Positions 1 to 64,000 of a stretch of DNA of 64,000 nucleotides are shown one piece after another. Each line of letters begins with the position of its first letter. The first letter of the stretch is position 1. The notes below the pieces were generated by a model. That model saw only the letters and a list, made by a program, of their open reading frames with translations, was not told the origin of the DNA and did not search any database. Both the position numbers and the translations under genes were made by a program. The stretch comes from Arthrobacter subterraneus (GTDB lineage: Bacteria; Actinomycetota; Actinomycetes; Actinomycetales; Micrococcaceae): NCBI RefSeq assembly GCF_900099735.1, contig NZ_FNDT01000006.1, forward strand, positions 124,001-188,000. The letters are read 5' to 3'.

Positions 1-48
1 TTCCTCTGCGACGACCACGAAGCTGCGTGCCTGATCGAGTGTAAACAT
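1..48 (-). CDS. LysR-family transcriptional regulator, N-terminal fragment cut by window edge
   Basis: Sixteen codons run leftward from an ATG at 48 and reach the window edge still open. The peptide MFTLDQARSFVVVAEE is the usual first helix of LysR regulators, which normally continues into a winged HTH. Only this start is visible, so effector and targets are unknown. A LysR gene at the edge may regulate genes outside the window. Confidence 0.6.
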   Translation of the reverse strand, partial: MFTLDQARSFVVVAEE

Positions 49-148
49 GATGCCTTCCGGGTATCACTTCATGCTTATCCTGGCTTATACACGGATCCTG
101 GCTGCCGTCCAAGATGACCCCAGCGTGAATGAGTCGGACTAGCCGTCT

Positions 149-415
149 TCAGCCCTGGAGCAGGTTCAGTTCCCTGAGCTTCGCCTCGACCTCGGGGTTG
201 CTCGGCTCAACCTGGTGTGCCCCGTCCGGGTACACGACCACCGGGATATTGGTCCGGCCGGAGATGCTCTTCGCTTCTTCAGCAGCCTCCGGGGTTTCCA
301 CCAGGTTGATGTACTCATAGCCGATGCCGAGCTCGTCCAGCTGCCGCTTGGTGCGGATGCAGTCCCGGCACCAGTCAGCGCCGTACATGCGGATTGTTTC
401 GGGATTCGCCGTCAT
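149..415 (-). CDS. Mycoredoxin / glutaredoxin-like thiol-disulfide oxidoreductase
   Basis: An 88-residue thioredoxin-fold protein with an N-terminal MYGADWCRDC strand-loop. The CRDC pair (about residues 16-19) is the redox active site, and NIPVVVYPDG (about 56-65) carries the cis-proline of this fold. Length and motif fit actinobacterial mycoredoxin/NrdH-like proteins, which reduce mycothiol-mixed disulfides or feed ribonucleotide reductase. No nrdE/nrdF is nearby, so a general redox role is more likely. It ends 9 bases downstream (on the minus strand) of the GntR gene stop and may be transcribed with it. Confidence 0.85.
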   Translation of the reverse strand: MTANPETIRMYGADWCRDCIRTKRQLDELGIGYEYINLVETPEAAEEAKSISGRTNIPVVVYPDGAHQVEPSNPEVEAKLRELNLLQG

Positions 416-424
416 GCCTTCATC

Positions 425-1132
425 CTACGGCTGGGCGACGGTTTGCAGACGCGACCGTGAGTTGGCCAGGTGCATCCGCATGGCGGCGGATGCCGTCAGC
501 GCGTCCCCCGCGGCGATCGCGTCCCGCACGGCCCGGTGCTCAGCGGCGACGCGCTGCACGCGGGGCGAGCGGCCGTCGTCGTCGGCGGGTTCCAGCCGCT
601 CAGGCGGCATCGCGATCATCGCCGGCCCCAGCATCATCAGCGCGTCCACGAAGTAGAAGTTGCCGCTGGCCTCGGCGACGGTGCGGTGGAAGGCGAAGTC
701 GCAGGAGACCGCCGTGGCCGCGTGGTTGCCGGCGGCGTCGAACGCCGCGAGGGCGGAATCCAGCGCGGCGATCAGGCCAGGCGTGGCGTTCGACGCGGCG
801 AGCGCAGCGGCCTCACTCTCCAGGCCGGCCCGGAACGCCAGCAATGCGCCCCGTTCCTCGAGGGTCCGGGGCCGGCGAAGGCCTCCGGCCGTTTCCTCGG
901 CGGCGGACGGCGGGGTGAGCGCAAAGCTGCCGCTCCCCCGCCGCGTGTAGACGAGGCCCTCGGCCTGCAGCCGGGAGATCGCCTCCCGGACCACCGTGCG
1001 GCTGACCCCGAACTCCGCCAGAAGCGCGCTCTCGCTGGGCAGCTTCTCACCGGACGGGATGGTTCCGTCGACAATACGACGGCGGAGGCTGTCGACCAGC
1101 GAAACGGCCAGGTTCTGTTTCATGCTCCCCAT
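425..1132 (-). CDS. GntR-family (FadR/FCD type) transcriptional regulator
   Basis: A 235-residue regulator. Residues about 8-75 form the GntR winged HTH (SLRRRIVDGTIPSGEKLPSE, then FGVSRTVVREAISRLQAEGL with the typical R-G-SGSF wing). Residues about 95-230 are an all-helical FCD ligand domain with the His-rich pattern typical of metal and carboxylate binding. It lies 19 bases downstream of the sugar-acid dehydratase gene on the same strand, so the two are probably one operon. Two FadR-type operator matches precede that dehydratase, which suggests autoregulated control by a sugar acid. Confidence 0.9.
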   Translation of the reverse strand: MGSMKQNLAVSLVDSLRRRIVDGTIPSGEKLPSESALLAEFGVSRTVVREAISRLQAEGLVYTRRGSGSFALTPPSAAEETAGGLRRPRTLEERGALLAFRAGLESEAAALAASNATPGLIAALDSALAAFDAAGNHAATAVSCDFAFHRTVAEASGNFYFVDALMMLGPAMIAMPPERLEPADDDGRSPRVQRVAAEHRAVRDAIAAGDALTASAAMRMHLANSRSRLQTVAQP

Positions 1133-1151
1133 GCTGGCACGGTGCGCGTGC

Positions 1152-2285
1152 TCAGCGCGTTCCGAACTCGACGCTGTCCGTGGTCCAGGCCCGGGCCTGG
1201 TCGCTGAAGGTCACTCCGAGACCCGGGCGGTCGGGCACCACCATGCGGCCGTCGCGGGTTTCGAGCCGCTCGTTGAACAGCGGGTCCAGCCAGTCGAAGT
1301 GTTCAACCCACGGCTCCCGCGGGTAGGCCGCGGCCAGGTGCAGGTGGATCTCCATGGCGAAGTGCGGTGCGAGGTCCAGACCCGCCTGGTCGGCCAGCGT
1401 CGCAAGGCGGAGGAACTGGGTGATGCCGCCGACGCGCGGGGCGTCCGGCTGGATGATGTCGCAGGCGCGGGTGGCGATGAGCCGCTCATGCTCGGCGACG
1501 GACGCGAGCATCTCGCCCGTGGCGATGGGGGTATCAAGTGCCAGCGCCAGCGCAGCGTGCCCCTCGGCGTCGTACGCGTCCAGGGGCTCCTCGATCCAGA
1601 CCAGATCGAACTGCTCCAGCTTGCGGCCCATGCGCAGCGCAGTGGCGCGGTCCCACTGCTGATTGGCGTCCACCATCAGGGGAACGTCGTGGCCGATATG
1701 TTCGCGGACGGCGGCGACACGGCGCAGGTCCTCCGCCGAATCCGGCAGGCCGACCTTGATCTTGATGCCGCCGATGCCCTCGGCGAGGGACTGCGTGGCC
1801 CGCTCCTTCACCTCGTCGATCGAGGCGTTGAGGAAGCCGCCGGAGGTGTTGTAGGTCCGCACCGAGTCCCGGTAGGCGCCAAGCAGCTTCGCCAGCGGAA
1901 GCCCCGCGCGCTTGGCCTTCAGGTCATACAGGGCGATGTCCAGTGCAGCGAGCGCCTGGGTAGCCACGCCGGAGCGGCCCACGGACGCGCCGGCCCACAG
2001 CAACTTGTTATACAGCTTGGCAATGTCATTGGGGTCTTCGCCGATCATCGACCCGGCAACTTCCCGGGCATGCGCGTACTGGGCCGGGCCCCCTGCCCGC
2101 TTGGAGTAGGAGAATCCGAGGCCGCAGACACCCTGCTCGGTCAGGATCTCCGCGAAGAGGAAAACCACCTCGGTCATGGGCTTCTGCCGGCCCGTGAACA
2201 CCTTGGCGTCGGAGATCGGCGTGGCCAACGGCAACGTGGCGGTGGACAGCTTCACATGGCGGATTGCATCGGGCGTATAAGTCAT
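1152..2285 (-). CDS. Enolase-superfamily sugar-acid dehydratase (L-talarate/galactarate dehydratase-like)
   Basis: A 377-residue mandelate racemase/muconate lactonizing enzyme family protein. The barrel carries the KxK base (GIKIKVG, about 174-180), metal ligands in MVDANQQW, VWIEEPLD and ATGEML, and the opposing catalytic His in APHFAMEIHLHL. The KxK plus His arrangement fits L-talarate/galactarate dehydratases and other acid-sugar dehydratases. These remove water from a C6 diacid to give a 2-keto-3-deoxy product. Substrate is not fixed by sequence alone; a muconate cycloisomerase-like role is the alternative. No aldolase for the product is in view. Confidence 0.82.
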   Translation of the reverse strand: MTYTPDAIRHVKLSTATLPLATPISDAKVFTGRQKPMTEVVFLFAEILTEQGVCGLGFSYSKRAGGPAQYAHAREVAGSMIGEDPNDIAKLYNKLLWAGASVGRSGVATQALAALDIALYDLKAKRAGLPLAKLLGAYRDSVRTYNTSGGFLNASIDEVKERATQSLAEGIGGIKIKVGLPDSAEDLRRVAAVREHIGHDVPLMVDANQQWDRATALRMGRKLEQFDLVWIEEPLDAYDAEGHAALALALDTPIATGEMLASVAEHERLIATRACDIIQPDAPRVGGITQFLRLATLADQAGLDLAPHFAMEIHLHLAAAYPREPWVEHFDWLDPLFNERLETRDGRMVVPDRPGLGVTFSDQARAWTTDSVEFGTR

Positions 2286-2319
2286 CGCGGGACCTTCGGG
2301 AGAGCGGATCTGGATAACT

Positions 2320-2350
2320 TATCGTACAACTAGCCGACTTGTCCTACAAG
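2320..2350. promoter_or_regulatory. Two FadR/GntR-type operator matches upstream of the dehydratase
   Basis: TCGTACAACTA (2322-2332) and TTGTCCTACAA (2339-2349) both match the FadR-subfamily pattern TnGTnnnACnA exactly. Their centres are 17 bases apart. They lie 37-64 bases upstream of the dehydratase ATG, whose operon encodes a FadR-type GntR regulator. ACTTGTCCTACAAGT around the second site is a perfect palindrome (6-base arms, 3-base spacer). Confidence 0.65.
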
Positions 2351-3157
2351 TTAGTGCGCTTCGACGATCTCCTCGTTGCGCGCGAACCGCCGGTTCCGCA
2401 GTACCGGGAGGAACTGTCGCACTTCCTCGATGCGTTTGCGGCTCACCTCGGCGGTCACCACGCCCTGCTCCTCCTCGTTGAGGAAGACCTGCGGCACACC
2501 CATGGGGTCCAGGATGGCCGAGTGCCCGATCGTGTGCGACGACGACGTCCCGGCCGCCGCGATCCAGACGGTGTTCTCGATGGCCCGGGCGCGCAGCAGC
2601 GTCTCCCAATGCTCGATCTTGTGGTCCCCCTTGAACCAGGCGGCCGGAACCAGTACGACGTCGGCACCACGGTCGGCGAGCGCCCTCGCCTGTTCCGGGA
2701 AGCGGAGGTCGTAGCAGGTCATCAGCCCGACGTTCAGCTCCCCCACCGGCACCACGGTGATACCGCCGTCGCCGGGTTTGATGCGCTCGGACTCGGAGTA
2801 GCTGAAGGCGTCATACAGGTGAAGTTTGCGGTAGGTATCAACGATCCTGCCCGTGGCGTCGATGAGCACCAGGGTGTTGTACGGCCGTTCCTCACCGCTG
2901 GACTCATACCCGCCGGCGACGACGGCGATGTTCAGTTCCGCCGCCAGGAACGAGAGCTGCTGGACGAACACGGACCAGCCCGCGCCGACGGCCTCGGCCA
3001 GGGGGCCCTCGACCTTGCCGATCGAGAACATCGATTCCTCCGGGAACACGATGAGTTCCGATCCCTCTCCTGCGGCTTCCTCCGCCAGCTCGCGCATCAT
3101 TGCGACGTTGGCGGTGACGTCCCCGCCGGGCCTGAATTGTCCAACACTGATCTTCAT
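2351..3157 (-). CDS. Carbon-nitrogen hydrolase (nitrilase superfamily amidase)
   Basis: A 268-residue nitrilase-fold hydrolase. The Glu-Lys-Cys triad is visible: Glu in IVFPEES (about 40), Lys in TYRKLHLYD (about 109), Cys in GLMTCYDLRFPEQ (about 146). The family hydrolyses C-N bonds of amides, carbamoyl compounds or omega-amidase substrates in the cytoplasm. The TCYDLRFPE context is typical of the branch containing omega-amidase and deaminated-glutathione amidase. It stands just upstream of the sugar-acid operon on the same strand, separated by the operator region, so it is probably an independent unit. Confidence 0.88.
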   Translation of the reverse strand: MKISVGQFRPGGDVTANVAMMRELAEEAAGEGSELIVFPEESMFSIGKVEGPLAEAVGAGWSVFVQQLSFLAAELNIAVVAGGYESSGEERPYNTLVLIDATGRIVDTYRKLHLYDAFSYSESERIKPGDGGITVVPVGELNVGLMTCYDLRFPEQARALADRGADVVLVPAAWFKGDHKIEHWETLLRARAIENTVWIAAAGTSSSHTIGHSAILDPMGVPQVFLNEEEQGVVTAEVSRKRIEEVRQFLPVLRNRRFARNEEIVEAH

Positions 3158-3219
3158 CGCGGGCCCTTTCGGGTAGGAACTGGGGCTGTACCAAGGGTAC
3201 CGAAGAGTAGCGTGGCGCT

Positions 3220-3723
3220 ATGCGGAAAAATCAGCGACAGCGGGACACACCGGGGCCGGGCCAGGAATCGGTGTGGGATTACCCGCGACCGCCGCGGGTG
3301 GAGAACTATCCGGGCGTCGTCGTCATCGAGTTCGGCGGGAAGGAGATCGCGCGGACCGGCAGCGCGGTGCGGGTCCTGGAGACAAGCCACCCGCCGGTGT
3401 TCTACATCCCGCACGCGGACTTCGTCCAGGGCTCCCTGCAGCCGGTGGACGGCACCACGTGGTGCGAGTTCAAGGGAGAGGCTGCCTATTACGACGTCGC
3501 CGCCGGCTCCGCCCGCGCCGAACGCGCGGCCTGGACCTATCCCTCCCCCACCGCCGGGTTCGAGGTGCTGGCCGGAGCAGTGGCTGTCTACCCCGGCCGC
3601 ATGGACCGCTGCCTGGTCGACGGCGAAGAGGTCCAGGCCCAGCCCGGAGCCTTCTACGGCGGCTGGATCACGTCCCGCGTGGTGGGTCCGTTCAAGGGCC
3701 CGCCGGGAACCTGGGGCTGGTAG
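3220..3723 (+). CDS. DUF427 domain-containing protein
   Basis: A 167-residue protein. The central part (VVVIEFGGKEIARTGSAVRVLET through CEFKGEAAYYDV and YP) is the DUF427 beta-barrel. It keeps the conserved SHPPVFYIP and TWCEFKGEA segments. Biochemical function of the family is not established. It is divergent from the nitrilase gene (62-base gap) and convergent with the next gene, six bases apart. Confidence 0.85.
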   Translation: MRKNQRQRDTPGPGQESVWDYPRPPRVENYPGVVVIEFGGKEIARTGSAVRVLETSHPPVFYIPHADFVQGSLQPVDGTTWCEFKGEAAYYDVAAGSARAERAAWTYPSPTAGFEVLAGAVAVYPGRMDRCLVDGEEVQAQPGAFYGGWITSRVVGPFKGPPGTWGW

Positions 3724-3728
3724 CCCGG

Positions 3729-4850
3729 CTAGAACTGGGGGTGCCACAGCTCCGTGGTGTTGCCCTGCACCGCGAGCGCCGTCCGCCACCGGTCAAACAC
3801 GGAGCACGGGTGGGAGATGCCCAGGTCAACGGTGTCGCCCACCCGGAGTGCCCCGGCGTTGTCCACAATCGCATGGTGATCGAAGAGCCGCACCACCACG
3901 CCGTCTGGCTCTTCCAGCGTGGCACCGTCCCGGTGATGCGCCACCAGGGCGGGCAGGCCGGCGTCGTACGCCAGCTCCCGCTTCCCCGCGCCGAGGATGG
4001 CCCGCCCCTCCTCCGGGACAGAAACGACGACGGCGCGTACCACCGCGGCGGCGCGCAGGCCCGGCAGCGGGGAGACTTCCGCGTACGTCCCGTGGTCGTG
4101 GATGACGTAACAGCCGGAGCGCAGGATGTTCAGGGAACCGTCGGGAAGGAACCGGGCGGCGTGGTCCTGGAACGCTGAGCCACCCACCGAGAAGAGGGGC
4201 TGGTCAACTTCGAACCGGTCGCGCAACAGGTCGAAGACCTCGACAGCTGCCCGGCAGTGGGCGTCGATGGAGGCAAGGTTTTCCGGCGTGCGGACGTTCG
4301 GTGCAATACCCTCGTAGGCGCTGACGCCGGCGAGGCGCAGTCCGGGGGCGGCCCGGACTGCATCGGCGAGCGCCGGTGCTTCCGCGACATCCCGGATGCC
4401 GGTGCGCCCGCCGGGAACACCGACGTCGAGCAGAACGGAAAGCGTATGGTCGGCGTCGGGAAATCCGTGCGCCAATGCCGACACGGCGGCGCTGGAATCG
4501 GCGAGGCAATGGAGCTCCACGGCGGGGTGGGCGTGGAGCAGCCGGCGCAGTTCGGCCACCAGCGGCGGGTACACCACCTCGTTGGCAATGAGGATCCGCC
4601 GGGCTCCCCAGGACACGGCGTGCGCGGCCTGCGCCGGCGTCGCGACCGTCACTCCCCAGGAGCCGGGGAGCTGGCGCTGGACGATCTCCCGGGTCATCGT
4701 CGTCTTGATGTGGGGCGCGAGGACCATCGAGTGCTCCGCGGCCCACTGCTCCTTGAGTGAGATGTTCGCGTCGATCGCGTCGACGTCGAGCAGCAGCTGC
4801 GGGAGGCTGGAAAGATGCAGGTCAGCGCTCAAGTTCACCATTCTCGGCAT
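3729..4850 (-). CDS. PLP-dependent fold-type III enzyme (D-serine dehydratase / D-threonine aldolase-like)
   Basis: A 373-residue protein with an alanine-racemase-like N-terminal barrel. LLLDVDAIDANI opens the barrel and APHIKTTMT (about 45-53) places the PLP lysine. The C-terminal D-serine-dehydratase-like domain carries a metal-binding pattern ending in ISHPCSVFDRW. The family acts on D-amino acids (D-Ser dehydration or D-Thr cleavage). It is annotated in actinobacteria as amino acid deaminase or alanine racemase. The exact substrate cannot be read from sequence. An internal ATG at 4841 is an alternative start. Confidence 0.8.
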   Translation of the reverse strand: MPRMVNLSADLHLSSLPQLLLDVDAIDANISLKEQWAAEHSMVLAPHIKTTMTREIVQRQLPGSWGVTVATPAQAAHAVSWGARRILIANEVVYPPLVAELRRLLHAHPAVELHCLADSSAAVSALAHGFPDADHTLSVLLDVGVPGGRTGIRDVAEAPALADAVRAAPGLRLAGVSAYEGIAPNVRTPENLASIDAHCRAAVEVFDLLRDRFEVDQPLFSVGGSAFQDHAARFLPDGSLNILRSGCYVIHDHGTYAEVSPLPGLRAAAVVRAVVVSVPEEGRAILGAGKRELAYDAGLPALVAHHRDGATLEEPDGVVVRLFDHHAIVDNAGALRVGDTVDLGISHPCSVFDRWRTALAVQGNTTELWHPQF

Positions 4851-4942
4851 CCTACCGTTCAGGTTCCACCCAGCAGACGCCTAGGCTCCGTCCATCAGGC
4901 GCTGCTAGAGTCTCAGGTCGGTAATCAACAGTAGGAGTGTCT

Positions 4943-5680
4943 GTGAAGAAGAAGTGGTTCATCAGCGCCGTCGTAGCGGGTTCACTCGCCTTCGCGACGG
5001 GCTGTGCAGGGAACACCGAGGCGGAACCAGCGCCGAGCGAGAGCGCCGCCAGCGCACCGGCGGAAGCCCCAACGCCCGATCTCGAGGGGATTCCCGACGT
5101 CGTCGCAACGGTCAACGGGCTGGACATCACCAAGGAAGAGTTCACCACGGCGTATGAGGGTTCCTTCCAGCAGATGGCGATGCAGTCCCAGGTGACCGGG
5201 CAGGAAGTCGACCAGGAGCAGCTGAAGACGCAGACGCTCGACAACATCATCGGCAACAAGCTGCTGATCCAGGAGGCTGACAACCGCGGGATCGAGGCCA
5301 GCGAGGAAGCGATCGCCGCCACGACGGATGAGCTGATGAAGACCAACCAGTTTGCGTCCGAGGATGAGCTCTTCGCTGCCCTTGAGGAGCAGGGCATTTC
5401 GAAGGAAGACGCCACCGAGCAGATCGAGCAGCAGGTCCGGCTGGACGCGCTGCTCGCCGAGGAGGTCGGGGACGCCGCGCCGACAGAAGAGGAACTGAAG
5501 GCTGCCTATGAGGAGGCCAAGGCTTCCGGGGCCGCGCAGGGCGGCGGGGAGGTTCCGCCGTATGAGGAGCTCAAGCCGCAGCTTGAGCAGCAGGCCAAGG
5601 ACCAGAAGAAGTCGGAGGCGGCCCTCGCACTGGTCACGGAGCTTCGCGAGAGCGGCGACGTGGTCAGCAACCTCGAGTAG
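4943..5680 (+). CDS. SurA N-terminal domain lipoprotein (peptidyl-prolyl isomerase-type chaperone)
   Basis: A secreted lipoprotein of 245 residues. Positive MKKKW, a hydrophobic stretch, then lipobox FATGC predict lipidation at Cys near residue 21. An acidic, Ala/Pro-rich linker follows, then a SurA-N-like helical domain (VVATVNGLDITKEEFTTAYE, about 50-200). A second GTG lies at 4937, but GGAG at 4934-4937 sits correctly for GTG 4943, so 4943 is chosen. No clear parvulin catalytic domain is present, so it is more likely a chaperone than an isomerase. It probably assists exported protein folding at the outer face of the membrane. Confidence 0.85.
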   Translation: MKKKWFISAVVAGSLAFATGCAGNTEAEPAPSESAASAPAEAPTPDLEGIPDVVATVNGLDITKEEFTTAYEGSFQQMAMQSQVTGQEVDQEQLKTQTLDNIIGNKLLIQEADNRGIEASEEAIAATTDELMKTNQFASEDELFAALEEQGISKEDATEQIEQQVRLDALLAEEVGDAAPTEEELKAAYEEAKASGAAQGGGEVPPYEELKPQLEQQAKDQKKSEAALALVTELRESGDVVSNLE

Positions 5681-5723
5681 CACCCAAGATCGAGTAACCC
5701 CCGGCGTCGACCGGGCGGCTATC

Positions 5724-5764
5724 GCAGAAATGGCCAGGTTCCATCGGGAACCTGGCCATTCTGC
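5724..5764. terminator. Bidirectional hairpin terminator between the lipoprotein gene and purA
   Basis: A perfect 14-base inverted repeat (AATGGCCAGGTTCC at 5729-5742 and its complement at 5747-5760) surrounds a 4-base loop. The flanks GCAGA/CTGC extend it with one bulge. It sits between two convergent genes and probably ends both transcripts. Confidence 0.75.
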
Positions 5765-5775
5765 TACGCCGGCGG

Positions 5776-7065
5776 CTAACCGCCGATGAGGTCGTTGATC
5801 ACGATCGTCTGGTCGCGGTCCGGACCCACGCCGATGGCCGAGAACCGGGTACCGGACATTTTCTCGAGCGCCCGCACGTAGGTCTGCGCGTTTTCCGGCA
5901 GGTCCTCGATGGTGCGTGCACCGGTGATGTCCTCGGTCCAGCCGTCGAAGTACTCGAAGATCGGCCTGGCGTGGTGAAACTCGGTCTGCGTCATGGGCAT
6001 TTCATCGTGCCGGACGCCGTCGACGTCGTAGGCCACGCACACGGGAATCTGCTCGATCCCGGTCAGCACGTCCAGCTTGGTCACGAAGTAGTCGGTGAAC
6101 CCGTTGACGCGGGCTGCGTGGCGGGCCAGCACGGCGTCATACCAGCCGCAGCGGCGCGGCCGCCCGGTGTTGACGCCGAACTCGCCGCCGGTCTTCTGCA
6201 GGTAGACGCCCATCTCGTCGAACAGTTCGGTGGGGAACGGGCCGGCGCCGACGCGCGTGGTGTAGGCCTTGATGATGCCCACGGCGCGGTTGATGCGCGT
6301 GGGCCCGATTCCGGATCCGACGGATGCTCCGCCGGCCGTGGGATTCGACGACGTCACGAAGGGGTAGGTGCCGTGGTCCACGTCGAGGAAGGTGGCCTGG
6401 CCGCCCTCCATGAGGACCACCTTGCCGGCGTCGAGCGCTTCATTGAGTACGTAGGTCGAGTCGATGACCAGCGGGCGGAGGCGGTCGGCGAAGGACAGGA
6501 AGTACTCCACGATCTCGTTGACCTCCACGTTGCGCCGGTTGTAGACCTTGACCAGCAGCTCGTTCTTCTGCTTCAGCGAGCCCTCAACCTTCTGGCGGAG
6601 GATCGACTCATCAAAGACGTCCTGCACGCGGATACCCAGGCGTGCCACCTTGTCCATATAGGCGGGGCCAATGCCGCGGCCGGTGGTTCCGATGGCACGC
6701 TTGCCGAGGAAGCGCTCGGTGACCTTGTCGAGGACCTGGTGGTACGGCGCCACGAGGTGCGCGTTCGCTGACACCCGCAGCTTGGACGTGTCCGCGCCGC
6801 GTGCCTCGAGCCCGTCGATCTCCTGGAACAGCGCCTCCAGGTTGATGACGCAGCCGTTGCCGATGATCGGGACGGCGTTGGGACTGAGAATTCCGGCGGG
6901 AAGGAGCTTCAGCTCGTACTTCTCACCACCCACGACGACGGTGTGCCCGGCGTTGTTGCCGCCGTTCGGCTTCACGACGTAGTCCACGCGACCGCCGAGC
7001 AGGTCAGTGGCCTTGCCTTTGCCTTCATCGCCCCACTGGGCTCCGACAATCACAATTGCTGGCAT
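5776..7065 (-). CDS. purA: Adenylosuccinate synthetase
   Basis: A 429-residue enzyme joining IMP and aspartate with GTP in AMP synthesis (cytoplasm). The start [24 protein letters not shown] contains the GDEGKGK phosphate loop. [23 protein letters not shown] and [10 protein letters not shown] are further family signatures. Upstream in-frame codons exist, but ATG 7065 gives the canonical N terminus and has GGGGGAGG just upstream. Length is that of bacterial PurA. Confidence 0.98.
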
Positions 7066-7267
7066 GGGATCCTCCCCCATTGTTTGGCGGCAGAAGTGCG
7101 CGCCGCGTGCCGCGCGAAATGTGTGCCGCCGTGCATGAGAACGCCCCAAGACCTGTAAGGAGTCCGGGGCTCTTACCACCCAAGTTTAGCGGACAGGAGT
7201 CACCGGCCGGGGAAGGCTGTTCACAGAACGCCTCCCGCCACCACGGGGCAGCAGGTACCGCGGACAG

Positions 7268-7837
7268 CTAGAAGAGATCGGTGCTGTTGATGAATCCCAC
7301 CACCATCGCTGTCCACCAGCAGGTCTGGGAGATGGCCAGGCAGATGAGCAGGTGCACCCGCATACCCGGCGGAACGTCACTGAATCTTGTTCCCGCCGGC
7401 ATGGAGTTCAGCCGGCGCATGCACGGGATCAGCAGGATGCCGTTGAGCATGAGTACCAGGACTGCGCACATCTTGATGATGGTCAGCGGGTTTTCCATCA
7501 CCGGATTGATGAGGGCACCGGTGACCAGCAGTCCCGCCAGTCCACCCCAGATGATCGGCATGGCGGCGGATTCAATCCGGCTGGTCTCAACGAGTTTGCG
7601 TCTGGAGATCAACCAGAGAAAGCCCACCCAGTCCACCAGGAGAACGGCGCCGAAGGCTGCCACCAGCGAGATGGTGTGCACTATGAGGGAAATTTTCGCG
7701 ACTCCCGGGTCGACGCGCAGAACCGCGCCGAGGCTGACAGACAGGATCCAGGCGGCAGTGACGCCCACCGCCATCAGTGCGATGCGCGGAGGTGAATAGG
7801 TGGTACGCAGGGAAACACGGGGTAGGGCGGAATCCAT
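7268..7837 (-). CDS. Hypothetical multi-pass membrane protein
   Basis: A 189-residue protein with about five hydrophobic segments (near 19-41, 48-75, 93-112, 118-137 and 160-182). HTISLVAAFGAVLLVDWVGFLWLISRR and NPVMENPLTIIKMCAVLVLMLNG are the most conserved-looking helices. A membrane His and a Lys face the core, reminiscent of small membrane proteins of the CopD/DUF2269 kind, but I cannot assign it. It stands alone between purA and a divergent DUF72 gene. Confidence 0.7.
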   Translation of the reverse strand: MDSALPRVSLRTTYSPPRIALMAVGVTAAWILSVSLGAVLRVDPGVAKISLIVHTISLVAAFGAVLLVDWVGFLWLISRRKLVETSRIESAAMPIIWGGLAGLLVTGALINPVMENPLTIIKMCAVLVLMLNGILLIPCMRRLNSMPAGTRFSDVPPGMRVHLLICLAISQTCWWTAMVVGFINSTDLF

Positions 7838-8042
7838 GATCTTCAGCTTCTCTTGGGGGGGGCGACGCCGGTCGCGGTGGAGTAGAGGAACGCGTGTTTC
7901 AGGCTCCTTCCCTGTTGTCTCCCAACAGTGAACTGAGAACTGAATTTTACGCCCGAGCGGTCACCGTCAACAAGGAAGATTGCCTGCGCCAACTAGGCAG
8001 GGAGGCTGGTGCCCGGAGCACGCCGCGCGGTACCGTTCGGCC

Positions 8043-8909
8043 ATGTCGGATTTCCAGCCCCGCGCCCGTATCGGCATCTCGGGGTGGCGGTACGCGCCGT
8101 GGCGGAAGTCCTTCTATCCTCCCGGCCTTCCGCAGCGGTTGGAGCTCGAGTACGCTGCCTCGCAGCTCGCCACCATCGAGATCAACGGGACATTCTATTC
8201 GCTGCAGCACCGGGACAGCTTTGTCCGCTGGCGTGACACCGTGCCGGAGGACTTCCGGTTCTCCGTCAAGGGTCCGCGCTACATCACGCACATGCTCGGC
8301 CTGCGGAACGCCGAAACGGCGCTGGCCAACTTCTTCGCCTCCGGGGTCCTTGCGCTCGGCGACAAACTGGGTCCGGTCCTGTGGCAGCTGCCCGCAACCC
8401 GCCGGTTCGATCCAGACCTCGTGGACGCGTTTTTCTCGCAGTTGCCGCGAACGACGACGGCAGCCGCCTCCCTCGCCCGCGGCCACGATGAGCGGCTCAA
8501 GGACCGGGACTGGGTCACCACCGATGCCGACCGCCCGATCCACCATGTACTCGAACCGCGCCACGAAAGTTTCGGCAGCGAAGAATGCCGCGAGGTTCTC
8601 CGGCGCCACAACGTGGGGCTGGTGGTTGCGGATTCGGCAGAGAAGTGGCCGCAGTTCCGCGAGGTGACGGGCGACGTCGTCTACGTCCGCCTGCATGGCA
8701 GCACCGAGCTCTATACCAGCGGCTATACGGATGCGGAGCTGGATGACTGGGCGGCCCTGTGCCGGGGCTGGCTGACCGGTGAGACGTGCCCGGACGGGCG
8801 CGGCCGGAACGTCTACGCGTATTTCGACAATGACGTGAAGGTCCACGCCCCGTTCAACGCGATGGGTCTCGCGGAACGGTTGAGCCACGACTACCGTGGG
8901 GAGCACTGA
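8043..8909 (+). CDS. DUF72 domain-containing protein
   Basis: A 288-residue TIM-barrel-like DUF72 protein: RIGISGWRYAPWRKSFYPPGLP at the N terminus, INGTFYSLQ, FRFSVKGPRYITH, and C-terminal VYVRLHGSTELYTSGY and VYAYFDNDVKVHAP. These are all hallmark segments. The family is widespread but its reaction is unknown; a nuclease or cofactor-independent enzyme role has been guessed from its fold. ATG 8043 is preferred over the upstream start at 7980 because family members begin just before RIGISGWRY. Confidence 0.9.
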   Translation: MSDFQPRARIGISGWRYAPWRKSFYPPGLPQRLELEYAASQLATIEINGTFYSLQHRDSFVRWRDTVPEDFRFSVKGPRYITHMLGLRNAETALANFFASGVLALGDKLGPVLWQLPATRRFDPDLVDAFFSQLPRTTTAAASLARGHDERLKDRDWVTTDADRPIHHVLEPRHESFGSEECREVLRRHNVGLVVADSAEKWPQFREVTGDVVYVRLHGSTELYTSGYTDAELDDWAALCRGWLTGETCPDGRGRNVYAYFDNDVKVHAPFNAMGLAERLSHDYRGEH

Positions 8910-8934
8910 CAGCGGAATTCAGGGAGGAAATCGC

Positions 8935-9794
8935 GTGGACTTTGACCGCACGCCGGTCTCCGACGGGCAGGCCGTGCAGATCGGGAAGATGACCCTGCGG
9001 GCGGTCGCAACCCCCGGGCACACCCACCACCGCCTCTCCTACGTGGTCACACAGGAGAGCCGGCAGGCTGTTTTCTCCGGTGGGAGTCTGCTGTACGGGT
9101 CCGTGGGCAGGACCGACCTCGTCAGCGACGATGACACGGTCCCGCTGACCCACGCCCAGTAGGCATCGGTGCGCCGCCTGGTGGAGGAAGCCACGCCGGA
9201 CGCCGGCCTTTACCCCACCCACGGTTTCGGATCCTTCTGTTCCGCGGGACCGGCCAGCGGGGCTGACTCCTCGACCGTCGGTGAACAGATCCGGAGCAAC
9301 CATGCCCTCACGGACCAGGACGAGGACCATTTCGTCCAGGAACTGATCGACAACCTCAGCGCCTACCCGTCCTACTACGCGCACATGGGACCGGCGAACA
9401 CCGCAGGCCCCGGACCGGCGCACCTTGACGTTCCTCAACCCCTGGATGCTGAAGAGCTCACCGCCAGGCTCGCGCACGGTGAATGGGTGGTCGATCTGCG
9501 GAACAGGATCGCCTTCGCGCGGGATCACCTCCACGGCAGCGCCAGCTTCGAATACAGTGACGGCTCCAGCTTCACCACCTTCCTCGGCTGGGTGCTGCCC
9601 TGGGACCGGCAGCTCACCCTGGTCGGCGAACGCGACGACGTCGAAAACGCGATCCGAGGCTCTGGGTCCATTGCGGATCCGGCTACCGGGCGTCCGTCGC
9701 TGCGAGTCTGCTTCAGCGCGGCGGCAAGGACGTCGTCCACATCGACGGCCTTTTCGACGACGCCGAAAAGGCCGGCCTGCCCATGAACGGGTAA
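8935..9794 (+). pseudogene. Decayed MBL-fold / rhodanese hydrolase (persulfide dioxygenase-like)
   Basis: Remains of a metallo-beta-lactamase plus rhodanese protein, broken at least three ways. The N-terminal HxHxDH half is missing: homology begins at VDFDRTPVSDG. A TAG at 9160-9162 interrupts LTHAQ*ASVRRL, where relatives usually have an aromatic residue. A frameshift between about 9640 and 9665 moves the rest to another frame, where WVHCGSGYRASVAASLL (from about 9663) is an intact rhodanese Cys loop. It ends at TAA 9792-9794. Preserved pieces include ATPGHTHHRLSYVV, VFSGGSLLYGSVGRTDL and PTHGFGSFC. Relatives oxidise persulfides or move sulfane sulfur. The state of decay indicates loss of function. 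Confidence 0.85.
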
Positions 9795-9920
9795 CAGCCA
9801 CTCATTGAGACCATCGACCCCCAAACCATGGTCCAGGTCAGCGATTCAGATGCCATCCGGGACGTTGCCAACGATGCCGACGAACGGCTGAAGCGGGTCC
9901 TCAGCGCCATCGAGGGATAA
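9795..9920 (+). pseudogene. Remnant resembling the C terminus of a DUF302 protein
   Basis: Directly after the rhodanese stop, the same frame reads QPLIETIDPQTMVQVSDSDA and then IRDVANDADERLKRVLSAIEG to TAA 9918-9920. The IDPQTMVQV and terminal DERLKRVLSAIE segments resemble the ends of DUF302 domain proteins. The N-terminal two thirds are absent and there is no start or RBS for a complete gene. It is probably a second relic fused next to the first by deletion. Confidence 0.4.
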
Positions 9921-9946
9921 CCCGCCACAGCAATTCGCAGGGTGGG

Positions 9947-11029
9947 CTACCTGGATTGGTCTGCAGTGGACTTGGTTTGCTCGTCTACTCGGGACTCCTC
10001 GTCACCGTCCTGCGAGCCGGCGGCGATCACCGGTTCGCCGCCGGCGAGTTCGCGGTCGTCCTTCTGTGCGTCGCCGCGGGTCTTCAGCAGGCTCGCGATG
10101 GTCGCTACGACGATGGTGGCGGCGATGAAGAGCAGCGAGAACCAGATGGGTATCTCGGGCGCCCACAGCATCGGTTCCCCGCCGTTGATGAAACGGAGTT
10201 CGTTGACGTGCATGGCGTGGAAGACCAGTTTCACGCCGATGAAGCCGAGGATGACGGCCAGTCCCTGCGCGAGATAGACCAGACGCTCGAGCAGTCCTCC
10301 GATGAGGAAGAACAACTGACGCAGACCCATCAACGCGAACGCGTTGGCGGTGAACACGATGTAGGCCTCGTTGGTCAGGCCGTAGATCGCAGGGATGGAA
10401 TCGACGGCGAAAATGAGGTCCACGAAACCGATAGCGATGATGGTGAGCAGCATCGGCGTGACGAAACGCTTCCCGCCCTGCATCACGGTGAGTTTGTCCT
10501 CGTGGTACTCGTCAGTGACGGGCAGGACCCGGCGCACAAGGGTCATGAACCTGCCGTCAGCCGGGTTGGACTCGTGGCTGCTGAACGCCTGGCGGTAGGC
10601 CAGAACGAGGAGCAGTGCACCGAAGATGTAGAAGACCCAGGAGAAGTTTTCGATCAGGGCCGCTCCGATGGCGATGAAGCCGCCGCGCAGGATCAGGGCG
10701 ATGATGATCCCGATCATCAGTACCTTCTGCTGGTACTTCTTGGGTACGGCGAATCCGGCCATCACGATGAGGAAGACGAACAGGTTGTCGATCGACAGTG
10801 CCTTCTCGGTGAGAGACCCGGCGAAATACTCTCCGCCGAACCTCCATCCCGACACCATGCCGATCCCGACGCCGAACAGCAGAGCGAGTCCGATGTAGAA
10901 CGCGGACCAGCGGGCAGATTCGCCGATGGAAGGCTCATGGGGTTTGCGCACGTGCGCGAAGAACTCGTAGACGAAGAAGAGGATCGTCACGGCAATGGTG
11001 ATCAACCAGATCAGGGGTGTGACCTGCAT
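9947..11029 (-). CDS. TerC family integral membrane protein (probable Mn2+ exporter)
   Basis: A 360-residue membrane protein with about nine helices. The TerC signatures are present: TEKALSIDNLFVFLIVMAGF with the Asn-Asp metal motif near the middle, and LIFAVDSIPAIYGLTNEAYIVFTANAFALMGLRQLFFL. The family includes Alx/YkoY-type manganese exporters. ATG 11029 is chosen over a GTG at 11092: GGAG lies 6 bases upstream of it, while 11092 would fall inside the riboswitch. Control by the preceding manganese riboswitch supports a Mn2+ export role. The polar C-terminal tail (about 40 residues, acidic) is not conserved. Confidence 0.92.
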   Translation of the reverse strand: MQVTPLIWLITIAVTILFFVYEFFAHVRKPHEPSIGESARWSAFYIGLALLFGVGIGMVSGWRFGGEYFAGSLTEKALSIDNLFVFLIVMAGFAVPKKYQQKVLMIGIIIALILRGGFIAIGAALIENFSWVFYIFGALLLVLAYRQAFSSHESNPADGRFMTLVRRVLPVTDEYHEDKLTVMQGGKRFVTPMLLTIIAIGFVDLIFAVDSIPAIYGLTNEAYIVFTANAFALMGLRQLFFLIGGLLERLVYLAQGLAVILGFIGVKLVFHAMHVNELRFINGGEPMLWAPEIPIWFSLLFIAATIVVATIASLLKTRGDAQKDDRELAGGEPVIAAGSQDGDEESRVDEQTKSTADQSR

Positions 11030-11060
11030 GAGGTACTCCAAGGGGTAGGCGTTGAACAGA

Positions 11061-11166
11061 TACGCCAAGGTCTCCTCCGCCCCGGACAACACCGGAACCG
11101 TCGGCCCGAGATGCTTCAGTGCATCCGTAATGACGGGCCGATCACAGACGGGAGTACTCCCCTTGA
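11061..11166 (-). promoter_or_regulatory. yybP-ykoY manganese riboswitch
   Basis: On the minus strand, CAAGGGGAGTACTCC (11165-11151) and CGGAGGAGACCTTGGCG (about 11079-11063) match the two conserved blocks of yybP-ykoY aptamers (GGGGAGUA and GAGACCUU). CAAGG and CCTTG can close the basal helix P1. Between them CGGCCCG and CGGGCCG form a long arm enclosing GATGC/GCATC. The 3' edge lies about 32 bases before the TerC ATG and its GGAG. Elsewhere this class binds Mn2+ and turns on exporters of this family. Confidence 0.82.
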
Positions 11167-11392
11167 TACGAGAATTCTAACCTACTTGCGACCGTCCCCG
11201 TGCAATCTTCTCCACCAGGAACAGGCCGAAAGTTCACGCAGCTCGCAGGAGACCAATGGATGCCCAATGTCCAGGCAGGTGCCTGCATGTTTATATTGCT
11301 GGATGGACAGCAACTGGAAATCTGACCTTCTGGCCTGGCCAGCCCGGCCAAGCCTTCACCCTCAGGCTGTTCCGACCCGCTAGCCGTCCGTC

Positions 11393-12844
11393 ATGGCGAG
11401 GACGCCGGCACGAGACACCGATACCGCTGGAGGGGAGCGCCTACTGATCCTCTCCGCAGGGGTGGGATCGGGGCACAACAGTGCCGCGGCCGCGGTGCAG
11501 CAGGCGTGCGGCGCACGCTCTGACATCGCCGAGGTACAGGTACTGGACGTGCTCAAGGTGAGTAGCGTGCTTTACCGCGCATTGCTGGCAAAGGGTTACT
11601 TTGTGCTGGCCAAGGACTTGCCCTGGCTGGTCGACTGGGCTTACGACGCCAGCGACCCACCGTTCCGGCGCCGCGGCCCAATCGACCCCTGGACGCGGGC
11701 GAACGCCGTTCCGGTCATCGACGCGATCAGGCAATTCCGGCCGACCGCTATCGTGTGCACGCACTTCCTGCCTGCCCAACTGTTGGCATCGTTGCTCCTT
11801 CGCGGCGTTACTGACGCGAGGACCGCTGTCGTGACAACGGATTACGACTTTCAGGGGCTGTGGCTTCCGGGCGCATTCCACGCGCTCTTCGTCGCCAGGG
11901 AGGAGGGGAGAATGGAGCTACTGGCGCACGGCCTTCCCCTTGACCGCGTCGCTGCCACAGGAATCCCAATCGCCCAACAGTTCAATCCCGCGCCGCTGCG
12001 CGATGCCGGCGAGCCGCCGATGCTTCTGATTTCGGCAGGCGCGACCGGCGGTGATTATGCGGTTTCGGTGGTGCGTCAGACGATGCATATGCAATCACCG
12101 TTCACGGCCACGGTCGTGTGCGGACGCAATGATGCGCTGCGGCAGCGCATCGAGCGCCTGGTCGCGCCCGCAGGCGACCGCTACCGCGTGCTCGGTTTCA
12201 CGTCGGAGATGCCGCAGCTAATGCGCCGCGCGGACCTGTTTGTGGGTAAGCCGGGCGGGCTGTCGGCATCGGAGTGCATGGCCGCAGGGCTGCCTATGGT
12301 GCTGGTGAACCCCATCCCCGGGCAGGAGGTCCGCAACGGCGACTACCTGCTGGAGCAGGGGGCGGCTGTGCGCTGCAACAGCAGCTCGACGATCGGTTGG
12401 AAGATCGACGAAGTGCTGCGCGAGCCGGGTCGCCTGGAGCGTATGCAGGCGGCCGCGCGGGGAACCGGCCGCCCTGACGCCGCGTCCGACGTGTTAACCG
12501 GTCTGCTGGACGGGCCGACACGCCCGCTGGTCGTGACGCGCGCTGCGCAAAGGACAATACTTGCCGCGAGCGAGCAGCGCGTCGTTGCGGCCGACCTGAC
12601 GGGGCCATCCTCTCTGGTCCGGCTGATCGATTCGATTGAGGACAGCACGGTAGCGCTGCTACAAGCCGAGGAGTTGGGGGATCTCCAGAAGCGGTACGCA
12701 GCCTCGAACGGGGGACTGGTGCTCCGGCGCGGAAGAGCGCCCGTGTCGCTCCACTGGGAGGCTCGGCGGTTGCTCCGCGCCATACTCCGGGGCGACGAAG
12801 CGCTCCCTGTCCGGGCCGAGGGGCTCGGCGCACCTCCCGCGTGA
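11393..12844 (+). CDS. Glycosyltransferase, MGDG synthase-like (processive diacylglycerol glycosyltransferase family)
   Basis: A 483-residue GT28-type protein. RLLILSAGVGSGHNSAAAAV is the glycine-rich acceptor loop of monogalactosyldiacylglycerol synthase N domains. VVTTDYDFQGLWLPG follows. The C-terminal half has LLISAGATGGDY and the nucleotide-sugar segment VGKPGGLSASECMAAGLPMVLVNPIPGQE. It should move a hexose from a UDP-sugar to a membrane lipid. About 100 residues after the GT fold (from about 365) are unassigned. It is divergent from TerC; the 226 bases between riboswitch and start hold no other feature I recognise. Confidence 0.85.
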   Translation: MARTPARDTDTAGGERLLILSAGVGSGHNSAAAAVQQACGARSDIAEVQVLDVLKVSSVLYRALLAKGYFVLAKDLPWLVDWAYDASDPPFRRRGPIDPWTRANAVPVIDAIRQFRPTAIVCTHFLPAQLLASLLLRGVTDARTAVVTTDYDFQGLWLPGAFHALFVAREEGRMELLAHGLPLDRVAATGIPIAQQFNPAPLRDAGEPPMLLISAGATGGDYAVSVVRQTMHMQSPFTATVVCGRNDALRQRIERLVAPAGDRYRVLGFTSEMPQLMRRADLFVGKPGGLSASECMAAGLPMVLVNPIPGQEVRNGDYLLEQGAAVRCNSSSTIGWKIDEVLREPGRLERMQAAARGTGRPDAASDVLTGLLDGPTRPLVVTRAAQRTILAASEQRVVAADLTGPSSLVRLIDSIEDSTVALLQAEELGDLQKRYAASNGGLVLRRGRAPVSLHWEARRLLRAILRGDEALPVRAEGLGAPPA

Positions 12845-12957
12845 CCGGCGGGGGCTTCAGCGGTTCGGGCTCCGCGCAGTCCTCGGAGGATCCGGGGGCC
12901 GCCATTTTTGTAATCCTGCGCGTGGTACGGCCGACCTGCTTGTGTTTTACTTACCCC

Positions 12958-13680
12958 ATGTCTGAGTTGCCGAAGCAGCACCCAAATGAGCCGCACGACG
13001 AGAGTAGTGCCGCACGACTGAACTGGCTACGGGCCGGGGTCCTGGGTGCAAATGATGGCATTGTCTCCGTCGCTGCAACCGTGGTTGGTGTTGCCGGCGT
13101 GACCAACGACGTGACGCCCATTTTGGTGGCCGGTGCTGCGGCAGTCGTAGGGGGTGCAGTTTCCATGGCGCTGGGCGAGTATGTCTCAGTCAGCAGCCAG
13201 AGTGACAGCCAGCGCGCCTTGATCGAAAAGGAACGTCGGGAACTTCGGGACGATCCCGACGTCGAGCTTGAAGAGCTGGCCGGTATCTACCAGGCTAAAG
13301 GGCTCTCGGCAGAGACTGCGCGGACCGTTGCCCGCGAACTCACCGACCATAATGCTCTAGGCGCGCATCTGGAAGCTGAACTGAAAATCGACGAAGGAGA
13401 AGTGGCCAGCGCCTGGCACGCAGCGCTTGCTTCCGCGATCGCGTTCTCCGTCGGTGCGGTGCTGCCTCTGCTGGCGATCGTTCTTCCGCCGGCAGAGGTT
13501 CGGATTCCGCTGACGTTCGTGGCCGTGGTGATCGCTTTGGCCATCACGGGGTCGGTCAGCGCGAATATCGGCGGCAGCTCCAAGCGGAAAGCGACCCTGC
13601 GGCTGGTTATCGGTGGAGCTCTTGCCATGGCCTTCACCTACGGCGTTGGCCTGCTGCTGGGCACCACCGGAATCGCCTGA
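12958..13680 (+). CDS. VIT1/CCC1 family iron/manganese transporter
   Basis: A 240-residue membrane protein. NWLRAGVLGANDGIVSVAATVVGVAG and GGAVSMALGEYVSVSSQSD are the VIT/CCC1 TM1-TM2 signatures. A cytoplasmic Glu-rich metal-binding helix follows (DVELEELAGIYQAKGLS), then three C-terminal helices. These proteins move Fe2+ or Mn2+ out of the cytosol. ATG 12958 begins the family-like N terminus, but no Shine-Dalgarno is visible, so it may be leaderless. The nearby Mn-riboswitch-controlled TerC makes a metal-homeostasis neighbourhood. Confidence 0.92.
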   Translation: MSELPKQHPNEPHDESSAARLNWLRAGVLGANDGIVSVAATVVGVAGVTNDVTPILVAGAAAVVGGAVSMALGEYVSVSSQSDSQRALIEKERRELRDDPDVELEELAGIYQAKGLSAETARTVARELTDHNALGAHLEAELKIDEGEVASAWHAALASAIAFSVGAVLPLLAIVLPPAEVRIPLTFVAVVIALAITGSVSANIGGSSKRKATLRLVIGGALAMAFTYGVGLLLGTTGIA

Positions 13681-13771
13681 CGTCACGCCAGCCGGCACTG
13701 AAACGCTGCCGACAGCGCCTGATGCAAAGCCGACTCTGCCGGCACGCCAGATGGCCCCGGACAAAACTTAT

Positions 13772-13785
13772 GGGCCGTTGGACCC
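13772..13785. promoter_or_regulatory. DosR-box-like palindrome upstream of the response regulator
   Basis: GGGCCGTTGGACCC (reverse GGGTCCAACGGCCC) agrees with the mycobacterial dormancy motif GGGACTTTnGGCCC at about 9 of 13 informative positions. It lies 94 bases before the start of the DosR-like regulator gene, as expected for autoregulation. The match is weaker than the two sites near 18.4 kb. Confidence 0.45.
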
Positions 13786-13878
13786 TGCCGCAGGCGGCCC
13801 ATGACGGTGATGATGGTTCTGATAGCTGCTGAGCTCGAGCAGTTCGGGCCGTAAATCCCGCAGAATCAGGAGGAAGAG

Positions 13879-14535
13879 ATGGATAGCACCGCGGACGGCG
13901 ATCAGTCCCAGCAGATCACGTTGTTCCTTCTCGATGACCACGAGTTGGTTCGGCGTGGCCTGCGGGAACTGCTGGAGGGCGAGGGTTTCATAGTGATCGG
14001 AGAATCGGGATCTGCCGTAGAAGCAGCCCGCAGGATTCCGGCGCTCTCGCCGGACGTTTCTATTCTTGACGCGAGGCTGCCGGACGGCACAGGGATTGAG
14101 GTGTGCCGGGATGTGCGCTCTGTTGATCCGTCGCTGTCCTGTGTCATCCTCACGAGTTACGACGATGACCAGGCATTGCGTGGTGCGGTCCTTGCAGGCG
14201 CCGCCGGTTACATCCTGAAGGAGATTCTGGGGTCCGACCTGATAGACCGGGTGCGCCGCGCAGCTTCCGGCGAATCACTGTTCGAGGCAGGGGTGAGGGA
14301 ACGGATCATCACCGGGCTTGGCGAGACCGCCGTCGAGGACCCGCGCCTGGCAGGCCTGACGAGCCAGGAAAAGAAGGTGCTAGCCCTCATTGGGGAAGGG
14401 TTGACCAACAGGGAGATCGGTAGTCAACTGTTCCTGGCCGAGAAGACGGTAAAGAACTACGTTTCATCCCTGCTGTCGAAGCTGGGCTTCCAACGCCGCA
14501 CCCAGGCAGCGGTGTACATCTCGCGGCCGAGCTAA
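13879..14535 (+). CDS. DosR/DevR-like NarL-family response regulator
   Basis: A 218-residue response regulator. The receiver domain (about 10-128) has the acidic pair LLDDHE, phospho-Asp in VSILDARLPDG (about 62), Thr/Ser in LTSYDDD and Lys in GYILKEI. The LuxR HTH (about 155-212) reads FLAEKTVKNYVSSLLSKLG and RRTQAAVY. It is nearly the recognition helix of mycobacterial DosR, including the Lys-Thr-Val-Lys-Asn residues that contact DNA there. GGAGGAAGAG precedes ATG 13879. It is convergent with the kinase gene, overlapping by four bases, rather than in an operon with it. Confidence 0.9.
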   Translation: MDSTADGDQSQQITLFLLDDHELVRRGLRELLEGEGFIVIGESGSAVEAARRIPALSPDVSILDARLPDGTGIEVCRDVRSVDPSLSCVILTSYDDDQALRGAVLAGAAGYILKEILGSDLIDRVRRAASGESLFEAGVRERIITGLGETAVEDPRLAGLTSQEKKVLALIGEGLTNREIGSQLFLAEKTVKNYVSSLLSKLGFQRRTQAAVYISRPS

Positions 14536-16166
14536 CTGTCCTGCCAGCTTGCCAAGGGGATACTAAGGCAAATTTCGGTGCCTTCACCGAGATCACTGGT
14601 GATGGCGACTGTGCCGGCACACAGTTCGGCCCGGCGCTTCATGTTTGCCAGGCCGCTGCTGCGGCCGGACTGCTCGAACCCGCGGCCGTCATCAGCGACT
14701 TTGAGCTCCAGACGCTTCCTGACTACGCGTAGCGTGACCGTGATGGCGTGAGCTCCGGCATGCCGAAGTGCGTTGGACAGCGCCTCAAAAAGAACTGCCC
14801 GCACGTGGTCCGCCCGCTCCCCGTCGACCGAATCCAGTGGACCGGACAGCTGGAGAATAGGCTCGAGGTCAGAACCATCAAAAGCCTCGGCCACCATCGA
14901 GAAGATGGAGGAAGTGAAGGTCGGTGTGTTCTGCGGGACCGATCGAAGTGAGTAGATGGTGTCGCGCAACTCCCTGATGGTCGCATCCAATTCTGCGGTC
15001 ACTGCGGAAATTCGTTCCAAGGCTTCAGGGTGTGACGTGTGTTTGCGCAGACTCTGGATGCTCAGTCCGGCTGCGAACAACCGCTGGATGACCAGGTCAT
15101 GCAGATCACGGGCGATCCGGTCACGGTCTCCGAACACCGCTTCCTGTTCCCGCTGACGGTGTACGCGCAGCAGTTCCAAGGCCAGAGACACGTGGGATGC
15201 GAAGGCCCGCATCATCTCGTGATCGACGTCGGAGAAGGGCGTTGCAGCCGGCGCGCGGGCAACGAGAAGGAAACGCGTGTCACCTTCCCCTGGAAGTTTG
15301 CTGCACAACGCAGATCCAACTGTGCCCCTCGAGACTCCGGGAAGCACCTCCACGACCTCGTCACCGCTCAGCAGCACTGGTGAGAGAGCAGCTGGGAGAT
15401 TTTCCAGTATGGATTCATCGTGAATCTGCCGCCCGAGGAGCGTATCCACCTCGATACCGTCCGCTGCTTCACAGATAAGCCCTCGACGTTGGCCGAAGTC
15501 CCGCAGAACCACCGCCAGCATGCTCTGGGAAGCGCCGAGTGCATGGGCGGCAAGGAGTTCGAGGTCATCGGAGGCGCCGTCGTGCTGGCCGAGCAGTTCC
15601 CTCGCTGCGTTCAGTCCGCCTTCCAACCACCGGGTCCTCCGGTTTGCTTCATCAAAGAGACGCGAGTTCTCGATCGCAACTCCTGCTGCGGATGCCAGCG
15701 CGATAACGAGTTGTTCATCCGTGTCCGAGAAGTCCTCTCCCCCGTTCTTCTCCGTCAGGTAGAGGTTGCCGAACACCCTGTCATGTATACGGATCGGCAC
15801 CCCCAGAAAGGACATCATCTGCGGATGATGGGCCGGAAAACCGTACGCGAGAGGGTGTTCGCGAAGATCCGAGAGGCGTAGCGGGCGTGGTTCATCGATC
15901 AGGAGTCCCAGGACCCCATGTCCCGTCGGCAGCGGGCCGATCCGGCGGATTTCCTCGTTCTCGAGCCCGACGGTGATGAAATGACTCAGCATGCGGTCGG
16001 CCCCTATGACCCCCAGCGCACCGAACCTGGCGTCCACGAGTTGGCAAGCTGCCGCAATGACCCGTTCCAGGACCGCTTCCAGACCGAGATCCTCAGCAAT
16101 CCCAGCGAAAGCACTCAGAAGATTTTCCACGCCGGCCAGTGTCAGGGGCTGCTCTGCTGTTGCCAT
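14532..16166 (-). CDS. DosS/DevS-like GAF-domain sensor histidine kinase
   Basis: A 544-residue cytoplasmic kinase. GAF1 (about 10-160) contains LPTGHGVLGLLIDEPRPLRL and YGFPAHHPQMMSFLGVPI, closely like DosS/DosT, whose GAF1 binds haem. GAF2 is about 180-330. HisKA_3 follows with DRDRIARDLHDLVIQRLFAAG (phospho-His). The ATPase has LFEALSNALRHAGAH and DDGRGFEQSG. An upstream TTG (16247) would lengthen it, but ATG 16166 has GAGGGG upstream and matches the family start. It follows the alcohol dehydrogenase and stress-protein genes on the same strand with a 122-base gap. Confidence 0.9.
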   Translation of the reverse strand: MATAEQPLTLAGVENLLSAFAGIAEDLGLEAVLERVIAAACQLVDARFGALGVIGADRMLSHFITVGLENEEIRRIGPLPTGHGVLGLLIDEPRPLRLSDLREHPLAYGFPAHHPQMMSFLGVPIRIHDRVFGNLYLTEKNGGEDFSDTDEQLVIALASAAGVAIENSRLFDEANRRTRWLEGGLNAARELLGQHDGASDDLELLAAHALGASQSMLAVVLRDFGQRRGLICEAADGIEVDTLLGRQIHDESILENLPAALSPVLLSGDEVVEVLPGVSRGTVGSALCSKLPGEGDTRFLLVARAPAATPFSDVDHEMMRAFASHVSLALELLRVHRQREQEAVFGDRDRIARDLHDLVIQRLFAAGLSIQSLRKHTSHPEALERISAVTAELDATIRELRDTIYSLRSVPQNTPTFTSSIFSMVAEAFDGSDLEPILQLSGPLDSVDGERADHVRAVLFEALSNALRHAGAHAITVTLRVVRKRLELKVADDGRGFEQSGRSSGLANMKRRAELCAGTVAITSDLGEGTEICLSIPLASWQDS

Positions 16167-16288
16167 TATTGGCTTCCCCTCAGGATCCGTAACCACGTCG
16201 CGCTGCCTCCTGCCGACGTGAGAGTCCGAAAATTCACGGTTCGACAAGCCTAACGTTCAGAAGCGTTCCTGTTCAGCCATAGCAGGCA

Positions 16289-17179
16289 TCAAGACCCGTC
16301 CGGCAGTCCAGGCTGGCGGCGAGTAACGATCAGCGTTGGACACGGAGGGTCCAACAATAATGTTCGAGTCACCCGCCCGAGGGACATTCCCGATCGCGCG
16401 CCGGTCCCATGGCGACCGATCACCACCAGATCCGAGCCACGCCCATAGGCGTTGAGCAGCTGGACCGGTGAGTGGGCGTCGTCCACAATCCAACTCACCC
16501 GCATGTGCGGGTAGCGAACCCGCACATCCTGCAACATCGTCGACGCAGTGACCTCCATCCGCTCGGTCAGCGGGCCGGAAGCGACCACCACGGTAAGGTG
16601 CAAAGCTGCCGAATGAGCTTCTTCTGCCCCTCTGATCAGGGCGACCTGGGACATGCCTGATCCATCGATGCCCACCACCGCTCCCCCTTTGTCCTGGTTT
16701 GCCGGCCCATAGGTGTAAGCGGGTGGCACAACGACCACGGGCGCGCTTGAATTCAGCGCTACCTGCAGCGCCACGGAATCCTTGAACTCGCCGGTGCGAA
16801 GGTCCCTTCGATCCGCGCCGACAACGATCATGGGGGCAGCGGCGGATAGTCCTAGCAGAGCCTCGACGACGTCACCGCAATAAAGGTAAGTGGCCAACCG
16901 GAGACCGGGATGCTCGAGGGTAACCCGCGCAGCTTCGCGGTTCAGAAGCTCCCGACCAGCGCTGACCACTTCCTCATAGGCGGTTCCGGGAGGCATCAGT
17001 GAAGGGTCCGGAACAGCATGGAGGAGTGTCAGCGGGACCGCCCGCGACTCCGCCCTCCTGGCAGCCCAATCCACGGCGGAACGATCCGCCACAGATTCAC
17101 GCACCGCGACGAGCATCGGCCCCTCCGGTGGAGCGAGATGCTGCCCCGCTGGTGTCAGATCAGACAGCACCGTGGTCAT
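16289..17179 (-). CDS. Tandem universal stress protein (two UspA domains)
   Basis: A 296-residue protein with two Usp domains (about 20-150 and 160-290). The second has the ATP-binding run VIGRHGTGARSGMSLGRVTR (G-x2-G-x9-G-S/T type). The first has VVGADRRDLRTGEFKDSVAL, a degraded version. Such double Usp proteins bind ATP and accumulate during hypoxia or stasis in mycobacteria, under DosR. Its ATG overlaps the dehydrogenase stop by four bases (ATGA), so the two are translationally coupled. Confidence 0.92.
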   Translation of the reverse strand: MTTVLSDLTPAGQHLAPPEGPMLVAVRESVADRSAVDWAARRAESRAVPLTLLHAVPDPSLMPPGTAYEEVVSAGRELLNREAARVTLEHPGLRLATYLYCGDVVEALLGLSAAAPMIVVGADRRDLRTGEFKDSVALQVALNSSAPVVVVPPAYTYGPANQDKGGAVVGIDGSGMSQVALIRGAEEAHSAALHLTVVVASGPLTERMEVTASTMLQDVRVRYPHMRVSWIVDDAHSPVQLLNAYGRGSDLVVIGRHGTGARSGMSLGRVTRTLLLDPPCPTLIVTRRQPGLPDGS

Positions 17180-18258
17180 GGCGCATCATTCTCCTGTTGC
17201 TCCGCGTTCGGGACGATGACGGCGCGCCCCCTGATGGTGCCGGCACGAAGCCGCTCATAGGCACGAGGCGCTTCGTCGAGCGTGAAGCGTTCAACCTCGA
17301 CACTGATCCTGCCCGAGCGGGCCAGCTCCAGAACCTCTACCAGTTCTGGGCGCGAGCCCCAGTATGTGGCCCTTGCTGATGATTCCCACGGCGTGGAGAA
17401 GAGGCCCACATTCACTGTTCCCGGACCGACACCTACGATTGTGATCTGCCCGCCGACAGCGACGAGACGTGCTGCAAGGTCCGTTGTGGACTGCAGTCCC
17501 ACGAAATCGAAAACGGCAGTAGCGCCCCGCCCGCCGGAGAGGGCGCGAACCTCCTGGTCGACGGCGGTCATTTCATCGGCGTTCCCAGTGGAGACGATCC
17601 CATGATGGGCTCCGACAGCCAGGGCCAGTTCGACCTTGTCTTCGGATATGTCGACGGCGATCACGAGGCTAGGCGTAATCGCGCGGAGGATCTGCACAGC
17701 AACATGTCCGAGCCCACCGGCTCCGATGACCACAGCGACTGATCCCGGAATCAGAACCGGGAGGCTCTTCTTGATCGCATGGTAAGGAGTCAGACCGGCA
17801 TCTGTGAGCGGGACACTCGTCACAGGATCAAGATCAGTCAATGGAATGAGGTGGCGGGCATCATCGACCAGGAGGTATTCCGCCATGGCACCAGGGGCGC
17901 CGAGCCCTGGCGGGCGGATCCCCTGGGCTGCGGCGGTTTCGCAGTAGTTCTCCTCACCGCGTGAACAGGGATAACACCGCCCGCAACCCCACGGCCCGTA
18001 CACCAGGACGGAATCCCCTACGCTCATTCCCGTCACGCCCTCTCCCAGGGCAGCAACAGTGCCGGCGCCTTCGTGCCCGAGGGTCAGCGGCAGTCCGTAC
18101 ACATATTGGTCTTCAGGAAGACCCATGATGAACTCATCGGAATGGCAGACTCCTGCGGCCGTCACACGCAGCAGCACCTGCCCAGGCCCTGCGACGGGCC
18201 TTGGAATCTCGACGAGCTCCGGAACTGAGCCGATGGTCCGGTACTGGAGAGCTTTCAT
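17176..18258 (-). CDS. Zinc-dependent NAD(P) alcohol dehydrogenase
   Basis: A 360-residue medium-chain dehydrogenase. Catalytic zinc ligands: Cys in GVCHSDEF and His-Glu in TLGHEGAGTV. The structural zinc lobe is CGRCYPCSRGEENYC. The Rossmann motif is VVIGAGGLGHVAVQ, followed by an acidic VIAVDIS that favours NAD+. It interconverts primary alcohols and aldehydes. MKALQYRTIG is the usual family start, so ATG 18258 is chosen over 18333. It heads an apparent operon with the stress protein, preceded by a DosR-like box. Confidence 0.93.
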   Translation of the reverse strand: MKALQYRTIGSVPELVEIPRPVAGPGQVLLRVTAAGVCHSDEFIMGLPEDQYVYGLPLTLGHEGAGTVAALGEGVTGMSVGDSVLVYGPWGCGRCYPCSRGEENYCETAAAQGIRPPGLGAPGAMAEYLLVDDARHLIPLTDLDPVTSVPLTDAGLTPYHAIKKSLPVLIPGSVAVVIGAGGLGHVAVQILRAITPSLVIAVDISEDKVELALAVGAHHGIVSTGNADEMTAVDQEVRALSGGRGATAVFDFVGLQSTTDLAARLVAVGGQITIVGVGPGTVNVGLFSTPWESSARATYWGSRPELVEVLELARSGRISVEVERFTLDEAPRAYERLRAGTIRGRAVIVPNAEQQENDAP

Positions 18259-18352
18259 ATCAGTTTCTTCCTCAGCGCGATCACGGCGGCGCGCACCTGT
18301 TGTTCCGTCAGTCGTCCACCTCTCCACCATCACAGAATCATGGGTGGCTGGT

Positions 18353-18372
18353 CAGGGCCTTTAGCCCCTGAT
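18353..18372. promoter_or_regulatory. DosR-box-like palindrome before the alcohol dehydrogenase gene
   Basis: The core GGGCCTTTAGCCCC (18355-18368) matches GGGACTTTnGGCCC at about 11 of 13 informative positions. Flanking TCA/TGA extends the dyad. It lies about 95 bases upstream of the dehydrogenase ATG on the minus strand. Confidence 0.65.
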
Positions 18373-18444
18373 CTGGAACCAGAACTGCAGGCATTTCGAG
18401 AGCCGGTTCCGCAATCTGAACGTCCTCGCCCGTTAGAGGTATGA

Positions 18445-18468
18445 CGTCAGGGACCAAAGGCCCTGACG
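18445..18468. promoter_or_regulatory. DosR-box-like palindrome before the SHOCT gene
   Basis: Perfect 8-base arms CGTCAGGG (18445-18452) and CCCTGACG (18461-18468) surround ACCAAAGG. The core GGGACCAAAGGCCC (18450-18463) matches the dormancy motif closely. It sits about 80 bases upstream of the SHOCT start, and 75-100 bases from the other box. The two could serve divergent promoters. Confidence 0.65.
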
Positions 18469-18548
18469 CCGCCGCATCCGCGCAGGGATAGTTGGCTACA
18501 GCGGATCTTTCCGGGGCACAGTGTCCTGGAGGAAGAAAGGAAACGGCC

Positions 18549-18806
18549 ATGATGTATTGGGATGGCAGCATGGGCGGCTGGGGATACGTCCTGATGGTGC
18601 TGAGCTTTGTCCTGTTCTGGGGCACCGTCATCACGGCAATCATTCTCGTTGCCCGTTCCCTGGGCGCCGGTAAAGAGCGGCAGGAGACCGGATCCGGTAT
18701 GGGTGTCGCGGATAACCTGCTCGCGGAAAGGTTTGCCCGTGGTGAAATCGACGAGACCGAATACACAGCGCGTCTGACCGCGCTCCGCCGAGCTCGCGGA
18801 GCCTGA
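18549..18806 (+). CDS. SHOCT-domain small membrane protein
   Basis: An 85-residue protein. One transmembrane helix (about 12-36, YVLMVLSFVLFWGTVITAIILVA) is followed by a C-terminal SHOCT motif (LLAERFARGEIDETEYTARLTAL). SHOCT domains occur at ends of small membrane proteins; function is unclear, with oligomerisation suggested. The start ATG 18549 follows AGGAAAC. A DosR-like box lies upstream, so it is probably part of the same hypoxia-responsive set. Confidence 0.85.
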   Translation: MMYWDGSMGGWGYVLMVLSFVLFWGTVITAIILVARSLGAGKERQETGSGMGVADNLLAERFARGEIDETEYTARLTALRRARGA

Positions 18807-18833
18807 CCGTCCGCCGCTGAGTCCGTCAGGTCC

Positions 18834-19787
18834 TCAACCACGAACCGCCGACGCGAGTTCGATCTCCAGGCGTTCGACGTCGGCCCGGTGGCACAATTCC
18901 GTTGCCGGGGTCATCGCGGTCGCGCTGCCAGCCGCAACGCCTGCCCGGAAAGCCGCCTCAATCGGCTGGCCCTGAGCAAGTCGGAGTACAAAAGCGCCAA
19001 GAAAACTATCACCGGCCCCGACGGTACTGACCACCTGCACAAGTGGGACCGGCAGGCGGATAATGCCGGTTTTCGTGGCAAGCATTGCTCCTGCTTCACC
19101 GAGGGTCAGGGCTACGTACTCGGCGGATCCGTCGGCGACCAGCGCAGAAGCCGCTTCGATCTGGCTTTGCTGGCTATCAAGTTCCACGCTGAAGTGCTCC
19201 CCCAGCTCACGCCGGCTGGGTTTAACGAGGAAGACCCCCTCGGCGAGGGCCTGGCTAAGGGCCTCGCCCGATGCATCGACAATGCAGCGCGCACTGCCCT
19301 CCCGTGCAAGGCGCGCCACCCGCGCATAAAAATCGTCCGGCGTCCCCGGGGGGAGACTACCGCTGGCGACCACGTATCCATTGACCGGGACTGACTCGGC
19401 AACAACAGACAGGCAGGCCTTCCATTCCCCTTCACTGACCTCCGGACCCTGCAGTACAAAACGGAACTGTTTTCCGGTTGCAGTCTCATCGACTGTGAAG
19501 TTCTGGCGGGTACTCCCCTGGACCGGTACCACAACGCTGGGAATGCGCTCGGCTTCGATGAGCCTGCGGTACGCCTCTCCAGTGGGGCCTCCGGCCGTGT
19601 ACACCGCCAAGGTACGCCCTCCGAGCCGCCGGATCACCCTGGACACGTTCACCCCGCCACCCCCGGGATCGAGACGGCTGGCGCCACACCGAAGTTTGTG
19701 GATGCTGATGACCCGCTCGGTTGAGGTGCTGATATCCAGAGCTGGGTTCACCGTGAGGGTGAGAATGGACTTCACGCCGACTTCCAT
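18834..19787 (-). CDS. PfkB-family sugar kinase (1-phosphofructokinase / hexose-phosphate kinase type)
   Basis: A 317-residue ribokinase-fold kinase. The N terminus ILTLTVNPALDIS and DPGGGGVNVSRVIRRLGG are PfkB/FruK/LacC signatures. STVGAGDSFLGAF (about 255-267) holds the anion hole and the catalytic Asp. It phosphorylates a fructose- or tagatose-phosphate with ATP. In mycobacteria a pfkB is a DosR-regulon member with stress proteins, and the same association is seen here, although no good box lies upstream of this gene. Confidence 0.9.
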   Translation of the reverse strand: MEVGVKSILTLTVNPALDISTSTERVISIHKLRCGASRLDPGGGGVNVSRVIRRLGGRTLAVYTAGGPTGEAYRRLIEAERIPSVVVPVQGSTRQNFTVDETATGKQFRFVLQGPEVSEGEWKACLSVVAESVPVNGYVVASGSLPPGTPDDFYARVARLAREGSARCIVDASGEALSQALAEGVFLVKPSRRELGEHFSVELDSQQSQIEAASALVADGSAEYVALTLGEAGAMLATKTGIIRLPVPLVQVVSTVGAGDSFLGAFVLRLAQGQPIEAAFRAGVAAGSATAMTPATELCHRADVERLEIELASAVRG

Positions 19788-19929
19788 ACGCCCAGCTTAG
19801 AAGACGCACCGTTCAGCGATCAGGGTCAGCCCCCACGGATGAGCAGGCCGTATGGGTGCACCGGAACGTCACCGGTACGGAAGGCTCTCTCCGGCCGCAT
19901 TAGGCAGCTACCTGTACCGTTCAAAGTAA

Positions 19930-19947
19930 GGAACCCCCTTCGGTTCC
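19930..19947. promoter_or_regulatory. Short perfect inverted repeat upstream of the 48-residue protein gene
   Basis: GGAACC and GGTTCC surround a 6-base spacer (CCCTTC), 16 bases before the start at 19963 and just before its AGGAG. It may be a regulator site or a leader hairpin covering translation initiation. No T tract follows, so a terminator is less likely. Confidence 0.35.
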
Positions 19948-19962
19948 GCTACAGGAGCGTTC

Positions 19963-20109
19963 ATGGCTGACAAGTCCCCCCGTCAAGCAGCATCCAAGAA
20001 ATCCGCCAAATCCATCAAGGAAAAGCGCGCCGACAAACGAGCCGCGGCAGCACCCCCCAGTTCCCTGGACAAGGCCACCGCCAAGACACCGAGCCCCAAA
20101 AAGAAGTGA
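19963..20109 (+). CDS. Small basic lysine-rich protein (48 residues)
   Basis: A 48-residue protein opening MADKSPRQAASKKSAKSIKE and ending KTPSPKKK. It is about one quarter lysine, with no hydrophobic core. AGGAG sits 7 bases before ATG 19963. Its TGA overlaps the GTG of the next gene (GTGA), implying coupling. Similar short MADKSPR-type basic proteins occur in actinobacterial genomes with no known role. RNA or DNA binding would suit the charge but is a guess. Confidence 0.75.
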   Translation: MADKSPRQAASKKSAKSIKEKRADKRAAAAPPSSLDKATAKTPSPKKK

Positions 20110-21266
20110 CCGGCACAGCGAATCACCTCACCCTCGGCGTCCTCTCGGGCACCCGAAAACCTGACGAGCGCCGCCTGCCGATACACCCCCTGCATCTGCA
20201 GCGCATTGCCCCCGACATCCGGCAGCATCTGATCCTGGAGGAAGGATACGGCGAGCGGCTGGGCGTCCCCGACTCCCAGCTGACCTCGCTTGGGGCGCGC
20301 ATCGCCCCACGAGCGGAGCTGCTGGCGGAGGCCGACGTCGTTCTCCTGCCCAAACCGCAGCCCGACGATCTCGCCGAGCTCCGCGACGGGCAGGTCCTCT
20401 GGGGATGGCCGCACTGCGTCCAGGACCCGGCCATCACCCAGCTGGCAATCGACAAGAAACTCACGCTGATTGCTTTCGAGGCCATGAACCACTGGGCCGG
20501 CGACGGCGGCTTCGGCCTGCATGTGTTCCACAAGAACAACGAACTGGCCGGCTACTGCTCGGTACTGCACTCCCTGGCACTGACCGGCTCCACCGGCGAT
20601 TACGGCCGTAGGCTGAGCGCCGTGGTCATCGGCTTCGGCGCCACCGCACGCGGGGCCGTCACCGCCCTCAACGCCCACGGCATCCATGACGTGCAGGTCC
20701 TGACCAACCGGGGCGTGGCCGCGGTAAGCTCACCGATCCATTCGGTACGCATTGCGCAGTTCGATCACAACAGCGAGGCCCCTTTCCTCAGCGAAGTCAT
20801 CACCGAGCGCGGGCGGGTGCCGCTGGCGCCGTTCCTGGCCGAGAGCGACATCGTGGTCAACTGCACGCTGCAGGACCCCAACGCACCGCTGACCTACCTG
20901 CGCACCGAAGACCTGGACGCTTTCCGCCCCGGCAGTCTGATCGTGGACGTTTCCTGCGATGAGGGAATGGGGTTCAGCTGGGCGAAACCCACCACCTTCG
21001 CCGAACCGATGTTCACCGTGGGCGACCACATTGACTACTACGCGGTGGACCACAGCCCCTCCTATCTCTGGAATTCCGCCAGTTGGGAAATCAGCGAGGC
21101 CCTGCTGCCCTTCCTCGAAACCGTAATCGCCGGTCCCACGGCGTGGGCGGAGAACGAAACGATCAGCCGCGCCATCGAAATCCGCGACGGCGTGATCCTG
21201 AACCAGGACGTGCTGCAGTTCCAGCAACGGAAGCCGGAATATCCGCACCTCCCGCTGCCCGCCTAG
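20106..21266 (+). CDS. N5-(carboxyethyl)ornithine synthase-like / alanine dehydrogenase-PNT family protein
   Basis: A 386-residue protein. The N-terminal half (about 8-140) is an AlaDh/PNT N domain (LGVLSGTRKPDERRLPIHP with the substrate-binding Arg-Arg/Lys pattern). The NAD-binding half opens AVVIGFGATARGAV and has IVVNCTLQDPNAPL and LIVDVSCDEGMGF. It resembles enzymes that reductively join pyruvate to an amino group (carboxyethyl-ornithine). GTG 20106 overlaps the upstream small gene by four bases. Substrate is uncertain. Confidence 0.75.
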   Translation: MTGTANHLTLGVLSGTRKPDERRLPIHPLHLQRIAPDIRQHLILEEGYGERLGVPDSQLTSLGARIAPRAELLAEADVVLLPKPQPDDLAELRDGQVLWGWPHCVQDPAITQLAIDKKLTLIAFEAMNHWAGDGGFGLHVFHKNNELAGYCSVLHSLALTGSTGDYGRRLSAVVIGFGATARGAVTALNAHGIHDVQVLTNRGVAAVSSPIHSVRIAQFDHNSEAPFLSEVITERGRVPLAPFLAESDIVVNCTLQDPNAPLTYLRTEDLDAFRPGSLIVDVSCDEGMGFSWAKPTTFAEPMFTVGDHIDYYAVDHSPSYLWNSASWEISEALLPFLETVIAGPTAWAENETISRAIEIRDGVILNQDVLQFQQRKPEYPHLPLPA

Positions 21267-21290
21267 GAGGCAGCCCGCCTGAACGACGAC

Positions 21291-21320
21291 GGCGCCGCAC
21301 CCCTGGGAGGGTGCGGCGCC
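21291..21320. terminator. Bidirectional hairpin terminator between the carboxyethylornithine-synthase-like gene and mtlD
   Basis: Perfect 12-base arms GGCGCCGCACCC (21291-21302) and GGGTGCGGCGCC (21309-21320) enclose a 6-base loop. It lies between convergent genes. No long T tract follows, as is common in actinobacterial terminators. Confidence 0.75.
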
Positions 21321-21342
21321 GTTCCGCGTGGAACCGGGCCGG

Positions 21343-22500
21343 TCAGACGGCTGCGATCTTTGCCTGGCGCTCCTCCACCAGTTTCCGGACCGCGTCGAAC
21401 AACGGGTGTTCCGGACTCAGCCCGGTGATCCGGCCGGTAGCCTCACCGGCGTCGGAGGAGGCCAGAAGCTCCCCCAGTTCCACCGCTTCGGCGTCGGTGG
21501 GATCATCGAACCGCAGCGCCGCACCGATTGCCTTCAGCAGCGCCTCCGGCGTGGTTCCCCGTTCGGCGAGCTCCGCTGCCGGTCCGATGAACCGCTCGTG
21601 CCGGCTGAGCTTCCGCAGGGGTGCCCTGCCCACCCGGTTCACCGTGTCCGGCAGGTGCGGATTGGTGAAGCGCCCGAGAATCTTCCGGACATAGGCTTCC
21701 TGCTCACCGGCGTCGAACCCGTGCTTGTCCACGAGGAGTTGCCTGGTCTCATCAAGCACCGCACGCACGTGCGAGGCGACGGACGGGTCCGCCATGGCCT
21801 CCGAGATTTTCTCCAGCCCCGCCTCGTGCCCGAAGTAGGCCGCGGAGGCGTGACCGGTGTTCACGGTGAACAGTTTGCGCTCAATGTACGGGGCGAGACG
21901 GTCCACGAACGTCGCTCCCGGGATGACCGGCGCGTTGGCCCCGAACGGTGTCCGGTCGATCACCCACTCGTAAAACGTCTCCACCGTCACGTCCAGGCCC
22001 TGGCCGGTTTCCTGGTTGGGGACAATCCGGTCTACCGCGGTGTTTGCGAAGACCGCGCGGTCATCCAGTGCCCCGATCGCCTCATCCCAGGAAGCATCGA
22101 TGGACTCCCTGAGCAGGTCCGTCGCGTTGATCGCGTTCTCGCACGCCATGACCTGCAGCGGCACAGCATCCTCGGCTCGGGCCGCTATTCCCCGGGTAAT
22201 CACCGGTGCCACGAACTTGAGGATGTGAGGCCCCACCGCAGTGGTCACCAGGTCCGCAGTGGCAATCTCCTGGACCAGCCGGTCCTCCTGGGAATTTGAA
22301 TTCACCGCCCGGAAATTGCTGACCGTGTGCACCGCCGGCTGCTCGCCCACCTCATGGACGCGGTAGCTGCCCGCATCCGCAAGCTGGCTGATCAGGGCGT
22401 CCGCGACATCCGCGAACACCACCTCATAACCGGCCTGGTGGAGGAGCAGCCCAACAAAGCCGCGCCCGATGTTCCCTGCTCCAAAGTGGACTGCCTTCAC
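21343..22500 (-). CDS. mtlD: Mannitol-1-phosphate 5-dehydrogenase
   Basis: A 385-residue long-chain dehydrogenase that oxidises mannitol-1-phosphate to fructose-6-phosphate with NAD+. The N terminus MKAVHFGAGNIGRGFVGLLL is the MtlD Rossmann signature. KLFTVNTGHASAAYFGH carries the catalytic Lys-Asn-His set of the family. The start is GTG 22500, sharing one base with the mtlA stop (TAGTG), so translation is coupled. Confidence 0.96.
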   Translation of the reverse strand: MKAVHFGAGNIGRGFVGLLLHQAGYEVVFADVADALISQLADAGSYRVHEVGEQPAVHTVSNFRAVNSNSQEDRLVQEIATADLVTTAVGPHILKFVAPVITRGIAARAEDAVPLQVMACENAINATDLLRESIDASWDEAIGALDDRAVFANTAVDRIVPNQETGQGLDVTVETFYEWVIDRTPFGANAPVIPGATFVDRLAPYIERKLFTVNTGHASAAYFGHEAGLEKISEAMADPSVASHVRAVLDETRQLLVDKHGFDAGEQEAYVRKILGRFTNPHLPDTVNRVGRAPLRKLSRHERFIGPAAELAERGTTPEALLKAIGAALRFDDPTDAEAVELGELLASSDAGEATGRITGLSPEHPLFDAVRKLVEERQAKIAAV

Positions 22501-24590
22501 TATGCGTTGACCTTCCGGAAGATTTCGAGGATTTCCTCCGCCGACGTTGCGGCTTCCAGCTGGGCAACCTGCGCCTTGTCGGTGAAGACCTTGGCGATCG
22601 AGGACAGGATGTGCAGGTGCTCGTTGTTCACGCCGGCGACCCCCACCACGAACTTGACCTCCTTGCCGTTCCAGTCCAGACCCTCGGGGTACCGGACAAA
22701 GGAGACCGCTGACTTGCGGATGTGGTCCTTGGCGGCGTTGGTGCCGTGCGGGATCGCCAGGAAGCTTCCCATGTACGTCGACACCGACTCCTCGCGCTCG
22801 TGCATGGCCTGGAGGTAACCCTCGTCCACGGCATCACGGGCCAGCAGCAGCTGCCCCGCCTCGTCAATCGCCGCGTCACGGGAGGTGGCAGAGCCGCTGA
22901 GAATAACGCTGTCAGCGACCAGAATGTCCGACGCCGGCTGCTCACCGTCCGCTGCCGATCCGGCAGCGTGTGCGCCGGAAGAAGCCCTCGTGGCCTCCGG
23001 TTCCGCTACAGCACCCGCCGCGTGGGCTGCGGAGGCGTGCGCACCCCCGAAGGAGCCGGCGTCAGAGTCGGGACCGGCCGAAGCATCGGTGCCCGCTTCC
23101 GTCTTCTCGCTGCGACTCTCCCGAACCAGTTCCACGATCTCCTCATACCGCGGGCTGTTCATGAAGTTGTCCACGGAGACGTGCACGGCGCTGGCCGTGG
23201 AGTGCTTTGCCCGCTCCGTCAGGTCCTGGTGGGTGACCACAACGTCGTAATCGTCACGAAGGTTCGCGATCGAGGCGTTGGTGACCTTGACGTCCGGGTA
23301 ACCCGCCGCCTTGATCTTGTTCCGCAGCACCGACGCCCCCATGGCGCTGGACCCCATGCCGGCGTCGCACGCGAAGACGATGTTCTGGATGGGCCCTGCC
23401 ATCACCGCAACGTCGCCGCTGCCGGTCAGGTGGGAAGACACCGAACTCTTCTTGCCCTTCATGGCTTCCATGCGGGAGGTTGCGGCGCTGAGGTCGTCGT
23501 CGTCGCCGTCCTTCCGCTTGGCGGTCTTCAGGATCACCGACGCCACCAGGAAGGAAACGGCCGCGGCGAGAACCACGGCAAGGATCACTCCGAAGTAACT
23601 GTCACGCGCGGTCTGCACGAGGACGGCGAAGATGGATCCCGGCGCAGCCGGTGCCACAAGGCCCGCGTTGGTGACGGCAAGGGTGGCCACGCCGGTCATG
23701 CCGCCGGCGATCGCCGCGAGGATCAGCAGCGGGCGCATCAGGACGTAGGGGAAGTAGATTTCGTGGATACCACCGAGGAAGTGGATGATCACCGCTCCGG
23801 GAGCCGAGGCCTTGGCCGCGCCACGGCCGAAGAACATGTACGCGAGGAGAATGCCCAGGCCCGGACCGGGGTTCGCCTCGAGGAGGAACAGGACTGACTT
23901 GCCCTGCTCCAGCGACTGCTGGACGCCCAGCGGCGTCAGGACGCCGTGGTTGATGGCGTTGTTCAGGAAGAGCACCTTGGCGGGCTCAATGAAGATGCTG
24001 GTCAGCGGCAGGAGCCCGTTATTCACGAGAAACTGGACCACGTTCCCGGCGGCCGTACTGAAAGCCTCCACGAGAGGCGAAATCCCGTAGAACCCGATCA
24101 TCGCGAGCAGCGCGCCCCAGATACCGGCGGAGAAGTTGTTCACCAGCATCTCGAAGCCGGGGCGGATTTTCCCGTCCCAGATCCTGTCGATCTTCTTCAT
24201 GGTCCAGCCGCCCAGCGGGCCCATGATCATGGCGCCGATGAACATCGGGATACCCGCCCCGACAATGACACCCATGGTGCCGATGGCGCCCACAACACCA
24301 CCGCGGACGTCATAGACCATCCGGCCGCCGGTGTAGGCGATGAGGAGCGGCAGGAGGTAGGTGATCATCGGGCCCACCAGACCGGTGTGCGGGTTGCCTT
24401 CCGCATCCGTACCGAAACCACCGAGTTCAGGAACCGGCAGCCAGCCAGCTTCGATGAACAGCGCGGTGATGAGGCCCCACGCAATGAACGCACCGATATT
24501 GGGCATGATCATGCCGGACAGGAACGTCCCGAATTTCTGGACGCCAACCCTCATCCCGCTCCGGGGCTTTGCAGCTGTCTCTGTTGCCAT
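22500..24590 (-). CDS. mtlA: PTS mannitol transporter, fused EIICBA
   Basis: A 696-residue permease that imports mannitol and phosphorylates it. IIC: about 1-345, opening VQKFGTFLSGMIMPNIGAFIAWGL and containing IHFLGGIHEIYFPYVLMRP. IIB: about 400-500, with phospho-Cys in FACDAGMGSSAMGASVL. Then a 70-residue Ala/Gly/Ser/Asp/His-rich linker (about 500-570). IIA: about 570-696, phospho-His in SFLAIPHGTNAAKDH. ATG 24590 matches the family start, 58 bases after the tetR stop, and an operon tetR-mtlA-mtlD is likely. Confidence 0.96.
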   Translation of the reverse strand: MATETAAKPRSGMRVGVQKFGTFLSGMIMPNIGAFIAWGLITALFIEAGWLPVPELGGFGTDAEGNPHTGLVGPMITYLLPLLIAYTGGRMVYDVRGGVVGAIGTMGVIVGAGIPMFIGAMIMGPLGGWTMKKIDRIWDGKIRPGFEMLVNNFSAGIWGALLAMIGFYGISPLVEAFSTAAGNVVQFLVNNGLLPLTSIFIEPAKVLFLNNAINHGVLTPLGVQQSLEQGKSVLFLLEANPGPGLGILLAYMFFGRGAAKASAPGAVIIHFLGGIHEIYFPYVLMRPLLILAAIAGGMTGVATLAVTNAGLVAPAAPGSIFAVLVQTARDSYFGVILAVVLAAAVSFLVASVILKTAKRKDGDDDDLSAATSRMEAMKGKKSSVSSHLTGSGDVAVMAGPIQNIVFACDAGMGSSAMGASVLRNKIKAAGYPDVKVTNASIANLRDDYDVVVTHQDLTERAKHSTASAVHVSVDNFMNSPRYEEIVELVRESRSEKTEAGTDASAGPDSDAGSFGGAHASAAHAAGAVAEPEATRASSGAHAAGSAADGEQPASDILVADSVILSGSATSRDAAIDEAGQLLLARDAVDEGYLQAMHEREESVSTYMGSFLAIPHGTNAAKDHIRKSAVSFVRYPEGLDWNGKEVKFVVGVAGVNNEHLHILSSIAKVFTDKAQVAQLEAATSAEEILEIFRKVNA

Positions 24591-24648
24591 GTGATTTCCT
24601 AACCGTGATTCCTGCACCTGCGCAGGATGGTCCGATGGATGTGGAGGA

Positions 24649-25362
24649 CTACGTGGTGGAGATCCGGTGGAGCCACTCAAGGAAGAGCTTGAGTTCGGAA
24701 CTGGATAACTGATCCGAATGCGAGGCCTGCAGGGCAGCATTCAGCGCAATCGCGGCCACCACGACCGACGATTTTCCGGAGGCTTCTGCCTGCTCCGCCT
24801 GGTCCGAGGCCACCGCAAAGATCATGGCGTCCCGGGTCATGGTGGAGAGGTCGAGGTTCCGTTCAGCCACGGGTTCCGCGATCAGCATGAGCGTTACTCC
24901 CACGTTCGCCGCCAGGATGCTCCTGGCCGCCTCCCGCGGTTGCACGCTCAGCTGTCCGGCAGCAGCGGCCTTGTTCAGCATTTCCTCCATGAGGGCCTCG
25001 GCATCAGCGACGATGGCGGGGCGGCTTTCCGGACGGATGTTACCGAACATCACCAGGTAGAGCTCCGGCTGGTTGAGCCCGAAATGCACGTGGTTGTCCC
25101 ACATCCGCCGGATGTCTTCCAGCGGCTGCCCGGACGGAGCGAAATCCCGCTCGCCCGCCACATACTCCTCGAAGCCCGCTGAAACAACCGCGTCATACAG
25201 GCCCTCCTTGTCACCGAAGTGGTGGTACAGGGTGGGCGCGCTCACCCCAGCCAGTTGGGTGATCTGGCGGGTGGAGACGGGAGCTCCAGCGGAGTTGGCC
25301 AGCAGTTCTGCGGCTGCCTGCAGCAGTCTCATCTTCGCCGGTGGCTGGCCTTCGAAACTCAT
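24649..25362 (-). CDS. TetR-family transcriptional regulator (probable mannitol/PTS operon regulator)
   Basis: A 237-residue regulator. HTH at about 10-56 (LLQAAAELLANSAGAPVSTRQITQ, then LAGVSAPTLYHHFGDKEGLYDAVV). The C-terminal part is an all-helical ligand domain without recognisable signature. It heads the mtlA-mtlD operon and is divergent from ptsI. A palindrome in the shared promoter is the likely operator. Control of the mannitol genes by TetR rather than MtlR is inferred from position. Confidence 0.9.
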   Translation of the reverse strand: MSFEGQPPAKMRLLQAAAELLANSAGAPVSTRQITQLAGVSAPTLYHHFGDKEGLYDAVVSAGFEEYVAGERDFAPSGQPLEDIRRMWDNHVHFGLNQPELYLVMFGNIRPESRPAIVADAEALMEEMLNKAAAAGQLSVQPREAARSILAANVGVTLMLIAEPVAERNLDLSTMTRDAMIFAVASDQAEQAEASGKSSVVVAAIALNAALQASHSDQLSSSELKLFLEWLHRISTT

Positions 25363-25376
25363 GGGCGCTAGCCTAG

Positions 25377-25399
25377 CACCTATAGCAACGCTATATGAA
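25377..25399. promoter_or_regulatory. Candidate TetR operator between tetR and ptsI
   Basis: TATAGC AAC GCTATA (25381-25395) is a perfect palindrome with 6-base arms, 19 bases upstream of the tetR ATG and 70 bases from ptsI. Its AT-rich core stands out from the GC-rich surroundings. Confidence 0.5.
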
Positions 25400-25464
25400 C
25401 TGCGTCACACATAATAGTGAGCACGTGCGTAGACCTTCGAACCGGCAGAGAATGAGGACCTTCA

Positions 25465-27150
25465 GTGCAGAACTTCCCAGGAGTAGGCGTCAGCCCAGGC
25501 CGAGTGATCGGGGCTGTCCGCCAGATGCCCAAACCCGTCAGCGAACCGCCCGCCGGTGAACAGCTTCCCGAGGGCGTGAGCGCGGAGGATGCAACCGCTG
25601 AACTGAAACAGGCAGCGACGGCGGTCCATGACGAGCTCAGGGCGCGTTCCGAGCGCGCCACCGGAGACGGCAAGGCGGTCCTGGAAGCAACGGCGCTGAT
25701 GGCCAAGGACACCATGCTCCTGAAAGGCGCCGCGAAGCTGATCGCAAAGGGAACCTCCAACCAGCGGGCGGTCTGGGAGTCCGCCGCGTCCGTTTCCGAG
25801 ATGCTCCACAACCTCGGTGGCTATATGGCCGAGCGCGCCACCGACGTGCTGGACGTCCGCGCTCGCATCGTCGCCGAACTCCGCGGCCAGGCGGCGCCGG
25901 GCATTCCGGCATCCGACACCCCCTTTGTCCTCGTCGCCGAGGACCTCGCGCCCGCAGACACCGCAACGCTTGACCCCGAGACGGTCCTTGCCCTCGTCAC
26001 CTCGGGCGGTGGGCCTCAGTCCCACACCGCCATCATCGCGCGGTCGCTCGGCCTTCCCGCCGTGGTGGCCGCGACCGGCGTCGAGGATTTACCGGACGGC
26101 GCTGAGGTCTTCGTGGACGGCGCCGCCGGCACGGTGGTCGCCGAACCGGGTGACGCCGAGCGTGACGCCGCGGTCGCCTGGCGCGAAACGGCGTCCCTGC
26201 TGGCTGCCTTCGAAGGACAGGGCACGACGGCGGACGGCCACCTGGTGCCGCTCCTCGCCAATGTGGGCGGCGCGAAAGATGCGGCAGCGGCCGCTGAACT
26301 GGGAGCCGAGGGCGTCGGCCTTTTCCGGACCGAGTTCTGCTTCCTTGAACGGGACAGCGAGCCCACGGTCGACGAGCAGGCCGCCGCCTACCAGGGAGTC
26401 TTCGACGCCTTCCCCGGCAAGAAGGTGGTCCTCCGCACCCTCGACGCCGGAGCGGACAAGCCGCTCCCCTTCCTCACCGATGCGACCGAACCCAACCCGG
26501 CGCTCGGCGTGCGCGGCTACCGCACGGACCTGACCTCCCCGGGCGTTCTGCAGCGCCAACTTGAGGCGATTGCACGGGCCGCAGGGCAGTCCGAGGCGGA
26601 CGTCTGGGTGATGGCGCCGATGATCTCGACGGCGGACGAGGCCGCGACCTTCGCCTCCATGTGCGCCGAGGCCGGGCTGCAGACACCTGGGGTCATGGTG
26701 GAAGTGCCTTCCGCTGTGCTGACCGCGGATGCGATCCTGCGCGAGGTGTCCTTCGCCAGCCTGGGAACCAATGACCTCACCCAGTACGCCATGGCCGCCG
26801 ACCGCCAGCTCGGCCCGCTGGCTGCCCTCAACACCCCCTGGCAGCCGGCGGTACTGCGACTCGTCAAACTTTCCGTCGAAGGGGCAGCCGTGGAAGGCGC
26901 CGGCAAACCGGTGGGAGTCTGCGGCGAGGCGGCAGCGGACCCGGCCCTCGCCGTCGTACTGGTTGGCCTGGGCGTCAGCACGCTGTCCATGACGGCGCGC
27001 TCGCTCGCGGCGGTGGCCGCCGTCCTCAAGACCGTCACGCTGGAGCAGGCGCGGGAACTGGCGGAGCTGGCGCTGTCCGCCCGCACCGCCGAGGACGGCA
27101 GGAACGCCGTGCGTGAAAAGCTTCCGGTACTCGCCGAACTGGGGCTCTGA
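25465..27150 (+). CDS. ptsI: PTS Enzyme I (phosphoenolpyruvate-protein phosphotransferase)
   Basis: A 561-residue enzyme that takes phosphate from PEP and passes it to HPr. The swivelling domain has the phospho-His in GGGPQSHTAIIARSLGLPAV (about 187). The PEP barrel has GLFRTEFCFLER, TLDAGADKPLPF, SLGTNDLTQYAMAADR, and the catalytic Cys in VGVCGEAAADP (about 476). The start GTGCAGAACTTCCC is a GTG. No HPr gene is beside it. It is divergent from the tetR-mtlA-mtlD operon and presumably powers it. Confidence 0.96.
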   Translation: MQNFPGVGVSPGRVIGAVRQMPKPVSEPPAGEQLPEGVSAEDATAELKQAATAVHDELRARSERATGDGKAVLEATALMAKDTMLLKGAAKLIAKGTSNQRAVWESAASVSEMLHNLGGYMAERATDVLDVRARIVAELRGQAAPGIPASDTPFVLVAEDLAPADTATLDPETVLALVTSGGGPQSHTAIIARSLGLPAVVAATGVEDLPDGAEVFVDGAAGTVVAEPGDAERDAAVAWRETASLLAAFEGQGTTADGHLVPLLANVGGAKDAAAAAELGAEGVGLFRTEFCFLERDSEPTVDEQAAAYQGVFDAFPGKKVVLRTLDAGADKPLPFLTDATEPNPALGVRGYRTDLTSPGVLQRQLEAIARAAGQSEADVWVMAPMISTADEAATFASMCAEAGLQTPGVMVEVPSAVLTADAILREVSFASLGTNDLTQYAMAADRQLGPLAALNTPWQPAVLRLVKLSVEGAAVEGAGKPVGVCGEAAADPALAVVLVGLGVSTLSMTARSLAAVAAVLKTVTLEQARELAELALSARTAEDGRNAVREKLPVLAELGL

Positions 27151-27241
27151 CGGCCTGTATCCCCGGATGGACGGCTTGACGCCGGCCATCCCGGGCACGT
27201 AGGACTCAGGTACCAGCCAGCAGACAATCTGAGGAGACACC

Positions 27242-27460
27242 ATGAGCGAAAGCACGTCGGACGAGCCGCAGGAAATTCGGGAGAACCTGCCGGGCAAGCC
27301 GCCGGTGGAGCCAGATGTCCAGTCCGATCCCGCCAGTGACGCCAGCAACCAGGGCGACTGGTCCGGCGAGGGCGGGGCAACGCCGGCGGGCGCGGCCACG
27401 GACGCCGCGGATGACGACCGCCCGGTCAACGAAGAGGACGCGCAGCGCGGCGGGAGCTGA
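27242..27460 (+). CDS. Small acidic disordered protein, unknown function
   Basis: A 72-residue protein with no hydrophobic core, rich in Asp, Glu, Gly, Ala and Pro. It is probably intrinsically disordered. GAGGAG precedes ATG 27242. It begins 91 bases after ptsI and may be cotranscribed, but no family is recognised. Confidence 0.6.
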   Translation: MSESTSDEPQEIRENLPGKPPVEPDVQSDPASDASNQGDWSGEGGATPAGAATDAADDDRPVNEEDAQRGGS

Positions 27461-27486
27461 CAATACGCGCGGGAACCGGTTCTAGG

Positions 27487-28287
27487 ATGGGAGGTATGCC
27501 TGCCGCCCAAGAATCGGGACCCGCGCCGCTGCTGGTCCTCAACAAGATCGCGAGCATCCTCGATGCGTTCTCCCTCAGCAGGCCTGAACTCACGCTGGCG
27601 GATATCCGGAAGGCCACGGACCTCCCCACGTCAACGGTGCAGCGTCTGGTGGGCAATCTGGTGGCGCACGGTTTCCTCGACAAGACCCAGGACGGCTACC
27701 GCGTCGGCGTGAAGCTGTCCTACTGGGCGGCCCCCGCCACGCACGGCGTCGAAATCCTGGAGACGCTCAAACCGGTCATGCGGGAGTTGCGGGATTCGCT
27801 GGGTGAGACGGTGTGCTTCTACCAGTCGTCGCTGGACTACCGCGTGTGTGTGGCAATGGCCGAAACCCACCACATGCTCCGCCGGGCCATGCACGTCGGT
27901 GCCATCCTGCCGCTCCATGCCGGGTCCGCCGGGCGTGTGCTGCTCGCCTGGGACGAGCAGCTTGCCGCTCGGATTCTCGCCAGGGACCTCGATCCGCTGA
28001 CTGAGGAGACCATCACCGACCGCCAGCGGCTGCGCGAGGCAATCCGGCGCACCCGCACGGACGGCTACGCCATCACTATCGGCGAGCGCGAGTCCGGGTC
28101 CAGCGGTCTCTCCGCGCCCGTGTTCAACGCGCAGGCGGACGTGGTGGGCGCGCTGACCATCATGGGCCCGTCGCTGCGCATGCCCCCCGAACTGTGCGAG
28201 GCGTGGGTGGAAAACCTGCTGGAGGCCACCGAACGGATCACCCGGATGATCGGCGGCCGTGTGCCCGGCGGCAGCCCACTGCGCTGA
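27487..28287 (+). CDS. IclR-family transcriptional regulator
   Basis: A 266-residue regulator. The winged HTH (about 12-78) has LVLNKIASILDAFSLSRPELTLADI and TSTVQRLVGNLVAHGFL. The IclR effector domain (about 90-255) has ETVCFYQSSLDYRVCVAMAE, HAGSAGRVLLAW and SGSSGLSAPVF. Starts at 27487 and 27496 compete; GGGAGG ends only one base before 27496, so neither has ideal spacing. It is convergent with the HMG-CoA-lyase-like / CoA-transferase pair and is their likely regulator. Confidence 0.9.
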   Translation: MGGMPAAQESGPAPLLVLNKIASILDAFSLSRPELTLADIRKATDLPTSTVQRLVGNLVAHGFLDKTQDGYRVGVKLSYWAAPATHGVEILETLKPVMRELRDSLGETVCFYQSSLDYRVCVAMAETHHMLRRAMHVGAILPLHAGSAGRVLLAWDEQLAARILARDLDPLTEETITDRQRLREAIRRTRTDGYAITIGERESGSSGLSAPVFNAQADVVGALTIMGPSLRMPPELCEAWVENLLEATERITRMIGGRVPGGSPLR

Positions 28288-28299
28288 CCGGCGCCGGGG

Positions 28300-29217
28300 T
28301 CAGATCACCCAGTCGAACGCGCCGGCCTTCGAGCGCGCGCCCTGCGCAGCTTTGGACCGGTTGCTCTCACCCAGTTCCGCGATGATTCCCTCTCCCAGGG
28401 TGACCAGTTCAGCGAACGACGACGGCGTGAGCCACTGCGGCCGGGTTGCGAACAGGATGTCCTCACTTGCCGTGTTGCCCGAGGCGCCCGGTGCGAAGGG
28501 GCAGCCGCCCAGGCCGGCGAGGGCTCCGTCCACCATGTAGGCCCCGGCGTCAATGGCGGCCAGGGCGTTGGCGACGCCCATTCCCCAGGTGTCATGGCCG
28601 TGGAAGACTACTCCCCGTTCCGGGGTCAGCGCCGCCGTCCGGCTGATCAGGCTGGACACCTCGGCGGGGACTGCGTGGCCCAGGGTGTCGCAGATGACCA
28701 CGTCGCTGGTTCCCCGGCCGCGCTCGTCAGCCACGAGTTCGAGCACTTTGTCGGGGTCCACCGGCCCGTCGAACGGGCAGGTGAAGGAGGTGGCGAGGCA
28801 CAGCTGGAGGGAGGCGCCGGCGTCGTGCGCGTAGTCCATTGCTTCCGGCAATGCCGCCATGCTGGCTTCGGTGGTGCGCCCGATGTTGGCCTGATTGTGA
28901 GCGTCGGAGACGCTGAGGCAGTACTGCAGGTTGCGGGCGCCGGCGGCCGTGGCTTTTTGGACGTGCCGGGGGGTGGCGACCCAGATCCAGCACTTCGCCA
29001 ATTCCTCCTCGGTGAGGGCGCCGATGACCTCGAGGGTGTTCGCCATCGGAGGGACGAGGTCCGGCCGGGCCATGGACCCGATTTCCAGTGCCGGCACTCC
29101 GGCGTCGAGCAGGGACCGGATGATGGCGACCTTGCGGTCGGTGGCGAGGAGCCCTCCGGTCAATTGCAGCCCGTCCCGGAGCGTGACGTCGCGGAGGACA
29201 GCGGCGGTGCGGTTCAT
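28300..29217 (-). CDS. Hydroxymethylglutaryl-CoA lyase-like enzyme (HMGL/DRE-TIM)
   Basis: A 305-residue DRE-TIM metallolyase. The signature LRDVTLRDGLQL (about 8-19) holds the Arg-Asp pair. GVVFHGHDTWGMGVANALAA supplies His-x-His metal ligands. GGCPFAPGASGNTASEDIL contains the flexible-loop Cys of HMG-CoA lyases. It cleaves a branched hydroxyacyl-CoA to acetyl-CoA plus a keto acid or keto acyl product. Its ATG overlaps the CoA-transferase stop by four bases. Substrate may be HMG-CoA or a related acyl-CoA. Confidence 0.85.
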   Translation of the reverse strand: MNRTAAVLRDVTLRDGLQLTGGLLATDRKVAIIRSLLDAGVPALEIGSMARPDLVPPMANTLEVIGALTEEELAKCWIWVATPRHVQKATAAGARNLQYCLSVSDAHNQANIGRTTEASMAALPEAMDYAHDAGASLQLCLATSFTCPFDGPVDPDKVLELVADERGRGTSDVVICDTLGHAVPAEVSSLISRTAALTPERGVVFHGHDTWGMGVANALAAIDAGAYMVDGALAGLGGCPFAPGASGNTASEDILFATRPQWLTPSSFAELVTLGEGIIAELGESNRSKAAQGARSKAGAFDWVI

Positions 29218-30467
29218 CGGATCTCCTGTTCGAGGGCTGCGCCCATGTCTTCCAGAATGCGCTGGGTTTCTTCGGCGGAGCGGCCGAGCAGTTCCTGGAG
29301 GATGCCCGCCGTATCCTCGCCGAGGTCCGGGCCGAGGTTGCGGATGGGGAGCGATTCGCCGCCGATCACGGGAACGATTCCCGGGAACGCGACGTCGTCG
29401 AGCATGTCCTCTCCGGTGGAAACGCTGAAGCGCTGAATCATGTTCCGGGCCGCGTACTGCCCGTCCTCCACGATGTCAGCAGCCGTGTAGATGGGGCCGG
29501 CGGGCACTCCGGCCCCGTCCAGGATGGCGAGCGCCCCGGCAGCGGTGTGCCGCGCACTCCACTCGCCAATGGCTGCGTCGAGTTCCTCCCGGCGTTCCCA
29601 GCGTGCGGCGTTGGACTGCAGTGCGGGATCGTTGCCGAGATCCGGTCTGCCGATGGCCTCCATGTACCGCTTGAAGATGCCGTCGCCGTTGCCGGCCACC
29701 ACAATGCTGGCGCCGCCCTTGCAGACATAGGCGTTCGACGGCGCGATGCCCTCCATCCGCCCCCCGGTGCGCTGGCGTCTGATGCCGTAGGCGGTGTAAT
29801 CCGGCACCAGGGATTCCATGACGGAGAGCATTGCCTCGTTGAGGGCGACGTCAATGATGCGGTGCTCGAGCGGTATCGGCTTTCTGCCGCGCCGGGTCTC
29901 GCGTTCAAAGAGCGCCATCACTGAGCCGAACGCGGCGTAGATGCCGGCGATCGAATCCCCGATGGAGACGCCCACGCGGACCGGAGGCCGGTCCGGGTCA
30001 CCCACGAGTTCGCGGAAGCCGCCGAAGGCTTCGGCCACGGCGGCGAAGCCCGGGCGGGCAGAAAGCGGGCCGGTCTGCCCAAAGGCCGAGATACGGGTCA
30101 GGATGAGATCGGGGTTGACCTCATTGAGGCGCCCCGGGCCGATGCCCCACTTCTCCAGGGTGCCGGGGCGGAAATTTTCCAGGACGATGTCGGACTTGGC
30201 GGCCAGTTCGAGGACCAGGGCGCGGCCCTCCTCGCTGCGCAGATCCAGCACCATGGATTTCTTGTTCCGGTTGACCGTCCGGTACAGCATTGACGTGTTT
30301 CCGGCGTAGAGGCGCCAGTTGCGCAGTTCATCCCCGGTCCGCGGCCGCTCGATCTTGATCACCTCAGCCCCGAAGTCAGCAAGCATCCGGCCGGCGGTGG
30401 GGGCGGCAATGTAGTTGCCGAGTTCCAGCACCCGGACGCCCTTCAGCGGAGCGATCGTGTCTTCCAC
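29214..30467 (-). CDS. Family III CoA-transferase (CaiB/BaiF)
   Basis: A 417-residue CoA-transferase: PLKGVRVLELGNYIAAPTAGRMLADFGAEVIKIERPRTGDELR opens the domain. SDIVLENFRPGTLEKWGIG and LILTRISAFGQTGPLSARPGF are family segments. The catalytic Asp is expected in VSIGDSIAGIYA. GTG 30467 is preceded by AAAGGAA. It moves CoA between carboxylic acids. Paired with the lyase, it probably activates the acid that the lyase then cleaves. Confidence 0.92.
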   Translation of the reverse strand: MEDTIAPLKGVRVLELGNYIAAPTAGRMLADFGAEVIKIERPRTGDELRNWRLYAGNTSMLYRTVNRNKKSMVLDLRSEEGRALVLELAAKSDIVLENFRPGTLEKWGIGPGRLNEVNPDLILTRISAFGQTGPLSARPGFAAVAEAFGGFRELVGDPDRPPVRVGVSIGDSIAGIYAAFGSVMALFERETRRGRKPIPLEHRIIDVALNEAMLSVMESLVPDYTAYGIRRQRTGGRMEGIAPSNAYVCKGGASIVVAGNGDGIFKRYMEAIGRPDLGNDPALQSNAARWERREELDAAIGEWSARHTAAGALAILDGAGVPAGPIYTAADIVEDGQYAARNMIQRFSVSTGEDMLDDVAFPGIVPVIGGESLPIRNLGPDLGEDTAGILQELLGRSAEETQRILEDMGAALEQEIR

Positions 30468-30592
30468 GCGGTTCCTTTCACCGGGACGGCAGCGGCACTG
30501 CCATGCTCGATGAGTGATGCAGGCCACAGCTGATAACTACAATGTGAGCACAGGCCCACAATGTGAGTCAAGCTCGGCGTGAGAAAGCTCAA

Positions 30593-33217
30593 TTACCCCG
30601 TAACCCTCAGCACGCCCTGCGCACCCCGTTCCGCGTCGACCAGTGAGTGGTTGAGGAACATGTAGTTCCCGGCTTCGCCGAACTCGAGTTCCACGAATCC
30701 GCCCTGGGCTGCGGCAAGGTCCAGCGACTGGGCGCCTCCCGTTTCGGCGCCGCCGGGCGGCAGCAGGTAGGCGCCTTCCTTGTACGCGGTGTCGAACTGA
30801 CCGCCCACCACATGGAAATTGGTTCCTCGTGAAGGCCCGGCGGCCAGTACCCAGAGCCGGACCCGCTCGCCGGTTGCAGCCTCCAGCGGGCGGAACATGT
30901 ACTGGTTCGCATGCCCGTTCCACATCACGGCGTCAGGCTGTTCCGCAGCAATCCTGCCGACAGCCACCCTGCCGGCAGCCTCGTCAAGGTAGGCCTCGGA
31001 CTGGATGAGCAGATACTCACGGTGCACCGCGGGCAGGTCCGGTGGATCGATAATCACAGCGCCGAACATCCCGGAGGCGATATGAGCGGAAACCGGCGGC
31101 GTGGCGCAGTGGTAGAGCCAGATGCCGGAATGTTCCGCGCGAAACCGGTAGATCAGCGATTCTCCGGGAGGGATCGTCCGCATCACCTGATCGGGCGCCA
31201 CGGCACCGGCGTGAAAGTCGACTGAGTGGCCCATGGAAGCGTTGTTCACCAGGTTGATCTCGAACGTGTCCCCGACCTTCCCGCGCAGCGTGGGCCCGTT
31301 CACCTGGCCGTTGTACGTCCACGCTTCCTGCTTGACCCCGGGGGCAATCTCGCGTTGGGCCTGCTCAATGGTGAAGGTATACCGGTGGGTAGTCCCGGCA
31401 GCGGCCGGTTCCAGCGCAGCCTCCCGCGCCTTGAAGTCCGGCGCCGGCTTCCGTGACAGGTCGACCGGTTCGGCGACATCGTCAATCGCGCCTGCGTGGG
31501 CACCATGCCCGGAATCCGCTTCTTCGCCGGCAATCGCCCCCAGGGCGTTGATGCCGAAAACCATTCCCATGCTTCGGTGCCCGACGACGGTACACCAGCC
31601 CTCCATATCCTCGGAAACCACACCGACGTCGAGGATGGTCGATTCTCCGGGATGCAGCCGGACCGACTTCACCCCGCCCTGGAAACCGAGGTCGTGGACG
31701 GTCGTCGGATCGTCGTTGGTCAGTTCGATGACCAGCCTGTCTCCGGCGGGCACCACCACGGACGCCGGAAAGAACTGCATGTCGCGCGCAGAGACCTTTA
31801 CCGTCGTGGTCTGCCCGGTCGCTGTCACCGCCGTGCGCTCGCCCAGATTCAGTCCGACGGCGGCGGGGTCAACGACGATCCCCGCCCCGATTCCTGCCAG
31901 CACCACGGCAACACCCGCGGCTGCCCACGCCAGGTGCCGCTGCGGGGGCGGCGGCTGCTCAATGCGCACCCGAACGGGCGCCCCGGGCTCGCTGAGTGCC
32001 GCCTTTCGCCCGGCAACGGAAGCCCTCACTGCGCGGACCATCAGCGGAAGGAACGCGGCATAGGCGCACAGCACGAGGGCCGAGGTGATCACACGTACCC
32101 AGCTCGCCTCGCTCAGCAGGAAGACCAGCAGGCCGAGGTTGATGACCACGATGCGCAGCATGGCAAAACGGCTGAGTTCCGCCAGCGCACCGCGAACCGC
32201 CGCCGGACCGCCGCCCATCACCGTCGGCATGAGGAAGCTCATGGCACCCAGGAGCACCTGGGCCATAAAACCGGCAACAAAGGGAACGGTGAGCGCCTGC
32301 AGCCGGTCAGGCTCCAGGGGTCCGGTCACGATGATGACAAGGAGTGCGGCCAGTGAACCGGCCAGCCACAGCAGGGAGGCGGCAACCGAGAACGTCGAAT
32401 AGTCATCCGGGCGCTTCTGCCGTGCGCAACGGAACAGGTACAGCCCAATGAAGCCCACGCCGTCGAGATAGACGAGAACACCGAGCGCCCCGACAACCGG
32501 CCAGCCGCCCAGCGCGCCTGCAGCCGTGAGGGCAGTTCCGCCGAGCAGCGCGGCCAGGCCCCAGCGCCCTGCCCGCGCGAGCCCGTCAACCATGCGGGTG
32601 CGCAGCATGGTCGGCCACAGCGTGATCAGCGTGCCCATCACTGTGAGCCCCACGAAGCCCAATATATTGACTGCCTGGTGGGCCAGCAGGAATCGCCCAT
32701 GCGCCTGCCCGTCCAGCCCGTAGGCCAGAACGGCGCCGAAGGCTGCACCGACCGGCAGCAACAGCGCCGCAGCAATGTAGTAGCGGATCGTCGCGCCATA
32801 GCGGGACGGCAGCGCCCTGCGCATCTGCTGCATCAGGGAGACCGCATGCCAGGTGACCATCGCACCGACGACGACGGCACCCGCCAGTGTCAGCGCCCAG
32901 ACCCCGGCGAGCACTCCAGCGATCGTGACAACAATGCCGAGGTTCAGGAGACGGATACGCCCCACCTGGGTGCGCCTGGCCTCCTCGCCCAGCCGGTTCT
33001 TCAGGAGCGCCTCGGCGAAGTGCTGGCTCCAGATCAGGATGGAGTTGGTGACCATGCCCAGCACGAACATGTGGACAAGCAGCCAACGGGCCTCGGGCAC
33101 CCACCGGTGGACCATGGCCAGAACGATCAGCAGCACAAACCAGACCAGCACGGGCCTGCTGGCCTTGCGATGCCAGGAAGCCCGAGCCGTCGTCGGCCGC
33201 TGTGGTTTGGTGGCCAT
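30593..33217 (-). CDS. nirK: Membrane-cupredoxin-copper nitrite reductase fusion (NirK-type)
   Basis: An 874-residue three-part protein. Residues 20-400 have about 10-12 hydrophobic helices with membrane His at 49, 66, 124 and 180 (AHQAVNILGFVGLTVMGTLI). Residues 470-555 are a cupredoxin with blue-copper ligands His508, Cys542, His547 and Met550. Residues 605-874 are a two-domain NirK with all ligands: type-1 His664, Cys704, His712, Met717; type-2 His669, His703, His857; catalytic Asp667 and His802. It should reduce nitrite to NO outside the membrane, with electrons entering via the N-terminal part. It begins 21 bases after hmp. Confidence 0.88.
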   Translation of the reverse strand: MATKPQRPTTARASWHRKASRPVLVWFVLLIVLAMVHRWVPEARWLLVHMFVLGMVTNSILIWSQHFAEALLKNRLGEEARRTQVGRIRLLNLGIVVTIAGVLAGVWALTLAGAVVVGAMVTWHAVSLMQQMRRALPSRYGATIRYYIAAALLLPVGAAFGAVLAYGLDGQAHGRFLLAHQAVNILGFVGLTVMGTLITLWPTMLRTRMVDGLARAGRWGLAALLGGTALTAAGALGGWPVVGALGVLVYLDGVGFIGLYLFRCARQKRPDDYSTFSVAASLLWLAGSLAALLVIIVTGPLEPDRLQALTVPFVAGFMAQVLLGAMSFLMPTVMGGGPAAVRGALAELSRFAMLRIVVINLGLLVFLLSEASWVRVITSALVLCAYAAFLPLMVRAVRASVAGRKAALSEPGAPVRVRIEQPPPPQRHLAWAAAGVAVVLAGIGAGIVVDPAAVGLNLGERTAVTATGQTTTVKVSARDMQFFPASVVVPAGDRLVIELTNDDPTTVHDLGFQGGVKSVRLHPGESTILDVGVVSEDMEGWCTVVGHRSMGMVFGINALGAIAGEEADSGHGAHAGAIDDVAEPVDLSRKPAPDFKAREAALEPAAAGTTHRYTFTIEQAQREIAPGVKQEAWTYNGQVNGPTLRGKVGDTFEINLVNNASMGHSVDFHAGAVAPDQVMRTIPPGESLIYRFRAEHSGIWLYHCATPPVSAHIASGMFGAVIIDPPDLPAVHREYLLIQSEAYLDEAAGRVAVGRIAAEQPDAVMWNGHANQYMFRPLEAATGERVRLWVLAAGPSRGTNFHVVGGQFDTAYKEGAYLLPPGGAETGGAQSLDLAAAQGGFVELEFGEAGNYMFLNHSLVDAERGAQGVLRVTG

Positions 33218-33238
33218 GGTTACCGGTTGCCCTTTGGA

Positions 33239-34408
33239 CTAGTTTGCGGAGCCGATCCAGAGGTCCGGGCCGAACACCTCGTAGTGGATGCGTTCGGCCG
33301 GAACTCCGGCAGCGAGAGCTTCAGCGCGGATGTTCTTCATGAACGGAAGCGGGCCGCACAGGTAGACCGACGCGCCCTCCGGAAGATCGAGTCCCTTCAA
33401 TGACATGAACCCGGGGTGTGCGCCGCCAGTGGGATTCTCCAGCCAGAGTTTCAGCTCCGCGCCGGCGAGTGCTTCGATGTCGGCGTTCATCTGGTCCTTC
33501 AGCGCCCACTGCTCCATGTTCCGCTCCGCGTGAAGCACGAGGACTTCGCGGTCCGAGCGCTGTTCCACGAGGGAACGGAGGATGGATGCGGCGGGAGTGC
33601 AGCCGATACCCGCGGTTGCGAGCACCAGCGGGGTCTCGCCGTCAGCCAGGGTGACGTCACCGTAGGGGTTGGATACCTCGATGGTGTCCCCCACCGCGAT
33701 TGTGCTGTGCAGGACCGGTGATACTTCACCGTTGTCGTCGAGTTTGGTAGTGAAAACGCGACGGTGTGAGCTCGTCTCTGCCGAAAGGGTGTACTGGCGC
33801 ACCTGACGGATTCCATCAGATAACTGCACGCGTACACTCACAAACTGGCCGGGCTGGGCAATGGTTACCGGAGTATCGTCCGCCGGTTCCAGGGTGAACG
33901 TCATGGCTGCGGTTCCGGCCGGCTGCTTGTCGACGACGGCCCAGGGGCTCCATGGCCTGTCATTGGCCTGGGCGGCATACAGGCCCTTCTCGATCTTGAT
34001 CAGCGCGTGGGCCATCAGCCAGTAGACCTCACTCCAGGCGTCGGCGATCTCGCTGGTGATCACGTCACTGAGCTCATCCGCGATTGCCTCGAACAGGTAC
34101 TTGTAGACGACGTCGTACTGCTCAGGCGCGATCCCCAGGGAGGCGTGCTTGTGGGCAATCCGGGAGAGCATCACCTCGGGGTATGTGTCCGGGTTCTTCA
34201 CCAGATGGGCCGCGAATCCGGCAACGCTGCCGGCGAGCGCCTGCTGCTGCGATCCGTTCTTCTGGTTTGAGCGGCTGAACAGCCCGTCAAGCAGCTCGGG
34301 ATGGGCGGCGAAAAGACGGCCATAGAAGTTCTTCGCGATGCCCGGCATGCGTTCGCCCACGAGGGGAAGGGTGGCCTCGACAATGGGAAGGGACTGGTCC
34401 GAAAGCAT
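33239..34408 (-). CDS. hmp: Flavohaemoglobin nitric oxide dioxygenase
   Basis: A 389-residue protein: globin about 1-140 (proximal His in SRIAHKHASLGI, Tyr in the B helix NFYGRLF), FAD-binding barrel about 150-255 (RQYTLSAE), and NAD(P)-binding domain to the end (LVLATAGIGCTPAASILRSL). It oxidises NO to nitrate with O2 and NADH, and slowly reduces NO without oxygen. It follows nsrR and precedes nirK on the same strand. Two perfect palindromes lie directly upstream. Confidence 0.96.
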   Translation of the reverse strand: MLSDQSLPIVEATLPLVGERMPGIAKNFYGRLFAAHPELLDGLFSRSNQKNGSQQQALAGSVAGFAAHLVKNPDTYPEVMLSRIAHKHASLGIAPEQYDVVYKYLFEAIADELSDVITSEIADAWSEVYWLMAHALIKIEKGLYAAQANDRPWSPWAVVDKQPAGTAAMTFTLEPADDTPVTIAQPGQFVSVRVQLSDGIRQVRQYTLSAETSSHRRVFTTKLDDNGEVSPVLHSTIAVGDTIEVSNPYGDVTLADGETPLVLATAGIGCTPAASILRSLVEQRSDREVLVLHAERNMEQWALKDQMNADIEALAGAELKLWLENPTGGAHPGFMSLKGLDLPEGASVYLCGPLPFMKNIRAEALAAGVPAERIHYEVFGPDLWIGSAN

Positions 34409-34441
34409 CGTTTCTCCTGCGTTGGAAGGGACTTATAAGAG

Positions 34442-34468
34442 AAAACTAGCATTGAAAATGCTAGTTTT
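34442..34468. promoter_or_regulatory. Candidate NsrR operator 1 (perfect palindrome)
   Basis: AAAACTAGCATT (34442-34453) and AATGCTAGTTTT (34457-34468) are perfect 12-base arms with a 3-base spacer. The inner GCATTgaaAATGC resembles known NsrR sites (TGCATTT/AAATGCA type). It lies 34-60 bases upstream of the hmp ATG. Confidence 0.7.
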
Positions 34469-34473
34469 TGGAC

Positions 34474-34498
34474 ACTTTTCTACAGTGTGTAGAAAAGT
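34474..34498. promoter_or_regulatory. Candidate operator 2 upstream of hmp (perfect palindrome)
   Basis: ACTTTTCTACA (34474-34484) and TGTAGAAAAGT (34488-34498) are perfect 11-base arms with spacer GTG. Its centre is 31 bases from operator 1, near three helical turns. The sequence differs from operator 1, so a second regulator may bind. Confidence 0.6.
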
Positions 34499-34515
34499 TA
34501 CTTGAATTGGCGCGG

Positions 34516-34965
34516 TCAGGCAGATTGACGGGTGTGCAACGTCACAAAAACAGGCCCCATCTGCTGCGGTTTCGGCAGTTCTGCGATGACGAGGTCGTCG
34601 AGCTCGGAGTAGAAAGCCTCACGCGCCCGGCGGAGGGCGGCACGCAGCGAGCACCGGTGGTTGAGGGGACACCCGCCCGTGGCGCTTTCGCAGTCCACGA
34701 CGTCGGTGCGGTCATCAAGCTGGCGGAGCACCCAGCCGACTGTCGCACGGCGTCCGGCAGCGCTGAGAAGCACTCCACCGCTTCGTCCACGCGTAATATC
34801 CACCAGCCCCAGGTCACGCAGCCTCGCGATGGCCTTGCTGACATGGTTGTACGGCGTACCGATGGCGTCCGCGATGTCCCGCGAGGTCAGGAGTTCACCC
34901 GGCGGGGCTGAGGCCAGCAGCATGACGGCGCGCAGGCACACGTCAGCAAACGCATTGATCCTCAT
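34516..34965 (-). CDS. nsrR: Rrf2-family NO-sensing repressor
   Basis: A 149-residue Rrf2 regulator. Winged HTH about 5-70 (FADVCLRAVMLLASAPPGELLTSRDIADA). Three Cys cluster in DCESATGGCPLNHRC (about 91-105), the iron-sulfur site of NsrR. NO destroys the cluster and releases DNA. It precedes hmp on the same strand, with two palindromes between, so hmp and nirK are the expected targets. Confidence 0.9.
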   Translation of the reverse strand: MRINAFADVCLRAVMLLASAPPGELLTSRDIADAIGTPYNHVSKAIARLRDLGLVDITRGRSGGVLLSAAGRRATVGWVLRQLDDRTDVVDCESATGGCPLNHRCSLRAALRRAREAFYSELDDLVIAELPKPQQMGPVFVTLHTRQSA

Positions 34966-35035
34966 GTTTCAAGGATAGATGCACCGGAAAGTTGTTGCTC
35001 AGCGCGCCGAACCCGATAGCGCACAGGGGCAGGGT

Positions 35036-36277
35036 TCAGCCTGGTTGTGCGCGGACCTGCCTGGGCCGGCTCTTGACCGCGAAGATGGTGAAGAGCAGGG
35101 CGACCAAGGCGGTCACGCTGAGGAGCATGAGCCCGATGAAGTAGCTGTTGTCTTCGGCATTGTAGGTAGCTCCCATCACCAGCGGCGGAAAGTAGCCTCC
35201 CAGGCCTCCGGCAGCGCTGACAATTCCGGCTACCGCTCCAACCTTCTCCGGTGGAGACAACACGCCCACCCAGGCGAACACCCCGCCCGCGCCAAGCCCC
35301 AGCGCCGCAGCCATTGCGAGGAAAGTCAGGCCCGCCGGCACTTCACCGGCGGGTTTGAGGTTGACCACCCAGGCAAGGACTGCCACCGCGGCGAGGGAGG
35401 TGATGACTACCGGTTTGGCTCCGAGTTTGTCCGCGAGGATTCCGCCGACCGGGCGGGCCAGGACTGCGGCCAGAGCGAAGCCCGCCGTGCGGGTGCCCGC
35501 AGCAGTGAGGTCGAATTCGTAGATGTCCCGCAGATACGTGGGCAGGTAGGTGGAGAAGGAGACAAAGCCGCCAAAGACCACCGCATACAGGAAGCACAAC
35601 CGCCAGGTGACACCGAGCTTCGCGGCTCCCACTAGCTTCGCCCGGACTCCCGTGGAAGGTGCCGCGGCCCGGGCGGGAGACTCCTGCATGAACAACCACA
35701 CAACCCCCGCAGTTGCCACCAGAAGCACTGCGATCAGGAGGTGTGTCGCCAGATACCCGATCAGGTCAACGAGCCTGGGGATGGAAAACGCGGACAGTGC
35801 GGTGCCGCCCATCCCGGCGCCAAAGACGCCGGTGGCGAACCCGCGTCTTTCCGGTTCATACCAGGCGGAGACAAAGGGTATCCCGACTGCGAAGACAGTT
35901 CCCGCGATGCCCAACAGAAAACCGGCGGCAATAAGCACCGGATAGGAGCCGATGGTGCCGCCCAGGGCAACCAGCAGGATCGGCGGCACGGAGACCAACA
36001 GCACCGCCGTGAACATGATCCGACCGCCGTACCGGTCCGTCAGCACTCCGACCACAATCCGCCCGATCGATCCCACCAGGACGGGCATCGCCACCAGTGC
36101 CGCTGTTGCGGAGGGCGCCAGCTCCAGCTGCGCTGTATAGGTACCGCTGAGCGGCGCGACCACCGTCCAGGCGAGGAAGCCCACTACGGAGGCCAGCGTT
36201 GCCAGCACCAGGTTCCGGGTTCTCGCTGAACTGGAGATGGCTTCCGGCGGTGCGCCCGTCGGCGTTTCAGCGCTCAT
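35036..36277 (-). CDS. narK: Nitrate/nitrite transporter (MFS)
   Basis: A 413-residue, 12-helix major facilitator protein. It opens NLVLATLASVVGFLAWTVVAPLSG; the GVFGAGMGGTALSAFSIPRLVD and LGLGAGGVFAWVGVLSPPEKVGAVAGIVSAAGGLGGYFPPLVMG segments are nitrate-signature-like glycine-rich stretches. It moves nitrate in and/or nitrite out. Last gene of the narGHJI group, 24 bases after narI. Confidence 0.93.
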   Translation of the reverse strand: MSAETPTGAPPEAISSSARTRNLVLATLASVVGFLAWTVVAPLSGTYTAQLELAPSATAALVAMPVLVGSIGRIVVGVLTDRYGGRIMFTAVLLVSVPPILLVALGGTIGSYPVLIAAGFLLGIAGTVFAVGIPFVSAWYEPERRGFATGVFGAGMGGTALSAFSIPRLVDLIGYLATHLLIAVLLVATAGVVWLFMQESPARAAAPSTGVRAKLVGAAKLGVTWRLCFLYAVVFGGFVSFSTYLPTYLRDIYEFDLTAAGTRTAGFALAAVLARPVGGILADKLGAKPVVITSLAAVAVLAWVVNLKPAGEVPAGLTFLAMAAALGLGAGGVFAWVGVLSPPEKVGAVAGIVSAAGGLGGYFPPLVMGATYNAEDNSYFIGLMLLSVTALVALLFTIFAVKSRPRQVRAQPG

Positions 36278-36301
36278 TTCTCCTCCCTTTCCTGATCCGT
36301 C

Positions 36302-37054
36302 CTAGCGCGTCCGGTTGTCACGGTCGCGCGTACCAACGGGGGCCCAGCCGCGGCGCGTCGGGGAACTGGAGGAACCCCGGCGGTCCCGGGAGCGGTACAC
36401 GATGTAGGGCCTGAAGAGGTAGTGGAGCGGGGCGGTGAACGCATGCACAAGGCGCGTGAAGGGCCAGATGACAAAGAGCAGCATGCCCACCAGCGTGTGG
36501 AGGTGGAAGGAAAACGGAGCGGCCGCCATGGACGCGATGTCGGGCTGGAGGATGAAGAGGGAGCGGAACCACGGGGCGACGGTCTCCCGGTAGTTGTGGC
36601 CGTGCCCACCAAGGAACACGCTCGCCAGCGTGGTCCAGAGGCCGAAGACGATAGCGGCGGCGAGGACTACATACATCATCTTGTCGTTGCGGGTTGTCGC
36701 CATGAACACCGGCCCGATTTTGCGGCGACGGTAGATCAGGATCGCCATTCCGCCGAGTGTGCCGATTCCGGCGACACCCCCGACAAAGAGCGCGTTGAAA
36801 TGATAGAAGTCCTGGCTCATCCCGACCGCTTCAGTCCAGGACATCGGTATGACCAGGCCGAAGAAGTGCCCGGCCACCACCGCGAGTATCCCGAAGTGGA
36901 ATAGCGGCGATCCGATGCGCAGCAGCCTGGATTCGTACAGCTGGGAGGAGCGGGTCGTCCAGCCGAACTGGTCGTAGCGGTAGCGCCAGATGAGTCCGCC
37001 GATGAGCACCGCCATCGCGACATACGGGGCAATCCCCCAGAGCAGGACGTCCAT
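36302..37054 (-). CDS. narI: Respiratory nitrate reductase gamma subunit
   Basis: A 250-residue, five-helix cytochrome b. Haem ligands are expected from HFGILAVVAGHFFGL (about 53-66) and FHLHTLVGMLLFVIWPFTRLVHAF. It oxidises menaquinol and passes electrons to NarH. The tail after about 225 is short and basic. Starts 2 bases after the narJ stop. Confidence 0.95.
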   Translation of the reverse strand: MDVLLWGIAPYVAMAVLIGGLIWRYRYDQFGWTTRSSQLYESRLLRIGSPLFHFGILAVVAGHFFGLVIPMSWTEAVGMSQDFYHFNALFVGGVAGIGTLGGMAILIYRRRKIGPVFMATTRNDKMMYVVLAAAIVFGLWTTLASVFLGGHGHNYRETVAPWFRSLFILQPDIASMAAAPFSFHLHTLVGMLLFVIWPFTRLVHAFTAPLHYLFRPYIVYRSRDRRGSSSSPTRRGWAPVGTRDRDNRTR

Positions 37055-37056
37055 GG

Positions 37057-37731
37057 TCAGCCTTTCGATGAACTGAGCGGCAGGAGCCGCGGATCGTACG
37101 GGTCCAGGCCCACGGATTCGGTGGGCGGCCCTTGCCCCGCCAGGCGCATGACGGCGTTCCGGTCCTCCGGGGACGGGCCGGGGAGGGTGTCGCAGACGGC
37201 CCGGACAATACCCGCGTGGGCCAGCCTGTCGTCCTGTAGCGCCAGCCGGAGCAGCTCGATGCTCGGCCGGAACTTCAGCAGCAGCTCCCGGCCTGCGCCG
37301 GGGTTCACGGTGGCCGAGAATTCCAGGACCATCGGCAGGTAATCGGGGAGCTCACCACCCGTGTCCACCAGCACGTCACTTTTCCGGTACACCTGCTTGA
37401 ACTCCGTGAGCACCTCTCCCCTCCTCCGGGTGTCGCCGTCGGTCCAGTAGGACAGGTGAAGGGCATGCCTCCGGCTCAGGTCAAACTCCTGCACGTAGGT
37501 GGCCTGAATTTCGGGCAGGGTGCCCATTTCGAGTTGCTGAAGGACAGGCTCAAAAGGGGCCAGTGCGCCGTCGTGCTCGGCGAGCGCCGCGCGGATGACC
37601 GGGACCTTCGCGAGCAGGTCCTCATCCGGATAGGAAAGACACCAGGCCGCCGAGAGGTAGGTGACAGCAATCCTTGTGGCCGCCCCGTTGTTCTCCTTCT
37701 TCGATGTCCGGGCACCGAACAGGCCGCTCAT
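37057..37731 (-). CDS. narJ: Nitrate reductase molybdenum cofactor assembly chaperone
   Basis: A 224-residue NarJ/TorD-fold chaperone: AWCLSYPDEDLLAKVPVIRAAL, YVQEFDLSRRHALHLSYWTDGDTRRRGEVL and PDYLPMVLEFSA are family signatures. It helps insert molybdenum cofactor into NarG and is not part of the mature enzyme. Overlaps the narH stop by four bases. Confidence 0.95.
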   Translation of the reverse strand: MSGLFGARTSKKENNGAATRIAVTYLSAAWCLSYPDEDLLAKVPVIRAALAEHDGALAPFEPVLQQLEMGTLPEIQATYVQEFDLSRRHALHLSYWTDGDTRRRGEVLTEFKQVYRKSDVLVDTGGELPDYLPMVLEFSATVNPGAGRELLLKFRPSIELLRLALQDDRLAHAGIVRAVCDTLPGPSPEDRNAVMRLAGQGPPTESVGLDPYDPRLLPLSSSKG

Positions 37732-39398
37732 CGCGGCTCCTCCCCGTCCTGCCTGTCAGGGAACATGCCCTCCGGCACACCGTTCCCGTCCCAATTCAGC
37801 AGGTTCACCCGGCCGCGCAGGGTCTCCCGTCCGCCCGGTGCGTCCGAGGTCTGCCGCTGCTGCAACGCGTGGAAGGTTTCCACTGCTACGGGCGTGGGCA
37901 CGCCGCTGGCCTCTCCGAAGGGTGAGTCCTGCATGCCGGGTCCGCCGTCGTAATCCAGGGAACAACCCATCTCCTCGAGGTCGTGTGCCTGCTCGACGTG
38001 TGCTTTCGGGATGACGTAGCGCTCCTCGTACTTGGCGATGGCCATGAGCCGGTACATTTCGTACATGGTCTCGCCCTCCATCCCTACCGCTTCCGGGATC
38101 GAGTCGTCAGGGTCGTTCCCCAGGCTGATGCCGCGCATGTAGGAGCGCATGGCCGCGAGTTTTTTCAGGACTCCCGTAACCATGTCGGTGTCGCCGGCCG
38201 TGAAAAGTTCCGCGAGGTACTCAACCGGGATTCGCAGCTCATCGATCGCGCCGAACAGGTTGCCGTGATCTTCGGCGTCGTGCCCCTGGTCGCGCAGCAG
38301 GTCCACGATCGGAGAGAGCGGCGGCACGTACCAGACCATGGGCATGGTCCGGTATTCCGGGTGCAGCGGAAGGGCGATCCTGTACACCTTCGCGAGTGCG
38401 TAGACCGGCGACCGCTGGGCCGCGTCGATCCAGTCGTCAGGGATCTCCTGCTCGCGCGCAGCCGCCACAACGGCGGGATCGTTTGGATCAAGCAGGACGT
38501 CAAGCTGAGCCTGGTAGAGATCCCTGTCCTCCGGAACGGAGGCCGCTTCGGTGACCTTGTCGGCGTCGTACAGGAAAAGCCCCAGGTACCTCAGCCTGCC
38601 CACGCAGGTTTCGGAACATACCGTAGGCAACCCCACCTCCACCCTGGGGTAGCAGAACGTGCACTTTTCCGCCTTGCCCGTCTTGTGGTTGAAGTAGATC
38701 TTCTTGTACGGGCACCCTGTGACGCACTGGCGCCAGCCGCGACACTTGTCCTGATCCACCAGGACAATCCCGTCTTCCACCCGCTTGTAGATGGCACCCG
38801 AAGGGCAGGATGCCATGCAGGAGGGATTGAGGCAGTGTTCGCAGATCCGGGGCAGGTAGAACATGAAGGTCTGCTCGAACTCGAACTTGATCTTGTCCGC
38901 GGACTCCCTGCGAACCTTCTCCACCAAGGGGTCCAGGTGGCCCATTTCCGAGGTGCCGGCAAGGTTGTCGTCCCAGTTGGCGGACCAGGTGACTTTGGTG
39001 TCTTCTCCGGTAATCAGTGACTTGGGCCGGGCAACCGGGAAGTCGTCGCCGAGCGGTGCGTCCACGAGGTTCTTGTAGTCGTAGGTCCAGGGTTCGTAGT
39101 AGTCCTTCAGCTCGGGCTGTACGGGGCTCGCAAAGAGTCCCAGCATCTTGCGGAGCCGTCCGCCTCCCTTCAGTTTGAGCCGGCCGCGCTTGTTCAGGGT
39201 CCAGCCGCCGCGCCACTTCTCCTGATCCTCGTAGCGCCGTGGATACCCCTGCCCCGGCCGCGTCTCGACGTTGTTGAACCAGACATATTCCGTGCCCGCC
39301 CGGTTGGTCCACGCCTGCTTGCAGGTCACCGAGCAGGTGTGGCACCCGATGCACTTGTCGAGATTCATCACCATGCCCATTTGAGCCATGACACGCAT
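37728..39398 (-). CDS. narH: Respiratory nitrate reductase beta subunit
   Basis: A 556-residue iron-sulfur protein. Cys groups: CIGCHTCSVTCKQAW (start), CEHCLNPSCMASCPSG, CRGWRQCVTGCPYKK (Trp marks the 3Fe-4S cluster) and CTFCYPRVEVGLPTVCSETC. These bind three 4Fe-4S and one 3Fe-4S cluster linking NarI haems to NarG. The start shares one base with the narG stop. Confidence 0.97.
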   Translation of the reverse strand: MRVMAQMGMVMNLDKCIGCHTCSVTCKQAWTNRAGTEYVWFNNVETRPGQGYPRRYEDQEKWRGGWTLNKRGRLKLKGGGRLRKMLGLFASPVQPELKDYYEPWTYDYKNLVDAPLGDDFPVARPKSLITGEDTKVTWSANWDDNLAGTSEMGHLDPLVEKVRRESADKIKFEFEQTFMFYLPRICEHCLNPSCMASCPSGAIYKRVEDGIVLVDQDKCRGWRQCVTGCPYKKIYFNHKTGKAEKCTFCYPRVEVGLPTVCSETCVGRLRYLGLFLYDADKVTEAASVPEDRDLYQAQLDVLLDPNDPAVVAAAREQEIPDDWIDAAQRSPVYALAKVYRIALPLHPEYRTMPMVWYVPPLSPIVDLLRDQGHDAEDHGNLFGAIDELRIPVEYLAELFTAGDTDMVTGVLKKLAAMRSYMRGISLGNDPDDSIPEAVGMEGETMYEMYRLMAIAKYEERYVIPKAHVEQAHDLEEMGCSLDYDGGPGMQDSPFGEASGVPTPVAVETFHALQQRQTSDAPGGRETLRGRVNLLNWDGNGVPEGMFPDRQDGEEPR

Positions 39399-42300
39399 CA
39401 GTACTGCACCTCCTGGGAACGACGACGGACGCGCGTCACCATGTCACGCTGGTTTCCCGTCGGGCCGAGATAGTTGAAGGCATAGGCCAGTTGGGCGTAC
39501 CCGCCGATCATGTGCGTGGGTTTGACCAGCAGGCGGGTCACCGAGTTATGGATCCCGCCGCGCCGGCCGGTCGCCTCGGATTTCGGCACATCAATGGTCC
39601 GTTCCTGTGCGTGATACACAAAGACCACGCCGGCCGGCATCCGGTGGCTGACAATGGCCCTGCCGACAAGCACACCGTTGGTGTTGACGCACTCAACCCA
39701 GTCGTTGTCCCTGACCTCGATGGACTCGGCGTCACCCGGGCTCATCCAGACGGTCGGGCCGCCGCGGGAGAGGGAGAGCATCAGCAGATTGTCCTGGTAC
39801 TCGGAGTGGATGGACCACTTGGAGTGCGGCGTCAGGTACCTGACGGTGATTTCCCGGGTGCCGTCCGGGCCGAGCTTCGGTTCACCGAACAGACGGTTCA
39901 TATCCAGCGGCGGACGGTAAATGGGAAGTGCCTCGCCGACGTCACGCATCCAGTCATGGTCCAGGAAGAAGTGCATGCGGCCGGTGAGGGTATGCCATGG
40001 TTTGAGCCGCTCGACATTGACGGTGAACGGCGCATACCGGCGGCCTCCCGTTTCCGAGCCGGACCATTCCGGGGAGGTGATCACCGGCACCGGCGCGGCC
40101 TGCGTCTGCGCGAAGGTGATGCGCTTTTCCTCGGATCCCTCGGCCAGATCGGCGAGCTTGACGCCGGTGCGCTTCTCGAGATCCTTGAACCCCTGCACCG
40201 CGAGCTCACCATTGGTGGTACCGGAGAAGGCGAGGATGGCCTCTGCAAGTTTGGCGTCAGTGTCGATTGCCGGACGGCCGTTGCCTGCTCCGCCCCGCAT
40301 CACGCCGTTCGAGTGGCCCAGGCGGTCAACCTCGCGGCTCACACGGTAGGTGATGTTCTTCACCGTGAACCCCAGGGTGTCCGCCAACGGTCCAACGGTA
40401 GCCAGCTTGTCAGCGATGGCCGTGTAGTCCCGCTCCACCACCTGGAAGTTCGGCATGTTCTGTCCAGGCACGGCCGGGATATCTTCCCTCCGCCAGTCAC
40501 GCACCACGCCGCCGGGCTGGGCCACCTGGCCGGGAGTATCATGCTGCAGCGGCACACTGACAAGGTCCTTGCGGACCCCCAGGTGGGTCCGTGCCTGGCG
40601 GGAGAACTCCTTTGCCAGGAGGTGAAAAGTCTCGAAGTCGGACTTCGACTGCCACGGCGGGTCGATGGCCGGTGTGAAGGCATGGACAAAGGGGTGCATG
40701 TCCGTGGAGGAGAGGTCGTGCTTCTCATACCAGGTGGCTGCAGGGAAGACGATGTCGGAGAGCAGGGTGCTCGACGTCATCCGGAAGTCAGCGGTGACCA
40801 GCAGGTCGAGCTTTCCCTGCGGTGCTTCCTCATGCCATTTCACGTCCCTGGGAAGCTGGCCGCTTGAGTGGTCTTCACCCATCACGTTGTTGTGGGTCCC
40901 AAGCAGGTTGCGGAGGAAGTACTCATTGCCCTTTGCGGAGGAGCCGAACAGGTTGGACCGCCAGAGCATCAGGGTGCGGGGCCAGTTCTTGGGCGAGTCG
41001 ACATCCTCAATGGCCGGGTGGAGTTGCCTGCTCTTCAGCTGCGCGGCGATGTACGACGGCGTATCGGTCGCCTGCCCGTTGTCCACGGCGTTTTGAGCTT
41101 CCTCCGCCAGATCCAGCGGGTTCCTGTCGAACTGCGGATAGAACGGCATCCACCCGAGGCGGTTGGACTGGGCGAGCGCGTCCGCCGTGTGCATCCCGTC
41201 AAGGTTCCCGGTGGACAACGGTGACTTGAGGGCGTCAGCGGAATAGCCGTCCTGGCGCCACTGGTCGGTGTGCATGTACCAGTAGCCGGTGCCGATCATG
41301 GTGCGCGGCGGCCTCGACCAGTCCAGTGCGTTCGCCAGCGAAATCCAACCGGTGATCGGCCTGCACTTTTCCTGGCCCACGTAATGCGCCCAGCCGCCCC
41401 CGTTGCGGCCCATGCAGCCTGTGAGCATGAGCAGGGAGAGCACCGCCCGGTAGGTAGCGTCACCGTGGAACCACTGGCAGATTCCGGCGCCCATGATGAT
41501 CATCGACCGGCCGTTGGACTGTTCTGCGTTGCGCGCGAACTCACGTGCCACACGGATGCAGGCCTGGGCCGGGACGCTGGTGATTTCCTCCTGCCAGGCG
41601 GGCGTGTAGGGCGTTGACGCGTCGTCATACCCGCTGGCCCATTCCCCTGGCAGACCGTCCCGCCCTACACCGTATTGAGCGAGCATCAGGTCAAAGACGG
41701 TGGTGACCAGGTGCCCTTCCACTTCCCGCACCGGAACCCCGCGGCGCTGGACGCCCGCCTCACCGGACGGGTCATCGAATCGCGGCATCAGGATCTCCGC
41801 GGTGCCGGCGTCGGCTGTCTCCAGCATGGACAGGGCCGGGTCGGTGTCCCCGAGGTCCAGATTCCACTTGCCCATGCCGCCGTCGTTATAGCGGTGACCC
41901 ATGGTGCCGTTCGGGACCACTGCCTGCCCGGTTTTCCGGTCGAACAGGACGGTCTTGAAGGCATCATCCTCGCCGGGTGCCTGTGAGGCGAGGTCCGCGG
42001 CGGTGAGAAATTTGGTCGGGACCAGGCCGCCGCCGTCGTGCTCTTCCAGCCGGACCAGGAACGGAAGGTCCGTGAACCGGCGTACATAGTCCCGGAAGAA
42101 GGGCACCTCGCGGTCCACGAAGAACTCCTTGAGCATTACATGCCCCATGCCCATCGCCAGCGCAGCATCGGTGCCGGCCTGCGCGGGCAGCCACTCATCG
42201 GCGAACTTGGTGTTGTCCGCGTAATCCGGGCTGACCGAGACAACCTTGGTGCCGCGATACCGCACCTCGGTCATCCAGTGGGCATCGGGCGTCCGGGTGA

Positions 42301-43114
42301 CCGGGACGTTGGACCCCCACATCATGAGGTAGGTGGAGTCCCACCAGTCACCTGACTCCGGCACATCTGTCTGGTCCCCGAAGACCTGGGGGCTGGCCAC
42401 CGGAAGGTCTGCGTACCAGTCGTAGAAGGAGGTCATCACCCCACCGATGAGCTGGATGAACCGTGTGCCTGCCGCATGAGACACCATGGACATCGCCGGG
42501 ATCGGCGAGAACCCGGCCACGCGGTCCGGGCCGTGTGCCTTGATCGTGTGGACGTGGGCCGCGGCAGCGATTTCGACGGCTTCCTGCCAGGAAATCCGGA
42601 CCAGGCCGCCTTTGCCGCGTGCCTGCTGGTAGCGCCGGCGCCGTTCGGGATCATTCACGATGTCTGCCCAGGCGAGCACCGGGTCCTTCAACCGGGTTTT
42701 GGCCTCCCGGTACATGTCAATGAGCACTCCGCGGCCGTACGGATAGCGGACCCGCGTCGGAGAGTAGGTGTACCAGGAGAATGCCGCTCCCCGCGGGCAG
42801 CCGCGCGGCTCGTATTCCGGGCTGTTGGGGCCGACGGATGGGTAATCGGTCTGCTGCGACTCCCACGTGATGATGCCGTCCTTGACATACACCTTCCACG
42901 AGCACGACCCGGTGCAGTTCACCCCGTGGGTGGAGCGGACCACCTTGTCATGGCTCCAGCGGTCACGGTAGAAGATGTCACCGCTTCTTCCACCCTCCCT
43001 GAAGACTGCCCGTCCATCATCCGTTTCATCCCATTTGGAGAAGAAGCGGCCGAATTTCAGAAGCGCGTCAGAGGCCGGACCATCAACCCCCGCGCGAACA
43101 GGTCCCTGTGCCAT
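39398..43114 (-). CDS. narG: Respiratory nitrate reductase alpha subunit
   Basis: A 1238-residue molybdenum bis-MGD enzyme reducing nitrate to nitrite with quinol electrons, on the cytoplasmic face. The FS0 cluster motif HGVNCTGSCSWK with the third Cys in EPRGCPRGAAFSW is at about 50-95. YVGQEKCRPITGW and DFRMTSSTLLSDIVFPAATWYEKHDLSSTDMHP are NarG hallmarks. Length fits the family, no Tat signal is visible. It heads narGHJI-narK. Confidence 0.98.
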   Translation of the reverse strand: MAQGPVRAGVDGPASDALLKFGRFFSKWDETDDGRAVFREGGRSGDIFYRDRWSHDKVVRSTHGVNCTGSCSWKVYVKDGIITWESQQTDYPSVGPNSPEYEPRGCPRGAAFSWYTYSPTRVRYPYGRGVLIDMYREAKTRLKDPVLAWADIVNDPERRRRYQQARGKGGLVRISWQEAVEIAAAAHVHTIKAHGPDRVAGFSPIPAMSMVSHAAGTRFIQLIGGVMTSFYDWYADLPVASPQVFGDQTDVPESGDWWDSTYLMMWGSNVPVTRTPDAHWMTEVRYRGTKVVSVSPDYADNTKFADEWLPAQAGTDAALAMGMGHVMLKEFFVDREVPFFRDYVRRFTDLPFLVRLEEHDGGGLVPTKFLTAADLASQAPGEDDAFKTVLFDRKTGQAVVPNGTMGHRYNDGGMGKWNLDLGDTDPALSMLETADAGTAEILMPRFDDPSGEAGVQRRGVPVREVEGHLVTTVFDLMLAQYGVGRDGLPGEWASGYDDASTPYTPAWQEEITSVPAQACIRVAREFARNAEQSNGRSMIIMGAGICQWFHGDATYRAVLSLLMLTGCMGRNGGGWAHYVGQEKCRPITGWISLANALDWSRPPRTMIGTGYWYMHTDQWRQDGYSADALKSPLSTGNLDGMHTADALAQSNRLGWMPFYPQFDRNPLDLAEEAQNAVDNGQATDTPSYIAAQLKSRQLHPAIEDVDSPKNWPRTLMLWRSNLFGSSAKGNEYFLRNLLGTHNNVMGEDHSSGQLPRDVKWHEEAPQGKLDLLVTADFRMTSSTLLSDIVFPAATWYEKHDLSSTDMHPFVHAFTPAIDPPWQSKSDFETFHLLAKEFSRQARTHLGVRKDLVSVPLQHDTPGQVAQPGGVVRDWRREDIPAVPGQNMPNFQVVERDYTAIADKLATVGPLADTLGFTVKNITYRVSREVDRLGHSNGVMRGGAGNGRPAIDTDAKLAEAILAFSGTTNGELAVQGFKDLEKRTGVKLADLAEGSEEKRITFAQTQAAPVPVITSPEWSGSETGGRRYAPFTVNVERLKPWHTLTGRMHFFLDHDWMRDVGEALPIYRPPLDMNRLFGEPKLGPDGTREITVRYLTPHSKWSIHSEYQDNLLMLSLSRGGPTVWMSPGDAESIEVRDNDWVECVNTNGVLVGRAIVSHRMPAGVVFVYHAQERTIDVPKSEATGRRGGIHNSVTRLLVKPTHMIGGYAQLAYAFNYLGPTGNQRDMVTRVRRRSQEVQY

Positions 43115-43233
43115 AAAAGCAACCTAGGCCAGGCGAGTTTTACTGGCTAGGGCATTTCGGCCGAATCCGGATAAGTCAACGAAAATGTGCGGTAATCAAG
43201 TTCGACGGCGCACCGAACTCCGGACCGTACATA

Positions 43234-43890
43234 ATGGAAATCATGAGCGCCGAGACTGAGCAGTTTGTAGGACACATCGCGAGCCTGGGCACCACCTCGG
43301 GCGTCCGCATCGTCATCGGCATGTGGGCGGAGTCCCCGCTGGGGGCATTCACCGACGTCATGGTCCAGAGCAGGGAAGGCACGCGCACCCTCTTGGCGCC
43401 GACGTCGGAGGTGGCCGATTACGTTGCCGGTACCTATTCCTTCGACATCGTCCGCACCGTCCCGCTGACGGTCAGCCTGGGCGAAGACTCGCTTTCCCTG
43501 GACGCCGGGCCACTTGTTGTCCGGGCGGAACTGGGCGGGAGCACCGCCGTCGGACGCCTGCTGGGTCTCGTCCCACGGGCCGTCGGCACCCATCCCCGCT
43601 GGCTCAGCGCCATCAATCCCGTCGCAAAGATCCTCATGCCCGGCGTGCGCACCGCAGGCGCCACGAAGGACGGACGCCGGCAGTTCTACGGCGTCACCGG
43701 CGCCCGCACCATCACCTCGGCGACGGCGTCCTGGGCGGGCGACTCACTCGGCGTACTGACCAGCGTCCGCCCCCGTGTCCGCTTCGGCTTCAGCTCGGTG
43801 CCGAAGAAGCCGCAGGTGGTGGACGTCACGACGACGGTGCTGCCGCCGGCTGCCTCACCCGCCCGGGAGAGCGCCGAAGAGAGCTACTAG
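43234..43890 (+). CDS. Conserved hypothetical protein, actinobacterial type
   Basis: A 218-residue soluble protein with no membrane helix or signal peptide. FVGHIASLGTTSGVRIVIGMW, SREGTRTLLAPTSEVADYVAGTYSFD and SINPVAKILMPGVRTAGATKDGRRQFYG read like a single conserved beta-rich domain of unknown function. ATG 43234 and 43243 are both possible; neither has a strong ribosome site. It is divergent from narG (119-base gap), where TTCGGCCGAA at 43156-43165 is a perfect palindrome. Confidence 0.6.
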   Translation: MEIMSAETEQFVGHIASLGTTSGVRIVIGMWAESPLGAFTDVMVQSREGTRTLLAPTSEVADYVAGTYSFDIVRTVPLTVSLGEDSLSLDAGPLVVRAELGGSTAVGRLLGLVPRAVGTHPRWLSAINPVAKILMPGVRTAGATKDGRRQFYGVTGARTITSATASWAGDSLGVLTSVRPRVRFGFSSVPKKPQVVDVTTTVLPPAASPARESAEESY

Positions 43891-43922
43891 GGCGCTTCCT
43901 AGTCCCCGGGAGCGCCCTTCTT
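43890..43922 (+). terminator. Terminator hairpin after the conserved hypothetical gene
   Basis: GGGCGCT (43890-43896) and AGCGCCC (43911-43917) form a 7-base stem with a 14-base loop, followed by TTCTTCC. It starts at the stop codon and is a plausible intrinsic terminator. Confidence 0.6.
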
Positions 43923-44045
43923 CCTCCCGTGAAGGCCTCGTCCGCGCAGGGAGACTCCGGCCGTTTCCGGTACGCCGAGCACACAGTTCCCTGGTCTCTT
44001 GGGAAAAACACGGACCTCCTCCACCTGCAGCAGGCAATAAGTTCG

Positions 44046-44058
44046 CCCCCCCCCCCCC
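44046..44058. repeat. C13 homopolymer tract
   Basis: Thirteen consecutive C, followed by GCGCGC, five bases beyond the beta-galactosidase stop. It lies in the intergenic space and has no coding effect as read. Such runs are unusual in this sequence and prone to slippage or sequencing error. Confidence 0.9.
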
Positions 44059-44063
44059 GCGCG

Positions 44064-47324
<3,261 letters not shown>

Positions 47325-48656
47325 TTACTCGACTACAGGGATGGACTGCGCTTTCAGCGACTCAATGGTTTGCTGTTCACCGCGCCGGAGGGCCTCCATG
47401 AGGGTGGACTCGCCTGCGATGGCTTGGCCGAACCCGTCGGAAACATCTGTATAGGTTTGGGTCATTGTTGGTCCCCAGGTGAATTCGGGGTCCACGTTCT
47501 GGGTAGCCTCAGCGAAGACGTCGTAGACAGCCTGTCCCCCGAAGAATTCGGACTTACCGCTGAATGCTGCGAGGTCCGCGCCGCTGGTAGCAGCCGGGTA
47601 GAGCCCGCCGAGTTCGTTCGCGAGAGCCAGCGCTTCGGGGTCGGTATTCAGCCAGAGGGCAAACTGTGAGGCCTCGTAGGGGTGGTCGGACCCCTTCAGG
47701 ACCGCTGTGGTGGAGCCTCCCCAGTTGCTGGCAGCGCTCTGGTCTTCAGACCATTGCGGCATCGGGGCAACGGCCCACTTGCCGGCGCTGTCCGGGGCAG
47801 CGCTCTGCAGGTGCCTGGTGCCCCAGACCGCTGATACCCACGTCCACTGGTCGCCCTCGCTGATCGAGGCATTCCACTCGTCGGAGAAGGAGGGCAGCGT
47901 GGAGACAAGGTCATCCTCGAGCAGTCCCTGCCAGTACTCAGCCACCTGCATGGACTCTTCACCGGTCAGGTTGACCGACCAGCCGTCTTCCTCATTGCTG
48001 AACCACTGGCCACCTGCCTGCCAGACGAGGCCGGCGAACCAGTTCACATCCGCGCGTTGGAAGTTGTGGATGTAACCGCCTTCCTCACGGATCTGCCCGG
48101 CGGCGGTGGCGTACTCTTCCCAGGTGGTGGGGACCTCGATGCCGGCCTGTTCGAACAGGTCCGCGCGGTAGAACAGCGCCATCGGACCGCTGTCCTGCGG
48201 GATCGCGTAGACGGCGTCCTCTTCACCGAACGTCACCTGGTTCCAGGTCCAGTCGATGAACTGGTCACTCGCCTCGGCGATGCCTTCACAGGCGGCAATG
48301 TTCTCGAGCCCGTCCTGGACCCGGAAGTTGGGCAGCGCGTCGTATTCGATCTGGCCGAGGTCCGGGGCGTTGCCTGCCTGAAGCTGGTTGAAGAAGTTCC
48401 GGTACGTGCCGGCATTTCCGTTGGGGCCGGACTGCACGGTCACCTGGATGTCCGGGTTCTCCTCGTTCCACAGCTCCACAACCTTGTCCATGCCCGGAAC
48501 CCATGCGGTGTAGGTGAGCTCTACAGGCTCGGTGGAGGGCTCGCACGCCGCAGCTCCTGGTGCTCCGGCGGTGTTGGACCCGCCGGAGCAGCCCGCGAGG
48601 GCCAGGGCAGAGACCATGACGACGGCGGCGGTGGTCTTTCCATGATGCTTGCGCAT
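47325..48656 (-). CDS. ABC sugar transporter substrate-binding lipoprotein
   Basis: A 443-residue extracellular solute-binding protein, family 1. The signal MRKHHGKTTAAVVMVSALAL ends in lipobox LAGC. Features include ELTYTAWVPGMDKVVELWNEENP and the hinge-type patterns DSGPMALFYRADLFEQAG and WGGSTTAVLKGSDHPYEASQFALWLNTDPEA. It captures an oligosaccharide, probably a galactoside. It is encoded after its two permeases. Confidence 0.93.
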   Translation of the reverse strand: MRKHHGKTTAAVVMVSALALAGCSGGSNTAGAPGAAACEPSTEPVELTYTAWVPGMDKVVELWNEENPDIQVTVQSGPNGNAGTYRNFFNQLQAGNAPDLGQIEYDALPNFRVQDGLENIAACEGIAEASDQFIDWTWNQVTFGEEDAVYAIPQDSGPMALFYRADLFEQAGIEVPTTWEEYATAAGQIREEGGYIHNFQRADVNWFAGLVWQAGGQWFSNEEDGWSVNLTGEESMQVAEYWQGLLEDDLVSTLPSFSDEWNASISEGDQWTWVSAVWGTRHLQSAAPDSAGKWAVAPMPQWSEDQSAASNWGGSTTAVLKGSDHPYEASQFALWLNTDPEALALANELGGLYPAATSGADLAAFSGKSEFFGGQAVYDVFAEATQNVDPEFTWGPTMTQTYTDVSDGFGQAIAGESTLMEALRRGEQQTIESLKAQSIPVVE

Positions 48657-48722
48657 TGTATTTTTCCTTTGTGTATGAGGCCGGAAGGCGGGCGCCTTCC
48701 GGTGATTTTCATGCGGTCGGGT

Positions 48723-49625
48723 TTATTTGACGCTTCCCGCGCCGAGGCCGCTGCTCCAGAAGCGCTGCAGGCCGAGGAACGCGATGATGAGCGGGACGAT
48801 CGAGACCAGCGCCCCGATGATGACGTAGGTGCGCAGTTCGGGGATCTGGCTGATCTGGCTGTTCCAGGCGTAGAGGCCTAGGGTGACCGGGAAGAGCGCC
48901 TGGTCGCGGAGCATGATCAGCGGGAGGAAGAAGTTGTTCCAGATGGCCACGAACTGGAACAGGAAGATCGTCACCAGCGCCGGCGCCATCAGGCGGGTGG
49001 AGACGGTGAAGAAGGTCCGCACCTCACCGGAGCCGTCCAGCCGGGCCGCTTCGAGGAGCTCACCGGGCACGCTGGCCGCGGCGTAGATCCGCGCCAGATA
49101 CACCCCGAACGGGCTGACCAGACTGGGGAGGAACACCGCCCAGTAGGTGTTGGTGAGGTTCACTTCGCTGAAGATCAGGAACAGCGGCAGGGCCAGCGCC
49201 GTGGCCGGGACCAGCACACCGCTGAGGACCACGTTGAAGATCGCCTCGCGGCCCTTGAACTCGTACTTGGCCAGCGCGTAGCCGCACATGGCCGCAATGA
49301 TGGTGCCGAGCAGTGCTCCCGCACCGGCATAGAGCGCACTGTTTACGAGCCACTTGACGAACAAACCGTCCTGGTACTGGAACAGTCCGGTGAGGTTGGT
49401 GAAGAAGGTGGAGATGGAATTCGGGGTGAACCACAGCGCGGCGGAGCCGGTGATCTCGCTGCCGGTCTTCGTCGAGGTGACCAGCAGCCACCAGATCGGG
49501 GTCAGGAAATAGAGGGTGAAGACGCCCATCACCAGCATCGCGGCTGCACGGGACATCACGTTCTGACGTGGGCCCCGCGAGTGCGCCTTCTCGGCGGCGG
49601 TCAGGGGAGCGGCTGCCGTGGTCAT
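48723..49625 (-). CDS. Carbohydrate ABC transporter permease (MalG/LacG type)
   Basis: A 300-residue, six-helix permease. The EAA loop reads ELLEAARLDGSGEVRTFFTVSTRLMAP, and the C terminus is GLQRFWSSGLGAGSVK. It shares four bases with the upstream permease stop. It forms a heterodimer with that protein; the ATPase is not in the locus. Confidence 0.93.
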   Translation of the reverse strand: MTTAAAPLTAAEKAHSRGPRQNVMSRAAAMLVMGVFTLYFLTPIWWLLVTSTKTGSEITGSAALWFTPNSISTFFTNLTGLFQYQDGLFVKWLVNSALYAGAGALLGTIIAAMCGYALAKYEFKGREAIFNVVLSGVLVPATALALPLFLIFSEVNLTNTYWAVFLPSLVSPFGVYLARIYAAASVPGELLEAARLDGSGEVRTFFTVSTRLMAPALVTIFLFQFVAIWNNFFLPLIMLRDQALFPVTLGLYAWNSQISQIPELRTYVIIGALVSIVPLIIAFLGLQRFWSSGLGAGSVK

Positions 49626-50554
49626 TGGGATACCTTCCGCTGGGTGGCCTTCAGGAACACGAAGGAGAGGATGAACGTGGCGAGCGCCAGCACAACGGAG
49701 AACGCAGCTGCCAGGTTGTAGTTGGGAATCGACGCCGTGGTGTAGACGGCGAGGTTGGGCGTGTAGGTGCTGCTGATCGCGGAGCTGAAACTGCGCAGCG
49801 TCTGCGGTTCAGCCAGCAGCTGCAGGGTGCCGATGATCGAGAACACCGCCGTCAGGATGATGGCCGGGGTGACCAGCGGGATCTTGATGCGCCAGGCAAT
49901 CTGCGTGTTGGAGGCACCGTCAAGCCGGGCCGCCTCGTAGATCTCCGTGGGGATGGCCAGCAGCGAGGCGTAGATGATGAGCATGTTGTAGCCCACGTAC
50001 ACCCAGGTCACAATGTTGGCGATCGCCCAGAGAACCAGGGACCCGTCAAGGAAGTTGATCTCCGAGGTCACGGCACCGAACGGGGACAGCGACGGCGAGT
50101 ACAGGAACCCCCACATGATGGCGGCGATCACGCCCGGCACGGCGTAGGGGGCGAAGAACGCGAGCCGGAAGAACCGCTTGCCCTTCAGCAGCGGCGAGTC
50201 CAGCAGCAGCGCGAACAGCAGCGCCATGCCGAGCATCACCGGAACCTGCACCACGCCGAACAGGAGAACCCGGCCCACAGAGGCCCAGAACGCGGAGTCC
50301 TGGAACACCAGCGCGTACTGGGTGAACCCTCCGAAGACCTGCTGCGGTGCACCGAACGTGCCCTCACGCTCGACCATCAGCAGCGACTGGATCACCGCGT
50401 AGATGATCGGCGCCGCGTAGAACAGAAGAAACAGCACGGCGAACGGCGCAACGAACACCACCACCGCCCTGCGGGTGCTGCGCCCCGTATGCGCCGTACG
50501 CGGCGATCGCCCTGCCCTGAGCGACGGGGTATGGGCCTGATTGAGGGTAGCCAT
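49622..50554 (-). CDS. Sugar ABC transporter permease (MalF/LacF type)
   Basis: A 310-residue permease. The EAA loop is YEAARLDGASNTQIAWRIKIPLVTP. RRAVVVFVAPFAVLFLLFYAAPIIYAV is the first helix. ATG 50554 is chosen over upstream codons because AAGGAGG is 8 bases before it and the first helix follows naturally. First gene of the permease-permease-binding protein-beta-galactosidase operon. Confidence 0.93.
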   Translation of the reverse strand: MATLNQAHTPSLRAGRSPRTAHTGRSTRRAVVVFVAPFAVLFLLFYAAPIIYAVIQSLLMVEREGTFGAPQQVFGGFTQYALVFQDSAFWASVGRVLLFGVVQVPVMLGMALLFALLLDSPLLKGKRFFRLAFFAPYAVPGVIAAIMWGFLYSPSLSPFGAVTSEINFLDGSLVLWAIANIVTWVYVGYNMLIIYASLLAIPTEIYEAARLDGASNTQIAWRIKIPLVTPAIILTAVFSIIGTLQLLAEPQTLRSFSSAISSTYTPNLAVYTTASIPNYNLAAAFSVVLALATFILSFVFLKATQRKVSQ

Positions 50555-50767
50555 CAGGAGGGCCTCCTTGCCTATTAGATCGGTGCCTATAGCGCCGACG
50601 GTGCCAGTGGGAATGGCGACGACGTCGGCAACTTCAATCTGAGCACCAGCTTCCACGCGGGGTGCCGAGTGATAGGTGGTACGCGTTCTCGCCTCATCGC
50701 TTCTTGGTTCACCCGCGAAAGGCGGTGTCGAGCATTCAGAAGGTCGATATGACGAGAATAACACGAA

Positions 50768-50787
50768 ACCCGAGTGTTTACTCTAGA
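50768..50787. promoter_or_regulatory. Possible operator between the galactoside operon and its TetR gene
   Basis: GAGTGTTTACTC (50772-50783) has 4-base arms (GAGT/ACTC) in an AT-rich stretch 28 bases before the tetR ATG. It is short and could be chance. Confidence 0.3.
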
Positions 50788-50810
50788 TTAGCCCAAACTA
50801 AACTGACTCC

Positions 50811-51425
50811 ATGAGCACAAAGACCACCGCAAGCCGAGGCACACGTGGACCCTACGCCAAATCAGCCGCGCGCCGACGTGAAATCCTTGAGGCGGCGGTA
50901 TCCATTTTTGGCTCCAAAGGCTATAGCGGCGGGAGCATTCAGGAGGTGGCGGACCGGGCCGGAATTGCCCAAACAACACTCCTTCATCACTTTCCGACGA
51001 AGGAGCAGCTCCTCGTAGCAGTTCTTGAGTATCGAGACGAAATTAGCCCCAACACACCAGGCACCCGGGAACATTTTGCCGAGGTGGTAGCCGAACAAGC
51101 AGAAAACAACGAAGGCGTCCCCCACCTAATCGAGCTCTACTCCGTATTGTGCGGTGAGGCGACCACGCGGGACCATCCCGCACGGGAGTACTTCGTTAAG
51201 CGTTTCCAACGGCTTCGAGCCGAATACAGCAATGAGCTACGCTATCTGGCCAGCATTGGACGATTGCGGCCCGGCGTCGACCCGGCCATCGCAGGACCCA
51301 CAATCGTCGCCCTATGGGATGGAATTCAGACTCAGTGGCTTTTGAGTCCGGAACAAGTCGACATGCCAGGGACACTTAAGGCCTATCTGGATCTGATTCT
51401 CATCAACCCTGATTCCTTGGTTTGA
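50811..51425 (+). CDS. TetR-family transcriptional regulator (probable galactoside operon regulator)
   Basis: A 204-residue regulator. HTH about 20-66 (RRREILEAAVSIFGSKGYSGGSIQEVADRAGIAQTTLLHHFPTKEQLL). The rest is a helical ligand domain. It is divergent from the permease-beta-galactosidase operon (256-base gap). Codons look less GC-rich than neighbours by eye. Confidence 0.88.
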   Translation: MSTKTTASRGTRGPYAKSAARRREILEAAVSIFGSKGYSGGSIQEVADRAGIAQTTLLHHFPTKEQLLVAVLEYRDEISPNTPGTREHFAEVVAEQAENNEGVPHLIELYSVLCGEATTRDHPAREYFVKRFQRLRAEYSNELRYLASIGRLRPGVDPAIAGPTIVALWDGIQTQWLLSPEQVDMPGTLKAYLDLILINPDSLV

Positions 51426-51484
51426 TGAATCGGTAGCGACTGCGCGGCGGTTGCCCGCCAACTTCCACAGTGCCCGGTCATGAC

Positions 51485-51521
51485 GAAGGGCCGCCCTCCC
51501 TGTGGGAGTGCGGCCCTTCTT
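51485..51521. terminator. Bidirectional terminator between the tetR and DUF3151 genes
   Basis: GAAGGGCCGC (51485-51494) and GCGGCCCTTC (51510-51519) form a perfect 10-base stem, with inner CTCCC/GGGAG and a following TT. It separates convergent genes. Confidence 0.8.
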
Positions 51522-51531
51522 CACCGGGAAG

Positions 51532-51953
51532 TCAGGATCCGGAAAGCTTTTCGCTTGCCTCCGGGTCAGACTCCCGCAGGAACTTGGCGATGCGCTCCGC
51601 CTCATCGATCTCGCCGATGGAGGCGGCCGCGCGGCCCAGTGCATTCAATGCCCGCAGGAACCCGCGGTTGGGTTCATGCGAGTACGGCACCGGCCCGGCT
51701 CCACGCCACCCGTTACGCCGCAACGAGTCCAGTCCGCGGTGGTAGCCGGTCCGTGCGTAGGCATAGGACTCGATGGTCCGGCCCTCGCGGTACGCCTCGT
51801 CGGCCAGAATGGCCCACACCAACGACGACGTCGGGTGCCTGGCTGCCAGATCGACAGCCTCCTCCCCTGCCGCCAACCGCGCCACGACGTCGGGCTCTTC
51901 GGGAAGAAGGGTGGGCTCCGGTCCCAGCAGGTTCTTGCGGAACTCGTCCGACA

Positions 51954-51954
<1 letters not shown>
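51532..51954 (-). CDS. DUF3151 family protein
   Basis: A 140-residue actinobacterial protein: EFRKNLLGPEPTLLPEEPDV and the helical repeat region SLVWAILADEAYREGRTIESYAYARTGYHRGLD fit DUF3151. RNGWRGAGPVPYSHEPNRGFLRAL is its most conserved part. Function unknown. ATG 51954 shares one base with the aldolase stop (TGATG), a coupling common to this gene pair in actinobacteria. Confidence 0.88.
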
Positions 51955-52973
<1,019 letters not shown>

Positions 52974-53071
52974 GGCAACTCCTCGTATGGGTTCTGGGCG
53001 ACCTAGGGTTCATGGGACATGAAGCCCCATTCCCGTCCCATCCTAACGAGGCCGCTAATTGCGCGGAAACC

Positions 53072-53671
53072 TTACGACGCAAGCGATGAATCGGGGTCGA
53101 GCGCGCTTCTGAGACGGCCGAGGCCATCCCGGATCCTTGCTTTCACCGTTCCGAGGGGAGCCTCCAGCGCCTCGGCAACCTGGGCATAGGTGAGCCCCCG
53201 GTAATAGGCCATCTCGATGGCCTGCCTCTGCTTGTCGGTCAGGGCACTGAACGCAGCCCTCACCGCAAGGGACTCGTCCCGGGCCATGACCGACTCGGTC
53301 ACCTCATCGAAGGGAGTGCCGGTTTCCGTCTCCGACCAGCGGTTGAGCCTGTCCCGGTGTGCCTGCTCCGAGCGGATCCTGTCCACTGCGCGGCGGTGCG
53401 CAAGTGTCATGAGCCAGGCCATCGGCGACCCGAGGTGCGGGGAAAATTCGCCGGCCTTGTTCCAGACCTGAAGGAAGACCTCCTGTGTCACCTCTTCGGA
53501 AATCGCCGGGTCAACCACGATCCTTCGCACCAGCCCGAAGACCCGCGCACTGGTGGAACGGTACAGCTCGGTGAATGATGCCTCATCCCCATTGCCTGTC
53601 TGCTGCAGCAGGCGGGCGAGGTCGGGTTCTGCGGTAGGCGCCATGGTCGGGGCATCCCCGGTGCAGGTCAT
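53072..53671 (-). CDS. ECF RNA polymerase sigma factor, SigK-like
   Basis: A 199-residue ECF sigma factor. Region 2 is about 35-105 (FTELYRSTSARVFGLVRRIV, EEVTQEVFLQVWNKAGEF). Region 4 is about 135-190 (LTDKQRQAIEMAYYRGLTYAQVAEAL, GTVKARIRDGLGRLR). The length and these sequences match SigK. The start may be at 53644 instead; neither has a strong ribosome site. No anti-sigma RskA gene is beside it. Confidence 0.88.
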   Translation of the reverse strand: MTCTGDAPTMAPTAEPDLARLLQQTGNGDEASFTELYRSTSARVFGLVRRIVVDPAISEEVTQEVFLQVWNKAGEFSPHLGSPMAWLMTLAHRRAVDRIRSEQAHRDRLNRWSETETGTPFDEVTESVMARDESLAVRAAFSALTDKQRQAIEMAYYRGLTYAQVAEALEAPLGTVKARIRDGLGRLRSALDPDSSLAS

Positions 53672-53742
53672 CGCTGTGGCATCTGGGGGCCTGACTGCCC
53701 CAGGGTGACGGTGAGCGGCATTGCCGTACTTCCAATCTCAAT

Positions 53743-53834
53743 TACTAGGTTACCTAGTAGTTTATCTTTCGTTTCACTAGGAAACCTACCTAGTAGCCGA
53801 ACATCCTGCAAGCCTGCCTAGTGAAAATGCTAGG
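53743..53834. promoter_or_regulatory. CCTAG/CTAGG palindrome array between the sigma factor and MarR genes
   Basis: A perfect palindrome TACTAGGT T ACCTAGTA (53743-53759) is followed by a looser one, ACTAGG 7 bases CCTAGT (53776-53794), and CCTAG 8 bases CTAGG (53817-53834) abutting the MarR start. This fits multi-site autoregulation by the MarR protein and may also bear on the divergent sigma gene. Confidence 0.6.
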
Positions 53835-53843
53835 ATGGCCGCT

Positions 53844-54338
53844 ATGAGCACCATTCCGGATGTACCCACCCGATCCACGGGCTACTGGTATGGGCGGGCC
53901 GCTGCGGACCTCGACGTGCTCAACGCTCTTCGCGACTACCGGGCCGCGGAAACGGCCATGCGGCGCCGGACACGCTCGTCCATGGGAATGAACGAGACGG
54001 ACCTGTTGGCCCTCCGGTACCTTCTGGAAGCCCAGTATGCCGGCCGGGAAGTCAGCCCCAAGGAGCTCACGGCGAAGCTTGGGATATCCTCCGCGGCCAC
54101 CACCACCCTGATTGACCGGCTGGCGCGGAGCGGTCATGTGCGTCGAAAGCCCCACCCCCGGGACCGCCGTGCTCTGGTGCTCGAGGCGAGCGCCGAGTCG
54201 GGCGCCGAGGTGCGCCAGACCATGGGAACCATGCATACGCGAATGGTGGAGGTGGCCCGGTCCCTCCCACCGGAGGATGCCGCCGTCGTCGTTGATTTCC
54301 TGACGCGCATGCGGGAAGCAGTCGACCAGATCGACTGA
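53844..54338 (+). CDS. MarR-family transcriptional regulator
   Basis: A 164-residue regulator. Winged HTH about 50-120 (MNETDLLALRYLL, SPKELTAKLGISSAATTTLIDRLARSGHVRRKPHPRDRRALVLE). The Asp-x-Arg wing signature is present. ATG 53844 has AGGA 8 bases upstream; ATG 53835 has none. Confidence 0.9.
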   Translation: MSTIPDVPTRSTGYWYGRAAADLDVLNALRDYRAAETAMRRRTRSSMGMNETDLLALRYLLEAQYAGREVSPKELTAKLGISSAATTTLIDRLARSGHVRRKPHPRDRRALVLEASAESGAEVRQTMGTMHTRMVEVARSLPPEDAAVVVDFLTRMREAVDQID

Positions 54339-54343
54339 GGACA

Positions 54344-54994
54344 TCAGGACAGCTGGGAGCCCACCCGCTGGTTGAACACGTGGCGGCGCACCCAGCCGTG
54401 CATGGCAATTGCTGCCGCCGCCGAGGCGTTGATTGACCGGGTGGACCCGAACTGGGCGATGGACAGCGTAGCGTCCGCCGCCGCATGGACCTCGGCTGTG
54501 AGCCCCGGCCCTTCCTGGCCGAAGACGAGGACGCAGTCGCGCGGCAGGTCGTACGTTTCCAGCGGCACGGAGTCGGGGAAGTTGTCGATCCCGATGACCC
54601 TCAGGCCCGCCGACTGCGCCCACGCAACGAATTCCTCCACCGTGGGATGGTGGCGGACATGCTGGTAGCGGTCGGTGACCATGGCGCCGCGCCGGTTCCA
54701 CCGGCGTCGTCCGATGATGTGGACTTCACGCGCAAGGAAAGCATTGGCGGTGCGCACCACCGAACCGATGTTGAGATCGTGCTGCCAGTTCTCAATGGCG
54801 ACGTGGAAGTTGTGCCGCCGGGAATCGAGATCCGCGACGATCGCCTCGTGCTTCCAGTAGCGGTATTCGTCAACAACGTTGCGGGTGTCGCCGTGCGCAA
54901 GCAGTTCTGCATCCCATTGCGGACCGGAGGGCCAGACGCCCTCCCACGGCCCGACGCCCACTGTTCCCGGAGGGTTTTCCACGGTTTCTTCCAC
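54344..54994 (-). CDS. TrmH/SpoU family RNA methyltransferase
   Basis: A 216-residue SPOUT methyltransferase. IENWQHDLNIGSVVRTANAFLAREVHIIGRRRWNRRGA is motif 1, CVLVFGQEGPGLTAEV motif 2, and IAQFGSTRSINASAAAAIAMHGWVR the knotted SAM site with conserved Asn-Ser. It 2'-O-methylates tRNA or rRNA. The substrate is not determined by sequence. Confidence 0.92.
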   Translation of the reverse strand: MEETVENPPGTVGVGPWEGVWPSGPQWDAELLAHGDTRNVVDEYRYWKHEAIVADLDSRRHNFHVAIENWQHDLNIGSVVRTANAFLAREVHIIGRRRWNRRGAMVTDRYQHVRHHPTVEEFVAWAQSAGLRVIGIDNFPDSVPLETYDLPRDCVLVFGQEGPGLTAEVHAAADATLSIAQFGSTRSINASAAAAIAMHGWVRRHVFNQRVGSQLS

Positions 54995-55064
54995 CCCCCA
55001 AGACTAAGGTGAAAGACTGATCCCGGGTTCATGCCCAAATCCAACGTCGTCACGGAAGAAGCGA

Positions 55065-55844
55065 ATGCGCGAAAACGAACACATTGAGTGCTGGCTGACC
55101 GATATGGATGGCGTCCTGGTCCATGAGAACCAGGCGATTCCCGGAGCCGCGGAACTGATCGACCGCTGGGTGGCAACCTCCCGCCGGTTCCTGGTCCTCA
55201 CCAACAACTCGATCTACACCCCGCGTGACCTCGCCGCCCGGTTGAAGGCGTCAGGGCTTGAGGTGCCGGAGGAAAACCTGTGGACCTCGGCCCTCGCCAC
55301 CGCACAGTTCCTGCAGGACCAGCTGCCCGGCGGGCGTGCCTATGTGATCGGTGAGGCCGGACTGACGACGGCGCTGCATGAGGCAGGCTTTGTGCTCACC
55401 GACCAGAACCCGGACTACGTGGTGCTCGGCGAAACCCGCACCTACTCGTTCGAGGCGATCACCAAGGCCATCCGGCTGATCCTCGACGGGGCACGGTTCA
55501 TCGCCACCAACCCTGACACCACCGGGCCTTCGAAGGAGGGTCCGTTGCCGGCCACCGGCGCAATAGCGGCGCTGATCACGGCGGCCACCAACCGTGAGCC
55601 CTACATTGTGGGCAAGCCGAACCCGATGATGTTCCGCTCCGCCATGAACCAGATCGACGCGCATTCGGAGACAACCGCGATGATCGGTGACCGCATGGAC
55701 ACCGACATCATCGCCGGTATGGAGGCCGGGCTGCACACCGTGCTGGTGCTCACGGGTATCACGCAGCGCGCGGATATCGATGCCTATCCGTTCCGACCGG
55801 CGCAGATTGTGGATTCAGTCCAGGACCTGATCGAGCAGGTGTAA
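55065..55844 (+). CDS. HAD-IIA family hydrolase (NagD type)
   Basis: A 259-residue phosphatase. Asp nucleophile in CWLTDMDGVLVHENQAIPGA, LTNNS motif 2, VGKPNPMMF motif 3, and MIGDRMDTDIIAGMEAGLHTVLVLTG motif 4. The large C2 cap lies between. It hydrolyses sugar or nucleotide phosphates. Confidence 0.93.
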   Translation: MRENEHIECWLTDMDGVLVHENQAIPGAAELIDRWVATSRRFLVLTNNSIYTPRDLAARLKASGLEVPEENLWTSALATAQFLQDQLPGGRAYVIGEAGLTTALHEAGFVLTDQNPDYVVLGETRTYSFEAITKAIRLILDGARFIATNPDTTGPSKEGPLPATGAIAALITAATNREPYIVGKPNPMMFRSAMNQIDAHSETTAMIGDRMDTDIIAGMEAGLHTVLVLTGITQRADIDAYPFRPAQIVDSVQDLIEQV

Positions 55845-55856
55845 GAGCGGGGGTAC

Positions 55857-56852
55857 TCAGTAGATGCTCTTTGTCGCTCCGCCGGTGGGAATGGGCAGGA
55901 ACTCCTGCTGCAGCTTCCGCGCTACCGCCTGGTAAATGAGCGGGTTCCACTGCGGGCTCGCGTGCGCGGGCAGAGCGCCTTCGGTGACCAGGTCCGCGGA
56001 CACCATATTCTCCGGGAAGGCCGCCGCCCAGCCCGGCCGCGCCGTCGCATAGTCCACCGTCCCGTCATTCGGGTTGCCGACGAACGCCAGCCCAGTATCG
56101 CCGAGGGTGAACCGGGCAACGTTGTAGTGGAAGATGTAGGACGCCTGGGACTGAATCAGCACGCTCGAGGGAGCAAAGGGCGAGAGCTGTTCCAGTGTCT
56201 GGTCAACGATCTGCGCCCAGGTGCGCTCGTTCTTGTGCACAATGCGTTCGGCCAGCTCGTACCCGCCGCGCAGCACCGTGGGAACACGGTAGCCGGCCTC
56301 GTAAAGGTAGACCACGCCGTCGAACATGGTCTGGTCAATGACATCGAAACGGGAGTGAGGGCTCGAATCGAGCATGATGAAGCGCACGTCGACCCCCACC
56401 TCCCGGAGACGGGAGGCCACCTCGACCGCCACCATTCCGCCGAAGCTGTGGCCGTAGAAATAGAGCGTGTCGATCTGCTGGGTGCGGATATAGCGCCGCA
56501 GCGAACCCACAATCGTCGAGACGTCGAGGCCGCGGTTGGAGTAACCCATCACGGCGAGCCGGGCGCGCCTGCTCAGCACCGGACGGAGGGAGTTCATGAT
56601 CCAGACCCCCTCTTCCCAGCTGGTCTTGTAGCCGGGGAAGAGGATCCAGCGGGCGTTGGGGAACGCGGCGTCGGCGTAGTCGTCCGCCACGGGGATGATG
56701 GCGAGTTCCTCGCGGGCTTCCTGGATTTGCCGCGTGACAAAGAGGTCGGTGGCCAGTGCCAGACCGAGGGCTGAGCCGGTGAGGAATCTCCTGCGCGACA
56801 TGCCCTTCAGGCCATGTGCGTACTCCAGGAGCCGCTGGGGATCGTTGGTCAT
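55857..56852 (-). CDS. Alpha/beta hydrolase with Tat-type signal
   Basis: A 331-residue protein. KGMSRRRFLTGSALGLALATDLF is a twin-arginine signal (SRRRFL). A later YFYGHSFGGMVAVEVASRL elbow gives the nucleophile Ser. IMLDSSPHSRFDVIDQ is a plausible acid region. Probably exported and membrane-tethered or released. The substrate is unknown. Its start shares one base with pyrE's stop (TAATG). Confidence 0.8.
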   Translation of the reverse strand: MTNDPQRLLEYAHGLKGMSRRRFLTGSALGLALATDLFVTRQIQEAREELAIIPVADDYADAAFPNARWILFPGYKTSWEEGVWIMNSLRPVLSRRARLAVMGYSNRGLDVSTIVGSLRRYIRTQQIDTLYFYGHSFGGMVAVEVASRLREVGVDVRFIMLDSSPHSRFDVIDQTMFDGVVYLYEAGYRVPTVLRGGYELAERIVHKNERTWAQIVDQTLEQLSPFAPSSVLIQSQASYIFHYNVARFTLGDTGLAFVGNPNDGTVDYATARPGWAAAFPENMVSADLVTEGALPAHASPQWNPLIYQAVARKLQQEFLPIPTGGATKSIY

Positions 56853-57415
56853 TACTCCAGACCGAGTTCATCCTTGCTGTAGGCGAAGAGGTAGGGAACT
56901 CCAGCCTCCGCCTCGATCCGCTCCTTCGACCCGGTGTCGCGGTCCACGATGACGGCGACCGCCTTGACGTTGCCGCCGGCCTTGCGCACCCCCTCCACGG
57001 CAGTCAGTGCCGACCCGCCGGTGGTGGAGGTGTCTTCAAGAACGACGACGTCGCGCCCGGCGACATCCGGGCCCTCCACCTGGCGTCCCATCCCGTACGT
57101 CTTCTGCACCTTGCGGACAACAAACGCATCGATGGCGCGCTCTTCACGCGCGGCTACGTGCATCAGGGCGGTTCCCACCGGATCCGCTCCCATGGTCAGG
57201 CCACCCGCACTCTGGAAAGTGATGCCCGCGTTGTCCAGCAGTTCGAGCATGACCTGGCCGACCAGCGCTGATGCTTCATGGTGGAGGGTGACGCGGCGCA
57301 GATCGATGTAGTAGTCCGCTTCCTTGCCGCTGGAGAGCGTCACCTTCCCCCTCACCACCGCCAGTTCCAGGATGAGATCGCGGAGTCGGTCACGGGCGGT
57401 GGGGATATCGGTCAT
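56852..57415 (-). CDS. pyrE: Orotate phosphoribosyltransferase
   Basis: A 187-residue PRTase making OMP from orotate and PRPP in UMP synthesis. VTLSSGKEADYYIDLRRVTL is the N-terminal loop. VRKVQKTYGMGRQVEGPDVAG is the catalytic loop with Lys. VVVLEDTSTTGGSALTAV is the PRPP motif. ATG 57415 begins the family N terminus. Confidence 0.96.
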   Translation of the reverse strand: MTDIPTARDRLRDLILELAVVRGKVTLSSGKEADYYIDLRRVTLHHEASALVGQVMLELLDNAGITFQSAGGLTMGADPVGTALMHVAAREERAIDAFVVRKVQKTYGMGRQVEGPDVAGRDVVVLEDTSTTGGSALTAVEGVRKAGGNVKAVAVIVDRDTGSKERIEAEAGVPYLFAYSKDELGLE

Positions 57416-57715
57416 GGCAATCAGTTTAGTAGGAGGGCTCGCGGGGCCCGGTTTCTGTGTCGCGGCGTGGAACACCGTGGTCCGATTCCTGACCCGTGGG
57501 CGTCGCGGCCCGAACGCCCCCGTCGCTTCACTAGGCCACTAAAGAACCACTCGTCGAGGGCAAGCTTCAGGGGCTGCTAGTCGGCACACGCCGCGCTTTG
57601 TGCAACTGCGGGATCCGGCCTATTGGCCCGGGAACAGAGCGGAAGTGCGGGTCATGAAACGCTCCTCGACAAATCACTGCGAGAAGTAGCTTGGTTGGGA
57701 TACGAATGAGGCCCC
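57416..57715. other. Intergenic stretch without gene, possible junction
   Basis: About 300 bases between pyrE and the ROK regulator gene. I see no convincing ORF, tRNA, terminator or direct repeat. Composition shifts from GC-rich to the more AT-rich genes on its right. Confidence 0.5.
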
Positions 57716-58951
57716 TTATGAGCTAGGGGCACCGATGCCTCTTCCTTCGAGCTGCTGTGGGGCAAGTGCATGATTGATGGCCATAATGCCGGCGCCGACC
57801 ACGCCCGCTTGCGCTCCCATTTGGGACAAAACGATGGACAGGTTCTTGGTCGCCAGTGGCATTGAACGAGAGTAGACGGCTTCACGGATCCCAGCCATGA
57901 CATGTTCACCCGCGGCCGAAAGTGAGCCGCCGATGACGATGACGGAAGGATTCACTACCGCCACGCACATGTTCAGCATGCCCCCGATATCGCGTCCAGC
58001 CTGCCGAACAGCCAGGAGTGCAGCTGGGTTGCCCTCACGCACTAATTTGATGATGTCATCACCCTTGGCTACTTCGAGTCCTTCCGCCGCAAGGTCTCGA
58101 ACTAGTGCCGGGACTGCGGCGATTGCTTCAAGGCATCCATAGTTGCCGCAACGACATAGCGTGCTTTTAGCCCTGTCGGCGAATATGTGGCCGATATCCC
58201 CCGCCGAACCATCCGAGCCGTGTTGCAATCTACCACCGCTGATAATGCCGGCTCCGATACCGGTTGCCACTTTCACAAAAATCATGTGCTGCACATCGGG
58301 CCAGCACATCGCCTGCTCACCCAACGCCATGATGTTGACATCATTGTCGACGAGCACAGGTACGTTCCAAGTTCTGCGGACATAAACAGGTACCTCGAAC
58401 CCATCCCAGCCAGGCATGATCGGCGGATTCGTGGGCGTACCAGTTGAGTATTCAACCGGGCCCGGAAGCCCTATACCGATACCGATAAGGTCAGACGGCT
58501 GCCGGGCGAGATCGCCGAGCAAAATTCCGATAGTTTCCACCAGCCAATCCAGCACCGCGGTTGGGCCAAGAGAGATCGCGCGACTTTCCCGCACTTCCGT
58601 CAGGACGCTGCCGCTGAGGTCCGTGATCGCGACCGTTGCATGGGTAGCGCCCAAATCTGCCGCAGCTACTACCCGTGCCTGCGGATTGAATGCTACCCGT
58701 GATGACGGGCGCCCACCGGTGGAAGCAGCATCTGCCACGGTAGCTATGAAACCAACTTCGATAAGTTCATCTATCCGGGATGAAACTGTTGCTCGCGCGT
58801 AACCAGTGAGCGAAGCCAATTCAGCTCTGGTCCGGGGTTTCCCGTCCCTCAGCAGTTGAAAAAGCTCGCTGGCTCCGACACCGACTGCCGTTCCTTCCGC
58901 ATGGCGTCCCAATGACGCATTTCTAGGAGCTTCGCTTCGGGTAACTGTCAC
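57716..58951 (-). CDS. ROK-family transcriptional regulator
   Basis: A 411-residue repressor. N-terminal HTH about 25-75 (LRDGKPRTRAELASLTGYARATVSSRIDELIEVGF). ROK sugar-binding/kinase fold follows with AADLGATHATVAI and the zinc/ROK signature CRCGNYGCLEAIAAVPAL. It is divergent from the Gfo/Idh-ABC operon and its likely repressor, released by a sugar. Confidence 0.93.
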   Translation of the reverse strand: MTVTRSEAPRNASLGRHAEGTAVGVGASELFQLLRDGKPRTRAELASLTGYARATVSSRIDELIEVGFIATVADAASTGGRPSSRVAFNPQARVVAAADLGATHATVAITDLSGSVLTEVRESRAISLGPTAVLDWLVETIGILLGDLARQPSDLIGIGIGLPGPVEYSTGTPTNPPIMPGWDGFEVPVYVRRTWNVPVLVDNDVNIMALGEQAMCWPDVQHMIFVKVATGIGAGIISGGRLQHGSDGSAGDIGHIFADRAKSTLCRCGNYGCLEAIAAVPALVRDLAAEGLEVAKGDDIIKLVREGNPAALLAVRQAGRDIGGMLNMCVAVVNPSVIVIGGSLSAAGEHVMAGIREAVYSRSMPLATKNLSIVLSQMGAQAGVVGAGIMAINHALAPQQLEGRGIGAPSS

Positions 58952-59078
58952 ACCGGTTCCTCTTCTTTCTACTGCCTCGCGCCTCAGCTACAGTGCCTCG
59001 CCTTTGCGCGCCATACATCTCTCGCTCTCAAGAATACGGGGTACTTATGCTGCGCGATAGTTGAGTTTTGCTTTCCTC

Positions 59079-59106
59079 TTGACATAAGTAGGGTGATACA
59101 TGTCAA
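59079..59106. promoter_or_regulatory. Inverted repeat / promoter-like element before the Gfo/Idh operon
   Basis: TTGACAT (59079-59085) and ATGTCAA (59100-59106) are perfect 7-base arms with a 14-base spacer. TTGACA is also a consensus -35. It is a candidate ROK operator overlapping the promoter. Confidence 0.45.
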
Positions 59107-59110
59107 ACTA

Positions 59111-60271
59111 ATGAGCATGGTCACACATATCGCATTGGATGAACACGCCGCCCCCGTGGTTGGTCTCGTCGGCGGAGGGTTCATGGGAGAAGTTCATACC
59201 CGAGCTGCCCGGGCCGCAGGGGCCGCTATTGCTGGGGTTTCGTCTTCGACCCATTCCAGTGCGGTGAAGGCAGCCACCCGCCTACACATTCCTGTTGCGT
59301 ACGAAAGCGTCGCAGAAATGCTTGAAGACCCAGACATTGACGTGGTGCACATTTGTAGCCCAAATTCATCGCACGCTGCCATCGCAACGGCCGTACTCGA
59401 AGCCGGCAAGCATGTCATCTGTGAAAAACCCCTCGCCACTGCCCCGGAACAGACGGAAAACCTGCTTCAGTTGGCTGCTGTCACGGGCAAGGTCGCCGCG
59501 GTACCTTTCGTCTACCGCTTCCATCCCATGGTGCGCGAAGCCCGCAGCTACATCCAGAATGGCGATGTCGGACCGGTCATCACGGTGCAGGGTTCTTATT
59601 TTCAAGACTGGTTGGTGAGCACGGCCGCCGATAATTGGCGAGTGAATGATGAGCTGGGTGGGCCTTCCAGGGCGTTCGCTGATATAGGTTCCCACCTGTG
59701 TGATCTGGTCGAGTTTGTCACCGATGAGAGAATTACCGAGCTTTGCGCGCAAACCCGGACGGTCTTTGACAGTCGAGCACTCAACACCGCAATCACGACC
59801 GAAGATGTAGCAGCTGTAATGTTCCGCACCGCCAGTGGCGTGCTGGGCACATTGATGGTCAGTCAGGTCGCCCCAGGCAGGAAAAACAAGCTTTCCTTCG
59901 AAATCCACGGTACTACTCGAAGCATCTTCTTCGACCAGGAACAACCCGAAAGTCTGTGGGTGGGCGAAAAGACCGCGTCCAAGGTCGTAGTCCGGTCCCC
60001 GAGCGACAATTGTCCGGATGCCGCGCGGCTTTCACGTGTACCGGCTGGCCATCCTCAGGGCTATCAGGACGCTTTCAATAGCTTCGTGGCCGATACCTAC
60101 GCCGCTATCACCGGATCGACACCAGAAGGCTTGCCCACGTTCGCCGACGGTGTGCGCTCTGCATACATCACAGCGGCAGTTCTGGAATCGGCCCGCCGCA
60201 GGTCATGGGTATCGGTCCCTGATTCCCCTATTTCGTTCGCAAGTCAATCATCCAAAGCACTCGTCCGCTAA
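59111..60271 (+). CDS. Gfo/Idh/MocA family oxidoreductase
   Basis: A 386-residue oxidoreductase. Rossmann GLVGGGFMGEVHTRAA, then VHICSPNSSHAAIATAVLEAGKHVICEKPLA with the catalytic Lys of EKP. C-terminal beta sheet with GGPSRAFADIGSHLCDLV. It oxidises a sugar or inositol derivative with NAD(P). The start is uncertain (59093, 59111 or 59117); 59093 would begin within the inverted repeat. It leads the ABC operon. Confidence 0.88.
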   Translation: MSMVTHIALDEHAAPVVGLVGGGFMGEVHTRAARAAGAAIAGVSSSTHSSAVKAATRLHIPVAYESVAEMLEDPDIDVVHICSPNSSHAAIATAVLEAGKHVICEKPLATAPEQTENLLQLAAVTGKVAAVPFVYRFHPMVREARSYIQNGDVGPVITVQGSYFQDWLVSTAADNWRVNDELGGPSRAFADIGSHLCDLVEFVTDERITELCAQTRTVFDSRALNTAITTEDVAAVMFRTASGVLGTLMVSQVAPGRKNKLSFEIHGTTRSIFFDQEQPESLWVGEKTASKVVVRSPSDNCPDAARLSRVPAGHPQGYQDAFNSFVADTYAAITGSTPEGLPTFADGVRSAYITAAVLESARRRSWVSVPDSPISFASQSSKALVR

Positions 60272-60313
60272 CACCGGCTAGAACCGGTTTCGATACAAGG
60301 GAGTATTACCGTC

Positions 60314-61750
60314 ATGAAAAAACCATTCCGTACTTCAAGCCGAGCCATTACGGCCGCTGGAGCGATTCTTGCTGTGGCGCTTACTGCAACAGCTTGTTCG
60401 TCATCGTCTCCCAGCGAATCAAACGAGAAACCCCAATCGCTGCGTGTGCTCTACACCACTGCGGAAGCCAACGCCGCCGCACTTCAGGCCCAGGTGCCAG
60501 CCTTCAAAGAAGAGTTCGGAATCGACCTGGCCATCGACACGCAACCATACGATGCCCTGCAACAGAAAGTTTTTTCGGAGTTTGCTTCCTCGAGCGATTA
60601 CTACGACATTGTCGTAGTTGACACGCCCTGGGCGCCAGCCCTGGTGGGTAACCTCGAGCCCCTCAGCGAATATCTGGTTAATGATGAACTAAACGAGGAG
60701 CCCCAGAGCGGCATCTCCGACTTCATTCCAAAGGTCTTCTTCGATACGGCCGTCTATGATGCATCGGACAGCCTCCGACAGTTTCCCAACCCCGAGGATC
60801 CTGCCGACATTGAGAGTATTACCGGCGAGAATTTCGACGTTTATGGCCTTCCCATCCAGTCGAACGTCTCGATCATGGGCTACCGCAAAGACCTCTTCGA
60901 CAACCCAGATCAGAAGTCAGCTTTCCAGGCGGAATACGATCGCGAACTGACTGTTCCTGAAACCTGGGACGAATACGCGGAAGTAGCGAAATTCTTCACA
61001 CAACCGGATAAGAACCTCTACGGAACCACGGTCATGGCAGGAGTCGGCGAATGGGCTACCACCGACTTCAAAACCCTCCTCGCCAGTATGGGCGGCGACG
61101 GACATTTGATCGGTGATGACCTCAGCATGGCCTTCGACTCCCCGGAAGGCGTTGAGGCCCTGGAAACCTACCGGGAATTAATCGAGAGCGGATCCGTACC
61201 TCCCGGAAGCACCACCGCCTCGTGGGAAGAAACAGCAACCTCCTTCGATAACGGGCTGACAGCGATGACCACGAACTTCCACGCTCTCAAACTGGCAGAC
61301 AGCGTCGAAGGCGGAGAAATCGCCTACGCGCCGGTCCCGACCGCTGAGGACGCAGGGCCGCACTTCGGCTCATGGATGCTTAGTATCAACAAGAACTCCA
61401 ACAACAAGGACTGGGCTTATCGAGCTATCTCCTGGCTCACCTCCTCAGAGACACAAACCGCCATGACTGAGCAGCAGCTACACCCCAGCCGCGCTTCCGT
61501 CTATGAAGCCGTCGGATCAGATACCTCTGACCCGGCCGAAGCAGCTTTCTACGACACCCTGCAGGCATCACTGGAAGTTGGCGTGGGACGTCCCCGCGTC
61601 ACCAACTACACCGAAATCAGCCGGGAAATCGCCGTCGCAGTGAACCGTGTCGCCTCTGGTGACGCGGACCCCGAAACCGCCCTCTCGGACGCCGCTGAGC
61701 GGGTTACCTCCCTGCTGAAACAAGCAGGCTACGAAGTGGCCGGCTCCTAG
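60314..61750 (+). CDS. ABC sugar transporter substrate-binding lipoprotein (second locus)
   Basis: A 478-residue family-1 binding protein. Signal MKKPFRTSSRAITAAGAILA and lipobox TATAC. DYYDIVVVDTPWAPALVGNLEPLSEY and VYGLPIQSNVSIMGYRKDLFDNP are family patterns. It binds an oligosaccharide or polyol for the permeases that follow. Confidence 0.93.
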   Translation: MKKPFRTSSRAITAAGAILAVALTATACSSSSPSESNEKPQSLRVLYTTAEANAAALQAQVPAFKEEFGIDLAIDTQPYDALQQKVFSEFASSSDYYDIVVVDTPWAPALVGNLEPLSEYLVNDELNEEPQSGISDFIPKVFFDTAVYDASDSLRQFPNPEDPADIESITGENFDVYGLPIQSNVSIMGYRKDLFDNPDQKSAFQAEYDRELTVPETWDEYAEVAKFFTQPDKNLYGTTVMAGVGEWATTDFKTLLASMGGDGHLIGDDLSMAFDSPEGVEALETYRELIESGSVPPGSTTASWEETATSFDNGLTAMTTNFHALKLADSVEGGEIAYAPVPTAEDAGPHFGSWMLSINKNSNNKDWAYRAISWLTSSETQTAMTEQQLHPSRASVYEAVGSDTSDPAEAAFYDTLQASLEVGVGRPRVTNYTEISREIAVAVNRVASGDADPETALSDAAERVTSLLKQAGYEVAGS

Positions 61751-61772
61751 CCAAGCCTCCATGGAGAAACCC

Positions 61773-62735
61773 ATGTCACTGACAGAAGCCCGTCCCAAAG
61801 AGAGTCTAAGGGGTGCCTCGCGCAAGAGTGCTGCGAGGCACCACGGCCCCGGACCCCGCCAGGGGACCCGGCGCATCCCGTGGCTTTACCTCGCACCTGC
61901 AATGATCGTCCTGCTGATCATGACGATCGCGCCAGCGATCTACATCTTCTACACGAGCTTCAGGAACGCAAGCATCCTTGGTGGTGCAGGCCGGTTTGTC
62001 GGTTTCACTAACTACGAAACCGCGTTGACCGACCCCGCGACCCAACAATCATTCCTGGCGACCCTGCTATTCGTCGCGGGAGTTGTCATCCTTGAGATGA
62101 TTCTTGGTCTGGCGCTGGCGATACCACTGGCACAACAGACCTGGTCCAACAAACTAGCCTCCGCGCTAATGCTCCTCCCGTTCGCTGTAACACCAGCCGT
62201 GGCAGCGATGGTCTTCAAACAGCTGCTCAACCCGAATTACGGCTGGTTCAGCTACTACATGAACCAGCTCGGTTTCCCGCCGAACCTAGATCTGCTGGGA
62301 AACCCTGCCGGAGCTTGGGCCGTGCTGATCGTTCTTGATATGTGGCAGTGGACCCCTTTCGTTGCCCTTATCCTGATGGCCGGACTTCAGTCCCAACCCC
62401 TTGAACCACGGGAAGCCGCGATGGTTGACGGGGCAAATAAATGGCAAATTTTCAGAAACATCACCCTCCCAGGAATGGTGCCCTTCATTGCGATCGCCCT
62501 TGTCCTTCGAACCATCCAAGCTTTTAAGACCTTCGACTCCTTCAAAATTGTTACCAACGGCGGTCCCGGAAACTCAACCGAGATCATCAACCTAGGCATC
62601 CACCGCATTGGCCTGCAGAGCTTCAACATCGGATTGGCTTGCGCATCGGCAGTCTTACTGCTGGTCGTGTTGCTCCTCCTGGTGCCCGCTATGCAACGGG
62701 TCATCGGCCGCCGCGCTGATCCAGAGGAGCAGTAA
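61773..62735 (+). CDS. Sugar ABC transporter permease (second locus, MalF type)
   Basis: A 320-residue permease. IPWLYLAPAMIVLLIMTIAPAIYIFYTSF is the first helix. EAA loop: REAAMVDGANKWQIFRNITLPGMVP. GGAG lies 6 bases before ATG 61773, so that start is preferred to 61761. Confidence 0.93.
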   Translation: MSLTEARPKESLRGASRKSAARHHGPGPRQGTRRIPWLYLAPAMIVLLIMTIAPAIYIFYTSFRNASILGGAGRFVGFTNYETALTDPATQQSFLATLLFVAGVVILEMILGLALAIPLAQQTWSNKLASALMLLPFAVTPAVAAMVFKQLLNPNYGWFSYYMNQLGFPPNLDLLGNPAGAWAVLIVLDMWQWTPFVALILMAGLQSQPLEPREAAMVDGANKWQIFRNITLPGMVPFIAIALVLRTIQAFKTFDSFKIVTNGGPGNSTEIINLGIHRIGLQSFNIGLACASAVLLLVVLLLLVPAMQRVIGRRADPEEQ

Positions 62736-62737
62736 CC

Positions 62738-63595
62738 ATGGCCACTACGTACTCCAACGCAAACCGTCCCGGACTTGGAACGAAGATCGGCAAAGGATTC
62801 ATGTGGGTCTGGCTTATCCTCGGTCTTGTTCCCCTGGTCTTCATGTTCATTACTTCCATCAAACCCGAAGGAATAGCGAACGCCACTCCACCACGCTGGT
62901 TCTTCACCCCCACCTTCGACAACTTCGCGAACGTCCTTGCAGGTGGTCAAGGCACTTCCCAGGGGTTCGGGCGCTTGCTGCTCAACAGCGCTGTTGTGAG
63001 CCTCGGTGCTACAGCACTGACCATCCTCCTTGCCGTGCCCGCCGCCTATGCCCTTTCAATGCGTAGCTTCGCAGCACGACAAAAAATTTCGGGATGGATC
63101 CTCTCCACTTACATGTTCCCACCGATCGTCGCGGTCATCCCGATCTTCGTCTTTGCCGGGCAACTGGAGCTGATGGATACCTTCGCGGTGCTGATCATCC
63201 CCTACGCCGCCTTCAACCTGCCGGTGGCAATCTGGATCCTTCGAAGCACCATCGTTCAAATACCCTTTGAAATCCAGGAAGCCGCGATGGTCGACGGAGC
63301 AAATCATTGGGGCACTCTGCGTCAGGTGATTTGGCCCCTACTGGTTCCGTCGGTTGCGACCGTCTCAGTGCTGACGATCGTCCTGACCTGGAATGAATTC
63401 CTGTTCGCACTTTCCCTCACACGGAGCGGTGCCAAAACGGCACCTGTTGGGCTACAGGAATTTACGGGAATGTTCGGAACGGATTGGGGAAGCATCACCG
63501 CCGCCGCGACTCTGGTCGTCGTCCCGATTCTCATCCTGACCATCGTTCTCCGCCAAAAAATGGTATCGGGCCTCACCTTTGGTGCCGTGAAATAG
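62738..63595 (+). CDS. Carbohydrate ABC transporter permease (second locus, MalG type)
   Basis: A 285-residue permease. EAA loop: IQEAAMVDGANHWGTLRQVIWPLLVP. The C terminus reads VLRQKMVSGLTFGAVK. It starts 2 bases after the partner permease's stop. No ATPase gene follows before the window ends. Confidence 0.94.
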   Translation: MATTYSNANRPGLGTKIGKGFMWVWLILGLVPLVFMFITSIKPEGIANATPPRWFFTPTFDNFANVLAGGQGTSQGFGRLLLNSAVVSLGATALTILLAVPAAYALSMRSFAARQKISGWILSTYMFPPIVAVIPIFVFAGQLELMDTFAVLIIPYAAFNLPVAIWILRSTIVQIPFEIQEAAMVDGANHWGTLRQVIWPLLVPSVATVSVLTIVLTWNEFLFALSLTRSGAKTAPVGLQEFTGMFGTDWGSITAAATLVVVPILILTIVLRQKMVSGLTFGAVK

Positions 63596-63654
63596 CTATC
63601 CGGCACACTCGAATCGCCCACACCCCCCACTGAACTCATCGATTGGAGCCACCA

Positions 63655-64000
63655 ATGCGCGCAGCAGTCCTGCCTGGCGACAAAAAGGTCATTGTCGCCG
63701 ACCGTGAAAAACCCCAACCCGCCTCCCACGAGGTTCTCGTTCAAACGAAAGCCTCAGCCATTTGCCGCAGCGACATGAGCCTCTACTATGGCAATCCCAT
63801 CGTCGGTGGCGGAACGGCTGAAAAAGGAGACGTTATTCCCGGGCACGAGGCCGCAGGAGTAGTTGTTCAAGTCGGTAGTGCGGTAACTGGAATTGCCGTC
63901 GGAGACAGGGTCGCTGCCCACCTAGCGGTCGGGTGTGGCAGCTGTGAGTACTGTGCTCAGGGCTACACAATGCTCTGCCCCGGCTGGCAGTGCTTCGGGT
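63655..64000 (+). CDS. Medium-chain zinc alcohol/polyol dehydrogenase, cut by window edge
   Basis: 115 residues are visible. ICRSDMSLYYG (zinc Cys), IPGHEAAGVVVQVG (His-Glu) and CGSCEYCAQGYTMLC (structural zinc lobe) identify the family. GGAG is 6 bases before ATG 63655. Probably a polyol or sugar dehydrogenase feeding the imported substrate into metabolism. The Rossmann half is outside the window. Confidence 0.88.
   Translation, partial: MRAAVLPGDKKVIVADREKPQPASHEVLVQTKASAICRSDMSLYYGNPIVGGGTAEKGDVIPGHEAAGVVVQVGSAVTGIAVGDRVAAHLAVGCGSCEYCAQGYTMLCPGWQCFG

Follow-up and report, generated by a model that had tools for sequence, protein, structure and literature searches.

A copper nitrite reductase fused to a cupredoxin and a probably haem-copper oxidase-like membrane domain in Arthrobacter subterraneus

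Results

A three-part NirK gene downstream of narGHJI

The window analysed here is a 64,000-nucleotide stretch of the Arthrobacter subterraneus genome (assembly GCF_900099735.1, contig NZ_FNDT01000006.1, positions 124,001 to 188,000). An unbroken frame on its minus strand encodes a single 874-residue chain in which a membrane domain, a cupredoxin and a copper nitrite reductase (NirK) follow one another, as the initial annotation had proposed. Upstream on the same strand lie genes encoding a respiratory nitrate reductase, a transporter resembling NarK, a regulator resembling NsrR and a flavohaemoglobin. The features, in order of transcription and numbered by position in the window, are:

36302..43114, minus strand: narGHJI, respiratory nitrate reductase, all four genes over their NCBIfam cut-offs
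35036..36277, minus strand: NarK-like nitrate/nitrite transporter (184.9 bits, below the subfamily cut-off of 311.7)
34516..34965, minus strand: Rrf2 regulator, nearest to NsrR (80.9 bits with the NsrR model, below its cut-off of 182)
33239..34408, minus strand: flavohaemoglobin-like gene (Hmp, NO detoxification) with globin, FAD and NAD domains, separated from the fusion gene by 21 bases
30593..33217, minus strand: fusion gene, 874 aa (membrane domain, cupredoxin and NirK), a single open frame with whole-length homologues
32018..33160, minus strand: membrane domain, residues 20–400, 12 helices, likely similar to haem-copper oxidase (HCO) subunit I, with three four-helix repeats
33071..33073, minus strand: codon of His49 (TM2), predicted haem ligand, invariant (39/39) in both alignments described below
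32678..32680, minus strand: codon of His180 (TM6), predicted haem ligand within an H-x6-G-x14-P motif, invariant (39/39)
31871..31936, minus strand: 13th (linker) helix, residues 428–449, from the structural model (pLDDT under 50) and a hydropathy peak at residues 431–449
31538..31852, minus strand: cupredoxin, residues approximately 456–560, with the type 1 Cu set H508, C542, H547 and M552, from Pfam and the ligands
30596..31402, minus strand: NirK, residues approximately 606–874, with type 1 and type 2 Cu sites, D667 and H802, from TIGR02376, PDB 2dv6 and the ligands

The flavohaemoglobin-like gene scores 307.9 bits with the NO-inducible flavohemoprotein model, below the cut-off of 432.

Within the fusion, Pfam assigns residues 467–531 to Cupredoxin_1 (PF13473; 33.4 bits against a cut-off of 27) and residues 617–726 to Cu-oxidase_3, and has no match for residues 1–450. 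Residues 610–874 match the copper nitrite reductase model TIGR02376 (NCBIfam; E 9.9e-47, 159.8 bits), short of its equivalog cut-off of 296.3 bits. The E-value indicates homology, and the low score would weaken the label rather than the ligand evidence. Because the NirK part falls below this cut-off, annotation by TIGR02376 alone would miss these genes. The top PDB match, over residues 483–874 (E 3.5e-44), is 2dv6, which we take to be the cupredoxin-NirK of Hyphomicrobium denitrificans. In the translation we read the NirK type 1 Cu ligands as H664, C704, H712 and M717, the three type 2 ligands as H669, H703 and H857, and the catalytic residues as D667 and H802. These assignments follow the known NirK pattern, which PMC4770552 also describes. 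The 67 frames with a whole-length fusion, the window's own included, reduce to 39 distinct ones once duplicates are removed. In these, the copper and catalytic residues of both the cupredoxin and NirK are identical in every member except at position 717, where 36 have Met and three Leu; the complete ligand sets of the initial annotation are thus present and conserved. Mean pairwise identity among the fusions is 45% for the membrane part, 50% for the cupredoxin and 61% for NirK.

The fusion is common in Micrococcaceae and its architecture is in print

Among 149 genomes of Micrococcaceae, the family to which the host belongs, 41 (own genome included) encode the whole chain in one frame, so it is not a chance fusion. 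In 38 of these it appears as one match and in three as two overlapping or adjoining matches within one ORF; the 37 one-piece matches other than the window's own are 47–65% identical to the window. Across the phylum, the membrane domain was matched at E ≤ 0.001 in 51 of 396 genomes. Thirty of the phylum loci were taken for analysis: eight are whole fusions (own genome included), 13 carry the membrane domain as a separate ORF of 404–485 aa according to our own gene calls, and the remaining nine were placed in neither class. The converse arrangement also occurs, with a 466-aa frame in genome G096 matching the cupredoxin and NirK parts. A truncated fusion gene probably accounts for another locus, L066.

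Helen et al. 2016 (PMC4770552) reported a NirK of approximately 900 aa from Propionibacterium acnes and other actinobacteria, with the same order of membrane domain, cupredoxin and NirK as here. In the available part of that paper the 400-aa membrane domain is termed ‘of unknown function’, all actinobacterial NirK of the set carry a cupredoxin, and forms without the membrane part are noted; it makes no mention of a fold, of a His pair or of relatives outside the fusion. Judged by description rather than by aligned sequences, the window fusion and this protein almost certainly belong to the same family. Our survey of the open-access literature found no assignment of fold or function for this membrane domain. 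The fusion is therefore common in its family and known by architecture; what is new, within the open-access literature, is the likely HCO-like identity of the membrane part, its His pair and the relatives encoded as separate genes.

The membrane domain is predicted to have an HCO subunit I-like fold

The structural model and hydropathy give 12 helices plus the linking helix, replacing the initial count of 10–12. Two AlphaFold models were built from 3-sequence alignments, both of low confidence: one of the window protein (pLDDT 60, pTM 0.57) and one of a homologue 50% identical to it (pLDDT 66.5, pTM 0.68). Foldseek comparisons yielded, among the best 50 matches listed, four with a probability of at least 0.9 for the window model and ten for the homologue model (TM up to 0.63), and every one of these is an HCO subunit I, with chain identity in the supercomplex entries for the homologue inferred from chain length. 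The probabilities reach 1.00, yet E-values are at least 0.037 among the listed matches to these low-confidence models, and none listed for either model is below 0.001. Structure prediction, which the initial annotation had put forward as a check, thus points to HCO subunit I in all its best-probability matches, from weak models and at modest E-values.

To compare sequences we used a family alignment of 39 members, 25–65% identical to the window and comprising the window, L005, L006, nine of 29 other Micrococcaceae loci, 26 of the 30 phylum loci and L066; the phylum loci left out were L036 (the window's own), L052 and L056 (which contain stops) and L059. Nine residues are invariant: W45, H49, G54, G161, H180, G187, P202, W284 and G316. 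When the family was compared with itself using hhalign, TM2–7 aligned with TM6–11 at E 2e-7. Comparing the three four-helix segments separately gave E-values of 3.2e-6 (first with second), 2.8e-4 (second with third) and 7.8e-4 (first with third), and we therefore consider the domain to be built, like HCO subunit I, from three repeats of four helices each.

Direct comparison of the family alignment with HCO sets by hhalign yielded E-values of 4.5e-4 for CcoN (eight of 15 CcoN-like loci), 0.18 for COX1 (21 of 30 loci, L118 being dropped as too short and three partial ones kept) and 7.4e-5 for the two combined. The un-fused subset matched the combined set at E 0.013 and was beaten by its reversed-sequence control (7.5e-4); the other reversed controls gave 0.019 and weaker. 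Profile searches, also suggested by the initial annotation for residues 20–400, gave a divided answer. Pfam and NCBIfam models yielded sub-threshold matches of single members to COX1 (2/39, best 3e-4) and ccoN (3/39, best 0.0032), alongside competing weak ones to SCO2097 (7/39, best 0.011), 7TMR-DISM (1/39, 6.4e-4) and other models matched once. In a search of 45 genomes, the COX1 Pfam model found the loci of two members below its cut-off (G149, 4.5e-6; G175, 2.0e-5). The family profile, run against PDB sequences at E ≤ 10, found no HCO, its best match being SemiSWEET (0.19). Against 119 genomes, also at E ≤ 10, it found no full-length COX1 or CcoN locus, only a 150-aa four-helix protein in G151 (E 5.3e-11). 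This protein, which carries a helix HAHINLLGW...P, is also found by the CcoN (2.8e-8) and COX1 (9.9e-8) models, below both cut-offs, and would bridge the family and HCO subunit I. The reversed control, the absence of full-length COX1 or CcoN loci and the low count of the histidine motif among CcoN-like proteins (see below) are small against the fold matches and the bridging protein, and we consider an HCO subunit I-like fold likely.

An invariant histidine pair may bind a single haem

The initial annotation listed four intramembrane His residues, at 49, 66, 124 and 180. H49 on TM2 and H180 on TM6 are the only invariant His, in 39/39 members of both the family and the fused alignments. H66 is present in 28/39 members of the family alignment and 32/39 of the fused set, and H124 in 21/39 and 38/39, respectively; since neither is invariant, their candidacy as haem ligands is weakened. 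No other column of the family alignment apart from 49, 66 and 180 has His in at least 60% of members; a second TM6 His, at position 182, occurs in 13/39.

CcoN, COX1 and NorB, as subunit I of the HCO superfamily, give the best fold matches to the domain and may further be tied to it by the four-helix repeats, the H-x6-G-x14-P helix and the bridging protein. Those proteins, however, have a His pair on TM7 and a His on TM10, whereas the membrane domain has neither, and its sole invariant His pair lies on TM2 and TM6. On TM10, neither position 309 nor position 311 is a His in any member, and the full binuclear-site set (TM6 His, TM7 His-His and TM10 His) is absent from the 39 members. Because these His columns are wanting, a binuclear site is very unlikely on sequence grounds, and one bis-His haem is possible.

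The H-x6-G-x14-P motif occurs in all 39 members, in 17 of 21 COX1, two of eight CcoN-like and two of 37 other polytopic proteins. H180 lies 22 residues before P202 and seven before G187; H49 lies five before G54, which hhalign places level with G187, so that its repeat register is set by Gly54 with no Pro anchor. For comparison, the CcoN-like protein of L086 has its TM2 His 22 residues before the Pro, its TM10 His 22 and 20 before and its TM6 His 20 before; following CcoN, we take these to be ligands of the low-spin haem (TM2), of the high-spin and low-spin haems (TM10) and of CuB (TM6). The spacing of H49 and H180, on neighbouring repeats, therefore corresponds to that of the two His that hold the low-spin haem on TM10 and TM2. 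It fits the TM6 CuB/TM10 high-spin haem pair as well, so spacing does not tell which HCO pocket is ancestral. Read in register, the two His would occupy the third inter-repeat pocket of the HCO scaffold, between TM2 and TM6, which to our knowledge is empty in oxidases. On balance we favour a domain that holds a bis-His haem b, with H49 and H180 as the predicted ligands.

Topology and a possible route for electrons

The inner loops of the membrane domain contain 27 Lys and Arg and the outer loops three, giving an N-in topology; this places the cupredoxin outside and H49 and H180 near the outer face. The 13th helix would then carry the chain to that face, where the protein may assemble as a trimer. 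The suggestion in the initial annotation that a haem-bearing membrane part feeds the cupredoxin fits the HCO-like fold, the invariant His pair, the loop charges and the single cytochrome c frame found by PF00034. PF00034, the sole cytochrome c family searched, matches a single 299-aa frame (two matches) in the host genome, which is probably QcrC and shares a contig with COX1. The genome also has one further small blue-copper frame (PF00127) and a single COX1-family match (PF00115), an aa3-type gene. No NorB was found in it by PF00115, which we take to cover NorB, and no NosZ by TIGR04246. Removal of NO by the adjoining flavohaemoglobin therefore seems likely.

We propose that the fusion supplies its copper nitrite reductase with electrons through a membrane part of its own. 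The N-terminal domain would be a divergent, non-catalytic relative of HCO/NO reductase subunit I, with three times four helices and no binuclear site. Its single bis-His haem b would sit close to the outer face, ligated by H49 of TM2 and H180 of TM6. A reductant from the membrane pool would reduce the haem, from which an electron would pass to the type 1 Cu of the cupredoxin, then to the type 1 and type 2 Cu of NirK. Nitrite supplied by the upstream narGHJI would be converted to NO at the NirK coppers, and the NO would probably be removed by the neighbouring flavohaemoglobin. Taken whole, this mechanism could equally well hold or fail. The donor may be a quinol, most likely menaquinol, a suggestion that falls a little short of even.

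Two known proteins come close to this construction. The quinol-dependent NO reductase, qNOR, combines an HCO-fold membrane part with an extramembrane redox domain in one quinol-fed chain; in the fusion, by contrast, the outside copper domain is the catalyst, not the membrane part. The NirK of H. denitrificans (2dv6) likewise has a cupredoxin followed by NirK, and differs in lacking the membrane domain and forming a hexamer, according to the available text of PMC7201279. A gap of approximately 24 Å separates its N-terminal cupredoxin from the type 1 Cu of the core. The same text doubts that this cupredoxin has a role in electron transfer; the doubt would count against the mechanism proposed here unless the membrane part alters the geometry. 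For Bacillus azotoformans, membrane-bound NirK activity is reported to draw on menaquinol, although how the electrons travel is unclear (PMC3475470). If the proposal is true, a fused quinol-to-copper wire would explain the electron supply of NirK in many actinobacteria that lack soluble donors of the Gram-negative type, and the oxidase fold would have a further use in wiring, reducing neither oxygen nor NO.

Other roles for the membrane domain

The domain could instead be an anchor or assembly part, with the cupredoxin fed directly by the di-haem cytochrome of the bcc-aa3 complex. The 299-aa cytochrome c frame with its two matches, on the COX1 contig, would suit such a donor, and NirK without a membrane part exists in actinobacteria (PMC4770552, in part, and the 466-aa frame of G096). 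A pure anchor, however, has no need of 12 helices or of two His that stay invariant down to 25–30% identity to the window, and the domain is also retained as a free-standing gene; we consider this reading unlikely. Less probable still is a role for the two His in binding copper or some other ligand, with the domain serving NirK copper maturation or the sensing or channelling of NO or protons. Membrane His could bind Cu, and two un-fused loci (L074 and L081) lie near multicopper-oxidase-like genes, but the His spacing agrees with the haem-ligand helices of HCOs and no column of the 39-member alignment has Cys or Met in at least 60% of members.

If the membrane part were itself a working NO or O2 reductase of the HCO type, its fusion with NirK would take nitrite to N2O in one chain. 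Such a reading would accord with the HCO-like fold, but the ligand survey contradicts it (the His set for CuB and high-spin haem is missing, with 0/39 at 309/311) and we reject it as highly improbable. The initial annotation had left the choice between a haem-copper and an NnrS-like family undecided; the former is favoured, and membership of NnrS, a 12-helix denitrification-linked haem/copper protein, is rejected as scarcely credible, given that PF05940 matches 0/39 members at E ≤ 1 and has one weak sub-cut-off match in 119 actinobacterial genomes, and that four NnrS sequences give hhalign E-values of 0.26–0.63.

Un-fused relatives and gene neighbourhoods

Thirteen un-fused or truncated loci were examined with 7–17 kb of flanking sequence. 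A NirK- or multicopper-oxidase-like gene lies close to four of them (L074, L078, L081 and L082). At L082 the membrane-domain gene lies six bases before a NirK that exceeds the TIGR02376 cut-off; at L048/L078 it sits beside a NirK-like gene for which TIGR02376 is the best model, below cut-off; and for the multicopper-oxidase-like genes near L074 and L081 the best model is copper_res_A. In eight of the 13, phmmer queries made from the cupredoxin and NirK regions of the window protein matched no called gene. At L075, nosZ lies 2.7 kb away, and L072 has a NarK-like neighbour. A tentative generalization is that the family forms a new non-catalytic branch of the HCO fold, with a low-spin haem between TM2 and TM6, that may act as a general quinol-to-cupredoxin wire, either fused to NirK, as in many actinobacteria, or encoded separately, next to genes of the NirK type and in one case close to nosZ.

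Among 29 other fused loci scanned with the window genes, narGH is nearby in just five (L140, L142, L144, L071 and L073), so the full gene order of the window is not general. One further fused locus, L077, has NsrR- and Hmp-like genes nearby.

Relatives of the fusion in other genomes

Two small four-helix proteins, a 150-aa frame at locus L136 (genome G151) and a 204-aa frame at L135 (G176), each resemble one haem-copper oxidase subunit I repeat with the HxH helix. Both may be living single-repeat relatives, and the L136 protein links the oxidases and the NirK membrane domain.

At L066 (G110), a 477-aa frame (7950-9383) carries the membrane domain and stops shortly past the linker helix; this is probably a truncated fusion gene. 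The other member of its genus, represented by L022 (G021), has the whole fusion gene. A second gene, lacking the membrane domain, is found in G096 (C10:22158-23372), a genome that also holds the fusion, where the match of the 466-aa frame is restricted to the cupredoxin and NirK parts (461-872, 43% identical).

Other features of the window

A gene of 218 aa on the plus strand (43234-43890) is oriented divergently from narG. The minus strand carries a LacZ-type beta-galactosidase homologue at 44064-47168, which scores under the cut-offs of all nine listed families.

An NCBIfam search with the 218-aa gene yielded no match at E<=1e-20. At the end of the window (58000-64000), G+C content falls to approximately 0.57, compared with 0.61-0.70 in the remaining window, and this stretch is possibly acquired DNA. 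Judged by eye, it seems to carry a sugar ABC transporter operon.
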